Source: Ascidia mentula (Eukaryota > Chordata > Ascidiacea > Phlebobranchia > Ascidiidae). Taken from it: a DNA stretch of 64,000 bases. The stretch lies in contig OX387203.1 in assembly GCA_947561715.1 (NCBI GenBank), positions 4,030,001 through 4,094,000 of the forward strand, in the 5' to 3' direction. Below the pieces are notes generated by a model. It saw only the letters and a program-made list of their open reading frames with translations. It did not search any database and was not told the origin of the DNA. Both the position numbers and the translations under genes were made by a program. Positions 1-64,000 of this stretch are shown here, piece by piece. The stretch's first letter is position 1; each line of letters opens with the position of its first letter.

Positions 1-112
1 AACCGCTTCCGAACTAGCTTGGGCTGTGATGCGTATCGCTTTTTCTGATAATGGCGGGAAGCGGGTAAGAAGCGTGCCGCGAACCCGCTTTAGACGTCCA
101 TGTAAACAGGGC

Positions 113-171
113 TAATGTATAGCAGTCAGTTGCGCTTGTGTAATGACCCATACTCTCCGGGTTCATTCGTT
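113..171. repeat. Left end of duplication copy A
   Basis: This short stretch matches 3713-3765 closely (shared block ending in the words actctccgggttc). The match resumes at about 1446 (gggttcgtaagat), so copy A of a local duplication is split here by the LINE fragment at 172-1445. It is the left half of an occupied insertion site whose unoccupied counterpart lies at about 3757-3770. Confidence 0.7.
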
Positions 172-1445
172 CATTCATTGGTTTATTTTTGCCCAAAATA
201 TTTCTGTATAAAAAGATGGGGAATGCGAGAGTATGTGCAGGGGGACGCTGGATTAACCTTCAGGTTTTCGGTGCCAAGCGTCACCCTTGGTCTAATTACT
301 TAACAACACAAGATGAAAAATGAAAAACGAAAACATAAAGATAAAGAAAACACAAAAATTGTGCAAAAGAGAACAATGAAAATAAGGAATTTTTTACAAT
401 AAGGAAATGTAAAGACGTTGTAGAAAACATAAATAGTAAATAACGAGAAAAAAACAATCAAACAAACTACTTCAGTTACGCATGAGTACGGACAGATGCG
501 TGCATGCTCTAGCGGCAGAAAAAAAAGCACGTGGGTCGCACATGTGCACGTGTTTGTCAACATTAAACATACTTTCAGTTGTATAGTTGCAAAAGATGTT
601 GTTTGTAGTGTTTTTTTAAAGCAAATTTTCCAGAGTTTTTCATTTTTTTTGGCAATTCATTCCAAATTTTGGGACCTTGGTACAGCAGCGTATTCTGGGC
701 AAATGGAGACTTCATTATTGGAATAACATAATTTGAGCCATCTGCATGTCTAGTGAAATGGGAGTGTTTGTGCCATGGCTGAGTAAAAAAATTATTGAAA
801 AACAAAGGTAATTGATTAAAGTAATGCTTGTGCATAATTTGAGCTGTTTTTAGTTTAACAATTTCAGAAAGTTTTAAAATTTCAAGGGTTTTGTATATGG
901 GTGTAACATGACATGTTGCCTTGTTAAAGGTTGCAGTGCGAAGAATATTATTATGTACAAAATTTAAGTGGTGAAAGGCCTTTGCATTTCCAAAACCCCA
1001 ACAGGTGATTGCATATTGTAACTTCGAGTAGACACAGCTATAATAGGCAACCATAAGTGTTTGTAGTTTTACCCATTTCCTTAATTTATACATTACACCA
1101 CAGAATTGTGCCAGGGAAGTCTCCAAATGTTGAATGTGACTGGTCCAGTGAAGGTTGTCTTGGAGAATAACACCTAGGTATTTGAATTCTGATTTACGTA
1201 ATATTGGAATTTGATCTAACTGAACAGAGAAATGGGTTTTTGTGGTGTTTTTACCGATCAGGATGTATGAGGTCTTGCTAGTTTTTAGTGTTAGTTTGTT
1301 ACCGTTAAGCCAATTGGATACATGTTTTAAAGCATTATTTGTTTTTGTTTTTAAAGATACTGTGTTGTCAGCTGCCATGATGAGGCATGTGTCATCGGCA
1401 ATAAGGTTGTGGAAAATGTGCTAGCTAGAGGCAGATCATTAATGT
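172..1445 (-). mobile_element. 5'-truncated LINE (non-LTR retrotransposon) fragment
   Basis: The minus strand encodes the end of a LINE reverse transcriptase. A catalytic ADD motif (LIADDTCLI) is seen just upstream of 1378. It is followed by the thumb and C-terminal region (NALKHVSNWLNGNKLTLKTSKT, then FKYLGVILQDNLHW), ending with a stop near 575. Before the ADD motif the frame is broken: the YINDLPLAS segment at about 1415-1440 is in another frame. The 3' end on the minus strand runs into an AATG-rich tail at about 172-188, typical of some LINE clades. The fragment is flanked by gggttc on both sides (166-171 and 1446-1451), a possible 6-bp target duplication. The clade (CR1/L2/Jockey type) is not resolved. 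It is dead: truncated and frameshifted. Confidence 0.8.
575..1378 (-). pseudogene. LINE reverse transcriptase C-terminal remnant
   Basis: An open stretch of 267 codons lies inside the LINE fragment. It starts just after the catalytic ADD motif and runs through the thumb and the conserved C-terminal region (GPKIWNELPKKMKN near the end). The endonuclease and most of the palm domain are absent. It is part of the transposon and not a host gene. Confidence 0.75.
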
Positions 1446-2990
1446 ACATCAGGGTTCGTAAGATATATTTATTTTGCAACCTTTTGTTGTGCCATTATTG
1501 AATGATTGCATGATCCATGTATTCATTTTCTTGTGGAAATTACCGTATCGTCTCCACTGTTAACAATTTATCGTAATTCGCATTTGATTGGTAGGCATAG
1601 CATATGATTTCATGTGCAGGGTCGCCAGCACTTTATGCACTGATCCTTTTTTATAGAATTTAAAAATATTAATAGAAAAAATTATGTGGTAAGAATGAGT
1701 GTTTAAATGTCTTGCTGGAATTAGGTCCATGGAAAAGACAACATTTTGAATTTTTGTTATTTAATTGTCCCTGACTGCATTGTTTGTATAGGCGCAATAA
1801 ACGTGCGAACTTTGCGTTCCGTAAAATTGTTTTAAATATTTTTGATGAAATGGCTTCTCATCATTTAGTTGGCTGGACGATAAATCAACAAATAGCTGTA
1901 ATTTCAAACACTACATTCTGAAACCTATCGCAACACAAATGCATAAACACTGACAACAGCTTTTCAAACATGCAGGTTGCATGCCAGAGAAATCCACATG
2001 TCTGCTTCAACATTTATTTTTACTTCTTGGTCAGATAAATGTTCCACTTTCCATAAAGCCTTGAGCTCTCTGCGAAATTCTTCCCCAAGATCAACCGATT
2101 TAATGACGTCGTCCGTGATTTTGACGCCCGCACATTGGAGTTCATTAAGTTTCAAATCCAAGTGGTTTTGCAAACTATCCATCGATTTTAGATAACCCAC
2201 AATGTTCTCCAATGTTAATTTGCGGTAGAATTTCACTTTGTCAGTATACTTCTTGTTTTGAGAAGGTATTGCTTCAAAGATGTCGAGATATTTGTTGAAA
2301 CTTTTTCCGTAAGCTTCAGTGTCGTAAACACCTTTTCTTATGTATTCCACCAACATCTTGCTTCCTATTGCTCCCATTTCGACTTCGTTCCCATTTGGTA
2401 ACATTTCAGGTTCGAAACGATAAAGGCTAGAACACATAACAGCAAGACAGCCATCAGTTTTGAGAACACGACGAGCTTCTTGAAAAAACTTAGGCAGATC
2501 AAACCAGTGTGCAGCCGTGTTTGAAATGATCAAGTCAACGCTATTATCATTGGCAGGTAATTTTTCTGCTGCCCCTTCGTAATAGAACACGTTATCAAAC
2601 TTGTTATGTTTTTTCGCCTCCAATATTTGGTTTGGACTAATGTCTATGCCTTCAACCAGTTCGAAGTATGGCGCAAAATGCATGGTTGACTGCCCACTCC
2701 CACAACCCACATCAATAAGCTTTTTGAAATAGTTTTCTGTCTCTGGAAGATTTCTTCGTTTTCTCAAATAATCCAAAACTTCCTTCACCACGTCTTCTGT
2801 GATGCTTGGACGGTATTTCATGTAAAGATCCGTGATATTCTTGCTTTCATAAAACCGCCGCATATTTTGACATTCGCCAATACAGCTGACAAAGGATTTT
2901 GATTAAAGATCTAAAAGATATGTTGATATGAAGAATATTAAAGCGTGATGCACGGTCATGGCAACTTTGCGTAAAATAAAGGTAAACATC
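1446..2990. repeat. Duplication copy A (contains intact methyltransferase)
   Basis: Blocks of this interval match 3766-6700 in the same order and orientation. They include the stretch at 1452-1590 (matching 3765-3900), the stretch around 1620-1830 (matching 4785-4992), the stretch at 1836-1890 (matching 5690-5750) and the methyltransferase itself. Copy B carries extra DNA at about 3905-4545, 4575-4780 and 4993-5685 that copy A lacks. The two copies are diverged (visible substitutions every few tens of bases), so this is not an assembly artefact. Confidence 0.75.
1964..2863 (-). CDS. Class I SAM-dependent methyltransferase (intact copy)
   Basis: This is a single-exon gene for 299 residues starting MRRFYESK. 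The Rossmann-fold SAM-binding motif I is clear (LIDVGCGSGQST, about residues 50-61). An acidic residue in GIDIS follows, then the post-motif VDLIISNTAAHWFDLPKF and RRVLKTDGCLAV, which is the Methyltransf_11/25 pattern. Homologues are small cytosolic methyltransferases of unknown substrate in many eukaryotes, so the acceptor cannot be named. The ATG at 2861-2863 is the first in frame. The length suits the family, and the C-terminal part (helix-rich, ending NLHV) is complete, unlike the copy at 5929-6663. A polyadenylation site was not located with certainty. Confidence 0.85.
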   Translation of the reverse strand: MRRFYESKNITDLYMKYRPSITEDVVKEVLDYLRKRRNLPETENYFKKLIDVGCGSGQSTMHFAPYFELVEGIDISPNQILEAKKHNKFDNVFYYEGAAEKLPANDNSVDLIISNTAAHWFDLPKFFQEARRVLKTDGCLAVMCSSLYRFEPEMLPNGNEVEMGAIGSKMLVEYIRKGVYDTEAYGKSFNKYLDIFEAIPSQNKKYTDKVKFYRKLTLENIVGYLKSMDSLQNHLDLKLNELQCAGVKITDDVIKSVDLGEEFRRELKALWKVEHLSDQEVKINVEADMWISLACNLHV

Positions 2991-3712
2991 TACAACAAAC
3001 ATAGTCTATTTCTAAGGTTTTTCGGTTGAACGTCCACTTAAATAAGTAGAAAACTGCAATAAAAATAGCAGCAACTAACAAAAGTACAGGTGCAGAGATC
3101 CGATACAAATATGCTATCTGCAGACGCTTTTTAATTTTGTCAATTTCGCTGCAGGCCTACTTGTAAGACATGACTGAATAGGCTTAATAATAATATTCCT
3201 TAAAAATGGGACTAGAATTGTATTTGAATTCCTCTTAAAGAACGTAACGGTAAATCTTCTTTTGTCGTCTAGCGTCCTGAGCATATGCTTGCACAGCTTT
3301 CTGTAGTTGCAGGGCTACTGTAAACCACGTCGCCAAGTAGTTATGTTTAGGTGAATAGCACTTTTTGTTAACTTTTTCTCAACACTTTGTTAAGTATAAG
3401 TAAACACTCTGGGAAATTCAGTATTTAATGTAAAGATCTGTTATAGCCTTGTACAGATTTCATATAATAGCTGCATATTTCGACAGGGACTGTTGAACCG
3501 ATATTTCCATACATTTGTCTTCTGCGTGAAAAGGTAGCTGCTTTAACAGTTCAAACAACTACTTACGACAAAGAGTGTGCAGGTAAATAATATTTAGTTT
3601 AGTCTTGGATTCAAGTTCAGATAGCGCAAAAAAAAGTTGCAGTAGGCTAAGTTCTTCAGCTTATGCCGAAATTAGCTTGTTCAGCTTTAGTGGTTTTTCC
3701 GCTCTAGGGAAG
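2991..3712. other. No gene recognised
   Basis: AT-rich sequence between the two duplication copies. I see no convincing ORF, RNA gene or repeat here. Confidence 0.5.
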
Positions 3713-4532
3713 CCAATGTCTAGCAGTCAGGTATGCTGGTGTAATGACCCATACTCTCCGGGTTCGTAAGATATATTTATTTTGCAACCTTTTGTTGTGC
3801 CATTATTGAATGATTGCATGACCCATGTATTCATTTTCTTGTGGAAATTACCGTATCTTCTCCACTGTTAACAATTTACCGTAATTCGCATTTGATTAAT
3901 TGAATAGGAAACAAATACTACATAAATCAGCTTGTTGACAACCTAAGACAGAGGGATGGGGACTCTGACAGGAGACAACATAAAAACATCGTTATTATGT
4001 TTCATGTTTGATATTAATTACAAAATCATTTGGAAGTTTGGATTAAAATTGATCTATAGAGTAGGATGGACTGAGTGTTTATAATTGCCATCTCACCCAT
4101 TGCATGGGCATATATAAGTTTTCACATCTTCGGTATTTTAACATTCTGTGTGGCTGTTTTAGCGTAACGTTTCCTATGTGTCCACTGTCGTAAACTGCTT
4201 CATGTTGTTGCTCTCCCGTTTGAGGCGCATGTGGACCTGAGGGTGATTTCTTGCGGTTTGCAGAGATGCTTGCTGTTTCCACACACACACTTAACCTTTC
4301 TACGTCACTGTTAGTCATCGTTTTTGCACATCTGGGTCGCTTATAAAAGCCTGGGCGTCATCAGGTGAAACGTACGATGAATTTTTCAAGCGATTAAACG
4401 CCGTAAACAATACGACCGACATCATCTTGACTGGCAATGCAGTGGAGTTCAACACAAAATCTGCAAAAATATAAGAGTGTTCCCGAATCATAGTCTTTAG
4501 TTTTAGGTTTCTTAAATACTGTTTAAAATTTG

Positions 4533-4785
4533 TCAGGTAGGTTCTAATTGGTAGGTATAGCGTATGGTTTTCTGTTCGATCTCACCTTCTGTAATTAATT
4601 CGGAAAGCCTCATTTTTAGGCTTGCGAAACGCCCAGATTGCACTGGAACAAAATTGCTGTCCCGTATAGCAATAAACTTGGACCACAGGGCATGATTTTC
4701 GTTACATTCCTTCGTCAATAATGCATGGATTTCACCGAAGACTTTTTTGCAAGTGAAGATTTGGTTGAATGCTGCTCTGACCCAG
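4533..4785 (-). CDS. Possible exon or gene remnant, unrecognised
   Basis: The minus strand stays open for about 80 codons with protein-like composition (FGEIHALLTKECNENH, then LWSKFIAIRDSNFVPV). Only the last 61 residues follow an ATG. I do not recognise a family. It lies in a part of duplication copy B that is absent from copy A, so it may belong to inserted DNA. It could equally be chance coding potential. Confidence 0.25.
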
Positions 4786-4992
4786 GGTCGCCGGCACTTT
4801 CTGCGCCATTACTTTTTTACAGAATTTAAAAGTATGAAAAAAATGATGTGGTGAGAACGAGTGTTTAACTGTATTGCTGGAGTTAGGTCCATGGAAAGAC
4901 AACATTTTGAATCTTTGTAATTAAGTTGTCCATTACTGCATTGTTTGTAGTCGCAATAAACGTGCTAACTTTGCGTTCCGTAAAATTGTTTT

Positions 4993-5685
4993 AAGGACCT
5001 ATATGGGTATTAAATTGGAGAAATCCTGTTTTCAAGGCCCTCGGCTGTAATGCATCTAGCGACTGTTCCGCTTGTTTCCCAATGACCGTTGATGGGTCTT
5101 GTGACTTACATAGGGACCAAAAATTCATCAAAGTTGAAAAAAAATTTTTGTTCCTGGACGAGATTGTACAGAGCAAGGACTTGTTGGGCCTCCTGGAAGA
5201 TCATATGACCAACAGGGGGTATTTGACACTTTTTCAGCAACTAAATTTGATGCCATTGCATAGAGAAGAGTTGAAACTTACACAAAATGCAAATATTTTT
5301 TCGGAGACTAATTTCGATCAAAATTTGTAGATATGAGATGGATCTTTTTATAAAATCACAAATGATTGGACACTTAAACGATTCATTTTTCCACAAATAC
5401 AGCCTGATTTTTTTGCTCCATTTTCAACATAATTTTCAGCAGCACCCACCAGCAAGTAACTACCTAATTGAAATAGCCCAAAACCCCACTAAAACTGCCC
5501 CCAAACACCCTAAAATTCGCCATGACAACAGTACGCACATGTGCGCTCATTTAACCGTAAATTTAACTTAAATGCATCACTGCTTTGCTTGGTGATGCAT
5601 GAATTTCCATTGTGACACAGGACAACACGGTGGGCATTTCCCAGCACCAAAACTAATTTTCATAAAAATACCAATATCCGTCCTT
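4993..5685. mobile_element. DNA-transposon-like insert with terminal inverted repeats
   Basis: The 693-bp segment is missing from the matching place in copy A (gttttaaatatttttgatg, about 1831-1849). Its ends are inverted repeats: 4993-5011 reads aaggacctatatgggtatt, and the complement of 5667-5685 reads aaggacggatattggtatt, 16 of 19 identical. On the plus strand it contains a short open stretch at about 5000-5330 with a cysteine pair and the words CSACFPMTVDGSCDLHRD. This loosely resembles the cysteine/VDG region of KDZ-type transposases, but that is a weak resemblance. The superfamily is not assigned. Confidence 0.6.
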
Positions 5686-5928
5686 GAATATTTTTGATGA
5701 AATGGCTTATCATTTAGTTGGGTAGACGATAAATCAACAAATAACTGTGACTGTTTAATTCAAACTAGGTCACCTGTGAGCGTTTCAGTTTGAACTTCGA
5801 GGAGATAGCGTGAAGAAAAGACTTCCAGATGCAGCAGAGTTTTGTGTCTATTTTATTGCTTTCATTATTGCTAGTACGTAATATTTGCAGAAACTGACGA
5901 TGCTTATGGTAACCCTCACAAGCGAAAT

Positions 5929-6663
5929 CTATTTTTCAAAATAAAATCTGCTGATGTAAATCAAGGCTTGTTGCCTCACTCCATCGATTTTAGATAACCC
6001 AATGTTCTCCAATGTCCATTTGCGGTAGATTTTCACCTTGTCAGTATACGTTTTGTTTTGGGAAGGAGTTGCTTCGAAAATGTCGAGATATCTGTTAAAA
6101 GCTTTGCCATAGGCATCAGTGTCGTAAACACCTTTTCTTATGTATTCCACCAACATCTCGCTTCCTATTGCTCCCATTTCGACTTCGTTACCATTTGGTA
6201 ACATTTCAGGTTTGAAACGATAAAGGCTAGAACACATAACAGCAAGACAGCCATCAGTTTTGAGAACACGACGAGTTTCTTGAAAAAACTTTGGCAGATC
6301 AAACCAATGTGCGGCTGCATTTGATACGATGAGGTCAACGCTATTATCATCGGCAGATAATTTTTCTGCTGCTCCTTCGCAATAGAACACGTTATCAAAC
6401 TTGTTTTGTTTTTTTGCCTCCAATATCTGGTTTGGACTAATGTCTATGCCTTCAACCAGTTCGAAATATGGCGCAAAATGCATGGTTGACTGCCCACTCC
6501 CACAACCAACATCAATAAGCTTTTTGAAATAGTTTTCTGTCTCTGGAAGATTTCTTCGTTTTCCTAAATAATCCAAAATTTCCTTCACCACGTCTTCCGT
6601 GATGCCTGGACGGTATTTGATGTAAAGATCCGTGATAGTCTTGCTTTCATAAAATCGCCGCAT
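5929..6663 (-). pseudogene. SAM-dependent methyltransferase, frameshifted copy
   Basis: This paralogue of the gene at 1964-2863 is about 90% identical over its first 210 residues and has the same SAM motif (LIDVGCGSGQST). The ATG is at 6661-6663. After TLENI a 2-bp deletion relative to the intact copy (at about 6000) shifts the frame. The remaining 30 residues are unrelated to the family, and about 70 C-terminal residues of the intact protein are lost. The downstream genomic sequence also diverges soon after, so the 3' part of the gene is missing and not only out of frame. Most likely a pseudogene; a truncated protein cannot be excluded. Confidence 0.8.
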
Positions 6664-6700
6664 ATTTTGAAAACTTGTCAACACAACTGGTAAATGAAAA

Positions 6701-8678
6701 TATACAATTTTTAGAGTTATAACTTTGCACAGCTATATGGTAGGCTAGAAGGACTGTTCTTACAGATTAACTTGTAAATGATTTTGTTAAGTCAAAACAC
6801 AGCTTTTGTTTCATTGTATACTTGCCTGTAACTTTACAGAATACGCGCCAAGTTCTGCCCTGCAGCCGTTTAGCTTTTACTACCCGTTGAGCTATTTCGA
6901 AAGACGTGAAAATCAAAACCACGTCATCATATCTTAATAAGAGCCTTATTGTCCCCTTCACTCGACTGACAAATGCATACCCACCAGACACCGTTCTGTA
7001 GTTATGTTTGACAGTGTTATAATTGGTGTAAACCAAAGGAAATTATAGAGTTTGGTGTTATAGTTGTCGCAACAGGAAGGTATAGTCTATAATATTGAGT
7101 AAAGTGAAAAGCGATATTAAAAAATAGAATATTTTAAGTTAAAATATGTTTGTGCGTCACGAAGTGTGTGGAAATTTACCCAAAACCTTTCACACACTTA
7201 TTAGAGTCCGCGATATTGTTGAGAAAACTGCTCTATGACCATATACGAATTTTATGCGTGTCTAGTAGGGCGTCGTTCGCCATGACATAAATATGGGCAA
7301 CTGCTTCGCGTCTTACATGCCTAAGGCTATCATTTGACCTAACGGAAAGGCGATTGCGATGGTCAGATTCCTGTGGCCGGTCAAGCGTATAAAATATGGC
7401 AATTTGTTACTGAAACCTTTAGTTTTACCATCCTAAAGAAACTTGGTCCTTTCGCAATTCAGTTTTTAAATATTTTGCTTCAGTTTGGTTGTGTGGAAAG
7501 TTAATCTCATTCTTTCTACGCTCTCTCTTTTAAGATAAACTCTGCTTTCTTTTTGCCATTTTTTTGTCTTTCTTCAATATCGCTCCTCTCGTTTATCCCC
7601 AATAAAAAAATCAGACCTTGTTCTCTAAGCCGGCATTGCAACCTTACTCACGACTTTAAGGCTTCATCATACAATTAAGTAACCCAAACAGGCCTGTACA
7701 ATAACAAGCCAGTGGATATGCTTGACACATCAAGCACAAAGATGGCCAAGAGTCTGCCAGTATCCCCATTTACACATGCCCAGAGGAACACTCCTCACCG
7801 TTTCGGGCAAGTTAGTCAACAACCTTCATCGCGTAATGTCCGATAATCCCCGAACCCGAACTGGTATATCGCGACCTCTTTATCACCTCAAGTGGTTACT
7901 CCAAGTGTTGTGGTTACGATTCAGTTTTACGTGTGTAAAATGGTCGAAAAATCGATCGCATTCGGGAATTGTATTCAGTGTTTTTGTGTTCTTCTGTTGC
8001 CTGGTAGACGTTGACTGTAGATGCCAACTTTAGTTCGCGCTCATAGATAATGGAAATAAATTCCTGGTTACTCTAAAATATTATTACCGTTTTGTAATTA
8101 CATGTATGTCCTCACACGAAGTCGCGTGTATGATTTTTTTTTGTGTCAAAAACGCCTATTTCACTTACAAACGTCGATCGTTGATGCCACATAAAATTGG
8201 AAACCGGCCGACCCTATTTTTTGTTAATTACAATTAGCATTTTGCAACGGTAATTCACCCCTTAGTTATAAAAGCAGCACAAAACTGTTATTTCTATAAA
8301 TATCGCTTTCCTAATCACTGTTTTAGTTTAGTAGCCCCGCATTATGTGCATGACGCTGTAATAAAATAAGTGTTTTACAGTCATAATGAACACCAACATT
8401 TAGGCAAGCAATTGTTTCGTAACAAAGTGATAAAACCACACCCAGAAATAAGAACAACAACCATACTGAAATTAATAGAATAGACAACTATAAATCTTTC
8501 AGGCGGTGCCTGATGGGAACTTAAACCTATTTGTTGTTGACCAGTAATACTCTAATTTTTCACCGTTGCTTCCTACAATGCGTGTGACAGAAGTCCCTTA
8601 TGACAGTCCAGCCTATCTCTTGCATACACGCGAAAAAGTTTGAGAACCACTTTATTAAACCAACACCTTTTCACATAG
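6701..8678. other. No gene recognised
   Basis: AT-rich sequence. The longest open stretches (for example 7722-8033) begin at non-ATG codons and have no recognisable domain. No RNA gene or clear repeat is seen. Confidence 0.45.
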
Positions 8679-8907
8679 GTTTTCGCCCGAGAAGGCGTGG
8701 TCGTCGTGCAGTTACCTCGAACAGAGCTTAAGGTTGGGATTGGGAAACTGTTTGCTTAATGTTCCGCCTTCTGACCGTTTGTACGCCGGGGCCAATTTCG
8801 GAAATGACATTGTGGAAAAAGGGGAGGAATGCGACTGCGGCTTGCCTAAGGACTACAAACGGTCCTTTCTTCAGTGTTTGATAGATAAGTTTGAACAGAA
8901 TCTTTAA
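8679..8907 (+). pseudogene. Orphan ADAM-family exon (end of protease / start of disintegrin domain)
   Basis: After a possible acceptor (cacatag at 8672-8678) the plus strand reads FSPEKAWSSCS, then LGNCLLNVPPSDRLYAG, then GNDIVEKGEECDCG. This is the standard ADAM metalloprotease series: SSCS, the GNCL(F/L)N loop, then the disintegrin start CGN.IVE.GEECDCG. The Cys normally before GN is Phe here (NFGND). The sequence after ECDCG departs from the family and ends at a stop at 8905-8907, with no obvious splice donor. No HExGHxxGxxHD catalytic exon and no further disintegrin cysteines were found nearby. It is best read as a decayed exon or a piece of a dispersed pseudogene. Confidence 0.6.
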
Positions 8908-10110
8908 AATTATAAGAATACTGGGTTTGTAAAGCTTTATAAAATTTTGTGAATGCTGGTCGCAATTTAGGAAGTATAGGCCTATACCGGGTTTATTTTG
9001 AAAACAATTAAGGGGAAAGCATAATGTTTAATCTGGTGAACACCAAGATTATTTGCCTCAACTGAAGTTTTTTTTTGTAGATTTCAAATTGGTATTCTGT
9101 TTTCAAATTTGTATTCTGTCCTCGTAATAATTTTTTTCTCCCTTTACTTTTATGTTCTAGAGTTTAAAATTTGACGGTCCTTGTTACAGGATCGCAATAT
9201 TGACACACGCATCATATTCATCTTTCTTTTCCTGTTGTCATTTCTGGGCGGTTCCAAACTTGAAACTTCTTGTACAAATAGCATCAAACAAACACATTAT
9301 TGACGGGGGTTATTCGCGAACTTTTGTATATGTTTGTGTTGTTTGCTGAAGGATGGCACCCTGGTCGCACCAATAAAAATCTAACCGAACTTTAAAAAAA
9401 AACTGTCAATAAATTCTTCTACACATAAATGATAACAATGAAACCACACAACTACCAGGGGTCGTAATGGTAAAAAGGTCCCAAAAACTTCGAAAAACAC
9501 AATACTGTGGAATTCATTTTACCATTGATTATTCAAGGGAAATTTTTTGTTTTTTTACTATTTCTTTACCAGAAAAATTGTTAAATATGATTTCTAATGT
9601 AGCTTTACATTAACAAGTGTGGATAAGTAACATTAAATCAACCATCTTAAAGCGTTTAGAAACCAAAGACACACAAAAAAAACGTTTTTTGGCATTTAAT
9701 CACTGCAAAGTTTAAACAACGCGTGTAAAATGAGTCTCAAAATTTCGAGTACGCTTTCAATGCCTTTCCAACAAGTCTTGCGTTCGTTAATATAAACTAA
9801 TAGCAGTGGAGAATTTTTTATTTAACCTGTGGGTTGGGACATTGCAGTCGATAGCTATTTTGGGGAAATAGCGCAATGTTAGTTAATTTTTGTAATATTC
9901 TTCCCATGCTAGTTGGGCATAAAATGCAAATCAGATACATAATGTTGGGGGGGCCCAGAAAAAAACTTCCAACAGAGGTCCGTTGCCAAAACTACAAGGT
10001 ATGGGAGAATTGTTTATTTTATTTGCGGTCAAACACAAACGTCATTCGTGACAACTTGATATAGTCCAGACACAAATTTAGTACCTCAAGCTTTAGTGAA
10101 AGTGTAAACA
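8908..10110. other. No gene recognised
   Basis: AT-rich spacer up to the 5' LTR of the gypsy element. Only short unsupported ORFs are present. Confidence 0.45.
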
Positions 10111-10578
10111 TGTAGCGCAAAAGAATTTGCTCACTTGTTTGCGTTTCATTTCCAAGTTTCACGCTTTCGTTAAATCACGTATTCTTTTACGCCACGTTCT
10201 TTTTCACCTTTTGTTATTTCACCTTCCACCTGTTCATTTAAATGTTTTGTATTGATTTATATTTTTGTATTTATTATTTAAGTGTCTCGAACGCACCAGT
10301 CACCGCACGTTGATTTGATATCGTAGCGCTAGCTCCCTTCTCACGTGACACGGTTGGGCCAATGACTGGCGAGAGAAAAGAAAAACCGGACGAACACGAG
10401 ACGCTAAGAAAAATCGTTAGGCAGACTGTTTTTGGGGAGATTGTGTTTCGGCTGTGCAATTTTTATGGTTTTATGAACAAGATTTTATCTAAACGGTTGT
10501 GCAGGAACAGGCTTGTGGTTAGCCGTGAATGCAGCGTCCTGAGAACCAAGGAAAGCGTTTATTTTAAGAAGCGTAACA
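10111..10578 (+). repeat. 5' LTR of the gypsy element
   Basis: 468 bp, tgtagcgc at the left end and gcgtaaca at the right end. It matches the 3' LTR at 15023-15490 almost perfectly. Confidence 0.93.
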
Positions 10579-10579
10579 C

Positions 10580-10601
10580 GAAATTGGCGAGCACGCCAGG
10601 A
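10580..10601 (+). promoter_or_regulatory. Probable primer binding site
   Basis: Immediately inside the 5' LTR the sequence contains tggcgagcacgccagga (10585-10601). Its complement resembles the 3' end of an arginine tRNA (CCTGGC...GCTCGCCA), about 15 of 17 positions from memory of vertebrate tRNA-Arg. The tRNA assignment should be checked against the host genome. Confidence 0.5.
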
Positions 10602-10678
10602 CGCTGCAACCACAGAAGAAGAGTTCCTGTCACACGAGAAAGGACCAAGGTTCGTCATATTTTTTCTTGATCCGGAAG

Positions 10679-12784
10679 ATGGCTTTTAACATCGGCATGA
10701 CTCCCCCGCATTTTAGAAACGGAGACAATTTTAACTCATTTTTACAAGTTTTTAATTCTTATTGCGCCAGCATAAAGGCTACCGAAGAGGTTAAGAAGCA
10801 CCTTTTCTTAACAAATGTTGACAAAGACTTTATATGGGATATTCAAAACGGGGCCGATAATCTGTACGAAATGCAATTTGAAGAGATAGTTACTAAAGCC
10901 AAAGCAGTCGGAGTAAACGCCACTGGCCAATGCGCGCTAAGAAGCCAGTTGGTCAACCGAATCCAAGGGCCACAAGAAGACGGTAGAACTTTCGTGTATG
11001 CCATAGAAGCTTTAGCCGCCCGTGCGTACCCGAGGGCAGCCGACGCCGCCATTAAAAATGAGGTGATGCTTCTCGCTTTATTGCGGGGTCTCAAGGACCG
11101 CCAACTAGTGGACTCAGTTAGACAAAAGTGTCCACAGCGGGATTTCAGTGTTTGTGCTAAAATGGTCGTCGAGTCCGATGTGTCACACGGCTCTCTTCCC
11201 GTTACATCGATAAGTTCAACCCGAAATCCTGAGTTGGTCGAACTCAAAAACACTTTGGTCGAGCTTAATTCGAATGTGCAGCGATCTATTGATAGCTTTC
11301 GTAACGAGCTCGATGCCATGCGCCGTGATTTCGACGTTCTCCAGCGACCCGGACCACCAAGGTTGCGCCCAAGTAAGTCTACAAGCGCTTGCTACAACTG
11401 TGGGGTACGTGGCCATGTGGCAAAAAATTGTTGTCGACCACGCGGCGGCGATAGGACGATTAAATCTACACCTTTTAGACCATCAAGTCAACAATCCCCA
11501 TCGCAGGTGGTGAACACCGCCCAGCAAAGGCCGACACCAAGTAAGTCGCGGGTTACCGTGCAAGGAATAGCCAAGACGAACAAACAAAATCGCTACCTGA
11601 ACACATTGTTGGGAGATCGGATCGTGTGCGCTTTAGTAGACACCGGCGCGACAATAAGCGTATTAAACCGTCGCGTATATAAGTCACTTAAAGCTACGCC
11701 TAATGGGGTGTTACAACCCTTACCGTTGGAAACAGAGTATGTCAACGCTTCCGGAGAAGTTATTTTGATGGACGGCGCTGTCGATGTTGACGTAAGGATT
11801 TGCGGGTTACGCTTATCGCAAAGAATGTGCGTGACACGCTACATTCAAGAAGAATGCATTTTAGGCCTGGACTTCATTCAGAGCAACGGTTGCCAACTCT
11901 GTTACAAAAAAATGTTGTTCTACGTTGGATCGGGTTCCGCGGCTCTACTTTCTTCCCCCTTCCACTGTAAACGCACAGATGTACGTCTAAAAGAAGATGT
12001 GACGATCCCACCGTTTTCAGAGGTATGCGTTGTTGGTTCATTCATAAGGAATCCCCCAGAAAATGTCCCTAGTGCGATGCAAGTTCTTGTTGAGAAAAAC
12101 CTTGACTTCACACTCCGAAATAGTTTACTCGGCGGAACTTATGTAACTATAACTTCGCAAGCAACTGTTCCGGTATTTTTAGCAAATTTGTCCGACGACC
12201 CGGTGAGGTTGCTTGCAGATTCGCATGTTGCTCGCCTGACTCCGATACTGACCTCCGGCAACGTCACATGTTCGTCTGACGACAACTGTGTTGCAGTGGA
12301 ATCCTTTCCACCGCCAGGTTGTGAGTGCGAAGACAGAGGATGCATCAACAGTGAATATATTGCTTCGATCACGACAACAGCGCAACGAACCCCAAAGGCC
12401 GGCCGCTCAGGAGCGGGTAGGATTATAGATTCCGTTTCAATTAATGAGGGACTGACGTCCGCTCAGAAAAAACGTGTCGAAGAATTAATTTCTAGGAAAC
12501 AAGCCGCGTTTTGCACAGAGGCAGGGGATCTCGGTCGGACCCACTTGGCCGAACACGCGATAGATACAGGTGATCATGCACCGGTCCGACAACCGCCACG
12601 ACGGATGGCCCCAGGAAACAAAAGGAAAGTGGAGGAAATTGTCGGGGAGATGGAGCAACAGGGTTTGGTGCGCCCTTCGCAATCGCCGTGGTCAAGTCCC
12701 GTCGTTCTGGTTCGGAAAAAGTCTGGTGAGACGAGGTTTTGTGTGGATTACCGGCAAATAAACATTCTTACATCAATGCTGTAA
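10679..12784 (+). CDS. Gypsy Gag - protease - truncated reverse transcriptase
   Basis: The ATG at 10679 (MAFNIGM) is preferred over the upstream non-ATG start. The Gag region fills the first part. A CCHC zinc knuckle (CYNCGVRGHVAKNC) lies at about residues 237-250 and an aspartic protease signature (ALVDTGAT) at about 318-325. The beginning of the reverse transcriptase (LVRPSQSPWSSPVVLVRKK, then FCVDYRQIN) starts at about residue 662. The frame then ends within a few codons because the next part of RT, including the YxDD catalytic motif, is deleted. Gag and Pol are in one continuous frame up to that point. Codon use is less AT-rich than the host flanks. Confidence 0.9.
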   Translation: MAFNIGMTPPHFRNGDNFNSFLQVFNSYCASIKATEEVKKHLFLTNVDKDFIWDIQNGADNLYEMQFEEIVTKAKAVGVNATGQCALRSQLVNRIQGPQEDGRTFVYAIEALAARAYPRAADAAIKNEVMLLALLRGLKDRQLVDSVRQKCPQRDFSVCAKMVVESDVSHGSLPVTSISSTRNPELVELKNTLVELNSNVQRSIDSFRNELDAMRRDFDVLQRPGPPRLRPSKSTSACYNCGVRGHVAKNCCRPRGGDRTIKSTPFRPSSQQSPSQVVNTAQQRPTPSKSRVTVQGIAKTNKQNRYLNTLLGDRIVCALVDTGATISVLNRRVYKSLKATPNGVLQPLPLETEYVNASGEVILMDGAVDVDVRICGLRLSQRMCVTRYIQEECILGLDFIQSNGCQLCYKKMLFYVGSGSAALLSSPFHCKRTDVRLKEDVTIPPFSEVCVVGSFIRNPPENVPSAMQVLVEKNLDFTLRNSLLGGTYVTITSQATVPVFLANLSDDPVRLLADSHVARLTPILTSGNVTCSSDDNCVAVESFPPPGCECEDRGCINSEYIASITTTAQRTPKAGRSGAGRIIDSVSINEGLTSAQKKRVEELISRKQAAFCTEAGDLGRTHLAEHAIDTGDHAPVRQPPRRMAPGNKRKVEEIVGEMEQQGLVRPSQSPWSSPVVLVRKKSGETRFCVDYRQINILTSML

Positions 12785-14985
12785 GTTCCTGGCCTACCCC
12801 GAGGAGTGTTAAACACATTCGACAATTCGTTGGCCTTACTTCTTATTATCGCAGATTTATCAAAGATTATGCTCGGGTGGCTGGTCCGTTACACAAGCTT
12901 ACAGAAAAGGGTCGAACATTCAAATGGGGGGAAGAGCAACAAGATGCATTCGACGAACTAAGGCGACGCCTTACACAAGCACCTATTTTACAGCACCCGG
13001 ACTTTTCAGCGACTTTTGTATTAGATACCGACGCTTCCAATAACGCGGTGGGATGTGTGTTGTCCCAGGTAGTAGATGGCAAAGAACATGTGATCGCCTA
13101 TGGCAGCAAATCGCTATCGAAAGCTGAGCGCAATTATTCCACTACGCGAAAAGAATTGTTAGCTGTAGTATACGCCGTTAAATTGTATAGGTGTTATTTG
13201 CTTGGCAGGCACTTTCTCCTGCGGACTGATCATTCGTCACTCCGGTGGTTGTGGAAGTCGCGGGAGATGTATGGCCAGTGTGCGCGTTGGTTTGAACGCC
13301 TCGCAGAGTACGACTTCACACTGATTCATCGCCCGGGAAAAAAACACGGCAACGCCGATGCACTAAGCCGCTTGACCAATGAAGAGGAAGAAGCGATGCC
13401 ATTTCCGGTCAACACTTCCTACGGCACAAACAGTCGTCGCAACGGTACAGAAGAAGTTTATTCCTTAGACTTGCGTCGCTCCATTGGACTGCCATACGAG
13501 GAAATAAGTAACGCCCAACACGACGACCCCGAAATTTCCCCGGCTTTTAGGTGGTTAAACCTTGGCAAGAGACCACCTTACCGAACTGTTAGGTCTGCCT
13601 CGACGATGACCAAACACCTTTGGGGGCAATTCGGGCGGTTAATCGTTCAAAACAACTTGTTGTATCAAACGAGTGACTCCTTACATCAACCGGGCGCGTG
13701 TGTGTACCGCCTTATCACTCCACAGACCACCAGAGAAACGATTATGTCCGTTTTGCACGACGCACCACTTGGCGGTGGCCATCTCGGGATGGCAAAAACC
13801 TGTTCGAAGATCGAAGAAAGACACTTCTGGCCCGGTTGGAGGACCGATGTTGAGGCATATGTCCGTTCCTGTCGCCACTGCCAAAGAAGTAAGAAGTTTA
13901 CAGCAAGGCCCCGCGCTCCGTTGGTTCCTTCCGGGGAGATGCAACCAATGGAGCGGGTCGAGGTGGACATAATGGGGCCACTTCCGGCGACCTCCAGTGG
14001 TAATCAATACGTATTGGTTGCATGCGACATATTCACTAAATACGTGCGCGCATGGCCACTCAGGACGCAAAGGGCAGAAGACGTAGCCGGGACAATGTTT
14101 CATCGTTGGTTTACGGTACACGGCGTCCCGGACGTAATCCATTCCGATCAAGGTGCAAACTTTGAATCTATTTTATTTAAAGAGCTAGCACGGTTGATGG
14201 GCTGCCGAAAGACCCGGACGACCGCGTATCATCCTCAAGGAAACGGTGCGTGCGAACGCAACAACCGAACAATACTCTCCATGATACGGAATTACGTACA
14301 GCGCGATGAACGGTGCTGGGATGAGGCGCTGTCGGCGGTGGTCGCCGCCTATAATGCGAGTGTCCATGAAAGTACAGGTGTGTCACCACATTATTTGTTA
14401 AATGGCCACGCTCTACGACTCCCAGCAGATTTATTCGGTGCTCCCGCCCAGCGCGATCCATTCCCGGAACCACTGGAAGGGCTACGCGCTAGGCTCCAGT
14501 TAGCTGAAGAGGTGGCCCGTGAAACGTTGCGGAAACAAAGACGGCGCATGGCGTCGCAGTACGACCGACATAAGAGGGGCAAACCGCTGAATGTGGGTGA
14601 TTTTGTTCTCTTAACAGACCCCGCGGTGAAGCCAGGGATGGCAAGGAAATTCCACCTTCCGTTCAAAGGCCCGTACAAAGTGGTGGACATCAAGTCAGCC
14701 GTGGCGTATGAGATCGAGGACGAAGAAGGACACCGAAAAGTCGTCCATTATAATCGCCTCAAACAAATTCAAGGTGAAGGGGCGGACAAGACGGAGGGGC
14801 GACCAACCGTGGAAGAGGAAGTCCGGACATTGCCACCTACGGGAGACCCCACGACACAAGTGGTGACCTGGACCAATATCACCGAAAACGAAGAAAATGC
14901 GCAGGCACCGAACTCTCGCGATGACAACGGAATTGCCAGTCGCCTTCGCGTAAATCGCCGTCCCACTCAGCGCTATTCCCCATAA
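12770..14985 (+). CDS. Gypsy RNase H - integrase (remainder of Pol, out of frame)
   Basis: This open frame is shifted relative to the Gag frame. It begins after the deletion with the RT connection segment (SSWPTPRSVKHIRQFVGLTSYYRRFIKDY). The RNase H domain follows (LDTDASNNAVGCVLSQ, ending GNADALSRL). Next come the integrase HHCC zinc-binding region (GGGHLGMAKTCSKIEERHFWP, CRHCQRS) and the catalytic core with its D, D and E (VDIMGPL, IHSDQGANF, HPQGNGACERNN). The chain ends with a GPY/F module (FKGPYKVVDI). The RNase H and integrase motifs look intact. A first ATG at 12739 exists but lies in the wrong frame for RT and is not a natural start. Confidence 0.9.
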
Positions 14986-15010
14986 GTCTGCACGGGAGTG
15001 CCTCGACATA

Positions 15011-15022
15011 GAGGGGGGAGTG
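15011..15022 (+). other. Polypurine tract of the gypsy element
   Basis: The run gaggggggag directly precedes the 3' LTR, the expected place for plus-strand priming. Confidence 0.75.
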
Positions 15023-15490
15023 TGTAGCGCAAAAGAATTTGCTCACTTGTTTGCGTTTCATTTCCAAGTTTCACGCTTTCGTTAAATCACGTATTCTTTT
15101 ACGCCACGTTCTTTTTCACCTTTTGTTATTTCACCTTCCACCTGTTCACTTAAATGTTTTGTATTGATTTATATTTTTGTATTTATTATTTAAGTGTCTC
15201 GAACGCACCAGTCACCGCACGTTGATTTGATATCGTAGCGCTAGCTCCCTTCTCACGTGACACGGTTGGGCCAATGACTGGCGAGAGAAAAGAAAAACCG
15301 GACGAACACGAGACGCTAAGAAAAATCGTTAGGCAGACTGTTTTTGGGGAGATTGTGTTTCGGCTGTGCAATTTTTATGGTTTTATGAACAAGATTTTAT
15401 CTAAACGGTTGTGCAGGAACAGGCTTGTGGTTAGCCGTGAATGCAGCGTCCTGAGAACCAAGGAAAGCGTTTATTTTAAGAAGCGTAACA
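15023..15490 (+). repeat. 3' LTR of the gypsy element
   Basis: 468 bp, near-identical to 10111-10578, followed by the putative target duplication aaca. Confidence 0.93.
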
Positions 15491-15535
15491 AACACAGCAG
15501 GCAGTGGGATAGTACGATTTTGCAGAATAGCAAAG

Positions 15536-15606
15536 ATGCATTGCAATTAGTGCAATGAGTGCAATTAGTGCAATGAGTGCAATCAGTGCAATCAGTGCAA
15601 TTAGTT
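15536..15606 (+). repeat. 10-bp minisatellite (agtgcaatNa)
   Basis: About seven tandem copies of a decamer, agtgcaatga / agtgcaatta / agtgcaatca, just downstream of the 3' LTR. No coding role is seen. Confidence 0.8.
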
Positions 15607-16573
15607 CACGTTGCAGTACAATTATGATGAATGACTGATGTTTTTTTCGCTTGAAATTTTTTTACAAAGCTGTTAACATCATTTCATGACATTACTAATT
15701 AAAAACAAGAAAACACGAGTACTTTCGTTTGGGCAATTCCTCTCCATTGTTAATATTCTCAGTACTTGTGGCATTGAATTATCAGATGCGAAGAATAACG
15801 CCGTTTGTGAGGCTGGAAACAATGAAGTGATGTTCGTTACTTTGACCTCGGTTTTCCTTTCGAAGAAAACGGCGAGAAAACGAGCGAATTACTGTGAATG
15901 TTTTGTATTTGTACTCCGCTGAAGTCGAATTGTTGACTGATAACAAGCTATTGGAGTTTATGCACTCCCTCATTTGCCACGGTCGAATCCAAAACAAGTC
16001 GTGGAGTGCTGGAACTGACTATAAGATTGAGCAGCATTGCCAATCATATTTTGTTGGCAGTACTGTAGGCAAGACTCTTCAAGCCGATGGGGAAAGGTTC
16101 TTGGCTTTTAATATCCCGAAAACCGTTCCATCGGGCGATTTAAGATGTTGTTATAATTTATCAATTACGTTGGCAAAAGTTATTTTTGTCTTATTAGAAA
16201 CAAGACTATTATTGTCTCTGGTAACGATTGAATATGGGCAGTAACTTGTAATCAGTTTATGCATTGTAAGGAATACAGGCACTAATTGTTAAAAAGAACA
16301 TGAAAATCGTGCGCTTTTAAAACGTTCATGGCGCATGTAAGACTGGACGAAACAACATTCACGAACGTAACTTGCTGTGTTTGTTATGTGCTTCATTTCA
16401 ATCATGTTTCACAAAAAAAACGTGAAAAGTTTGCAGAGCTGTTTCACTTTAAACAGAGTATGCAGTAGTTGGATTGCACAATAACCGTCCAGTATCAAGC
16501 GTATTGAGACTATATTTTGTGTTTCAGATTTTTGTATCTATTTGTATCTATAGAGTGATAAAAAATAAAAGGT
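15607..16573. other. Intergenic / upstream region of small gene A
   Basis: No gene recognised. Near its end, tgtttcag at about 16521-16528 followed by tttttgtatc resembles the sequence before the ATG of the paralogue at 20174. It may be the end of a 5'UTR intron. Confidence 0.35.
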
Positions 16574-17039
16574 ATGGGCTCAAATAACCAGAAGATTCAT
16601 GTTGCAAATGCATGCGGTGAAACGATTCACGCAAGAGTAACAACAAACGAGAAGGTTGTAACGTTTGACCACAAGAAGATAGGTTTTGGGAACGGCGGTG
16701 AGATTGTGATATTTGAAAAATCTATGTATATGTACACTGTTGAGATATTCAATTAAACCACCTTAATTATGTCTATGCTTTTGAATTGCAGCTTTCGAGC
16801 AAATGGAAGCATGCATAATTAAATACCAAGAGCTAGGATTTAACAAAATAGCTCCTGGAAGTTACCTGCCTTTTGACCAGTGTGGCTTTGACGGCAAGGT
16901 TTTTCTAACCATTTTGGGGATATGTGACAACTATCCAGTGTACAACGATTACAGCGTCATCGTGGACGCCCAAAAACAAATTCGCCGCACAAAATACGGA
17001 ACGGTCTGGACTGATACACATGGACACACTCATGGCTAA
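16574..17039 (+). CDS. Small two-exon gene, unrecognised family (member A)
   Basis: Exon 1 is 16574-16697 (donor gtgaga) and exon 2 is 16792-17039 (acceptor ttgcag). The phase-1 junction is shared with both paralogues. The predicted protein has 123 residues. Exon 1 reads KIHVANACGETIHARVTTNEKV. Exon 2 carries the family core FNKIAPGSYLPFDQ, DGKVFLTILG, NDYSVIVDA and RRTKYGTVW, ending in a His/Gly-rich tail. There is no signal peptide or membrane segment, so it is probably intracellular and beta-rich. An AATAAA-like signal is at about 17245, after a possible 3'UTR intron acceptor at 17218. I do not recognise the family; paralogues lie at 20174-20616 (pseudogene) and 48867-49378. Confidence 0.75.
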
Positions 17040-17389
17040 ACGTAATTACAAATAATTACATAATTGTACAATGTGTATTTACCTAATGTCTTACTATACC
17101 ATTGCATTCGGTAAGAAGTACTAGAAAACGTCTGCCTTTTACGACTTGGGATGGGCCTCAATTTACTTTCTTCCTTATACTTTTTAGCCTTTCATTACTA
17201 TGTGCAATTTTTTTTCAGCTTTGAATTGAACTACCAACGGACAACAATAAAAACTTGTACAGGAAGCTGCATCATACAAAGTGACTGTGATGATTATTGT
17301 CAATTAATTTGGATGTAAATAAAATAAAATCGAACCATTCAAAAATCCGTTAATGTGTGTGGTCGCACAACTTTATCGAAATACGACGT

Positions 17390-17870
17390 AAACAAATAAA
17401 AACAAATAAGTCCGTAAAGGAAATCGACAAAGCGAATGGAGAATAAGCACATATTCTGCTGCAGAATTTCTGCAGTTGTATGCAGTAATATCTGCATGAC
17501 TGCATTTGATTTAAAATCAATTTGAAAATTTGGAAAGTTTTATGCCATATGAATGCGAGAAACAGTTTTCGTTACACGCGGGTATTTTTACTAGTGTAAG
17601 TCAAGGGCTCGTGACCTTGTAAACAGGGTACCCCCTTGTACTTGCACAAACAGGCGCCTTATTGCTGTAAGAAAATATGTTGTTTAATATGATATAAGTG
17701 ACAGACTGAAGCGGGTGCTTGTTAACGTGTATTTGTCTACAAGACCGTCGTTGCCAGACTCCCTCAATTGTTTCGAGACGCGCAGAAAAAAGCAACACAA
17801 AAATCAAAACGTATCACGCTTCAGTGAATTCACAGGTGGTATCCGTCACATTACTCCCCCCCAGAAGCGG
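17390..17870 (-). repeat. Probable 3' LTR and polypurine tract of the decayed gypsy element
   Basis: On the minus strand the integrase end is followed by a G-rich purine tract (gggggggagt, complement of about 17855-17866) and then tgtgacggatacc, which looks like the start of an LTR. No second LTR copy was recognised upstream at about 18900-19400, so the left boundary is a guess. Confidence 0.35.
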
Positions 17871-18905
17871 GATGTCGTTTTTTTGGACGCCCTCTTTTAC
17901 GAGCTTGCCCAACAGGTACTGGTTTGGAGCAGTCAACTATAGCAGGTTTAAGGCGATCAATCGAAACGGAATGTTCAACACCTGAAATGTTTATCACAAA
18001 ATACTTTTCGTGACGAGCACACACTTTAAAAGGACCATCCAACGGTGGCGAAAGTGGGGGGCGATATCCATCTTTACGCACGAAAACATATGTGCAATTG
18101 CGTAACGAAGGTGGCACAAACACACGAGTTCGACAATGGCGCGACATTGGCTGCGGTAATAATGTTTGAATCGCCCGACGGAGAGTTTGTACAAACTCGG
18201 AATACTTGATAGACGTGTCTGCAGCAACAGGAAAATCCCCAGGTTGGGAAATGGTTGAGCCGTAAACGAGTTCCGCGCTTAACATCTTCTTTTGGCATGT
18301 TACGTATGCCGAGCAGAACCCAGGGCAGCTCGTCAATCCAATTTGGATTAGCCGATCAAGCCATCAGGCTGCTTTTGAGTTGACGGTGAAATCGTTCCAC
18401 CCATCCGTTAGCCTGGGAATGGAACGCCGTAGTGCAGTGGTGTTTAATTCCCATGAGTTGGCAAATGTTCTTCCACAATTCAGATGTAAAGCTTTTCGGG
18501 GGATAAACGACGTGCCTTTGCATGAACCGGTGGTCCAGTTGTGCAAATATGATGCTGGACCTTGTGTCTGGGTACAATGCTGGAAAACTTCGGTGCGGTT
18601 AAAGACGGAAATCGTGAGAGGAGGCTTGTAAAATCTTCAGTAGATTTGGTCAACTTGCAAATGTGTGACGATTTGTCATTTGTGGCCTTTATAGGAATGC
18701 TGGCGAACGATTTTGAATGAACAAGGCAACTGTGGCGTAGGTCTACCAGCAAGGAATGTGCACGCAGGAAGTCGGCTCCCAGAAGAGGTTGCGATACAGC
18801 CGCAAATATGAATTTCCAACGAAATTTGCCAGCTGCGAGTTCCAGGTTGAGTACCTTTTCCCCAAAAGTATTAATCCTGCTGCCGTTAGCTGCAATTAAC
18901 TTCAT
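17851..18905 (-). pseudogene. Decayed Ty3/gypsy Pol with large internal deletion
   Basis: Reading the minus strand: a retroviral-type protease end (PLLGADFLRAHSLLVDLRHS, about 18770), then the start of RT (TTGPPVHAKARRLSPEKL, about 18510). It is then joined abruptly to the late integrase core (FTSELWKNICQLMGIKHH, then FHSQANGWVERFHRQLKSSLMA). The rest of RT, RNase H and early integrase are absent. After several frameshifts the C-terminal region continues (WIDELPWVLLGIRN; SAELVYGSTI-like; GPFKVCARHEKYFVI; VSIDRLKPA, a GPY/F module). It is a different gypsy lineage from the 10-15 kb element and clearly dead. Confidence 0.85.
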
Positions 18906-18929
18906 TCCTTTAGCTTGCTGCTGACGAGC

Positions 18930-19850
18930 AAGACTTGCGAAGTAACCTTTGCAACCGTAATCTTATCATACCACGCCATTTTTTGTTGTTGTTCTGCACA
19001 GTTGCCCTCTCCGATATTCGCATTTGGTTATCACTGCAAACCAGTAAAAACCCCACAAATAACTATTTAAAACATCCGCTGGTGAAGGTTTGCACAAATG
19101 TTTTCAAACAAAGGCGTGCAGCTCAAGCACTTGAGTATTAAACTTCATACGCGACTAGGCGATAGAAATTGTATGCTTGCTTTTCAACATATCTCTTCAT
19201 GTCTGACATCTCATCGTTAAGTTCTATAAAGGCAAATACCCTATAGATGCCATAGGAATTCACGCTTCGAGTGCCATTATACCTTCAAGTAGTTGCAGTA
19301 GTACCTGTTTTAGTTCACTTGCGGTTAAGTGTAAACGTTATTTGGCACCGCGTAATGGTTTTCATGCACATAATCAATAGCTTGGTGAAAGTGTAGCACA
19401 ACAGCTATTGTGTTAGCTGACTGTTTTATAGAATAACAAAGATTCATCGCATTGTACCATTGACAACTAAGAATCTAAGCGGGTTGTGTTTTTTTGCAAA
19501 ACTTGAAAACTGACAGCTAAACTTTATCTTGGTAAGCTCACCTACAGTAGCAGTATACTGCATCGTGTCTGAGCAAACATATGAATACCAGCATGCAGGT
19601 TTAACAAGATAAACAGGCAATTTTAATGACAAGCGTGGGCGTTCGTGTGGTTGCACAATTGCTTGCAATTATTGTTATTATTGCAGAAAGTGGGACATGG
19701 ATATACACAAACTGTGTATGTGTTTAGGTGTTAGCATAGGAAACGTGTGGTTCTGGTGCAATGACAACACATCGTTGGTCTTATGCTCAAAAGCTTAATA
19801 GACTGGATGAATCTAACGATATTCAATTTGCAGAAGTAATATCATGCTTA
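18930..19850. other. No gene recognised
   Basis: Spacer. Only short unsupported ORFs are present. Confidence 0.45.
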
Positions 19851-19854
19851 CGCA

Positions 19855-19995
19855 TAGCAAGGCAGGATCGCCCAGGATTGCGCTGGCCCTTTATATTTGG
19901 AGATCTCATCTCTGGTATTCTTATCATTAGGTTCACAGGCTTTCTTTTCCAAGAAAAAGTGGCTGATCTAGCTTTGCTGCGAAGCCTGTGAACTT
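19855..19995 (+). repeat. Dispersed structured repeat, copy 1
   Basis: Shares with 63488-63660 the blocks caggatcgccc, atcattaggttYacaggctt, gtggctgatc and gctgcgaagc. It contains an inverted repeat, aggttcacaggctt (about 19929-19942) against aagcctgtgaactt (about 19982-19995). The partner copy keeps the pairing with changed bases. Confidence 0.6.
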
Positions 19996-20173
19996 TATGC
20001 TATTCAAGTTGGTTTGAAATTCTTTCAATTTTTGCTGTTTATTTTAGAACAGCCAGGGTTGCACAAGCGTTTTAACCTAAAGCTGTACCATGTATTGCTC
20101 CTGATAAACTTAGACTTTTTTTGGACTGTTTTGCGTTTCAAATTTTTGTATCAAGTGATAAAAAATACAAAGG

Positions 20174-20616
20174 ATGAGCCCCAAAACAACTCATGTTGCA
20201 AATGCAACCAATTTATCAATTAAAGCAAGAGTAACAATCAACGAGTAGAAGATCTTGCTTGACCACATGAAGTTTGCTGTTGGTGGTCAGGCCGGTAAGA
20301 TTTTGTCTCTATTCTTTTTTTGTGGATCTATACACATGTAGAGATATTAACTTGCATTGTAGAATTTGAAAGAAGTGTACAATATGCAAACGAGAACCAC
20401 GAACCGGGATTCGCTGTTGTAGCTCCTGGTCAATATTTGCCTTTTGATGAGTCTGGCCCTGACGGAAAGGTTTATCTTTCCATATAGGGTACATGTGAAA
20501 ATTACCCACTGCGAAATGATTCAAGCATTATTGTTGCGATGGGAGGACAATTGCATCGGGCTGAATACGGATCGATCTGGATTGACGAAGAAGGAAACAA
20601 CCATCGTAAAAGGTAG
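20174..20616 (+). pseudogene. Small two-exon gene family, member B (two nonsense codons)
   Basis: Exon 1 is 20174-20294 (donor gtaaga) and exon 2 is 20363-20616. The reading frame is complete and unshifted from ATG to final stop, and matches the paralogues throughout (TTHVANATNLSIKARVTINE, then PGFAVVAPGQYLPFDESGPDGKV). Two TAG codons interrupt it: one at about 20246 in the place of Gln (CAG) in member C, and one at about 20486 in the place of Leu (CTG). The absence of frameshifts suggests a recent loss. A conserved exon-3 start is at about 21133. Confidence 0.8.
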
Positions 20617-20740
20617 TGGTTGTAGGGTAGTTGTTGAAGGGCACAAAATGGCAATCAAGATGATTGCACTTTTAACGTTGTGTGGGCCTCGAGTTTGAGA
20701 AAGCGTCCTTGCTGCAGCAAATATGTGTAACTTATGTGTG

Positions 20741-20793
20741 AGCTGCAGACAGATGGCCACTGTTTCGACCTAAAAGGTCTCATCAGTGCAGCT
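20741..20793 (-). ncRNA. Type I hammerhead ribozyme, arm 1
   Basis: Read on the minus strand: stem I 5' side AGCTGCA (complement of 20787-20793), core CTGATGA, stem II GACC-TTTTA-GGTC, GAA, stem III ACAG / CTGU with loop TGGCCAT, cleavage-site triplet GTC, then stem I 3' side TGCAGCT (complement of 20741-20747). All conserved catalytic positions (C3, G5, A6, G8, A9, G12, A13, A14, A15.1-U16.1, C17) are present and all three stems pair. Stem I is 7 bp without a mismatch. Confidence 0.85.
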
Positions 20794-20938
20794 GGTGTGA
20801 CTTTCAGACGACTTTGCTGGCCAAACGTAAGGTTGCACCCAGTTTGGTGCCCAACGGATGACGGTGATTGTATAATCACCACAAAGTGGAAGTCTTTGCT
20901 TGGCCGTTTGGTCAGCAAAGTCGTCTGAAAGTCACACC

Positions 20939-20991
20939 AGCTGCACTGATGAGACCTTTTAGGTCGAAACAGTGGCTATCTGTCTGCAGCT
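20939..20991 (+). ncRNA. Type I hammerhead ribozyme, arm 2
   Basis: Plus-strand copy with the same organisation: stem I 20939-20945 with 20985-20991, core CTGATGA 20946-20952, stem II 20953-20956 with 20962-20965 (loop TTTTA), GAA 20966-20968, stem III 20969-20972 with 20980-20983 (7-nt loop), predicted cleavage after C20984 (GTC). It differs from arm 1 only in the stem III loop (TGGCTAT). Helix I is the open stem. Known metazoan hammerheads sit in retrozymes, SINE-like repeats and Penelope-like elements. Confidence 0.88.
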
Positions 20992-21409
20992 TACACAATT
21001 TATATTATTGGCTCCGCTTTGCTTATCTTATGTGTAACTTTTGTTTGATGTGTAATAACTATTTATATTGTTTTATTTGTCGTTTGTCCTGCATTAAGTC
21101 CCAGTTTTCTAAAACACATGGAATATTTTCAGATAAGAATCATACAAAGAACGGAAGGTTAAGAATGAACTACCGGATTGGAAAACATGGGGACATTTAA
21201 ATTTAGTTGATCACGCGCCCAACAATAACTCTCAAAATATTGTTCATTAAGTCGTTTTCTTGCCTATGTACGACAAAGGATAGATCAAATATTTTGCAAA
21301 ACGTTCGCCAAATGTTGTGTATACGTGTATGTTGCGGACATACCATCGAAAACAACATGGGAGCATTAGGATAGTTTTTTTCACAACCATAAAGGGTAGG
21401 CCAAGTGTG

Positions 21410-22809
21410 TATAGGCCTACAACCAGTGAGATAGAGTTATTACGCTTTTGGGTTATGCCCGGGACTTACTGCGGGTTAGACAAGGTTCTCATAATAATTG
21501 GCCGGGATTTACATCAGGAGAGAAATAGTTGTTGCCAGTATTGAGTATGTGTGAACATATGTATCGCATTTGGTTAATTACCGGGACTGGGCATATGTGT
21601 GGTTTACATTAACAGTTCTGGGTTATGCCCGGAGCTTTTTCCAGGTTAGACTGGCATGGGACAATTATTCACTAGGACTCATTATTACTTTAGAATTTAT
21701 TACCGTGGCTGTTATGAAGGGTGGGATAAGATGTTTATCGGGACAGACCCCCACATAAGGGAAGATCGTCAGTAAGTGTTTATTGGTGAATGGGAATAGT
21801 TCAAACCCGACGGGAAATTGGTTATTGGGGAAACTTATCTATATCAGGGTCCAAACTCAGGAGCAGAGCATTACAAGAATGTGACTTCTACACCACATCT
21901 GACGACGATTTACGTCGCCTATTTATTTGTTCTTATTTCCAAACGATTTTACACAAAACATCTGCAATAAGAAAGCAAAATTAGTATTATAGTTCATCAA
22001 ACCATTGTCACCAACCGTGTCGTAGAGGTTGTCACCAACCGTGTCGTAACACCACCAACTCTCAACGATCTGCAACACATTTCGAACCCCGGTAGAGATG
22101 GACTTGTACCAATTATTTTTAAGTGAAACCTTAGCATCAAGACACCTAAATAAGCAATTAATACCGAACCATTGTATGTTAAGATTAGTATTAGTATATA
22201 TTGAGATTTAGTTTTCTACAGAAAACCTTCCCCAAATTCAGTAAACGATGCCGCCAGTCGCTGTGGTGTAGAGGTTACAACTCCAGTCGCATCATGCTAC
22301 ACATCACGGTTCGAACCCCGGTTAAGATAGGGTAATCTGAAATGTTTTTCGGTAAAACCTCTGCAATCAGAAAGCTAAAAAAGCAAATAGATCTTCAAAC
22401 TATCGTCACCAGCCGTGGTTTGGCGGTTAGCGCCCACTTCTATTGATGCTGTGCACCGCGGTTCGAACGCCGGTCCTTGTACCTCAAATCGTCTTGAGGT
22501 AAATCATCTGCATTAAGGAAGATAAAACGGGCAAACCTATAAAATAAGATAGCTAAAAGGGCAATTAGGTTACCAAACCATCGTCAACAGTCGTAGTGTA
22601 GAGGTTACTATTCCCATCTCATAATGGTATGCAACACAGTTCGAATCCCGGTCAAGTTGGGCTTGTCTCAATTATTTTGGGGCAACAACCTATACAATAA
22701 GAAAGCTAAAAGGGCAATTAGGTTACCAAACTATCGTCACCAGCCGTGGTGTAGAGGTTAACGCCCCCCTCTATTGATGCTCTGCACCACAGTTCGAACC
22801 CCGGTAAAG
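21410..22809 (+). repeat. Diverged edge of the tRNA-like higher-order array
   Basis: An older, imperfect copy of the higher-order unit. The block at 21440-21990 resembles 23530-24035 (for example gggttatgcccgg, agttcRaacccgacg, the antisense tRNA-like segment). 22010-22809 holds several tRNA-like monomers with B boxes at about 22087, 22312, 22465, 22640 and 22793. Divergence is higher than among the central copies, as expected at an array edge. Confidence 0.7.
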
Positions 22810-25707
22810 TTAATACTTCTTTCCCGGTAACCGTTAATTCACATCGGGTTCGGACTTATCCCACTCTAACTAAATTAACGCTGGTGTCACCTCTCCGTGT
22901 GTGTGCCTGTCACGGATGGGTAAAAGTAATTCGGTAATTATCTCTCTCACCCCTGTTAACTCACTCAAATCAGGCTAAGGACCAAGGCCAGGTAGCCCTG
23001 CGTTTAGTCAGGCTAAGAAGTCCCCGCTTCTGAGTTGGCCACCGAGGTCCGAAAACACACTTTATGCTCCATCAGGGAGCGCCCCACCAGGGGGCAAGTG
23101 TCCCATCAGGGGGCATAGACAGGCGGCCAACTCAGAAGCGGGCGCACGAGGAGATTAGTCAGCTAATGATTTTTCAAAATTTAAGAAAAATTTGCGTACG
23201 TCCCCTTGCTTTTTCTGGATATTTTGTTTAGGTCGGGTTAGGGTTTTGCTTACCATTAACGATACTAAGCGGGACTGAGAGTGATTTCTTGTTACTACGA
23301 GGGGAATCAGGAGCTATTTCGTTCATGGTTTATTACCGGGACTTACTACAATGGACATATTCGTATTTTGCATTCAACGTTTCAGGACTGGGGTTAGACT
23401 ATGTTATGATAATTATTGACCTTGGTCTACAGATTAGGTCACCTATTTGTGATATTATTAAGCAGGGCAGTACACATACTTTACTCGTGGTTTATTATCG
23501 GGACTTATTGTCAGTGAGACCGAGTTATACCGCTTCAGGGTTATGCCCGGGACTTAGTGAGGGATAGACAACGATCTGGCAGTTATTGACCGGATTTACA
23601 TTAGGAGAGACTTAGTTGTGACCATTATTATGTAGGTGGAGGTGTGAACATATATATCGCTCTTGGTTTATTACCGGGACCGGACATAGGAGTAGTTTTC
23701 TTTGACTGTTCAGGGTTATGCCCGGAGGTTGCTGAAGGTTAGACTGAGATAGTACAATTATTCACAGGGGCTTAGATTATGCTTTCAAGATTTATTAATT
23801 TGCTTATTGCATAGGGTGGGTTAAGTAATTTATCGGGATAGACCTCCATATTAAGAAGGGTCGCCAGTAAGTGTTTAACGGTGAATGTGAATAGTTCGAA
23901 CCCGACGTGACATATCGGTTATAGGGGAAAGTTACCTTTACCGGGGTTCGAACTCGGGTGCAGAGAATTAGAAGAATGAGACTTTAACCTCTGCACCACA
24001 ACTGGCGACGGCTAGCGACGTCTTTTAATTGTCCTTGTACCTCAAATCGTCTTAAGGTAAAACATCTGCATTAAGGAAGATAAAAGGACAATTATTTTAT
24101 CATACCTCGGTCACCGGCCTGGGTGTAAATGTTACAACTCCCATCTCGTAATGATCGGCACCACAGTTCGAACCACCGTCAAGTTGGGCTTGTCCCAATT
24201 ATTTCTCGGCAAAAACCTATACAATCAGAAAGCTAAAAGGGCAATCAGGTAACCAAACTATCATCATGAATCGTGGTGTAGAGGTTACAACTCCCATCTC
24301 ATAATGATCTGCACCACAGTTCGAAACCCCGTCAAGCTGGGCTTGTCCCAATTATTTTGGGAAAACACCTATCCAATCAGAAAGCTAAAAGGGCAATTAG
24401 GTTATCAAACTATCATCATGAATCGTGGTGTAGAGGTTACAACTCCCATCTCATAATGATCTGCACCACAGTTCGAAACCCCGTCAAGCTGGGCTTGTCC
24501 CAATTATTTTGGGAAAACACCTATCCAATCAGAAAGCTAAAAGGGCAATTAGGTTATCAAGCTATCATCATGAATCGTGGTGTAGAGGTTGCAACTCCCA
24601 TCTCATAATGCTCGGCACTGCAGTTCGAAACCCCGTCAAGTTGGGCTTGTCCCAATTATTTTGGGAAAAAACCTATCCAATCAGAAAGCTAAAAGGGCAA
24701 TTAGGTTACCAAACTATCGTTATGAATCGTGGTGTAGAGGTTACAACTCCAATCTCATAATGCTCGGCACCACAGTTCGAACCCCCGTCAAGCTGGGCTT
24801 GTCCCAATTATTTTGGGAAAAAACCTATCCAATCAGAAAGCTAAAAGGGCAATTAGGTTACCAAACTATCATCATGAATCGTGGTGTAGAGGTTACAACT
24901 CCCATCTCATAATGCTCGGCACCACAGTTCGAACCCCCGTCAAGTTGGGCTTGTCCCATTTATTTCTCGGCAAAAACCTATACAATCAGAAAGCTAAAAG
25001 GGCAATTAGGTTACCAAACTATACTCATGAGTCATGGTGTAGAGGTTGCAACATCCATCTAATAATGATCTGCACCACAGTTCGAAACCCCGTCAAGCTG
25101 GGCTTGTCCCAATTATTTTGGGAAAACACCTATCCAATCAGAAAGCTAAAAGGGCAATTAGGTTATCAAACTATCATCATGAATCATGGTGTAGAGGTTA
25201 CAACTCCCATCTCATAATGCTCGGCACCTTAGTTCGAACCCCCGTCAAGTTGGGCGTATCCCAATTATTTTAGGCAAAAACCTATACAATCAGAAAGCTA
25301 AAAGGGCAATTAGGTTATCAAACTATCATCATGAATCACGGTTTAGAGGTTACAACTCCCATATCATAATGCTCTGCACCACAGTTAGAACCCCCGTCAA
25401 GTTGGGCTTGTCCCAATTATTTTTGGGCAAAAACCTATAAAATAAGATAGCTAAAAGGGCAATTAGGTTACCAAACCATCGTCAACAGTCGTAGTGTAGA
25501 GGTTACAATTCCCATCTCATAATGGTATGCAACACAGTTCGAATCCCGGTCAAGTTGGGCTTGTCTCAATTATTTTGGGGCAACAACCTATACAATAAGA
25601 AAGCTAAAAGGGCAATTAGGTTACCAAACTATCGTCACCAGCTGTGGTGTAGAGGTTAACGCCCCCCTCTATTGATGCTCTGCACCACAGTTCGAACCCC
25701 GGTAAAG
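22810..25707 (+). repeat. Higher-order repeat, copy 1 (2898 bp)
   Basis: Begins at ttaatacttctttcccgg and ends before its next occurrence. It contains, in order: a pyrimidine-rich segment; an 18-bp inverted repeat (23023-23040 with 23125-23142); about 900 bp with repeated accgggactta / gggttatgcccgg words; an antisense tRNA-like unit at about 23935-24010; then eleven tandem tRNA-like monomers of about 152 bp (24110-25707). Nearly identical to copies 2 and 3. A 92-codon ORF at 23289 recurs unchanged in copies 2 and 3 but is probably not coding. Confidence 0.9.
24110..25707 (+). repeat. Tandem 152-bp tRNA-like monomers in copy 1
   Basis: Each monomer has an A box (TGGTGTAGAGG, a full match to TRGYNNARNNG). 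About 45 bp later there is a B box (GTTCGAACC, a full match to GWTCRANNC). A T-run (attatttt) follows about 35 bp after that, all in plus orientation. B boxes are at about 24170, 24319, 24472, 24625, 24777, 24929, 25081, 25232, 25387 (degenerate, gttagaacc), 25538 and 25690. A full tRNA cloverleaf is not formed, so these are tRNA-derived units and not tRNA genes. Each could be a short pol III transcription unit. Confidence 0.85.
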
Positions 25708-28454
25708 TTAATACTTCTTTCCCGGTAACCGTTAATTCACATCGGGTTCGGACTTATCCCACTCTAACTAAATTAACGCTGGTGTCACCTCTCCGTGTGT
25801 GTGCCTGTCACGGATGGGTAAAAGTAATTCGGTAATTATCTCTCTCACCCCTGTTAACTCACTCAAATCAGGCTAAGGACCAAGGCCAGGTAGCCCTGCG
25901 TTTAGTCAGGCTAAGAAGTCCCCGCTTCTGAGTTGGCCACCGAGGTCCGAAAACACACTTTATGCTCCATCAGGGAGCGCCCCACCAGGGGGCAAGTGTC
26001 CCATCAGGGGGCATAGACAGGTGGCCAACTCAGAAGCGGCCGCACGAGGAGATTAGTCAGCTAATGATTTTTCAAAATTTAAGAAAAATTTGCGTACGTC
26101 CCCTTGCTTTTTCTGGATATTTTGTTTAGGTCGGGTTAGGGTTTTGCTTACCATTAACGATACTAAGCGGGACTGAGAGTGATTTCTTGTTACTACGAGG
26201 GGAATCAGGAGCTATTTCGTTCATGGTTTATTACCGGGACTTACTACAATGGACATATTCGTATTTTGCATTCAACGTTTCAGGACTGGGGTTAGACTAT
26301 GTTATGATAATTATTGACCTTGGTCTACAGATTAGGTCACCTATTTGTGATATTATTAAGCAGGGCAGTACACATACTTTACTCGTGGTTTATTATCGGG
26401 ACTTATTGTCAGTGAGACCGAGTTATACCGCTTCAGGGTTATGCCCGGGACTTAGTGAGGGATAGACAACGATCTGGCAGTTATTGATCGGATTTACATT
26501 AGGAGAGACTTAGTTGTGACCATTATTATGTAGGTGGAGGTGTGAACATATATATCGCTCTTGGTTTATTACCGGGACCGGACATAGGAGTAGTTTTCTT
26601 TGACTGTTCAGGGTTATGCCCGGAGGTTGCTGAAGGTTAGACTGAGATAGTACAATTATTCACAGGGGCTTAGATTATTCTTTCAAGATTTATTAATTTG
26701 CTTATTGCATAGGGTGGGTTAAGTAATTTATCGGGATAGACCTCCATATTAAGAAGGGTCGCCAGTAAGTGTTTAACGGTGAATGTGAATAGTTCGAACC
26801 CGACGTGACATATCGGTTATAGGGGAAAGTTACCTTTACCGGGGTTCGAACTCGGGTGCAGAGAATTAGAAGAATGAGACTTTAACCTCTGCACCACAAC
26901 TGGCGACGGCTAGCGACGTCTTTTAATTGTCCTTGTACCTCAAATCGTCTTAAGGTAAAACATCTGCATTAAGGAAGATAAAAGGACAATTATTTTATCA
27001 TACCTCGGTCACCGGCCTGGGTGTAAATGTTACAACTCCCATCTCGTAATGATCGGCACCACAGTTCGAACCACCGTCAAGTTGGGCTTGTCCCAAATTT
27101 TTTCTCGGCAAAAACCTATACAATCAGAAAGCTAAAAGGGCAATCAGGTAACCAAACTATCATCATGAATCGTGGTGTAGAGGTTACAACTCCCATCTCA
27201 TAATGATCTGCACCACAGTTCGAAACCCCGTCAAGCTGGGCTTGTCCCAATTATTTTGGGAAAACACCTATCCAATCAGAAAGCTAAAAGGGCAATTAGG
27301 TTATCAAGCTATCATCATGAATCGTGGTGTAGAGGTTGCAACTCCCATCTCATAATGCTCGGCACTGCAGTTCGAAACCCCGTCAAGTTGGGCTTGTCCC
27401 AATTATTTTGGGAAAAAACCTATCCAATCAGAAAGCTAAAAGGGCAATTAGGTTACCAAACTATCGTTATGAATCGTGGTGTAGAGGTTACAACTCCAAT
27501 CTCATAATGCTCGGCACCACAGTTCGAACCCCCGTCAAGCTGGGCTTGTCCCAATTATTTTGGGAAAAAACCTATCCAATCAGAAAGCTAAAAGGGCAAT
27601 TAGGTTACCAAACTATCATCATGAATCGTGGTGTAGAGGTTACAACTCCCATCTCATAATGCTCGGCACCACAGTTCGAACCCCCGTCAAGTTGGGCTTG
27701 TCCCATTTATTTCTCGGCAAAAACCTATACAATCAGAAAGCTAAAAGGGCAATTAGGTTACCAAACTATACTCATGAGTCATGGTGTAGAGGTTACAACA
27801 TCCATCTAATAATGATCTGCACCACAGTTCGAAACCCCGTCAAGCTGGGCTTGTCCCAATTATTTTGGGAAAACACCTATCCAATCAGAAAGCTAAAAGG
27901 GCAATTAGGTTATCAAACTATCATCATGAATCATGGTGTAGAGGTTACAACTCCCATCTCATAATGCTCGGCACCTTAGTTCGAACCCCCGTCAAGTTGG
28001 GCGTATCCCAATTATTTTAGGCAAAAACCTATACAATCAGAAAGCTAAAAGGGCAATTAGGTTATCAAACTATCATCTTGAATCGTGGTGTAGAGGTTAC
28101 AACTCCCATCTCATAATGCTCTGCACCACAGTTAGAACCCCCGTCAAGTTGGGCTTGTCCCAATTATTTTTGGGCAAAAACCTATAAAATAAGATAGCTA
28201 AAAGGGCAATTAGGTTACCAAACCATCGTCAACAGTCGTAGTGTAGAGGTTACAATTCCCATCTCATAATGGTATGCAACACAGTTCGAATCCCGGTCAA
28301 GTTGGGCTTGTCTCAATTATTTTGGGGCAACAACCTATACAATAAGAAAGCTAAAAGGGCAATTAGGTTACCAAACTATCGTCACCAGCCGTGGTGTAGA
28401 GGTTAACGCCCCCCTCTATTGATGCTCTGCACCACAGTTCGAACCCCGGTAAAG
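25708..28454 (+). repeat. Higher-order repeat, copy 2 (2747 bp)
   Basis: Same order of parts as copy 1 and nearly identical in sequence. It is shorter by about one monomer (151 bp): ten tRNA-like monomers instead of eleven. The missing unit corresponds to 24357-24508 of copy 1. Confidence 0.9.
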
Positions 28455-31400
28455 TTAATACTTCTTTCCCGGTAACCGTTAATTCACATCGGGTTCGGAC
28501 TTATCCCACTCTAACTAAATTAACGCTGGTGTCACCTCTCCGTGTGTGTGCCTGTCACGGATGGGTAAAAGTAATTCGGTAATTATCTCTCTCACCCCTG
28601 TTAACTCACTCAAATCAGGCTAAGGACCAAGGCCAGGTAGCCCTGCGTTTAGTCAGGCTAAGAAGTCCCCGCTTCTGAGTTGGCCACCGAGGTCCGAAAA
28701 CACACTTTATGCTCCATCAGGGAGCGCCCCACCAGGGGGCAAGTGTCCCATCAGGGGGCATAGACAGGTGGCCAACTCAGAAGCGGGCGCACGAGGAGAT
28801 TAGTCAGCTAATGATTTTTCAAAATTTAAGAAAAATTTGCGTACGTCCCCTTGCTTTTTCTGGATATTTTGTTTAGGTCGGGTTAGGGTTTTGCTTACCA
28901 TTAACGATACTAAGCGGGACTGAGAGTGATTTCTTGTTACTACGAGGGGAATCAGGAGCTATTTCGTTCATGGTTTATTACCGGGACTTACTACAATGGA
29001 CATATTCGTATTTTGCATTCAACGTTTCAGGACTGGGGTTAGACTATGTTATGATAATTATTGACCTTGGTCTACAGATTAGGTCACCTATTTGTGATAT
29101 TATTAAGCAGGGCAGTACACATACTTTACTCGTGGTTTATTATCGGGACTTATTGTCAGTGAGACCGAGTTATACCGCTTCAGGGTTATGCCCGGGACTT
29201 AGTGAGGGATAGACAACGATCTGGCAGTTATTGATCGGATTTACATTAGGAGAGACTTAGTTGTGACCATTATTATGTAGGTGGAGGTGTGAACATATAT
29301 ATCGCTCTTGGTTTATTACCGGGACCGGACATAGGAGTAGTTTTCTTTGACTGTTCAGGGTTATGCCCGGAGGTTGCTGAAGGTTAGACTGAGATAGGAC
29401 AATTATTCACAGGGGCTTAGATTATTCTTTCAAGATTTATTAATTTGCTTATTGCATAGGGTGGGTTAAGTAATTTATCGGGATAGACCTCCATATTAAG
29501 AAGGGTCGCCAGTAAGTGTTTAACGGTGAATGTGAATAGTTCAAACCCGACGTGACATATCGGTTATAGGGGAAAGTTACCTTTAACGGGGTTCGAACTC
29601 GGGTGCAGAGAATTAGAAGAATGAGACTTTAACCTCTGCACCACAACTGGCGACGGCTAGCGACGTCTTTTAATTGTCCTTGTACCTCAAATCGTCTTAA
29701 GGTAAAACATCTGCATTAAGGAAGATAAAAGGACAATTATTTTATCATACCTCGGTCACCGGCCTGGGTGTAAATGTTACAACTCCCATCTCGTAATGAT
29801 CGGCACCACAGTTCGAACCACCGTCAAGTTGGGCTTGTCCCAATTATTTCTCGGCAAAAACCTATACAATCAGAAAGCTAAAAGGGCAATCAGGTTACCA
29901 AACTATCATCATGAATCGTGGTGTAGAGGTTACAACTCCCATCTCATAATGATCTGCACCACAGTTCGAAACCCCGTCAAGCTGGGCTTGTCCCAATTAT
30001 TTTGGGAAAACACCTATCCAATCAGAAAGCTAAAAGGGCAATTAGGTTATCAAACTATCATCATGAATCGTGGTGTAGAGGTTACAACTCCCATCTCATA
30101 ATGATCTGCACCACAGTTCGAAACCCCGTCAAGCTGGGCTTGTCCCAATTATTTTGGGAAAACACCTATCCAATCAGAAAGCTAAAAGGGCAATTAGGTT
30201 ATCAAGCTATCATCATGAATCGTGGTGTAGAGGTTGCAACTCCCATCTCATAATGCTCGGCACTGCAGTTCGAAACCCCGTCAAGTTGGGCTTGTCCCAA
30301 TTATTTTGGGAAAAAACCTATCCAATCAGAAAGCTAAAAGGGCAATTAGGTTACCAAACTATCGTTATGAATCGTGGTGTAGAGGTTACAACTCCAATCT
30401 CATAATGCTCGGCACCACAGTTCGAACCCCCGTCAAGCTGGGCTTGTCCCAATTATTTTGGGGAAAAACCTATCCAATCAGAAAGCTAAAAGGGCAATTA
30501 GGTTACCAAACTATCATCATGAATCGTGGTGTAGAGGTTACAACTCCCATCTCATAATGCTCGGCACCACAGTTCGAACCCCCGTCAAGTTGGGCTTGTC
30601 CCATTTATTTCTCGGCAAAAACCTATACAATCAGAAAGCTAAAAGGGCAATTAGGTTACCAAACTATACTCATGAGTCATGGTGTAGAGGTTACAACATC
30701 CATCTAATAATGATCTGCACCACAGTTCGAAACCCCGTCAAGCTGGGCTTGTCCCAATTATTTTGGGAAAACACCTATCCAATCAGAAAGCTAAAAGGGC
30801 AATTAGGTTATCAAACTATCATCATGAGTCATGGTGTAGAGGTTACAACATCCATCTAATAATGATCTGCACCACAGTTCGAAACCCCGTCAAGCTGGGC
30901 TTGTCCCAATTATTTTGGGAAAACACCTATCCAATCAGAAAGCTAAAAGGGCAATTAGGTTATCAAACTATCATCATGAATCATGGTGTAGAGGTTACAA
31001 CTCCCATCTCATAATGCTCGGCACCTTAGTTCGAACCCCCGTCAAGTTGGGCGTATCCCAATTATTTTAGGCAAAAACCTATACAATCAGAAAGCTAAAA
31101 GGGCAATTAGGTTATCAAACTATCGTCTTGAATCGTGGTGTAGAGGTTACAACTCCCATCTCATAATGCTCTGCACCACAGTTAGAACCCCCGTCAAGTT
31201 GGGCTTGTCCCAATTATTTTTGGGCAAAAACCTATAAAATAAGATAGCTAAAAGGGCAATTAGGTTACCAAACCATCGTCAACAGTCGTAGTGTAGAGGT
31301 TACAATTCCCATCTCATAATGGTATGCAACACAGTTCGAATCCCGGTCAAGTTGGGCTTGTCTCAATTATTTTGGGGCAACAACCTATACAATAAGAAAG

Positions 31401-31504
31401 CTAAAAGGGCAATTAGGTTACCAAACTATCGTCACCAGCCGTGGTGTAGAGGTTAACGCCCCCCTCTATTGATGCTCTGCACCACAGTTCGAACCCCGGT
31501 AAAG
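28455..31504 (+). repeat. Higher-order repeat, copy 3 (3050 bp)
   Basis: Same organisation as copies 1 and 2 with twelve tRNA-like monomers, so it is longer than copy 1 by one monomer (152 bp). The extra unit is a duplicate of the one at about 30763-30910. Confidence 0.9.
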
Positions 31505-33500
31505 TTAATACTTCTTTCCCGGTAACCGTTAATTCACATCGGGTTCGGACTTATCCCACTCTAACTAAATTAACGCTGGTGTCACCTCTCCGTGTGTGTG
31601 CCTGTCACGGATGGGTAAAAGTAATTCGGTAATTATCTCTCTCACCCCTGTTAACTCACTCAAATCAGGCTAAGGACCGAGGCCAGGTAGCCCTGCGTTT
31701 AGTCAGGCTAAGAAGTCCCCGCTTCTGAGTTGGCCACCGAGGTCCGAAAACACACTTTATGCTCCATCAGGGAGCGCCCCACCAGGGGGCAAGTGTCCCA
31801 TCAGGGGGCATAGACAGGTGGCCAACTCAGAAGCGGGCGCACGAGGAGATTAGTCAGCTAATGATTTTTCAAAATTTAAGAAAAATTTGCGTACGTCCCC
31901 TTGCTTTTTCTGGATATTTTGTTTAGGTCGGGTTAGGGTTTTGCTTACCATTAACGATACTAAGCGGGACTGAGAGTGATTTCTTGTTTCTACGGGGGGA
32001 ATCAGGAGCTATTTCGTTGATGGTTTATTACCGGGACTTACTACAATGGACATATTCGTATTTTGCATTTAACGTTTCAGGACTGAGCCCGTGACTTATT
32101 TGGGGGTTAGACTACGTTATGATAATTATTGACCTTGGTCTACAGATTAGGTCACATATTTGTGATATTATTAGGCAGGGCATGACACATACTTTGCTCC
32201 TGGTTTATTATCGGGACTTATTGTCAGTGAGACCGAATTATACCGCTTCAGGGTTATGCCCGGGACTTAGTGGGGGATAGACAACGATCTGGCAGTTATT
32301 GACCGGATTTACATTAGGAGAGACTTAGTTGTGACCATTATTATGTAGGTACATGTGTGAACATATATATCGCTCTTGGTTTATTACCGGGACCGGACAT
32401 AGGAGTAGTTTTCTTTGACTGTTCAGGGTTATGCCCGAAGCTTGCTGAAGGTTAGACTGAGATAGTACAATTTTTCACAGGGACTTACATTATTACTTCA
32501 GGATTTATTAATTCGCCTTTTATGGAGGGTGAGTAAGATATTTATCGGAACAGGCCTCCATATTAAGGAGGGTCGCCAGTAAGTGTTTATCGGTGAATGG
32601 GAATAGTTCGAACCCGACGTGACTTATCGGTTATAGGGGAAAGTTACCTTTACCGGGGTTCGAACTCGGGTGCAGAGCATTACAAGAATGAGTCTTTAAC
32701 CTCTGCACCACAACTGGCGACGGCTAGCGACGTCATTTAATTGTCCTTGTACCTCAAATCGTCTTAAGGTAAAACATCTGCATTAAGGAAGATAAAAGGG
32801 CAATTAATTCATCAAACCACCGTCACCAGCCTGGGATAGAGGTTACAACTCCCATCTCGTATAACCGGCACGTCAGTTCGAAACCCCGTCAAGTTGGGCT
32901 TGTCCCAATTATTTTTGGGCAAAAACCTATCCATTCAGGAAGCTAAAAAGGTAATCAGGTTACCAAACTATCGTCATGAATCGTGGTGTAGAGGTTACAA
33001 CTTCCATCTCATAATGCTCGGCACCACAGTTCGAACCCCCGTCAAGTTGGGCTTGTCCCAATTATTTTGGACAAAAACCTATACAATCAGAAAGCTAAAA
33101 GGGTAATTAGTTTACCAAACTATCGTCTTGAGTCGTGGTTTAGAGGTTACAACTCCCATCTAATAATGCACTGCACCACAGTTCGAACCCCGTCAAGTTG
33201 GGCTTGTCCCAATTATTTTGGACAAAAAACTATACAATCAGAAAGCTAAAAGGGTAATTAGTTTACCAAACTATCGTCATGAGTCGTGGTGTAGAGGTTA
33301 CAACTCTCTTCTCATAATGCACTGCACCACAGTTCGAAACCCCGTCAAGTAGGGCTTGTTCCAATTATTTTTCGGCAAAAACTATACAATATGAAAGCTA
33401 AAAGGGCAATTAGGTTACCAAACTATCGTCACCAGCCGTGGTGTAGAGGTTAACGCCTCCTCCATTGATGCTCTGCACCACAGTTCGAACCCCGGTAAAG
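31505..33500 (+). repeat. Higher-order repeat, copy 4 (1996 bp, shortened)
   Basis: Keeps the inverted repeat, the accgggactta block (with an extra segment gagcccgtgacttatttggggg at about 32085-32110, lacking in copies 1-3), the antisense tRNA-like unit (about 32650-32730) and only five forward monomers (about 32815-33500). It is more diverged than copies 1-3. Confidence 0.85.
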
Positions 33501-34963
33501 TTAATACTTCTTTCCCGGTAACCGTTAATTCACATCGGGTTCGGACTTATCCCACTCTAACTAAATTCACGCTGGTGTCACCTCTGCGTGTGTGTGCCTG
33601 TCACGGATGGGTAAAAATAATTCGGTAATTATCTCTCTCACCCCTGTTAACTCACTCAAATCAGGCTAAGGACCAAGGCCAGGTAGCCCTGCGTTTAGTC
33701 AGGCTAAGAAGTCCCCGCTTCTGAGTTGGCCACCGAGGTCCGAAAACACACTTTATGCTCCACCAGGGAGCGCCCCACCAGGGGACAGGTGGCCAACTCG
33801 GAAGCGGGCGCACGAGGAGATTAGTCAGCTAATGATTTTTCAAAATTTAAGAAAAATTTGCGTGTGTCCCCTTGCTTTTTCTGGATATTTTGTTTAGGTC
33901 GGGTTAGGGTTTTGCTTACCATTAACGATACTAAGCGGGACTGAGAGTGATTTCTTGTTACTACGGGGGGAATCAGGAGCTATTTCGTTTATGGTTTATT
34001 ACCGGGACTTAATACAATGGACATATTCGTATTTTGCATTTAACGTTTCAGGACTGAGCCCGTGACTTATTTGGGGTTTAGACTATGTTATGATAATTAT
34101 TGACTTTGCTCTACATACTTTGCTCGTGGTTTATTATCGGGACTTATTGTCAGTGAGACCGAGTTATACCGCTTCAGGGTTATGCCCGGGACTTAGTGGG
34201 GGATAGACAACGATCTGGCAGTTATTGACCGGATTTACATTAGGAGAGACTTAGTTGTGACCATTATTATGTAGGTGTAGGTGTGAACATATATATCGCT
34301 CTTGGTTTAGTACCGGAACCGGACATAGGAGTAGTTTTCTTTGACTGTTCAGGGTTATGCCCGCAGCTTGCTGAAGGTTAGACTGAGATAGGACAATTAT
34401 TCACAGGGGCTTACATTATTCTTTCAAGATTTATTTATTTGCTTATTGCAGAGGGTGGGTTAAGATATTCATCGGGACAGACCTCCATATTAAGAAGGGT
34501 CGCCAGTAAGTGCTTAACGGTGAATGTGAATAGTTCGAACCCGACGTGACTTATCGGTTATAGGGGAAAGTTACCTTTACCGGGGTTCGAACTCGGGTGC
34601 AGAGCATTACAAGAATGAGACTTTAACCTCTGCACCACAACTGGCGACGGCTAGCGACGTCTTTTAATTGTCCTTGTACCTCAAATCGTCTTAAGGTAAA
34701 ACATCTGCATTAAGGAAGATAAAAGGGCAATTATTTCATCAAACCACCGTCACCAGCCTGGGTGTAGAGGTTACAACTCCCAGCTCGTAATGATCGGCAC
34801 CACAGTTCGAAACCCCGTCAAATTGGGCTTGTCCCAATTATTTTTGGGAAAAAACCTACAAAATAAGATAGCTAAAAGGGCAATTAGGTTACCAAACCAT
34901 CGTCGAGGTTAACGCTTCCCTCTATTAATTCTCTGCACCACAGTTCGAATCCCCGTATAGTTA

Positions 34964-35560
34964 GCTGAGTAAAACTTTTAAATCAATCTTTCAGACAGCC
35001 CTTTTAAAGATGTTTTTATTTTTGTCAGAAAAATATATTTCGCCCTGAAAAGGGCATCATCAGTTTCTGCAAAGTGTATAAAACAGCGTAAAATAACGAA
35101 GTGGAAGTCTGTCACATTAAGGAAAGTACCTTGATAAAAATTAAAAAAATTAAAAATTAGATAATGCAAATAAAAACCTGGATATGTAAGAAAAGAACTA
35201 GTAACTGACTGCCAGTATAATTCCAACAAAAAATATGTCGCCCAAAACCTGACAAAACTCGCGAGCAAGTCCAACATCTGAATGTACACGTCACACGATA
35301 TACGACGCCAAAAAATGCAACGAACCGTAAAGAGGAAAAAACACTACAAAGAAGGGAACACGAGGTTCGAACTTTTGAGCCTTTAGGCGGACAATGATTG
35401 TTGGCAGTGCCACACAATCGTGACGACATAAAACGCTACAGCAAAACACGAAGAGCAATTGAAAACAAACAAGGCACATTGCAAATATACTATTTGCATA
35501 CAGGTGTGATCATACTCTGCACGTTGATCTGTGCCCGTGTCCTATGCAACCACATATCCC
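34964..35560 (-). mobile_element. Retroelement fragment, probably Penelope-like
   Basis: 597 bp inserted into the array and flanked by the 13-bp direct repeat ccccgtatagtta (34951-34963 and 35561-35573). No GIY-YIG or RT domain is present, so it would be a short 5'-truncated copy. The assignment rests on the hammerhead-like motif at 35025-35069, because Penelope-like elements are known to carry minimal hammerheads, and on the insertion style. Other retroelement classes remain possible. Confidence 0.55.
35025..35069 (-). ncRNA. Minimal hammerhead-like motif in the inserted fragment
   Basis: Minus strand: CAGAAA (stem I), CTGATGA core, then T, stem II GCCC-TTTTCA-GGGC, GAAA, a very short AU-only helix III region, and TTTCTG closing stem I (6 bp). 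The core and GAAA are canonical. The unpaired T before stem II and the unclear NUH site make activity uncertain. Confidence 0.55.
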
Positions 35561-35570
35561 CCCCGTATAG

Positions 35571-36600
35571 TTAATACTTCTTTCCCGGTAACCGTTAATT
35601 CACATCCGGTTCGGACTTATCCCACTCTAACTAAATTCACGCTGATGTCTTCCTCCGTGTGTGTGCCTGTCATGGATGGGTAAAAGTAATTCGGTAATTA
35701 TCTTTCTCATCCCCGTTAAACTCACTCAAATCAGGCTAAGGACCACGGCCAGGTAGCCCTGCGTTTAGTCAGGCTAAGAAGTCCCCGCTTCTGAGTTGGC
35801 CACCGAGGTCCGAAAACACACTTTATGCTCCATCAGGGAGCGCCCCAGCTGGTGGCATAGGCAGGTGGCCAACTCAGAAGCGGGCGCACGAGGAGTTTAG
35901 TCAGCTAATGATTTTCCAAAATTTAGCAAAAATTTGTGCACGTCCCCTTGCTTTTACTGGATATTTTGTTTAGGTATGGGTGGGGTTTTGCTTTCCATTA
36001 ACGATATCTATTTATGAGCTATTTCGTTGATGGTTTATTACCGGGACTTGCTACAATGGACATATTCTTATTGCATTTAACGCTTGAGGTTTATGTCTGG
36101 ACTTAGACTATGTTATGTTAACTATTGAATCTAGACATTAAGTGACCTAGTTTTGATGTTATTAAGCAGGGCAGGACACATACTTTGCTAGTGGTTTATT
36201 ACCGGAGTTACTGTCAGGGAGATCTAATTACAATTAACGCTCTTGTTTTATCACCGGGACTGGACATACGAGTAGTTTACTTTAACATTCCTGGGTTCTT
36301 CCCGTAGCTTTCTGAAGGTTAGACTAAGATGGGACAATTATTCTCAGGGACTTTAGGGATTTATTAATTTACCTGTTATGAAGGATGGGTTATGATATTT
36401 ATCGGGATAGACCTCCATACTAAGGAGGATCGTCAGTAAGTGTTTATCGGTGAATGGGTATAGTTCGAACCCGACGTGACTTATCGGTTATGGGAAAAGT
36501 TACCTTTACCGGGGTTCGAACTCGGGTGCAGAGCATTACAAGAATGAGACTTTAATCTCTACACCACAACTGGCGACGCTTCCAGTGTCTTCCTATTTTC
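35571..36600 (+). repeat. Higher-order repeat, copy 6 (terminal, diverged)
   Basis: Starts with the same ttaatacttctttcccgg word and keeps the inverted repeat (about 35783-35885), a reduced accgggactta block and the antisense tRNA-like unit (about 36500-36575). No forward monomers follow. This is the right edge of the array. Confidence 0.8.
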
Positions 36601-36654
36601 CATATACATTGCTGTGTTTGCCACCTAAATGTAATAAATTAAACGCGAGATATC

Positions 36655-36725
36655 CACGGCCGACATTCGAACCCACGACCTCAAGCTCTCTTGCTATGCC
36701 ACCTACCTACCACACACAGAGTTTG
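36655..36725 (-). other. tRNA-like sequence (SINE head or tRNA relic)
   Basis: On the minus strand, TGGCATAGCAAG fits an A box and GGGTTCGAATG fits a B box except for its last base, at tRNA-like spacing. No complete cloverleaf is seen. Confidence 0.4.
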
Positions 36726-36828
36726 CATTGGTACCGAAGCAGGAGTTGCGTACAAACCATCTGAAATCCAATAGATAAATTCTTTCGCGTAACGTTATAA
36801 ACACGATCCAATAAACGACCATTGCTGT

Positions 36829-36906
36829 TGGATGTATAGTGTAGCGGTCGAGACATCTCTAACTACATGCCTGCAGTCTGGGTTCAAATCCACTAACAAT
36901 GCTAAA
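36829..36906 (+). other. tRNA-like sequence (SINE head or tRNA relic)
   Basis: TAGTGTAGCGG is a full A-box match and GGTTCAAATCC a full B-box match. The outer bases can form about 6 bp of an acceptor-like stem (tgttgg with ctaaca), but the T stem does not pair properly. It is probably a tRNA-derived SINE head and not a functional tRNA. Confidence 0.45.
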
Positions 36907-36990
36907 CGCGCATTTTCGCCACCGACGGGTCACCTTACCTGTCCTAGTGTAGCAAATCCTTTAATCATTCAATTTAATTTATTGTTGACT

Positions 36991-39870
36991 GTTGTACTTT
37001 TATTTTGGTGGTACTCACTTTCTGACAAATATATAAACAGGTGTATCTTTTGATTGAGACCAGTTTTCTCTTAAATTTCGACTGATTCGCATTGGTTTCG
37101 TCATTCACGAAGCTGCACAACAAAAATTAGACTTCAAAACGCATGTTTAAAATTTCAAAAAATAATTTTCTTGTTAACTGTTGTACTTTTATTTTGGTGG
37201 TACTCACTTTCTGACAAATATACAAACAGTTGTATCTTTTGATTGAGACCAGTTTTCACTTAAATTTCGACTGATTCGCATTGGTTTCGTCATTCACGAA
37301 GCTGCACAACAAAAATTAGACTTCAAAACGCATGTTTAAAATTTCAAAAAATAATTTTCTTGTTAACTGTTGTACTTTTATTTTGGTGGTACTCACTTTC
37401 TGACAAATATATAAACAGTTGTATCTTTTGATTGAGACCAGTTTTCACTTAAATTTCGACTGATTCGCATTGGTTTCGTCATTCATGAAGCTGCATAACA
37501 AAAATTAGACTTTAAAACGCATGTTTAAAATTTCAAAAAAATAATTTTCTTCTTGACTGTTGTACTTTTAGTTTGGTGGCATTCACTTTCTGACAAATAT
37601 ATAAACAGTTGTATCTTGTGATTGTGACCAGTTTTCACTTAAATTTCGACTGAATCGCATTGGTTTCGTCATTCACGAAGCTGCACAACAAAAATTAGAC
37701 TTCAAAACGCATGTTTAAAATTTCAAAAAATAATTTTCTTGTTAACTGTTGTACTTTTATTTTGGTGGCACTCACTTTCTGACAAATATACAAACAGTTG
37801 TATCTTTTGATTGAGACCAGTTTTCACTTAAATTTCGACTGATTCGCATTGGTTTCGTCATTCACGAAGCTGCACAACAAAAATTAGACTTCAAAACGCA
37901 TGTTTAAAATTTCAAAAAATAATTTTCTTGTTAACTGTTGTACTTTTATTTTGGTGGCACTCACTTTCTGACAAATATATAAACAGTTGTATCTTTTGAT
38001 TGAGACCAGTTTTCACTTAAATTTCGACTGATTCGCATTGGTTTCGTCATTCATGAAGCTGCATAACAAAAATTAGACTTTAAAACGCATGTTTAAAATT
38101 TCAAAAAAATAATTTTCTTCTTGACTGTTGTACTTTTAGTTTGGTGGCATTCACTTTCTGACAAATATATAAACAGTTGTATCTTGTGATTGTGACCAGT
38201 TTTCACTTAAATTTCGACTGATTCGCATTGGTTTCGTCATTCACGAAGCTGCACAACAAAAATTAGACTTCAAAACGCATGTTTAAAATTTCAAAAAATA
38301 ATTTTCTTCTTGACTGTTGTACTTTTATTTTGGTGGCACTCACTTTCTGACAAATATATAAACAGTTGTATCTTGTGATTGTGACCAGTTTTCACTTAAA
38401 TTTCGATTGATTCGCATTGGTTTCGTCATTCACGAAGCTGCACAACAAAAATTAGACTTCAAAACGCATGTTTAAAATTTCAAAAAATAATTTTCTTCTT
38501 AACTGTTGTACTTTTATTTTGGTGGCATTCACTTTCTGACAAATATATAAACAGTTGTATCTTGTGATTGTGACCAGTTTTCACTTAAATTTCGACTGAT
38601 TCGCATTGGTTTCGTCATTCACGAAGCTGCACAACAAAAATTAGACTTCAAAACGCATGTTTAAAATTTCAAAAAATAATTTTCTTGTTAACTGTTGTAC
38701 TTTTATTTTGGTGGCATTCACTTTCTGACAAATATATAAACAGTTGTATCTTGTGATTGTGACCAGTTTTCACTTAAATTTCGATTGATTCGCATTGGTT
38801 TCGTCATTCACGAAGCTGCACAACAAAAATTAGACTTCAAAACGCATGTTTAAAATTTCAAAAAATAATTTTCTTCTTAACTGTTGTACTTTTATTTTGG
38901 TGGCATTCACTTTCTGACAAATATATAAACAGTTGTATCTTGTGATTGTGACCAGTTTTCACTTAAATTTCGACTGATTCGCATTGGTTTCGTCATTCAC
39001 GAAGCTGCACAACAAAAATTAGACTTCAAAACGCATGTTTAAAATTTCAAAAAATAATTTTCTTGTTAACTGTTGTACTTTTATTTTGGTGGCACTCACT
39101 TTCTGACAAATATATAAACAGTTGTATCTTTTGATTGAGACCAGTTTTCACTTAAATTTCGACTGATTCGCATTGGTTTCGTCATTCACGAAGCTGCACA
39201 ACAAAAATTAGACTTTAAAATGCATGTTTAAAATTTCAAAAAAAAATTTTCTTCTTGACTGTTGTACTTTTATTTTGGTGGCACTCACTTTCTGACAAAT
39301 ATATAAACAGTTGTATCTTGTGATTGTGACCAGTTTTCACTTAAATTTCGATTGATTCGCATTGGTTTCGTCATTCACGAAGCTGCACAACAAAAATTAG
39401 ACTTCAAAACGCATGTTTAAAATTTCAAAAAATAATTTTCTTCTTAACTGTTGTACTTTTATTTTGGTGGCATTCACTTTCTGACAAATATATAAACAGT
39501 TGTATCTTGTGATTGTGACCAGTTTTCACTTAAATTTCGACTGATTCGCATTGGTTTCGTCATTCACGAAGCTGCACAACAAAAATTAGACTTCAAAACG
39601 CATGTTTAAAATTTCAAAAAATAATTTTCTTCTTAACTGTTGTACTTTTATTTTGGTGGCACTAACTTTCTGATAAATATATAAACAGTTGTATCTTGCG
39701 ATTGCGACCAGTTTTTACTTAAATTTCGACTGATTTGCATTAATTTTGTCAATTATGAAGCTCCACAACAAAAATTAGCCTTAAAAACACATGTTTAAAA
39801 TTTCAAGTAAATAGCATTCTTGTTGACTGTTGTTCTTTTATTTTGGTGGTATTCACTTTCTGCTAGCTTG
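36991..39870 (+). repeat. 189-bp satellite array, 15 copies
   Basis: Unit starts (gttgtactttt) at 36991, 37180, 37369, 37559, 37748, 37937, 38127, 38316, 38505, 38694, 38883, 39072, 39261, 39450, 39639 and a final partial at 39829. Period is 189 bp, or 190 where an A-run gains one base. AT-rich, no coding potential. Units 2-4 and 5-7 share the same private variants (for example catgaagctgcataac and ttttagtttggtggcattc), showing a trimer duplicated as a block. The last units are more diverged. Confidence 0.93.
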
Positions 39871-40694
39871 TGCTCAGTAAACTGCGCCTTTTATAGCTGT
39901 CCGTTTATTAGTGGATTTTCCAGTGGATTGACCAATAGATTCACTGATGCTTCACCAGGACCCCAAGACATATTACATAGTTGGGAGTTTCTGCACGAAT
40001 AAAAAGAAAAAAAAACAACTTTCAAAAAACATGTAACTAGTGCTAAACATTGTTGGTTTCCAATCAACTCAAGCGGCTTTGAAATCCATTCACGTATTAT
40101 TCCAGGTATATTTATTGTTACTGCGCCGAAGCTGATGCCAACAAAAGCTTTAATTTGGCCACTTTAACCTAACCTTCATAACGACTTAAAGGGAGCTTGT
40201 TCAGGCTACTGGAAATGTGAACCTTAATGATTTAACTTGTTTGGGCGTTGTTGGTCAAGTGAGCTTTGCAAACCAATTTTAAAACTTCTCCAACGAACTA
40301 AGTGTTAGTACTCGGTTATAACGTTAGTCCGCATGTCCACTATTGCACGAACCAAAAAATGATACAGCCAAATAAAAGCCGACTGAGTTCAAATTGTGTT
40401 TCATAGTTTGGAGTACAAAACTGGAAAGCGATTATACACAGAAAGGTAGTCTATAAAACACCGTTCGAGTTTTAGATCTTGCTTCAACTCTAAAAATGGA
40501 GTCGTATAAAGCTGTCAGTTTGCAATGTACAATTGTAATATTGTTGGAGAAACGACGATGTCAACAGCAGACACTATCGCAACCACAAGTGTGTCAAAGT
40601 AACTATAACGAGTTCTTATGTTAACCCGACAAACGTGCAATGACTGCAGTAAAGCCGCTACCGTTTTTTTTACATCACTAGGGTACATTTGCAG
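39871..40694. other. No gene recognised
   Basis: Spacer between the satellite and the DNase I-like remnant. The expected first exon of a DNase I gene (with an FNIQ-type motif) was looked for and not found. Confidence 0.4.
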
Positions 40695-41701
40695 ATTATC
40701 AGACGATACAAAAATGTGCTGATGCAAGAAATACGCAACAAGTCCGAAACTGCATTTCCAAACCTTGTGCAAAGGGTAAACGAATCCATTAGTTGTTTAG
40801 AAGGAAAACAGCTGAAGGTTGGCCAACTTTATTTAAGCTATTTTCTCGGTGTTAATAGGCATAGATTAAGATTGCTGCGCTAAAGAGAAAGTGCGGGAAT
40901 AACTTAGTTCTAATAACCACCGCAACGTTTTCGTACACGACAAATTCTCAGAAATATCCACTTGGTAAGCACGTACATGACGCAATACACTAGTCAATCA
41001 TAGTTCTGCGAAACTTTGGCTACAATGCTATACACACCAAAGCCTCTGCAGCAATCCAAGAGTTGAACGCACTTGATGACGTGTGACGTGGCTCCCTTGT
41101 TTGGGAAGGTACGAAGTATACATGCAAAGTTTAATTAAAAATCTCAAGACCCCGGATAAATGCAGCGCGGATTCCTGACTTACATAAAAATATATTTACA
41201 AGCGCTTTTGGTGTTGCGGCAACAACAGAGGTTGAATGGTGTAACAAACTTGCATTACTAAAGAACTTTACACTGCAGGACATACTGATAGCTGGTGACT
41301 TCAACACCGATTGCAAATATATTTGCAAACGTTGCTGGAAGAGAGTAGACATGGAAATCGACTCATCGTTTACTTGACTTATCGGAAACGACGCCGACAC
41401 CACAGTCAAAAGAAAAACAGATTGTGCTTACGACAGGTGAGATCTAGTCCTATTTTATTACAACCATTATTACAACAATACGATACGCCTAAACATGTGG
41501 TCGGTGTTACGAACACAGTAGCCACTCCGTGCTGTAACAATTCTTGACAAACCATATTTCACCCAGATAGTGTTGCAAGAAACACACAACTTAACATGGG
41601 CATATTCCGATCAGTATTAAAGTAATTTTAACTTTTCAGGTTGGTTGTGACTGGAAGCAAGACGATAACAAACGAGAATGCGTTCAGCTTGACGAAAAAT
41701 C
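40695..41701 (+). pseudogene. DNase I-like gene remnant (several exons, nonsense codon)
   Basis: Plus-strand exons fit the DNase I family. 40695-about 40780 follows a gcag acceptor and reads IIRRYKNVLMQEIRNKSETAF, with the catalytic QE. A possible exon ends at 40963 (FSYTTNSQKYPLG). About 41160-41437 contains LH, TEVEWCNKLALL, the metal-binding DILIAGDFNTDCKYI, then LIGNDADTTVKRKTDCAYDR and a gtgaga donor. 41639-41701 reads LVVTGSKTITNENAFSLTKNQ with a gtgaga donor. These correspond in order to DNase I segments around E78, H134, D212 and the ADTT/CAYDR region. An in-frame TGA stands where the family has Trp (before LIGND, at about 41376). The last exon (SDHYPVE) was not found. Confidence 0.65.
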
Positions 41702-41750
41702 AGGTGAGAAAAGTATTCCCAACTTTTAGTAACCTTAAACAAGGTGTATA

Positions 41751-41910
41751 AGTTGCAGACAGATGGCCACTGTTTCGACCTAAAAGGTCTTATCAGTGCA
41801 GCTGGTGCGACTATCAGACGACTTTGCTGACCATACGGCCAAGCAAAGACTTCCACTTTGTGGTGACTATACAATCACCGTCATCCGTTGGGCACCAAAC
41901 TAGGTGCAAC
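41751..41910 (-). repeat. Hammerhead-bearing small repeat, monomer copy
   Basis: A monomer in the minus orientation related to 20829-20991, with a body including caaagtggaagtctttgc and its hammerhead at 41751-41803. The ribozyme core has CTGATAA instead of CTGATGA (the catalytic G8 is A) and one stem I mismatch. It is predicted inactive. It lies directly after the last recognisable exon of the DNase I-like remnant. Confidence 0.7.
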
Positions 41911-43430
41911 CAAAACGGAGAAAACAAGGTGGAAACACTATGACCAAGCAAAGCTCAACCAATAGTGCCGTCAGGCCCCGTGTCACAATAATTAAACAAG
42001 TGTTCACAACAACGTGCAGCACATTTATCTTTTACGCAGTTGTGGCAACGTGTTTCAAAGCAAGGCAACATAAAGTGCTGTACGCAACATTGTGGGTCAT
42101 ATACCTTGCAAACAGAATCAAAATACATGAAAACAATTAGCCGGCTTTTGTCAGTGAAACGAAAACCTTTGTGCATCTGTAGTTGCATGAAAAATATTTG
42201 TTGGAAATTCTTTCTTGTACAGTTGCTTTTTCACATAGGCAAAAGCAGTGAGCGCCCATTACCCAGTTGGATTTGCACTCAATTAAACAACATCCATTTA
42301 TGTGTCACAATTAACACGTGTGCACATGCTTTGACGTTGCCTTGTCGTTTATCAGTCAGTTAACACAACGAACGACAGGAAAACACTATGAAGAACAAAC
42401 TCCATAAAAAGTTGACGTCAATACGCACGTCCAGAAATATCGTTGAATAAATATGTCAAAGGCGCTGCCGCTGCAATGTGGTCTACATACATAGACTTTT
42501 TAAAGTACATACATTATGCAGGAGCAAATAAAAACAGTTTGCATTCTTTGGACGTCATAAACAACGGCAAACATTTCTGATGGCAGGGGCAACCATCCTA
42601 TCGCGTGCCAAGTTGGCAAAATTAAGTGGGAATGAAGGAGGCGTGAATCTACAGTCACGTGATTGATTTGGGGCTTTCTATTGGTCGAGTGGGTAAAAGC
42701 CAACGCGTGGGTAGTGTTGTTTGGTAAGTGTTGCGCCTGAAATAAGCTGTACGCTAACATGTTGTTAGTGTTTGTCTGCATATACGTCGCGTTTCTGAAG
42801 GAGCCCAAAGCCTAAGAACAGGACGCAGTAGCAGCAAAGAGCAGTACGGATACATTTTCAGGTATATCAATAAAAACAAAAAAAATTTTCCTGCCACGCA
42901 AAGCAAAAAACAAGTATAATCAGCACAATATCTAAATCATGCGAACGACTACACAAGATGTGAAACATTCCAAAACAAATCACTCCAAAAAGCATATTAG
43001 GTTCATTATAACGATTGTGTTGATTAATATCATTACCTGCAAAACCTTTAACAAACAGTATTAAAAATCTCTTTTTAAGACCTGACAAGTTACTAGTCAT
43101 CGGTGAATACCAATATCCAGACAAACAGGATGTTTTAAACATGAACCTTACACTGTGCAAATGTTAGTCGTCACAAAGGAAGCATTTGCGTGAATTTTCT
43201 TCATAGCTGACGTCATGACAACCACAATTGATGTATTTTGTCGGCAAAATCGGTGTAGCTGTTTCCACAATAACACAAACCAAAACTTTTGTGACGATGT
43301 ACGTGCTACGTGACCATTTTATTAACACATACATTGTTCACATTTACCTTAGGATGGTTAACTTATTTGTTGCGGCGGGGATCATGTGCTGGTTTGCTTA
43401 TACTTCCTGGTGAGTCAAGTGCTGCTTGGT
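41911..43430. other. No gene recognised
   Basis: Mostly unremarkable AT-rich spacer with short ORFs lacking domains. Confidence 0.4.
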
Positions 43431-43432
43431 TG

Positions 43433-43453
43433 CGGTATAAAACGTGACGTCAA
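43433..43453 (+). promoter_or_regulatory. Possible core promoter: TATA box followed by a CRE palindrome
   Basis: ggtataaaac at about 43433 is followed by the 8-bp palindrome tgacgtca. It lies 550 bp upstream of the TLR start codon on the same strand and could drive that gene, probably through a 5'UTR intron. There is no direct proof. Confidence 0.35.
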
Positions 43454-43998
43454 AGCTTTTGCAGTCATACCGCACAAACCTTTAATTTAAATTTGTAGTG
43501 TATCAGATTTCCTACCTTCAGAGTTTGTTATACATCTAAAAATAAATGGTTCTGATCAGTTTAGTTTCTCTGAGGGCGGAAAACATTTGCATTAATATGT
43601 AAATGGCAAGAAAAACTCCACAAGACCATGGAGAGTAAATAAAATTTCAAAAGAGAAGGTGTATGAGCCAATGTAGCAAAGAAAAGCGCATTACACTGAA
43701 TGGAAAATAGATGTCATTTTTTGTGACAAAATAAGCCACCAGCTGACCAACAAAATTTGGCAATACTGTTGCAAAAACAAGCAGAGATAGACCGATGAAA
43801 TACCGTAGCAATGTAACTTAATGAATACTTCAATGTGTGGGAAACTATATGTACATAAAAATTATGTAAATAATAGTCGATTAGAAAGACGAAAAACTCT
43901 GAGTGGACAAAAGCACAACGATATTTGTCTGTTAGACGCATCAACCATATTGGTAATTTCCCATTGTAGTGGATTAATAACTGTATCTGTCAATTTCG

Positions 43999-46900
43999 AT
44001 GGCAGCAACATGGTGGATTACTTCATTGGTCTTCTGTTTACTAATCAAATCTGGAGAAGGATATTTTAATATTCCAAATCAGTGCGACCCGATTCGTAAG
44101 GTCAAAGTTGAATATCTTGACAAAAGTCTGGAATTTATGCCTCGAAAAAGCTGGTTAGAGCAAGAACAACTTTATCTTAACTGCAGCAGTAGAGGACTTC
44201 GGCATGTACCAAGACATCTTAATTCCGATGTTGACTTTCTGGATTTACAGGAAAATTTGATAACGACCATAGAAAGACAAGATTTTTCTAATATGAAGCG
44301 CCTTAAGATTGTTCTTTTGGTGAGAAATTGTGTTACACGAGCCATGATGACTCCAGGATTTGGACGATCACCTGTTTGCACTAAAAGTCTAAAGTTGGAC
44401 TTAGAAGAAACCTCGGGTATCAGATTGTTAATCCTAAAGTATAACTACATTGAGACTTTTGGAAGTTTGCCGAGGTCACTCCAATATCTTGACGTCTCCG
44501 ATACAGCATTGGGAAATTTGTCTTACGATTTTGCTTTCAACTTGCCTAATCTTACTATCTTGCATGCGTCATTTATGTGCGAAAAGAGTTTGGGGTCATA
44601 CTATTGTATAAAAGGTGATTTCCACATCAAGAATACACCCTCTAGCTTGCGATATCTTAATCTAGACTATAACAATTGGAAGCAAGTTCCAACTCATTTG
44701 CTTTCAATAAACTTGAGATATCTTGATTTAAATTCCAACGAAATCGCACGGTTAAGAAACGGCGATTTCAGTGAAGCCCGGTCATTGGAAGTCCTGAAAC
44801 TTGCTAACAACATGCCTATTTCCCCTATAGTCATAGAAGAAAACGTATTCAGTCCTCTTGCAGAACTGACTGAATTAAATTTGTCCCACAACAACCTTGA
44901 ACACATTCAAGTGAACCTGTTCAAAAACAACAGAAAATTAAGAGTTTTGAATCTAAGTTTCAATTGCTTGCACATCTACATCGAGGAACCACTCTTTCTT
45001 ATGTATTTGTCAAATTTAAAGGTACTTGATGTGTCTGTTAGTTCCCTTTGTTCAAGCGGTCCGTTTCCGTACATATTTGATAATGTCCGCCTCGGATCGG
45101 TATACAGTAACTTAACATCACTGGAAAGTTTGCTTCTGGGTCCACAGGAAATCCAGTTTCCTACAGCTGCCAAATTGTTTCTGACCCAATACACGAATTT
45201 GGACAACACCTCCTTCAAATCGCTGCGGTCACTTCCACGTTTGGAAAAAATATGCTTGGGGTTTAGTGGCATACAAACTATTCAACCAGGTACTTGGAAA
45301 GGTATGAAGTATTTGAAGACCGTTCTGGTGATGAACAACATGTTAGGTGGCAATGAAATTGTAGCCAAGAATGAGAAAAGGTTAAATAAACATAGAAAAA
45401 CACCGAAAGTGCTCAAATCTTCAACTAAGGTAGAGTCTACACAAAAGAAATGGAACAAAGGGGTTAAAGGCAAGCTATTGACTAATGGAACAGCCACAGT
45501 TAACGACTACTCCAGCAATCATGTTGGAAATATTCAGAAAGTGTCCGACTTGTTTCTTCCAAAAGTAACTGTGCTGGATTTGTCCAACAATAAAATTGGC
45601 TCATTATCAAGAAAGGATTTTATAAGAACGCCACTGTTAAAGGAGATTATACTATCTGGGAATATGGTGTTGGACGTGGATCATTTTGTCATGAAAGCTC
45701 TCAACTATCTGCAATTACTACACTTTGATGGAGCTAATCTTGTGCACTTGACTTTTGCCCTATACCTTCAGAAAGACTTGCCCATTTCTCTGTCCATGCT
45801 AGGCCCAAACATGAATGATGCGTTTGGAGCTATTTATGATACAAATAAACATGCAGGGACACGACGTGCAAATATTTACGAATTGATTTTGTCCAACAAC
45901 AACATACAGATGATGGTCCAGGAGCAAAACCAAAACCTAAAAATGTTTTCGGGAATAAAAATACTCAAGTTAAGGTCGTGCAAGATTTTCCAGTTTCCCA
46001 TTAATTTTTTTCAAGGTGCAGAATCGGCAACAAGTTTAGATTTGAGTCATAATGAACTCCTGGTTATTCCTACACTTTCAATCAGTAACCTCACCAATCT
46101 GACGGAATTGAGGCTGGACCACAATCTGATTTCGCAGCTTAACGACAACCTGTTTTCTTTGTTGCCACGGATAAAAATATTGTCGATGTCGGGAAATAAT
46201 ATTGCCTACATTCGGCCACAATTTTTCGATGCAGCTTTAAGTTTACAGTACTTGGATTTAAGCCACAACCTTATTTCGTCATTAGACGGTGACGTAATGA
46301 CCAAGAAAGTGCTATATTCATTAAACTACTTGGACATAAGATGGAATATTTTTGATTGCTCTTGCGGAAGGTGGGATACCTTCTACGAATGGTACAGCTT
46401 GCATGGACGAAGCAAAACGAAGGTTCCCGGTTTGTATCCGAAATGTTCAAAAATCATCGATGATTTCTACGGCGGCTGTGTATCTTGTCATTCACCTTCG
46501 GCCTTCTCCGGCCATTCATTGCTCACAAATGAGCTCTTCACTTCATGCGACCTCCGCGTTGTAATACCTTACTGTGTAGTGTTTTCCTTGTCGATCTTCA
46601 CGTTCTTGGTCACTGGTATTGTAGCGGACAGTAAGCGCTTCAAAGTAGCGATGTTCCGTAGAATTCACTCCCAGTTGCGTACAAACTGGGTATCCCGAGA
46701 TAGAGGCAACCAGCAAGTGAATAATGAAGAAAGACATTCGGATGTGTTTTTGTTGTTTGATACATCCAACCATGAAGTTGGAGACTGGGTAGATGAAAAG
46801 CTTCTTCCCGGGATGCTCAGGAAACCTCCCCACTTCGGCTTTACTTTAATGGGAAGAGATGTTTCCTGTGGAGTCGGTCAAGCACATCAAGTTGCCGCCA

Positions 46901-47508
46901 ACATCGGGAAGTGCAGAAAAACGATATTCTTGCTATCTCGCAACTTTGTACAAACTGGGACTTTTCGGTAAGGTTCTTCAAAATGCATTTGGTAGAGTTG
47001 ATTTGTGTTTAGGTTGCTTCTTGGGCGACTTTCTGGACGTGATTCTAGTTGTAACTTCTGTAGTAGCCGGATTACTTCTTTCTTTTAATTCGCTTTGCAT
47101 GCAATACTTTGCAATACTTCTGGCATTATGCCAGAATTTGCAACGAATGCATCATATTTAAACTCCCATATCAAACAGGATTTATGACGCTTGTATATAA
47201 TGATGGGGTCAACGTCTTAAATTGCTAAATCTGTTGTGCCAAATGAGGTATAGTGATATAATTCTTGTTAAACGTTATGTTTTGATTTTGATAGGTTTGC
47301 CCTAATGGCCCTAGAGGAAGCTGAATTTGCACAAGGCCAAAGGAAGTTGATTGTGCTCAGTTACTTGTATGGTAATGAAGCTTTTCCCCTCCCATTGCGT
47401 TTGCAAAGAAGGAAGCTGACGAATCCTCTTTACTTCCTGATATTCAAAGCAGATGACGACAATGAGGAAATTATATTTGAAGCTCTGCGCACGGCACTTG
47501 CGTGTTAA
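43999..47508 (+). CDS. Toll-like receptor (two exons, intact)
   Basis: Exon 1 is 43999-46967 and exon 2 is 47295-47508. The donor is gtaagg and the acceptor ataG, in phase 2, giving 1060 residues. A signal peptide (about 1-22, MAATWWITSLVFCLLI) is followed by a long LRR ectodomain with many LxxLxLxxN repeats. A lysine-rich low-complexity insert lies at about 449-514. A C-terminal LRR cap (FDCSCGRWDTFYEWY) follows, then one membrane span (about 853-875) and a cytoplasmic TIR domain from about 913. TIR box 1 is DVFLLFDTSNHE, box 2 GRDVSCGVGQ, then TIFLLSRNFV. Exon 2 supplies the rest of the TIR (EEAEFAQGQRKLIVLSYL to the end). Single-pass receptor for microbial or danger ligands, signalling through TIR adaptors. 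The intron within the TIR domain is 327 bp. The family is certain; orthology is not. Confidence 0.93.
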
Positions 47509-47879
47509 GAACAATGGTGTCGAATATCTGTGCTTTTCGAGATCAGCTCTTGGTAAAATTTGTTCGTAAATATTGGCATAAATCTGTTCTTTGTTGTTTT
47601 CATTTAAACGACTAGCCTGTGTGCAATTACATTTAAAATTTTTACGTTATCCAAACGTGTAATATTTCAAAAATAGTATGCTTCAATGCCTATTCCACGG
47701 TTTATTTCATTGCTTTGTAATTATACCGGAACGAAACGAAGTATAGTCCAAAGACATCAAAATAAAAAAAGTGCTTCATGTAAACAACAGCCGATGTAGT
47801 TTTGTTGTGTTCCTGCAGGCTCGGGAACGAAAATCAATAGCGCTAACTTCTGCCACAGCCATATTTTTTGAGAGAAATG

Positions 47880-48260
47880 TAGCGGACGCGCATTGACAAC
47901 CATTTTACCGAACTTCCATATATTGTTAAACTCAATTATGATTTGACTAAGGAGCGTATAGTTAAAAGCCAGCCATCTCCATTTAAAGAGTGGTGAAGGA
48001 CACGAATTGACAAACATTGATCTTAACTTCCATGCAGTTGTCAAACACGTATATTTATGCAGCCTATAGTTTAAAACCAGCTGACACATCCATCTCCATA
48101 AGCAGAATGGTAACGGACGTGCATTTATAATGACTTTCCCGAACTCCCATGCATTGTAAACTCATACAATTATGATTTGACTAAGCAGCCAATAGTTCAA
48201 AGCTAGCTGTCACAGACATCTCCTTTCAAAGAATGTTGGCGGACGCGCATTGACAAGCAT
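47880..48260 (+). repeat. Diverged tandem repeat, about 112-127 bp, three-plus copies
   Basis: The words cggacgcgcattgacaa / aggacacgaattgacaaac / cggacgtgcatttataatga / cggacgcgcattgacaagc start at about 47882, 47997, 48112 and 48240. Between them are repeated segments such as aactcaattatgatttgacta and agccaRatagttYaaagc. No coding potential. Confidence 0.65.
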
Positions 48261-48866
48261 TTGTCAAATACATCCGGATACAAAAAAGGCCTTTGTTTTC
48301 ATTTATTATATCTATGAGTCCGCGTTTACAGTTGCACTGAGACAGAAATAGTCCGAGGTTTAGAAAGGTAACAAACGCTGGTGTAAATAAGCAGCGTTAA
48401 TCATAAATCAGTTTCTCTGTCATAAATAGAAAGAAAATCTTTTTTATGATAAATATTTTAAAAAAATAACTTAAACCAGTAATTTTTGCCTTAAAAAAAT
48501 GCCGTGGAATCGCCAATTAAACAATGGTGAAGTTGATCAAATTATGAAGTTTGGGGGATTTAGCATTGGCTTTTACTATAGATTGCGCATGTATGAGCGT
48601 ATAAAATATGAAGAAAACCTCTTTCATTGTCTATCATTTTGAACAGATAATTCTGGCGGGGTTTTAAAGCTGTGCGCAGTCGTGTACAACCACATGCTGT
48701 TTTTCTAAAAAAGGCCATGGTTTTATTCGATACTGATGAAACAAATTCATCCGCGCCAACTGTTTTTCAAATATTAGAGTATTCTTTTTCTTGTTTGGTG
48801 AGGTTTTGTTTTTGTTTCAGAAATTCTTTCAAACGATAACAAAACTTGTATACGTGCGTCTCAACA

Positions 48867-49378
48867 ATGGTTAAAACAACTCATGTCGCAAATGCTTCCA
48901 GTTTAACAATTCGAGCAAGGGTGACGATCGACCATCAGGACGTGGAGTTTAAACACATGAAGTTTAGCGGTGGCGGCGGTGTTGAAGGAATTACAGCGGA
49001 GGCCGGTAAGACTTCGCTTGTTCCCGTATATTCAAATTCAATGTATCTGTGGATATATACTGTTTAAATAATCATTTAGTAGTATTATAGCGAATTTGCT
49101 TACATGCCCTTTGTTGCATTATAGCTTTTGAAAGAAGTATAAAATATACAAATGATTACCAAAGCCCTGGATTCACCAACATTCTTTCCGGTGAATATTT
49201 GCCTTTTAATGAAGCCGGACCCGACGGCAAGGTCTTTCTTACCATACTGGGTGTTAGTGATAATCTTCAGGTGGCAAACGATTACAGCATGATTTTGGAT
49301 GCACGAGGACAATTGCACCGTACAAAATACGGAAAAATCTGGATCGATGAGCAAGGGCACGATCACAGTCGAAGGTAG
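48867..49378 (+). CDS. Small two-exon gene, unrecognised family (member C)
   Basis: ATG at 48867 in a good context (acaATGG). Exon 1 is 48867-49005 (donor gtaaga) and exon 2 is 49125-49378 (acceptor tatag), phase 1, 130 residues. Exon 1 reads VKTTHVANASSLTIRARVTI, then a glycine run. Exon 2 reads GFTNILSGEYLPFNE, GPDGKVFLTILG, NDYSMILDA and LHRTKYGKIWIDEQGHDH. No signal peptide. A donor at the very end (AG|gtagag) and a conserved acceptor at 49564 suggest a third, mostly untranslated exon; spliced or not, the protein ends in Arg-Arg-stop. AATAAA signals occur near 49765-49790. This appears to be the best preserved family member. Confidence 0.8.
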
Positions 49379-49799
49379 AGCATCAAAACTTTTTTACACT
49401 ACAGCTCGGAAAACAAAACCGTTTTACTCTTAACCTCTGCGTGACCATAGGGTTTCCACGTCTTAGTTTTTCCACAGATATGTGATACCTTGTTGTGATG
49501 TGTTACAATAGTTTACCTGTCCGGCGAAAAGCCGCAAAGTTACACTCCCTAAATTATTTTCAGGTAAGAACCATACGAAGACAGGGAGTTGGGACAACGA
49601 TGAATGTTTCAAGCACGAAAACGCATCGATCATATCCTATAACTATGATGATGACCGATACACCAAAATTGCGTGCAAATAAAAACTCCCTATTAGAAAT
49701 AACTGAGTGACTATGTGTGATCACTAAAATTGATATGCAGTCAACGTGGTTGGATTTTCTGCAAGAATAAAAAGTGCAAGCAGCAATAAATTTCAATAG

Positions 49800-51120
49800 C
49801 CAGAAAACTAAAGACAAAAATATTCGAAACGTTTTATGTTTAATTTTAATATATTCTGGTAAATGATCAATTTTTACGACGGCATGCGGGGAAAATAGTC
49901 GAAATTATTGGAAACGAACGGGTAGAATATGTCCCGATCAAACTGAATTTGATTACCTGCACTTACGCTTCATAGACTTGACAATTTTGAACAGAATCCC
50001 GTTTCCAACAGACCAGCCTTGCAGAAATGCCGAATTCCAGTCTTGTGCCTGACTTAACCCGGTTTGCACTTTTTACGAAGACTGACTTTTATTTTCCAAA
50101 ATACACAAGCTAAAATATACAAAATGACACTTACACCTGATGAAGCGAGAGGTACACGAGGAAGCTCGTCTGGTTTAGAAAATAACAGTCGGTCTTCTTA
50201 AAGAGTGCCAAACCAGGCTAATGTAGTTTTGCAACAAAGCGATTATGGGTTTGAAGCACTGCATTACCGGGCGCTATTCTAAGTAAAAGCCTATTTTTTA
50301 TTATCCGGTACTGGTTTTAGATTGCGCATCCTAGCCTACAGCCTATTTTTGTGTAGATTAATTTCGTGCGCCAAAATTGCTGATCACATGAAATCTGCTT
50401 TTATGATATCTGTGTTGTAACTGCGTTAATAATCTTCACAGGCAAATCGTCATAGTTACAGCATGTTTATAATTCTTCCGATACCTGACGTATAACAGAA
50501 AATAATAACTATATAAGTGATACGTCGAAACTTCGCAGATGGTCAACATATGACTTCACGAACAGGGATTTTTGCAAAATTGTCGTGCGGCTTGTTCAAA
50601 ATACGCGTCAACATCCGGTTTGTGGACGTCTATGCTAAATACGTGGTCGTCGCATCCAGCAATGCTTCGAAACTCCCCCATGTCGAGATTAGTGTCATCT
50701 GATTTTAGCACAATTACGTTGGTCTATAAACATAAATAGCTATACATTAGTGTAAATTACAATTTTCTATCACAACGAAAAACTAGTATGCACAAAAGAA
50801 GTTTTTTTGCAAAAATAATAATGTTTTATTCCTTTGGACAGTTTGTAACTGTACTCAGGACCCTTGAGTGCCGATACAAGGACCTTTTTTTCTGAAAATC
50901 ATATGCAATTGTAGGTGGAATCCAGCGGTTACGTAGGAAATCGTTTCACAGAAAACAATAGTGTTCGTGGGCCCATTTAAAAACATGGGCCCTGGGTGCG
51001 CCTCACCGACTGCACCCCCATTTCGTGGGGCCTGATAGCACTGGCGCCAGTATCAAAATGCCACACCAATCTAGAGTATTGGAGCCTTTTTCCATGATTT
51101 TGTTAAATAAAAAGACGAAA
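49800..51120. other. No gene recognised; contains an inverted repeat
   Basis: Spacer with only short unsupported ORFs. It includes the imperfect inverted repeat at 50061-50214, listed separately. Confidence 0.4.
50061..50214. repeat. Imperfect inverted repeat, arms about 37 bp
   Basis: 50061-50096 (ggtttgcactttttacg...) pairs with 50178-50214 (...agagtgccaaacc) with a few mismatches, around an 81-bp centre containing cctgatgaagcgag. It may be a MITE-like element. No target duplication was identified. Confidence 0.5.
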
Positions 51121-51128
51121 TTTCTTAC

Positions 51129-53310
51129 CAAACTTATATAAAATGCAAACCTAGTGCCCTGAGAATTTAAAAAATACAACAGATTTAAAACGTTCAGACA
51201 CGTGCTGTTTTCGTGTGATCCTCTCTCAAAAAACAACTCTGGATTGCAGGAAATATTGGTCAATGAGTAAAGGTTTACCGAAATGCCAAGTTTTCGCGCT
51301 TGTTGCGTCGGCTTCATTACGTCATCGTTCGAGTTGCTGTCGGTGATGATTGTCAAAACCTTCGGTACCTCGACACTCCTTGTCCCCGCCTCGGCGGAGT
51401 AAAAGTTTTCAATTGCGTACGACATCGCTGCCCCTGTGTTCACCATGCCGTCGTCTAAACACCACAGGAACTTACACGAGAATGTGAATTTTGTGTTTGC
51501 ATGAAAATATTTTTGGACTATAACGAGCTGGACGATTGAACATGTTAATAGCCTACCTGTGTTTAGTGGACGTAATCGTTTACTGAGAATGTCGGTTAGA
51601 ACGGCGACGTTGCCTTCGTATTCATTAAAGAAGTGCTTGGATGACAGAAGGGGCGAACCACTGTAGTAAAATCCAGCGAACATAACTGAGTCTGGGCCGA
51701 CAACTAAACGACTGCCAGTAAAGTAAAGTTTTTGGTTAAAGAAAGCAGTGAAGAGTTGCCACAAAAGCCCACAAATAACCACTGACCTTGCAGATTGTTC
51801 AACTAGTGTCATAACAGCTTGAAAATTCTTTTCCGGTCGTGATGTGTGATACAAAAGGACTGAGTCGTACACGAAGTAGGGTGGACACGGTCCTACATTA
51901 AAAACAAGGTTTTACATTAAATTTTGCTGAGCAATACTAAATTAGGCCGTTTTTGGTGTTAATTTAAAAAAAATACAGTAACTTTATTGTTTAAACCTTC
52001 ATGCTATGATTTGTTGGAGACCCCAGAAATAAAAAAATATTTATTAATGTGGATTAAATCACACCAAAGATGTGTTTTTCCACATAAAAGAATTTTTGTG
52101 TGAAATTTTCTGTGTATTTGTTAGGTATTACAACGTAACTACATAAAATATATGTGTTTGATGCAGTTGACCTACGCGAGCAACAAGGCACTGGTTTCGA
52201 CCAAGAACCGTTTCCAAAACAAGTAATTGTGTCTCCGTCACTTGGAAAAACTTCATATGGTTGCTCATCACAAGAAAGTTTGCACTGGGATCCGGTATTG
52301 TGTCCGTTACTACACACGAATGAACCGCTCTGCATTGTGGGTAGAGGCGGACAGCTTTGTAGTTCGAGGCAAGTCGACGTTTTTGCGTTGCAGGCGTCGT
52401 TATGACAACAGCAGACGGTTCTTGAAGTTAAGTTGTGTGAATTCTGCACAAATGTTTGCGATGGTAGATTTTACCACCAGTTCATTAAGACAGAAACTAT
52501 GCGCCGTTCATTATGGCGCAACAAATGTCCACATTTCATTGTTACAAAAACATAATTATTACGAATTCACCTATACTTTCAACAAGTAACACGTGCTTTC
52601 ATTTTGTCAAAGAAAGCAGTCTGTACTTATTGCAAACAGCCTTGCTTTTAGCGTGATATCAAACTAACCCGAATTTGGTTCTTTTTCCACAGAACGTCAT
52701 CCTTGCACCCTTTGATCACAAAATGTTCTTTGTGTATTTTTCTTACAACGGTCTGACACACATCCTTTAAACATAAATACGACAGCATTACACTAATATG
52801 TCTTTTGTTTTTGAACATTAGGTCTACAAAATCAGTAAACCACAGTAGCAAAAAAAATTTTTTTTTTTTAGTTAAAAGACACATTTAAGCTAAAGGCTAA
52901 CATTGTCACGTGGGCATGTTTCCAAGTATCCATTCTGGGCGCAATCCTCTGGACTGTCCATGTTGTCACACTTCCAACATTTTAAACCTTAACCAAACAA
53001 CACAACATTGTTAACAGTTGACGGGTATTATCGTGTGAAGAAAATGAAGTCAGTTTCTGAGGTTGCTAAAATACTTTTTTAAGTATTTTTTTAAAAATTG
53101 ATTTCTATGGCGATTTTTAGCGCAAGAATTCCTAATCTAAACTTTTCTGATAATTTTCGCGCCTGTTATGCCACAAATAAAATCTTGTTATGTCACGTAA
53201 GCCTTAAACGTAGCACAGACATATCTAATACTGCGCATCTATCATGAAACTATATTACCTGTGACATGAAACGCCATCAGAAAGCCAACGAAAGCCGCCA
53301 GAAGTTCCAT
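51129..53310 (-). CDS. Secreted Ly6/uPAR - CCP - vWA protein (seven exons)
   Basis: Exons on the minus strand, in order: 53310-53259, 52987-52902, 52764-52669, 52443-52176, 51892-51787, 51711-51557, 51454-about 51129. Every junction agrees in phase. Exon 1 is a signal peptide (MELLAAFVGFLMAFHVTG). Exons 2-4 form one three-finger Ly6/uPAR domain, from LKCWKCDNMDSPEDC through CQTVVRKIH and VIKGCK to the hallmark CCCHNDACN. Exon 4 continues with a CCP/sushi module (SCPPLPTMQSG to GNGSWSKPVPCC). Exons 5-7 give a vWA domain (VYDSVLLYHTSRPEKNF, NEYEGNVAVL, NTGAAMSYAI, VLTIITDSNSNDD). The MIDAS DxSxS position reads YHTSR, so metal binding may be lost. The 3' end past 51129 is unresolved. Role unknown; CCP-vWA is shared with complement factor B. 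Confidence 0.8.
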
Positions 53311-53365
53311 TTTCCTCGGTAGAGTTACCACAACTGTAAAGTTGTAGCACTGTGATTGCGATCAC

Positions 53366-53376
53366 GCTTTTATATA
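53366..53376 (-). promoter_or_regulatory. TATA box of the Ly6-CCP-vWA gene
   Basis: On the minus strand TATATAAAAGC lies about 60 bp upstream of the start codon at 53310, a good position for a short 5'UTR. Confidence 0.6.
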
Positions 53377-53399
53377 GAATGCGTACCGCGTAACGCAGG

Positions 53400-54231
53400 C
53401 AAGAAAACCTCGAACACGAAACAAAAGCGGTTATTCCAGAAGCGTGCAGCATTCAAGACATGATACGAGAAATATAGACTTTTTCTTAAAATCGTGGTGC
53501 TAGTTCGTGTTGTGTGAAACGTACACAATACAGGTTATTTTTATAACAAGTGGTGATTCGCAGGCGGGGTTAGACGGTAATTTTTGTGGACTGTTTGATC
53601 CAAAAATAGCGCAGACTAAGTATTTTTGTCAGGCAATATTAGGTCACCTCACAGCAAACCAACTTTGGAAAACTAAAAACTGCGCACTTACTTCGCACGA
53701 GCTGCGACCGGAGGGCCACAAATATTTTTAGGTCTATAAAATGTTTACTAATGCCGGCTATAGCCCTGAACATATTTTTGGGCATGTTTCATAGAAAATG
53801 AAACGTCATGCTGATTGCTCACAAGACGTTAACAGCAGAGCTGTTCATCTTACGCTTCACACAATCCGCACCATAAACCTCCTTACCAAGAACATTTTAT
53901 ACCTAGTTGTATTGTCACACAAGCATTAAGGACATCGGCCAGGCAATAAATGCTGGTGGTACAGCTTGAAGAAGGTTTTGTAGCCGACATTATCGAAAAT
54001 AATTCTATACAACAGATGTTAAATTTGTCGCCCTATACGGTCTCTATGTACATGGGAACTTTAATAAAGCCATACACAAGTAGGTATACAAAAACAATTT
54101 GCAGCAGGAAGTAGGGAACATTTTTTGAATGCATTTTAATTTCTGGACTTTACTAAAGTATTTGTTTGTAACTGATACTGCAAGTAGCCTACATTGTCGT
54201 AGTAAATACAAACAGAAGTGATTATGCGATA
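53400..54231. other. No gene recognised
   Basis: Spacer between the two minus-strand secreted-protein genes. Confidence 0.4.
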
Positions 54232-56648
54232 TTAGTCGCAACGGAATTTCATTGCGGTTGCTTTCATGGCTTCACTGCTGCCTTTCCAATCAAACCACAC
54301 AATTTTGTCCCAAGCCTTGGTGCTGCGTCCCCACGGGGCGTTGGTGGAAACACGAAAACAATTTTTGAACCAAAATGAACCGGAATCATGACGAAAAATG
54401 CAATGGTCAGTTGCCCTGCATAAAAATACAACATAGGTGTTGGTTTAAAGAGGTTTGCATTGAGACATTTGCACTAGAAACACAAAAAAATAACATTACA
54501 CCAGAAACACAATTTCTAAAAATTTTGTTCCGCAATAATATATACTTGGACTTTAAAGGCACATATATAATAAATGTACCTTCGAAAACACATGCCTTCG
54601 TGATACCTTGTTGAAAGTATTTTTTTAGAATTGTGAATATTGGCCGGATATTTTTAAATGTCACGGTTCCTTACACGTCATTGTCGCGATCCCTAGAAGA
54701 AAAAGCCATTCCATTATGATACGAAAGAGAGTCCCCAGCTGTGCCTCTGTAGTCACTTACATGGAGACGGTAGTTGTCTGGCTCTGGTCCAATCCTGAAT
54801 GAACTACAGAACAAAATGTGATTACTAGGACTAACCTAGGTTATTGCACAATCTTCCAAGATACTAGTTAGATATCAGTATTTTTATTCAACTATCAGGC
54901 ACACATGCGATTAATGCTAGAGTGAATGCCCGATCGGGATTTGTGTCTAGGCGTCGGCATGAAAGACTGTGTGGCAGAGGTTTGCAAAATGGTGATGTGC
55001 ATGAGGGAGGACCACATGAGATAAGTTGTTCAAAGCCTCGTGCAAGCAAACTTAACATTAACTTGGATTTTAATAACGTTAACTTCCCTACACGCATGAG
55101 GAGGCATGACCTTGCGTTTAAAAGCAAAATACTGCTAAAATGCTTGCATTATGTCTAATACAGTACATGTACAAACGTTTTAAAGAGTATAGAGTATTTA
55201 TTATAGTTAAGCAAATAACACCGTATAGTTCTATCATAACGCACATATATCAAAAGAGAAATATAGAGTGCAAAGAAACAATTAAAGGTGTAGCGGAACA
55301 AAATGCAAGCAGACAATTCAAACCTTGGATGTAGCACGACACGGACAATATTGGCTACATTAGCGTGCTTACCCATACTCTGCGTAGGCGTAGTTGTCGT
55401 CAAAATCCCACAAATCGATCAAAAGGCGGCATGTATCTCCCTTAGTTATCCGGTAAACTTTGTTTAAGCCTGGAGAATACGAAAGTCGAATAAATATTGA
55501 CTTTTACCGCAAAGTGGAAGTTTGGTCTGACCGTTTGGTGGGCAAGGCCGTCTAACAAACACAACCACCAAGCTGCACTGATGAGACCCCGTAGGTTGAC
55601 TTTATATATATAAATATCACTCTGATACGCCATAAAACCAGGTATACAGAAACGAGTTTGAACGAAATTAACATTCGATTAAGACATGATTTAATTGATG
55701 TTTCATGTTCTTAAAAGCGTTTTGTTTCTTCAACAAGTCACCATGGGGCATATTTAATTATACTCTAGTTAAGTCTATTAAGTATAAAATCCTCGGCAAA
55801 AGCAGAAGTTTTTTCAATAGTCTCTGACCTAGCCAAAACTCTCCTGAAAGGTTTCCAAAACCGTTAGAAAAATTTGCCCAGTTCAACTGAAAATTTACGG
55901 AGCCATCATATCGCCTCTGAAAAACCTGACAAAATAACATGGGTAACATCTACGCGGTCCATTTGTTAAACATTGCAAACTCACGGTCCATCCATTTTCG
56001 CAAAACGCCTCTTCACCGTTGCATAAAGTTTGATGTCCGTTAACCAAACTATCTGAACATTTTTGTGGAACGCAAAATCGGGACTCCAATGCTAAACGTA
56101 ATTGATGGCAATTAAACCTTAATAAATTCGTATTGGCATGTTTACATATCAGTTCAATAGTATACGATGATTTGTAAAGTCGTAGAGCAACCACAGACAA
56201 AAGAAAATGGCCTTTGTAACACTAATTGCAAACGAAATGCTGTATTTCGCCTTTGCATTACTTACGGGAAGTTGATATGATAGCTTAAAAGTTGTTGATT
56301 TGTTTGAATGTAAATCAATAATATACAGTATTTTTAGAGTGGTTTACAAATCGTTTGTTAGTTACAGTCAGTCAAGAAATCACCTTCCAATCGGCTTCTA
56401 ATTTCTGCTTGAAATTCTGCGAACGCTAAAGGTTCGCCCTTCTGCCCTTTGGGGCCACTAGGACCCATTTTACCCGGTGGACCAACGTCACCCTTTTGTC
56501 CCCGACTTGCGCCCAGTTGTCCTGGTGAAATTGTGACGTCATCATCGCAAACTGGGACAGTGACGTAGCTGCATCTTTGTTGACTGTTGCCGATGCTGAA
56601 CTGTTGGACGCCAAGGAATATAAAAAATAACTTCGAATACAAACCCAT
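54232..56648 (-). CDS. Ficolin-like lectin: collagen plus fibrinogen domain (six exons)
   Basis: Minus-strand exons: 56648-56384, 56091-55985, 55925-55829, 55457-55373, 54803-54675, 54415-54232. All junction phases agree and give 288 residues. The ATG at 56646-56648 is chosen over an upstream GTG. A signal peptide ([20 protein letters not shown]) is followed by about nine Gly-X-Y triplets (from [10 protein letters not shown]) and a short heptad neck ([15 protein letters not shown]). A fibrinogen C-terminal domain follows: [46 protein letters not shown], the calcium site SRDRDND, then SGSFWFKNC, and at the end [20 protein letters not shown]. Ficolins are secreted oligomeric lectins binding acetylated sugars on microbes and can start the lectin complement pathway. 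The collagen part is short with one interruption, so oligomer formation is uncertain. Confidence 0.88.
55503..55600 (+). repeat. Degraded hammerhead-bearing small repeat (in an intron)
   Basis: Plus-orientation remnant of the ribozyme repeat family (caaagtggaagt, ccgtttggt, then agctgcactgatgagacc). The 5' half of the hammerhead is intact (stem I strand and CTGATGA), but the GAAA segment reads GACT and stem III is gone, so it cannot cleave. It lies in the intron between exons 3 and 4 of the ficolin-like gene. Confidence 0.6.
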
Positions 56649-56659
56649 CTTCACTCTTT

Positions 56660-59600
56660 CCCACTGTAAGTCGTGTTATTTATTACAGACTTTGCTCAGA
56701 ACGGTTCTTTCCGATAAACATAAGATGTGGTTGATGAGTGCAAGAAATTAAATAAACATTACAGAAATGCCAAGAAACACGTAAATTATGTAGGAAGTTT
56801 GAGTTTTTGCTTTATTGCAACTATCTTCCTTTCCCTTTTAACTTCTTTTTGCGCAAGTCTAACTGTTTCATGTAATACGCTGCAGAAAACTGTTGTTATT
56901 GCATGTTTGAAGTCTTGCCAACAGAACAAGCTGCAACATTACAGCGTTGCCTTCGACAAAAATCTGTTCGTGCAAACTCAATTCAGCCTTCAATTATAGT
57001 CGCCTGAACTCTTTTACGGCACTTTCCTGTACTGACAAAAGCACTTTGCTGTGCCGACAAGTTTGAATGGGCGCTTGATCGTACGATTGCGGTTCTTTTG
57101 AAAACCACATGTGAAGAAAGCTGAGGATCGTGCAGATAAGAGATTATGATGCCTGTGAGAGGAATTCAATACATCAAAGTGTGGTAATCTTTGTTGCACA
57201 TTTCAACGTACAGCTTTTTGTCTGCTTTTAATTTTTTGGGATGTTAAGCTCTATTGGCGGACTTGGAAGATCGCTCTCGTGGAAAAATCGTCAACGTTTG
57301 TCAATTTCTCTATCTATGATTCAAAAACAGAGATTCTGGATTTACTGGATTCGAATACGTTTTTTTAAAGCTGTATTGATCATACGAATATGTACAGATT
57401 TTTCTGAACCACTTCCAGTCCCTAAACTGGCTTCCAAAACCCAATGTTTTTCGATGTAGGTTTGTAAATCAACTTTTACTTGAAAGGAGACTTTCTCATT
57501 ACCTTGTTTTCCTTCGCTTTCGTGGTCGGGGTGCCGATGGTCATGATGGAAACATCGCTGGGACAACGGGTTCGACGCGGAATCATGCCGAGCAATTGTG
57601 CCCATTTTTTAAGGCATTTGTATCCAGTAAGGGCGTTTTGGGAGTGACGTCATCGTTCAACGAATACGAACAAATCCACTTGGACTTGGTGATATGTCTG
57701 GTTTTATAGATTTTCACATACTTTGCTGCATTTGAAGGCGTTCTTAATAGAAGCTTGCAAACGTGATACACATTGTGAAATACAACTGATGTGGATATTA
57801 TATTACTGATGTATGGGTGGTTATTATCATTACTCATTATGATCGTCCAAAAAAGACATATCATGCAATTTATTGCCACCTAATATTTGCATGTTCACAC
57901 ACAGCACAAGATTACAAAACCAACCTCGTCAGTTAAACATTATTTTCAATCAAGAATTCTTTGTAGATCGTGTGTACATCACATACACAAACTCAAATGC
58001 GTTGTGAATCACAGACAAGATCATTTTTGTTGTCAGTTTTAAGGTATTGCGTAAGTGCTTAGCTATGTCTGAGGTATCACTATGCTTTGGATGATTTTGT
58101 AACATATTTTTTACCTTATGTATGGATTATAGGTTGTATTTGGATGTTATAGATAATTCATTGTGCAGCTTCATAGTCCAGTATTTTGTAATATAACAAA
58201 CGCAATCCTTATATTGTTTATAGCGTTGCTTACAACATGTGGTCAAACCAATGATACTATATCTATATATAGAAACCTTATGGCTGGTGTCGATTCCCAA
58301 ACCAAAATTTTACAGCTGGTTTGGTTTCAAAGTCTTGGGCAGAAACCTAATCCATAGCGGATGTTTTCCAATTACTTGGCAATGTTCATGCATTTTGAAG
58401 TACTGCCTGCCATACCCCGGTCTGAAGTTAGTGCAGTTAGCAGTAACTATGTAAGCTATAAGCATTCAACACATTGTACTGTGTGGTCAACCTAACCTTG
58501 TACACAAGCATAACATCGTATGCATCAGAGGCTTTTAACAATGAACGCAATTCCATTGAACCGTGCAGTGAAACTGATCAACCATTCCAGAGTGTTTATC
58601 CCTGTTTCGTCTGTTGGTGAAAACGCCACGTGACAAACAGGGGATAACTCAGAAAAGGGAAGTTGAGTAAATCATGTCAGTTAGCATGTTCAAATGTGCG
58701 AGCGGAAGGTAATAAGCTGGAAATGAGACGAGTTGAACATTCAAATCTAATCCATAATTCCCATGTGCTTACACGTGTGGTTTTGGTTGCATTTATTGAG
58801 TTAACAACGTGGTAAAAAGTAGGCAAACACTCAGAAAATGCGAGGTCCTCCTGAACTGCATGTCGTTGTCGATGGAATCGGAGACAAAACAAGACTTCAA
58901 CAGATTAAGTGTGCTGGATTCTATTACATTGCATGCAAAGTGAACGGTTTACACCCAAAACAACTTTTAATCATATGTCAAGCACTTATCTTTTAATGCT
59001 TTATCGTTTACTTATGGAATGTGACAAACTTAACAAAACCGCCCACCCATAACCGTTCGTATTTCCAAGCGAATTTAATACACCTCCTTTGAACGGTTTG
59101 GGCGCAAGAGCAATTTAGAGCTCGGGCGCTCCTCTAGCACAAAAAAAAACGGAGGACGAGCGTTTAAGCGAAGCGCATTCGAATTGGCTTGAATTGTTTC
59201 ATTTCCATGCTTTCAACCGTGTCTGAGTAAGTCTTTGTTTCGCTCTCATTGAAAACGTGACATCATAGCTACACGGTAGGTGACTCCGGAGAATTGGAAA
59301 AAACTAAAAGAGAAAGAGAATCCCCAAAAGGCTGGAAAGCAAATCATTTACCTGAAAAATTGCTGGAAACGTTTATCACAGTGGTTCCCAACCCTGGTTA
59401 GGAACCACTGGTGTAGTGGAAGGAAGTTATGCACGAGTGTATACAGGTATTGTTTTATCCCTTATGTTAGTACCTTTTTTTAAAAAAGTCTATTTTTTAG
59501 AAGTCTTTTGTGCAACCTGTCTCTAAAAAATTCGACTATTGCGTGCACAGGTACGAGGTGGTAGGCAGCGCAGGTTAAGGTTCCAGTTCTAGTTTGACCT

Positions 59601-60968
59601 TGAAGATAGTAAATAGAGGTATTTCTATTATTGACATGTGTATGTGGCTGTTTACTGTATAAGCAATCCGTTTACGTACGTAAAAACGAGTCCGCAACAA
59701 TTAGTACGTTTCCGTACGGAACTTAACCACAATGCGCACAAAAGTAAACGTTATTTTTTCCGTTTTTCATGTACACAGTTTTTGCAAGTCACGGATAAAT
59801 GATGTGTGCTGTATTTAATTCGGCAAAAAGTGTCAAAGCGATTCAATCAGCGAATGACAGAATCTGAATAAATTACAACAACGGGATTAATTACACAAAT
59901 ATCCCACATTTCACTTTGACACATTTGATTCAGAGAAGGCAGCTCACTGAATTATTCTCGCCCCACAGTATCATACCACCTTTCACAAGTGGAAAACGTT
60001 TTTTTAGATATTGCAATAAAAGCACTTCATAGAATGTAGTAGAACTACAAACTTGCTGACTATACAAATGCCCAACAGAAAAATACCTGTCGACAAATTA
60101 ATACGCAAAATTTCGAATAGCAAATTGTACACCAAAATATGACAAAACAAAATTTATAATTCATACAAAAAATTGCAGCTCGCTTTAGTCCGCGTCGGCA
60201 AACGCGGATGCTCGTGTTCTGTGTACAATGATGCACACGTAGATATTGTTTATATGTTTTTTCGCACGCAAAAAAAGAGGCATTATTCGTTCAGAGTGAC
60301 ATGGCGTCAAAAAGCGTTTTATATTGAGGCTAGAGATGCGCTTTTTCACCAGAGTATTTGACCTTGCTTCGACTTATCATAAAAAAGTGACTTGTCCAGT
60401 TTGGCTGCAATGCCTTGTGCCAGTGAACCTTACAGCTGAGAACTAAAGGTTATCTCAATGCAGCACACTTGTCGTGTAAAAGCATGAGGAAGTTGTTCCA
60501 GTTTGATGACTGTAATTGAAATAATGCCCGGTAAGTTGAGCGTTGCGCACTAGAGTAACTTAACCACAATGTGTGCACTCTAGTCAATCAGCTCCGCAGG
60601 TATAGAGCAATGGGTGCGTCCAAGTTCGTGAGTTTAAAACCAAACGGGAACACGATCGCTCGCGTCAGCGAAAAGTGGCTGACTCAGCATTGCTGAAAAT
60701 TTTCATCAGCAAAAGTTTGTGTTCAAGTTGCTTGTAGATAATTTCCGGTCCGTGAAATTTGGTTTAAACATGCAATATGTTGAACTTATACAACCAACAC
60801 AAACACGCAACATGTTGAAGTTATACAACCTTGTTCTGAAGTATAGTTTAGTGAAGTTCTTTCGCACAGATAAAAATTGTTCGCGATTGCAAAGTGCTTT
60901 CCGTTCCCGACCATCATCAGCAGAAAAACGTTTGCTGTTTACCAAAAACGCAAGATCAATGTTCTTAT
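56660..60968. other. Long stretch without a recognised gene
   Basis: About 4.3 kb with many short ORFs but no domain I can name. A minus-strand open stretch at 57502-57605 (His-rich, ending at a possible gtaatg donor) is the only candidate exon and is weak. Confidence 0.35.
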
Positions 60969-62378
60969 CTAGTCGTTGAGAATAGGTAGTCTTTCGTTGA
61001 GAATAGGTTTTCCTTCCTCTTTGTCCATTCTCAAACGCCGCAAATCCGTTTTTTGAAACACCAGCAAGACAGTTGACAGCAACGATATGCCAAACGACAG
61101 AGCGACTGCACCAACGGCGCTTCCTTGTTTTATGATAGCCCTTTCCGCTGTAATTAGCAGAAATGTGATCACTCCTGCCAAACCTATAACGAGTAAAGTA
61201 ACCTGTATGACGGGTTTGGGGTAGGTAACCTCACGCAGAAGCTCAAAATGAGCTGTAATGGAGGCGCCCATGCAGAAACCCAGTAAAAAGGTACCAAAGC
61301 CAACTGTCAACACGCTTTGTGTTTCGAATCCGATAAATGCGAACACATAGGCGACCATAACTCCTGCATTGGCCGCAACACTCGTGACTTTGTAATTTCG
61401 GTACTTGCTCAATGACAATCCACACAATAAACCACCGATGGCTAATAACCCCTGAAGTCCTAACAGCATGTAGCCGGCAATTCGGTCTGACTGATTTTCC
61501 CTGGGAAAAGCTAAGTGCATTTGAGACGACAAAAGTGTCACCGTGGCGTTTTGGCCACTTTTGACGGCAACTAAAGAAAATGCTACAGCCAGAAATTGAC
61601 GATCCTTGATCAATTCCCGGAACAAAACAGCGCAGTCACCGAGCGCTGTTGGAAGGGAAACTGGTGTGAATTCAGCGACATGCGCTTGTGCGTATCCTGG
61701 CGGTTTCGTCGGTTGCTCTTTAAAGAACATGAACGTTGAAATTGTGACGACCAGAAGCGCACTCGCCATGGAGCCGAAATAAATGAGAAACCGGAGTTTC
61801 ACCATGGGATATTCCATACCCACGTCGACCAGATGACTGATCATCGTGCTTTCCAAACCGCCAACAAGGCATGGCAACACATTACCCAAAGCTACAACAA
61901 CTGCAACTTCATCTGCTGGAAACCAAGTCGCTGCTATTTGTGAGGCTAAAGGTGAAATCATAACTGTACCAGCACCGGTACAGATTTGTCCAATCAATAC
62001 AAATAGGTACCAATCGCGCGAGAACCAGGCGATGGTAATCAAACCCAGTCCTAAACAGGTGGTGATTTGTTGAGAAATGTACATTTTTCTGTATCCTATA
62101 CGAAGGGACAAGACGGACAAAGGCACGAACACAAACGAGTCAGTAAACCAGAAAGACGAAAGAAAGTAGTCAATATATTCCGGCGGTTTTTGAAAGTACT
62201 TCGCCATGACATCGTTGACAGGTCCAAAGGTGTATAAATTAGCACCAGCTATGGAACCAAACAACAGAAAATTGGACAGTACAAACCAGCGCATTTTTTC
62301 TCCTTGTGGTTGAGGACCGTGGAATAATTTTGTCGAATTATCGTCGCTGCTAGAATTCGAAGGTTTCGCCGCACACAT
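60969..62378 (-). CDS. MFS transporter, FLVCR/SLC49-like (intronless)
   Basis: 469 residues from the ATG at 62376-62378; an in-frame upstream TTG is not used. About twelve membrane spans follow a short hydrophilic N-terminus. The first span region reads RWFVLSNFLLFGSIAGANLY, followed by an N-terminal half with a WFTDSFVFVPLSVLSLRIGYRK loop and a GQICTGAGTVMISPL span. The midpoint loop lies at about 240-265. The C-terminal half ends in a charged tail (LRRLRMDKEEGKPILNE). The layout and the motifs around spans 1-5 suit the SLC49 (FLVCR/DIRC2/MFSD7) branch of the major facilitator superfamily, whose members move haem, choline or similar solutes across plasma or organelle membranes. The substrate cannot be predicted here. 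Absence of introns could mean an old retrocopy that kept its frame. Confidence 0.82.
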   Translation of the reverse strand: MCAAKPSNSSSDDNSTKLFHGPQPQGEKMRWFVLSNFLLFGSIAGANLYTFGPVNDVMAKYFQKPPEYIDYFLSSFWFTDSFVFVPLSVLSLRIGYRKMYISQQITTCLGLGLITIAWFSRDWYLFVLIGQICTGAGTVMISPLASQIAATWFPADEVAVVVALGNVLPCLVGGLESTMISHLVDVGMEYPMVKLRFLIYFGSMASALLVVTISTFMFFKEQPTKPPGYAQAHVAEFTPVSLPTALGDCAVLFRELIKDRQFLAVAFSLVAVKSGQNATVTLLSSQMHLAFPRENQSDRIAGYMLLGLQGLLAIGGLLCGLSLSKYRNYKVTSVAANAGVMVAYVFAFIGFETQSVLTVGFGTFLLGFCMGASITAHFELLREVTYPKPVIQVTLLVIGLAGVITFLLITAERAIIKQGSAVGAVALSFGISLLSTVLLVFQKTDLRRLRMDKEEGKPILNERLPILND

Positions 62379-62399
62379 CTTTTCAGCTTTCAACTCGTT

Positions 62400-63480
62400 G
62401 ATTCAAATCCTTTTGAATACGAACTTAACAACAGACCATGCGGTAGCCGTACACACTATTAAGGTAAAATATCCATCGCGATTCTTGCCTTTCTTAAAAC
62501 CCAAGACATTCATAGTCAAAGGTTACACTTTAGCATAGTAATTACAACTATTCTAAAACAATAATAACATTTCTATAGTTAGCTGCAATGTTTCGGCCCA
62601 AAAGGCATGATCATCGCAGCTAATGTTTGACTTGAAACTATCTTGCCTACGCTAAATAGGTAAGCAGGACTGTAACCTAGTGGTCTGTACCTCATTGTAA
62701 GAAATGACTCTATTGCGTATTACATTAAACATAATGCCTAACATATCGTTTACACCTATGTTCATCAACAGTGCATAAAGTCAATCCCGCCAGTACGTTA
62801 AACAAAATATTGCTTCAAAATTAAAAGCATACGAAGGCAGAACAAAGGAACCACAATAGGACTACCGGAAGCAGGGACACTTTTATTAGCAACACATGAT
62901 ATCATCAAACTGTTGCTGTTTCTATAACAACCAACCGTTCGTAGAGCTCAAAACAATGCATGGTTAAAGCTTTGCTGACCCTAGGGCAAATTGTGACAAG
63001 TGGCCAGAAAATACACAGGCAATTTCATAAAGCTTTTTTTGTATTCAGGCATGTGACGGAATTAACTTTCGATGCGAAAGATACTTATTAACCATTTAAT
63101 CCTGAACTTACGCCATAAAGTTTTTTAGTAGATCCGGATTTTCAGCTGGCCCAAAGGCACAAGCCTTGTTTGCCTGATGGTTAATCAAAAGAAAACTCTA
63201 CACCGTGTCTGCGTCCCCTGAAAAGGAACGCGCTTTGTTCGAAGGGAAAAACGTTAGGTTTAAATCGCCCGCGTGATCAATGTTGTGGAGTCGTTAGGTT
63301 TGTTGGAGAATGTTTAAGCAGAGCTTTTGGTGTAACTATATTGATACTCTTACGTAGCTTAACGTAACGAATGGGTATTTGGTATTTTATAAAACTGGGT
63401 GTAATTTGAATGGGTCAAATGAATCTTTGCCTTCCTGGATGACAATATAGCCTGTAAACGCAGTAATTTCATACAATGAC
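62400..63480. other. No gene recognised; weak hammerhead-repeat relic
   Basis: Upstream region of the transporter. At 62583-62627 the minus strand has a GCTGC stem, an altered core and a ccgaaac block resembling the ribozyme repeats, but the core is not canonical (gatgatcatg in place of ctgatgag). Confidence 0.3.
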
Positions 63481-63487
63481 GTAATAA

Positions 63488-63660
63488 GACAGGATCGCCC
63501 TACTGTGCAAGTCCTTACTAGGCGATCACAGATATCGTATTAAGATCATTAGGTTTACAGGCTTGATTTTGCAGATCTCGCTCCGACTTGTCGGGAAATA
63601 GTGGCTGATCAAGCTTGGTTTCAATGCCTGAGCTGCGAAGCTTGTAAACCTAATAGTCCG
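63488..63660 (+). repeat. Dispersed structured repeat, copy 2
   Basis: Partner of 19855-19995. It contains aggtttacaggctt (about 63550-63563) pairing with aagcttgtaaacct (about 63637-63650), and an outer pair ggatcgccc / aggcgatc. Intervening shared words include gtggctgatc and gctgcgaagc. Confidence 0.6.
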
Positions 63661-64000
63661 TAAACACTACAGTCTGAATAGAAAACGTGTTTTTTTTGTC
63701 TTCTCGTATCTAGTGAATGTGACAGCGCTGACTGAATTCCCAATCCATATGGGCAGGTTTCGTGAGCAGAACTGTTTCCATTGTGACAAGTGCGATCTTC
63801 GGTATAACAGCGCTATATCATTAGAATCCTGTTATAATGCGATTAGTTGTTTTTGCATTATTTTTCAACATTGAAGTAGTTGAAATTTTGCATTTGGATT
63901 TGAAAAGTAAATTAATCTAAAGCGAAACAGGGCTGAGTAAGAATAGTAACTCTAATTTGTTTATTGTGTTTATCTTGTCATTTTCAGACTGTGCTTGTTG

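Follow-up and report, generated by a model that had tools for sequence, protein, structure and literature searches.

Two type I hammerhead ribozyme sequences stand head-to-head in a short fold-back repeat of the ascidian Ascidia mentula. As judged from its sequence, the repeat belongs to a retrozyme family with a 285-nt non-coding unit. We conclude that it is probably a single insertion of a non-LTR retrozyme of the metazoan type, which the enzyme of a Penelope-like element (PLE) mobilised with priming on both target strands. The repeat lies in the stretch of 64,000 nucleotides that was analysed here, called the window in the following; genome-wide searches covered the 195.8-Mb assembly, in which the window is part of contig C71.

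Retrozymes and PLE fold-backs are each already known. According to the main text of Cervera and de la Pena 2020 (PMC7229834), metazoan retrozymes have a GC content below 50%, occur as linear and circular RNA and undergo self-cleavage, and PLEs are named there only as a strong candidate for mobilising them. The words inverted, opposite and orientation are absent from that main text. PLEs with inverted pLTRs were described by Arkhipova and colleagues 2013 (PMC3846280), and self-priming is the explanation given for Penelope of A. vaga in the parts of that article cited here. As far as the cited sections of Frangieh and colleagues 2024 (PMC11167929) go, published PLEs carry minimal hammerheads, and a lizard PLE protein cuts and extends both target strands, prefers AT-rich DNA for cutting and starts reverse transcription (RT) from two internal RNA sites bounding the tail; in vitro, the strands did not differ in start site and hammerhead cutting was not needed. 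Fold-back retrozymes and a strict pairing of two start sites were not found in the literature searched.

In this study, we establish the unit of this family, the ends of its insertions, their target-site duplications, their strand order, the combination of one short with one long end and the parallel to PLEs of the same genome.

Results

Hammerhead sequences of the window element

The original prediction had placed one type I hammerhead with an intact core on each strand, head-to-head, and this was confirmed (20741-20793, minus strand; 20939-20991, plus strand). Read by eye, the sequences give a stem I of 7 bp (AGCUGCA/UGCAGCU), stem II GACC/GGUC and stem III ACAG/CUGU, and the cleavage triplet is GUC. 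The cuts are predicted after the minus-strand C at 20748 and after C20984. A pattern combining core, stem II and CGAAAC (CTGATGAGN{6,30}CGAAAC) has two matches in the window, against 0.01 expected.

The covariance check proposed with the prediction returned no hammerhead at the cutoff. Over the whole window no Rfam family was found at or above its gathering score; in a relaxed search of 20600-21150 the best hammerhead score was 19.9 bits for RF03152 (cutoff 56.3), RF00008 reached 18.0 bits (cutoff 48.5), while the matches listed did not include the type I model. The same search matched SSRC8_2, a bacterial sRNA (18.4 bits, E 0.0057, cutoff 72), apparently through the hairpin, and this was treated as chance.

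Genome-wide, a generic hammerhead pattern gave 1632 matches as compared to 15 for the reversed control. Among the first approximately 100 of the 1632, from which stem II variants were typed by hand, differing classes of stem II still pair (GACC/GGTC, GGTC/GACC, GGCTG/CAGCC). Of 37 distinct variants, 24 have 4/4 pairs, 11 have three, one has two and one has one. When the 3' halves were re-dealt randomly (200 deals), full pairing occurred in 19.8 variants on average and in 24 at most. The stem II count is thus weak evidence, and covariation was dropped as proof. The window sequences are taken as type I hammerheads, with catalysis predicted, since the core is intact and three stems can pair, the genome-wide count exceeds that of the reversed control and differing stems II still pair. 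In structure prediction, which leaves out tertiary contacts, an isolated arm in its hammerhead fold has -15.7 kcal/mol against a minimum of -18.0 to -19.3 kcal/mol. Base pairing between the hammerhead III loop and the tail (GTGGCC with GGCTCCAC), which if true would have made cutting and the start of RT exclusive, was absent from the minimum-energy folds and was dropped.

A loose pattern (CTGANGAN{6,36}GAAA) matches the window eight times, with 4.4 matches expected. A further hammerhead-like core, CTGATGATGCCCTTTTCAGGGCGAAA, lies at 35038-35063 on the minus strand; by eye it shows no clear stem III or cleavage triplet, and is perhaps an old PLE-type ribozyme or a chance match.

Extent and parts of the window element

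The prediction had taken 20741-20991 as the element. The complete fold-back insertion is longer, 295 bp (20734-21028), since it is bounded by an exact 12-mer, the target-site duplication TATGTGTAACTT, at 20722-20733 on the left and 21029-21040 on the right. Unit positions are numbered from the first base 3' of the cut site. The left arm (20734-20827) is a minus-strand copy of the 285-nt unit from about 206 to 285 and then 1 to 11; the right arm (20826-21028) is a plus-strand copy from about 126 to 285 and then 1 to 47. The left outer end thus lies at a short site (unit 11) and the right one at a long site (unit 47), and at the inner junction the arms overlap by 2 nt. Only the right arm carries the tail of about 30 nt from the short to the long start site (20998-21028, plus strand). 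Within the element, 20735-20827 and 20905-20997 form an inverted repeat of 93 nt each, 97% complementary, with a spacer of 77 nt.

An ORF of at least 150 aa overlapping 20734-21028 was not found. By this measure the element is non-autonomous, and it lacks the ORF with RT and GIY-YIG domains by which we recognise a PLE. The GC content of the surrounding 4 kb, a figure for the surroundings and not for the unit, is 41.7%.

A second, partial copy of the unit is present at 41745-41911 on the minus strand (95% complementary to 20831-20997). Its core reads CTGATAAG, with G8 changed to A, and because of this change its ribozyme is probably dead. A 10-nt 'duplication' flanking this copy was discarded, as it is element sequence.

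Other features of the window are a region with two long overlapping ORFs at 10667-14985 (plus strand), with aspartyl protease/zinc knuckle and RNase H/integrase domains, which looks like an LTR retrotransposon; four blocks of a 152-bp tandem repeat at 24122-33502, of 4 to 11 copies each and about 1.3 kb apart; and a 189-bp satellite array at 36988-39862 (15.2 copies, 96% matches). Each 152-bp unit contains a GTTCGAA resembling a tRNA B box; ARAGORN, also used to look for a tRNA-like head as in tRNA-derived SINEs, found no tRNA in the window.

A retrozyme family with a 285-nt unit

The expectation of a small, non-coding retrozyme-like element was borne out, with a unit of 285 nt instead of the monomer of about 160 nt that had been proposed. 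Neighbours on the same strand less than 500 bp apart are spaced by 284-286 nt (10/10), and the 39-nt ribozyme has 1462 copies in the genome at up to 3 mismatches (control 0). We analysed 87 loci, namely 27 of the 30 best whole-element matches (three duplicates were dropped) and 60 loci, called C1 loci in the following, which are 60 of the 79 clusters among the 100 exact ribozymes listed. Since every C1 locus was chosen for an exact ribozyme, this sample leans to young copies.

The head-to-head arrangement had been called unusual. It is found in 22 of the 60 C1 loci, besides 35 single and 3 tandem loci and no tail-to-tail locus, and it is a PLE architecture already known from the cited parts of PMC3846280. 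One tail-to-tail adjacency was seen among the 87 loci (L008), apparently between two neighbouring elements. Fold-backs flanked by a duplication range from 85 to 1401 bp; the family contains arms of several units, repeated with a period of 285 nt, as well as single copies whose 5' ends vary.

Duplications, strand order and paired ends

Exact flanking duplications of 10 nt or more were found at 46 of the 87 loci, as compared to 1 of 300 pairs of flanks taken from different loci; the count had been 47 until the match at L034 was removed as element sequence. With at least 12 nt the figures are 38/87 and 0/300. In fold-backs a single duplication encloses both arms, with a median of 12 nt in 28 distinct cases. 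Among the 100 exact matches listed, all ten pairs of opposite-strand ribozymes within 1.5 kb have the order (-,+), and the order (+,-) is absent from all duplication-flanked loci.

The outer ends of the fold-backs are not alike. Where a duplication of at least 9 nt is present, 30/31 fold-backs have one end near unit 15 and one near 45. Three loci were dropped as segmental copies because their duplication recurs at another locus, and in the remaining 28 the short/long rule holds for 27, the window element among them (medians 15 and 45; binomial p 1.1e-7 against independent ends). The exception is L010, with ends at 27 and 38. The 30 nt between the short and the long site resemble the 'tail' of PLEs. 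The 13 inverted loci lacking a duplication of at least 9 nt, classed by raw alignment ends, comprise eight with one short and one long end and five that do not fit (L008, L013, L019, L026 and L046); L065, counted as fitting, and L046 come from incompletely covered clusters, and in another alignment the right arm of L046 ends at unit 50. At L002, the right arm stops within a base of the hammerhead cut site (CTGTC), as if primed on cut RNA.

Arms, inner junctions and single inserts

The exact hammerheads of the C1 loci continue across the cut site in 77 of 78 cases, therefore the template RNA was uncut, re-ligated or multimeric there. In L071, whose left arm has 1.3 and right arm 3.6 units, one variant string is present in both arms and in no other analysed locus. 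Likewise, L046 (0.5 and 5.9 units) has a variant string seven times that is in no other analysed locus. These variants fit a rolling-circle process in which one RNA is copied from both sides, or they may reflect later homogenisation within the arrays. The two arms of one element are on average 95.6% identical, as compared to 93.5% between elements (42 of the 44 inverted loci aligned; L068 and L092 gave no alignment), and L010, L016, L021, L026 and others match other elements more closely than their own arm. An earlier computation (own 0.916, others 0.915) was discarded, as it gave 91% at L001, where direct comparison gives 97%.

Inner junctions of the 44 inverted loci overlap by 0-6 nt in 26, contain 1-39 unaligned bases in 15 and show a larger overlap in 3, the larger overlaps partly reflecting how BLAST extends matches. 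There are 38 different inner junctions among 41 non-duplicate inverted loci, and arm lengths and targets vary as well, so the fold-backs do not constitute a single functional unit that is conserved. In three cases, two loci that differ in their flanks have the same inner junction (L003/L004, L012/L021, L019/L065), which means either hot spots or that some fold-backs were re-copied.

Among the duplication-flanked single inserts, 5/19 start with an inverted match of 8-13 nt to the other start site; these remnants partly overlap the duplication, the null is 1.1% per random 20-mer and the same-type control gave 1/19. In the other 14 of the 19 no second-arm remnant of at least 8 nt was found. Two-strand priming may thus be general, single-arm copies included.

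Penelope-like elements in the same genome

A search for GIY-YIG domains gave at least 121 matches, with 150 of 382 candidates scored. Among the 121 matches, neighbours on opposite strands within 6 kb have the order (-,+) in 17/17. All four inverted PLE pairs for which both outer flanks were compared have a duplication of 12-13 nt, and by eye all four have one short end and another end about 27-41 nt longer. The four represent two families, since three of them share one flank sequence. Head-to-head ends, a tail at one end and a duplication, the marks of an insertion that works as in PLEs, are hence found both in 27/28 retrozyme fold-backs and in 4/4 PLE pairs. The PLE flanks inspected match a loose hammerhead pattern in 4/4 cases. 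In the right member of the C52 pair, one ORF encodes an RT domain (PF00078, 42.4 bits, cutoff 29.6) upstream of GIY-YIG, which is the order of PLEs. A PF00078 search of the genome (150 of 1254 candidates) was swamped by other RTs, and by eye none of the 150 fell within one of the GIY-YIG ORFs listed. A PLE family with a tail sequence matching that of the retrozyme was not found; the link between retrozyme and PLE is architectural.

Further observations concern the PLEs themselves. At G000:C67:6134028-6146916, there is an array of GIY-YIG frames, the longest of 892 aa, in the order -,-,+,+,+ and spaced by 2,870 bp where successive frames are on the same strand; it repeats the inverted-multimer layout at a tenfold larger scale. 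In L093-L101, which represent two PLE families, a hairpin is predicted whose loop contains the short start site or lies next to it, and the long site follows shortly after this hairpin. This hairpin reads TGCCAG..CTGGCA in one family and CACCAG..CTGGTG in the other, a compensatory change; two families are too few to claim more from predicted hairpins. The inverted PLE insertions L096/L099 and L100/L101 have different flanks and nearly the same duplication (ATTGATTCTATA and AGTATTGATTCTA), hinting at a target preference.

Discussion

A PLE-type insertion of retrozyme RNA from both target strands is, with high probability, the origin of the window element. Tandem retrozyme copies would be transcribed and their RNA cut by the hammerheads, and host ligation would give circles, or multimers would persist. 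The PLE reverse transcriptase/GIY-YIG endonuclease would cut the two strands at staggered positions and leave 3' overhangs of about 12 nt, which would later become the target-site duplication. Both 3' ends would prime RT on the retrozyme RNA, one at about unit 15 (short) and the other at about 45 (long). Priming on both overhangs would therefore place the arms head-to-head with the start sites outward. Extension of the two cDNAs would proceed through the hammerhead in converging directions and end at differing positions, and the cDNAs would then be joined, often with an overlap of a few nt. Among these steps, circle formation by ligation, the identity of the enzyme and the joining of the cDNAs are those that we infer. 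The paired ribozymes would be a scar of insertion, because two-strand priming yields a fold-back with the ribozyme 3' ends outward.

A further reading of the same data is offered tentatively, at slightly less than even confidence. In each event one strand would prime at the short and the other at the long site, probably on the same circular RNA and with a dimeric enzyme; rolling-circle copying would give inverted multimers with no separate second-strand synthesis. The fold-backs would then be fossil records of these events, and apparently one-armed copies would often result from the same reaction, their second arm being only a few nt long. We had held this reading at even chances and lowered it a little because three pairs of loci share inner junctions. 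These shared junctions count against the two-strand mechanism proposed above, as do L010, which breaks the rule, the 14/19 single inserts in which a second-arm remnant was not seen and the own-arm identity, which is only modestly above that between elements. Further points against it are the five inverted loci without a duplication that do not fit, the lack of a PLE family with a matching tail, the equal start sites of both strands and the dispensable hammerhead cutting in vitro, the Rfam scores below cutoff and the absence of the 150 scored RT candidates from the listed GIY-YIG ORFs.

Self-priming, in which the antisense RNA or the first cDNA snaps back and primes its own copying before the palindrome is inserted, is the main competitor and in our view improbable. 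It has been published for PLEs with palindromic junctions (PMC3846280, in the parts cited), it also yields head-to-head polarity and similar arms, and it could account for the recurrent inner junctions of the three pairs. By our reasoning, however, it should give arms ending at the same position; the outer ends differ in 27/28 fold-backs and in 4/4 PLE pairs, and for this reason we disfavour it. Unequal ends in 27/28 likewise weigh against a palindromic DNA transposon (MITE or Foldback) that carries a hammerhead-like sequence by chance. Such an element would explain terminal inverted repeats together with a target-site duplication, but the multi-unit arms with a 285-nt period and the variable 5' ends of single copies are marks of reverse transcription, which leaves this the least probable of the alternatives.

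Abundant elements and the preference of PLE cutting for AT-rich DNA could also bring two separate insertions together, the second copy having entered into or beside the first in opposite orientation, and L008 appears to be such a case of two neighbouring elements. Since one duplication encloses both arms, the order (+,-) does not occur at duplication-flanked loci and the inner junctions are mostly direct (0-6 nt overlap in 26/44), this origin is ruled out for duplication-flanked copies, and for the window element we give it very little credence. Hardly more credible is selection of the whole fold-back as a functional ribozyme switch acting on both strands, in which the hairpin competes with ribozyme folding. 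Both cores are intact, and RNA spanning the entire element is predicted to form one long, very stable hairpin (-210.9 kcal/mol, z -23.7), so that the ribozyme would be expected to be silenced in it. But inner junctions and arm lengths differ between loci, fold-backs range widely in size and the second copy in the window has a broken core. The variable inner junctions make a selected switch unlikely, and the switch suggested in the original prediction is unsupported, the product of an insertion being the better explanation.

The element can be compared with systems already described. With the metazoan non-LTR retrozymes it shares the type I hammerhead and a short tandem unit (285 nt here, 150-450 bp in the main text of PMC7229834), the lack of a long ORF, duplications of more than 4 bp (12 nt here) and co-occurring PLE-like elements. 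It differs from them in that many copies are head-to-head fold-backs and that the insertions carry PLE-type ends. The PLEs with inverted pLTRs resemble it in their head-to-head ends and target-site duplications, and a 31-bp tail is optionally present on one of their inverted pLTRs, as the tail is here on one arm (PMC3846280, parts cited). Compared with these PLEs the window element is short and without a long ORF, and the unequal ends argue against the self-priming on an antisense template by which they were explained. The Anolis PLE protein likewise cuts and extends both strands, and the spacing of its two RNA start sites, a tail of 30-40 nt, parallels the distance between the short and long sites (PMC11167929, sections cited). 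That study concerns one lizard PLE in vitro and saw no strand difference, whereas the genomic copies here pair one site with each end. Our data match its two-strand cutting and two start sites, and add the rule of one site per end.

Each arm of the fold-back copies the same start region and the ribozyme. In twin priming of LINEs, priming on the RNA likewise involves the second target strand and yields a head-to-head inversion; there, in contrast, the arms carry different parts of the RNA.

A head-to-head pair of ribozymes need not mean a switch. The rule of two different start sites separates self-priming from two-strand priming, both published for PLE insertion, by sequence alone. An enzyme that mobilises retrozymes has so far only been suggested (PMC7229834, main text), and the end rule that the retrozymes of A. 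mentula share with PLEs of the same genome makes this link concrete and testable.
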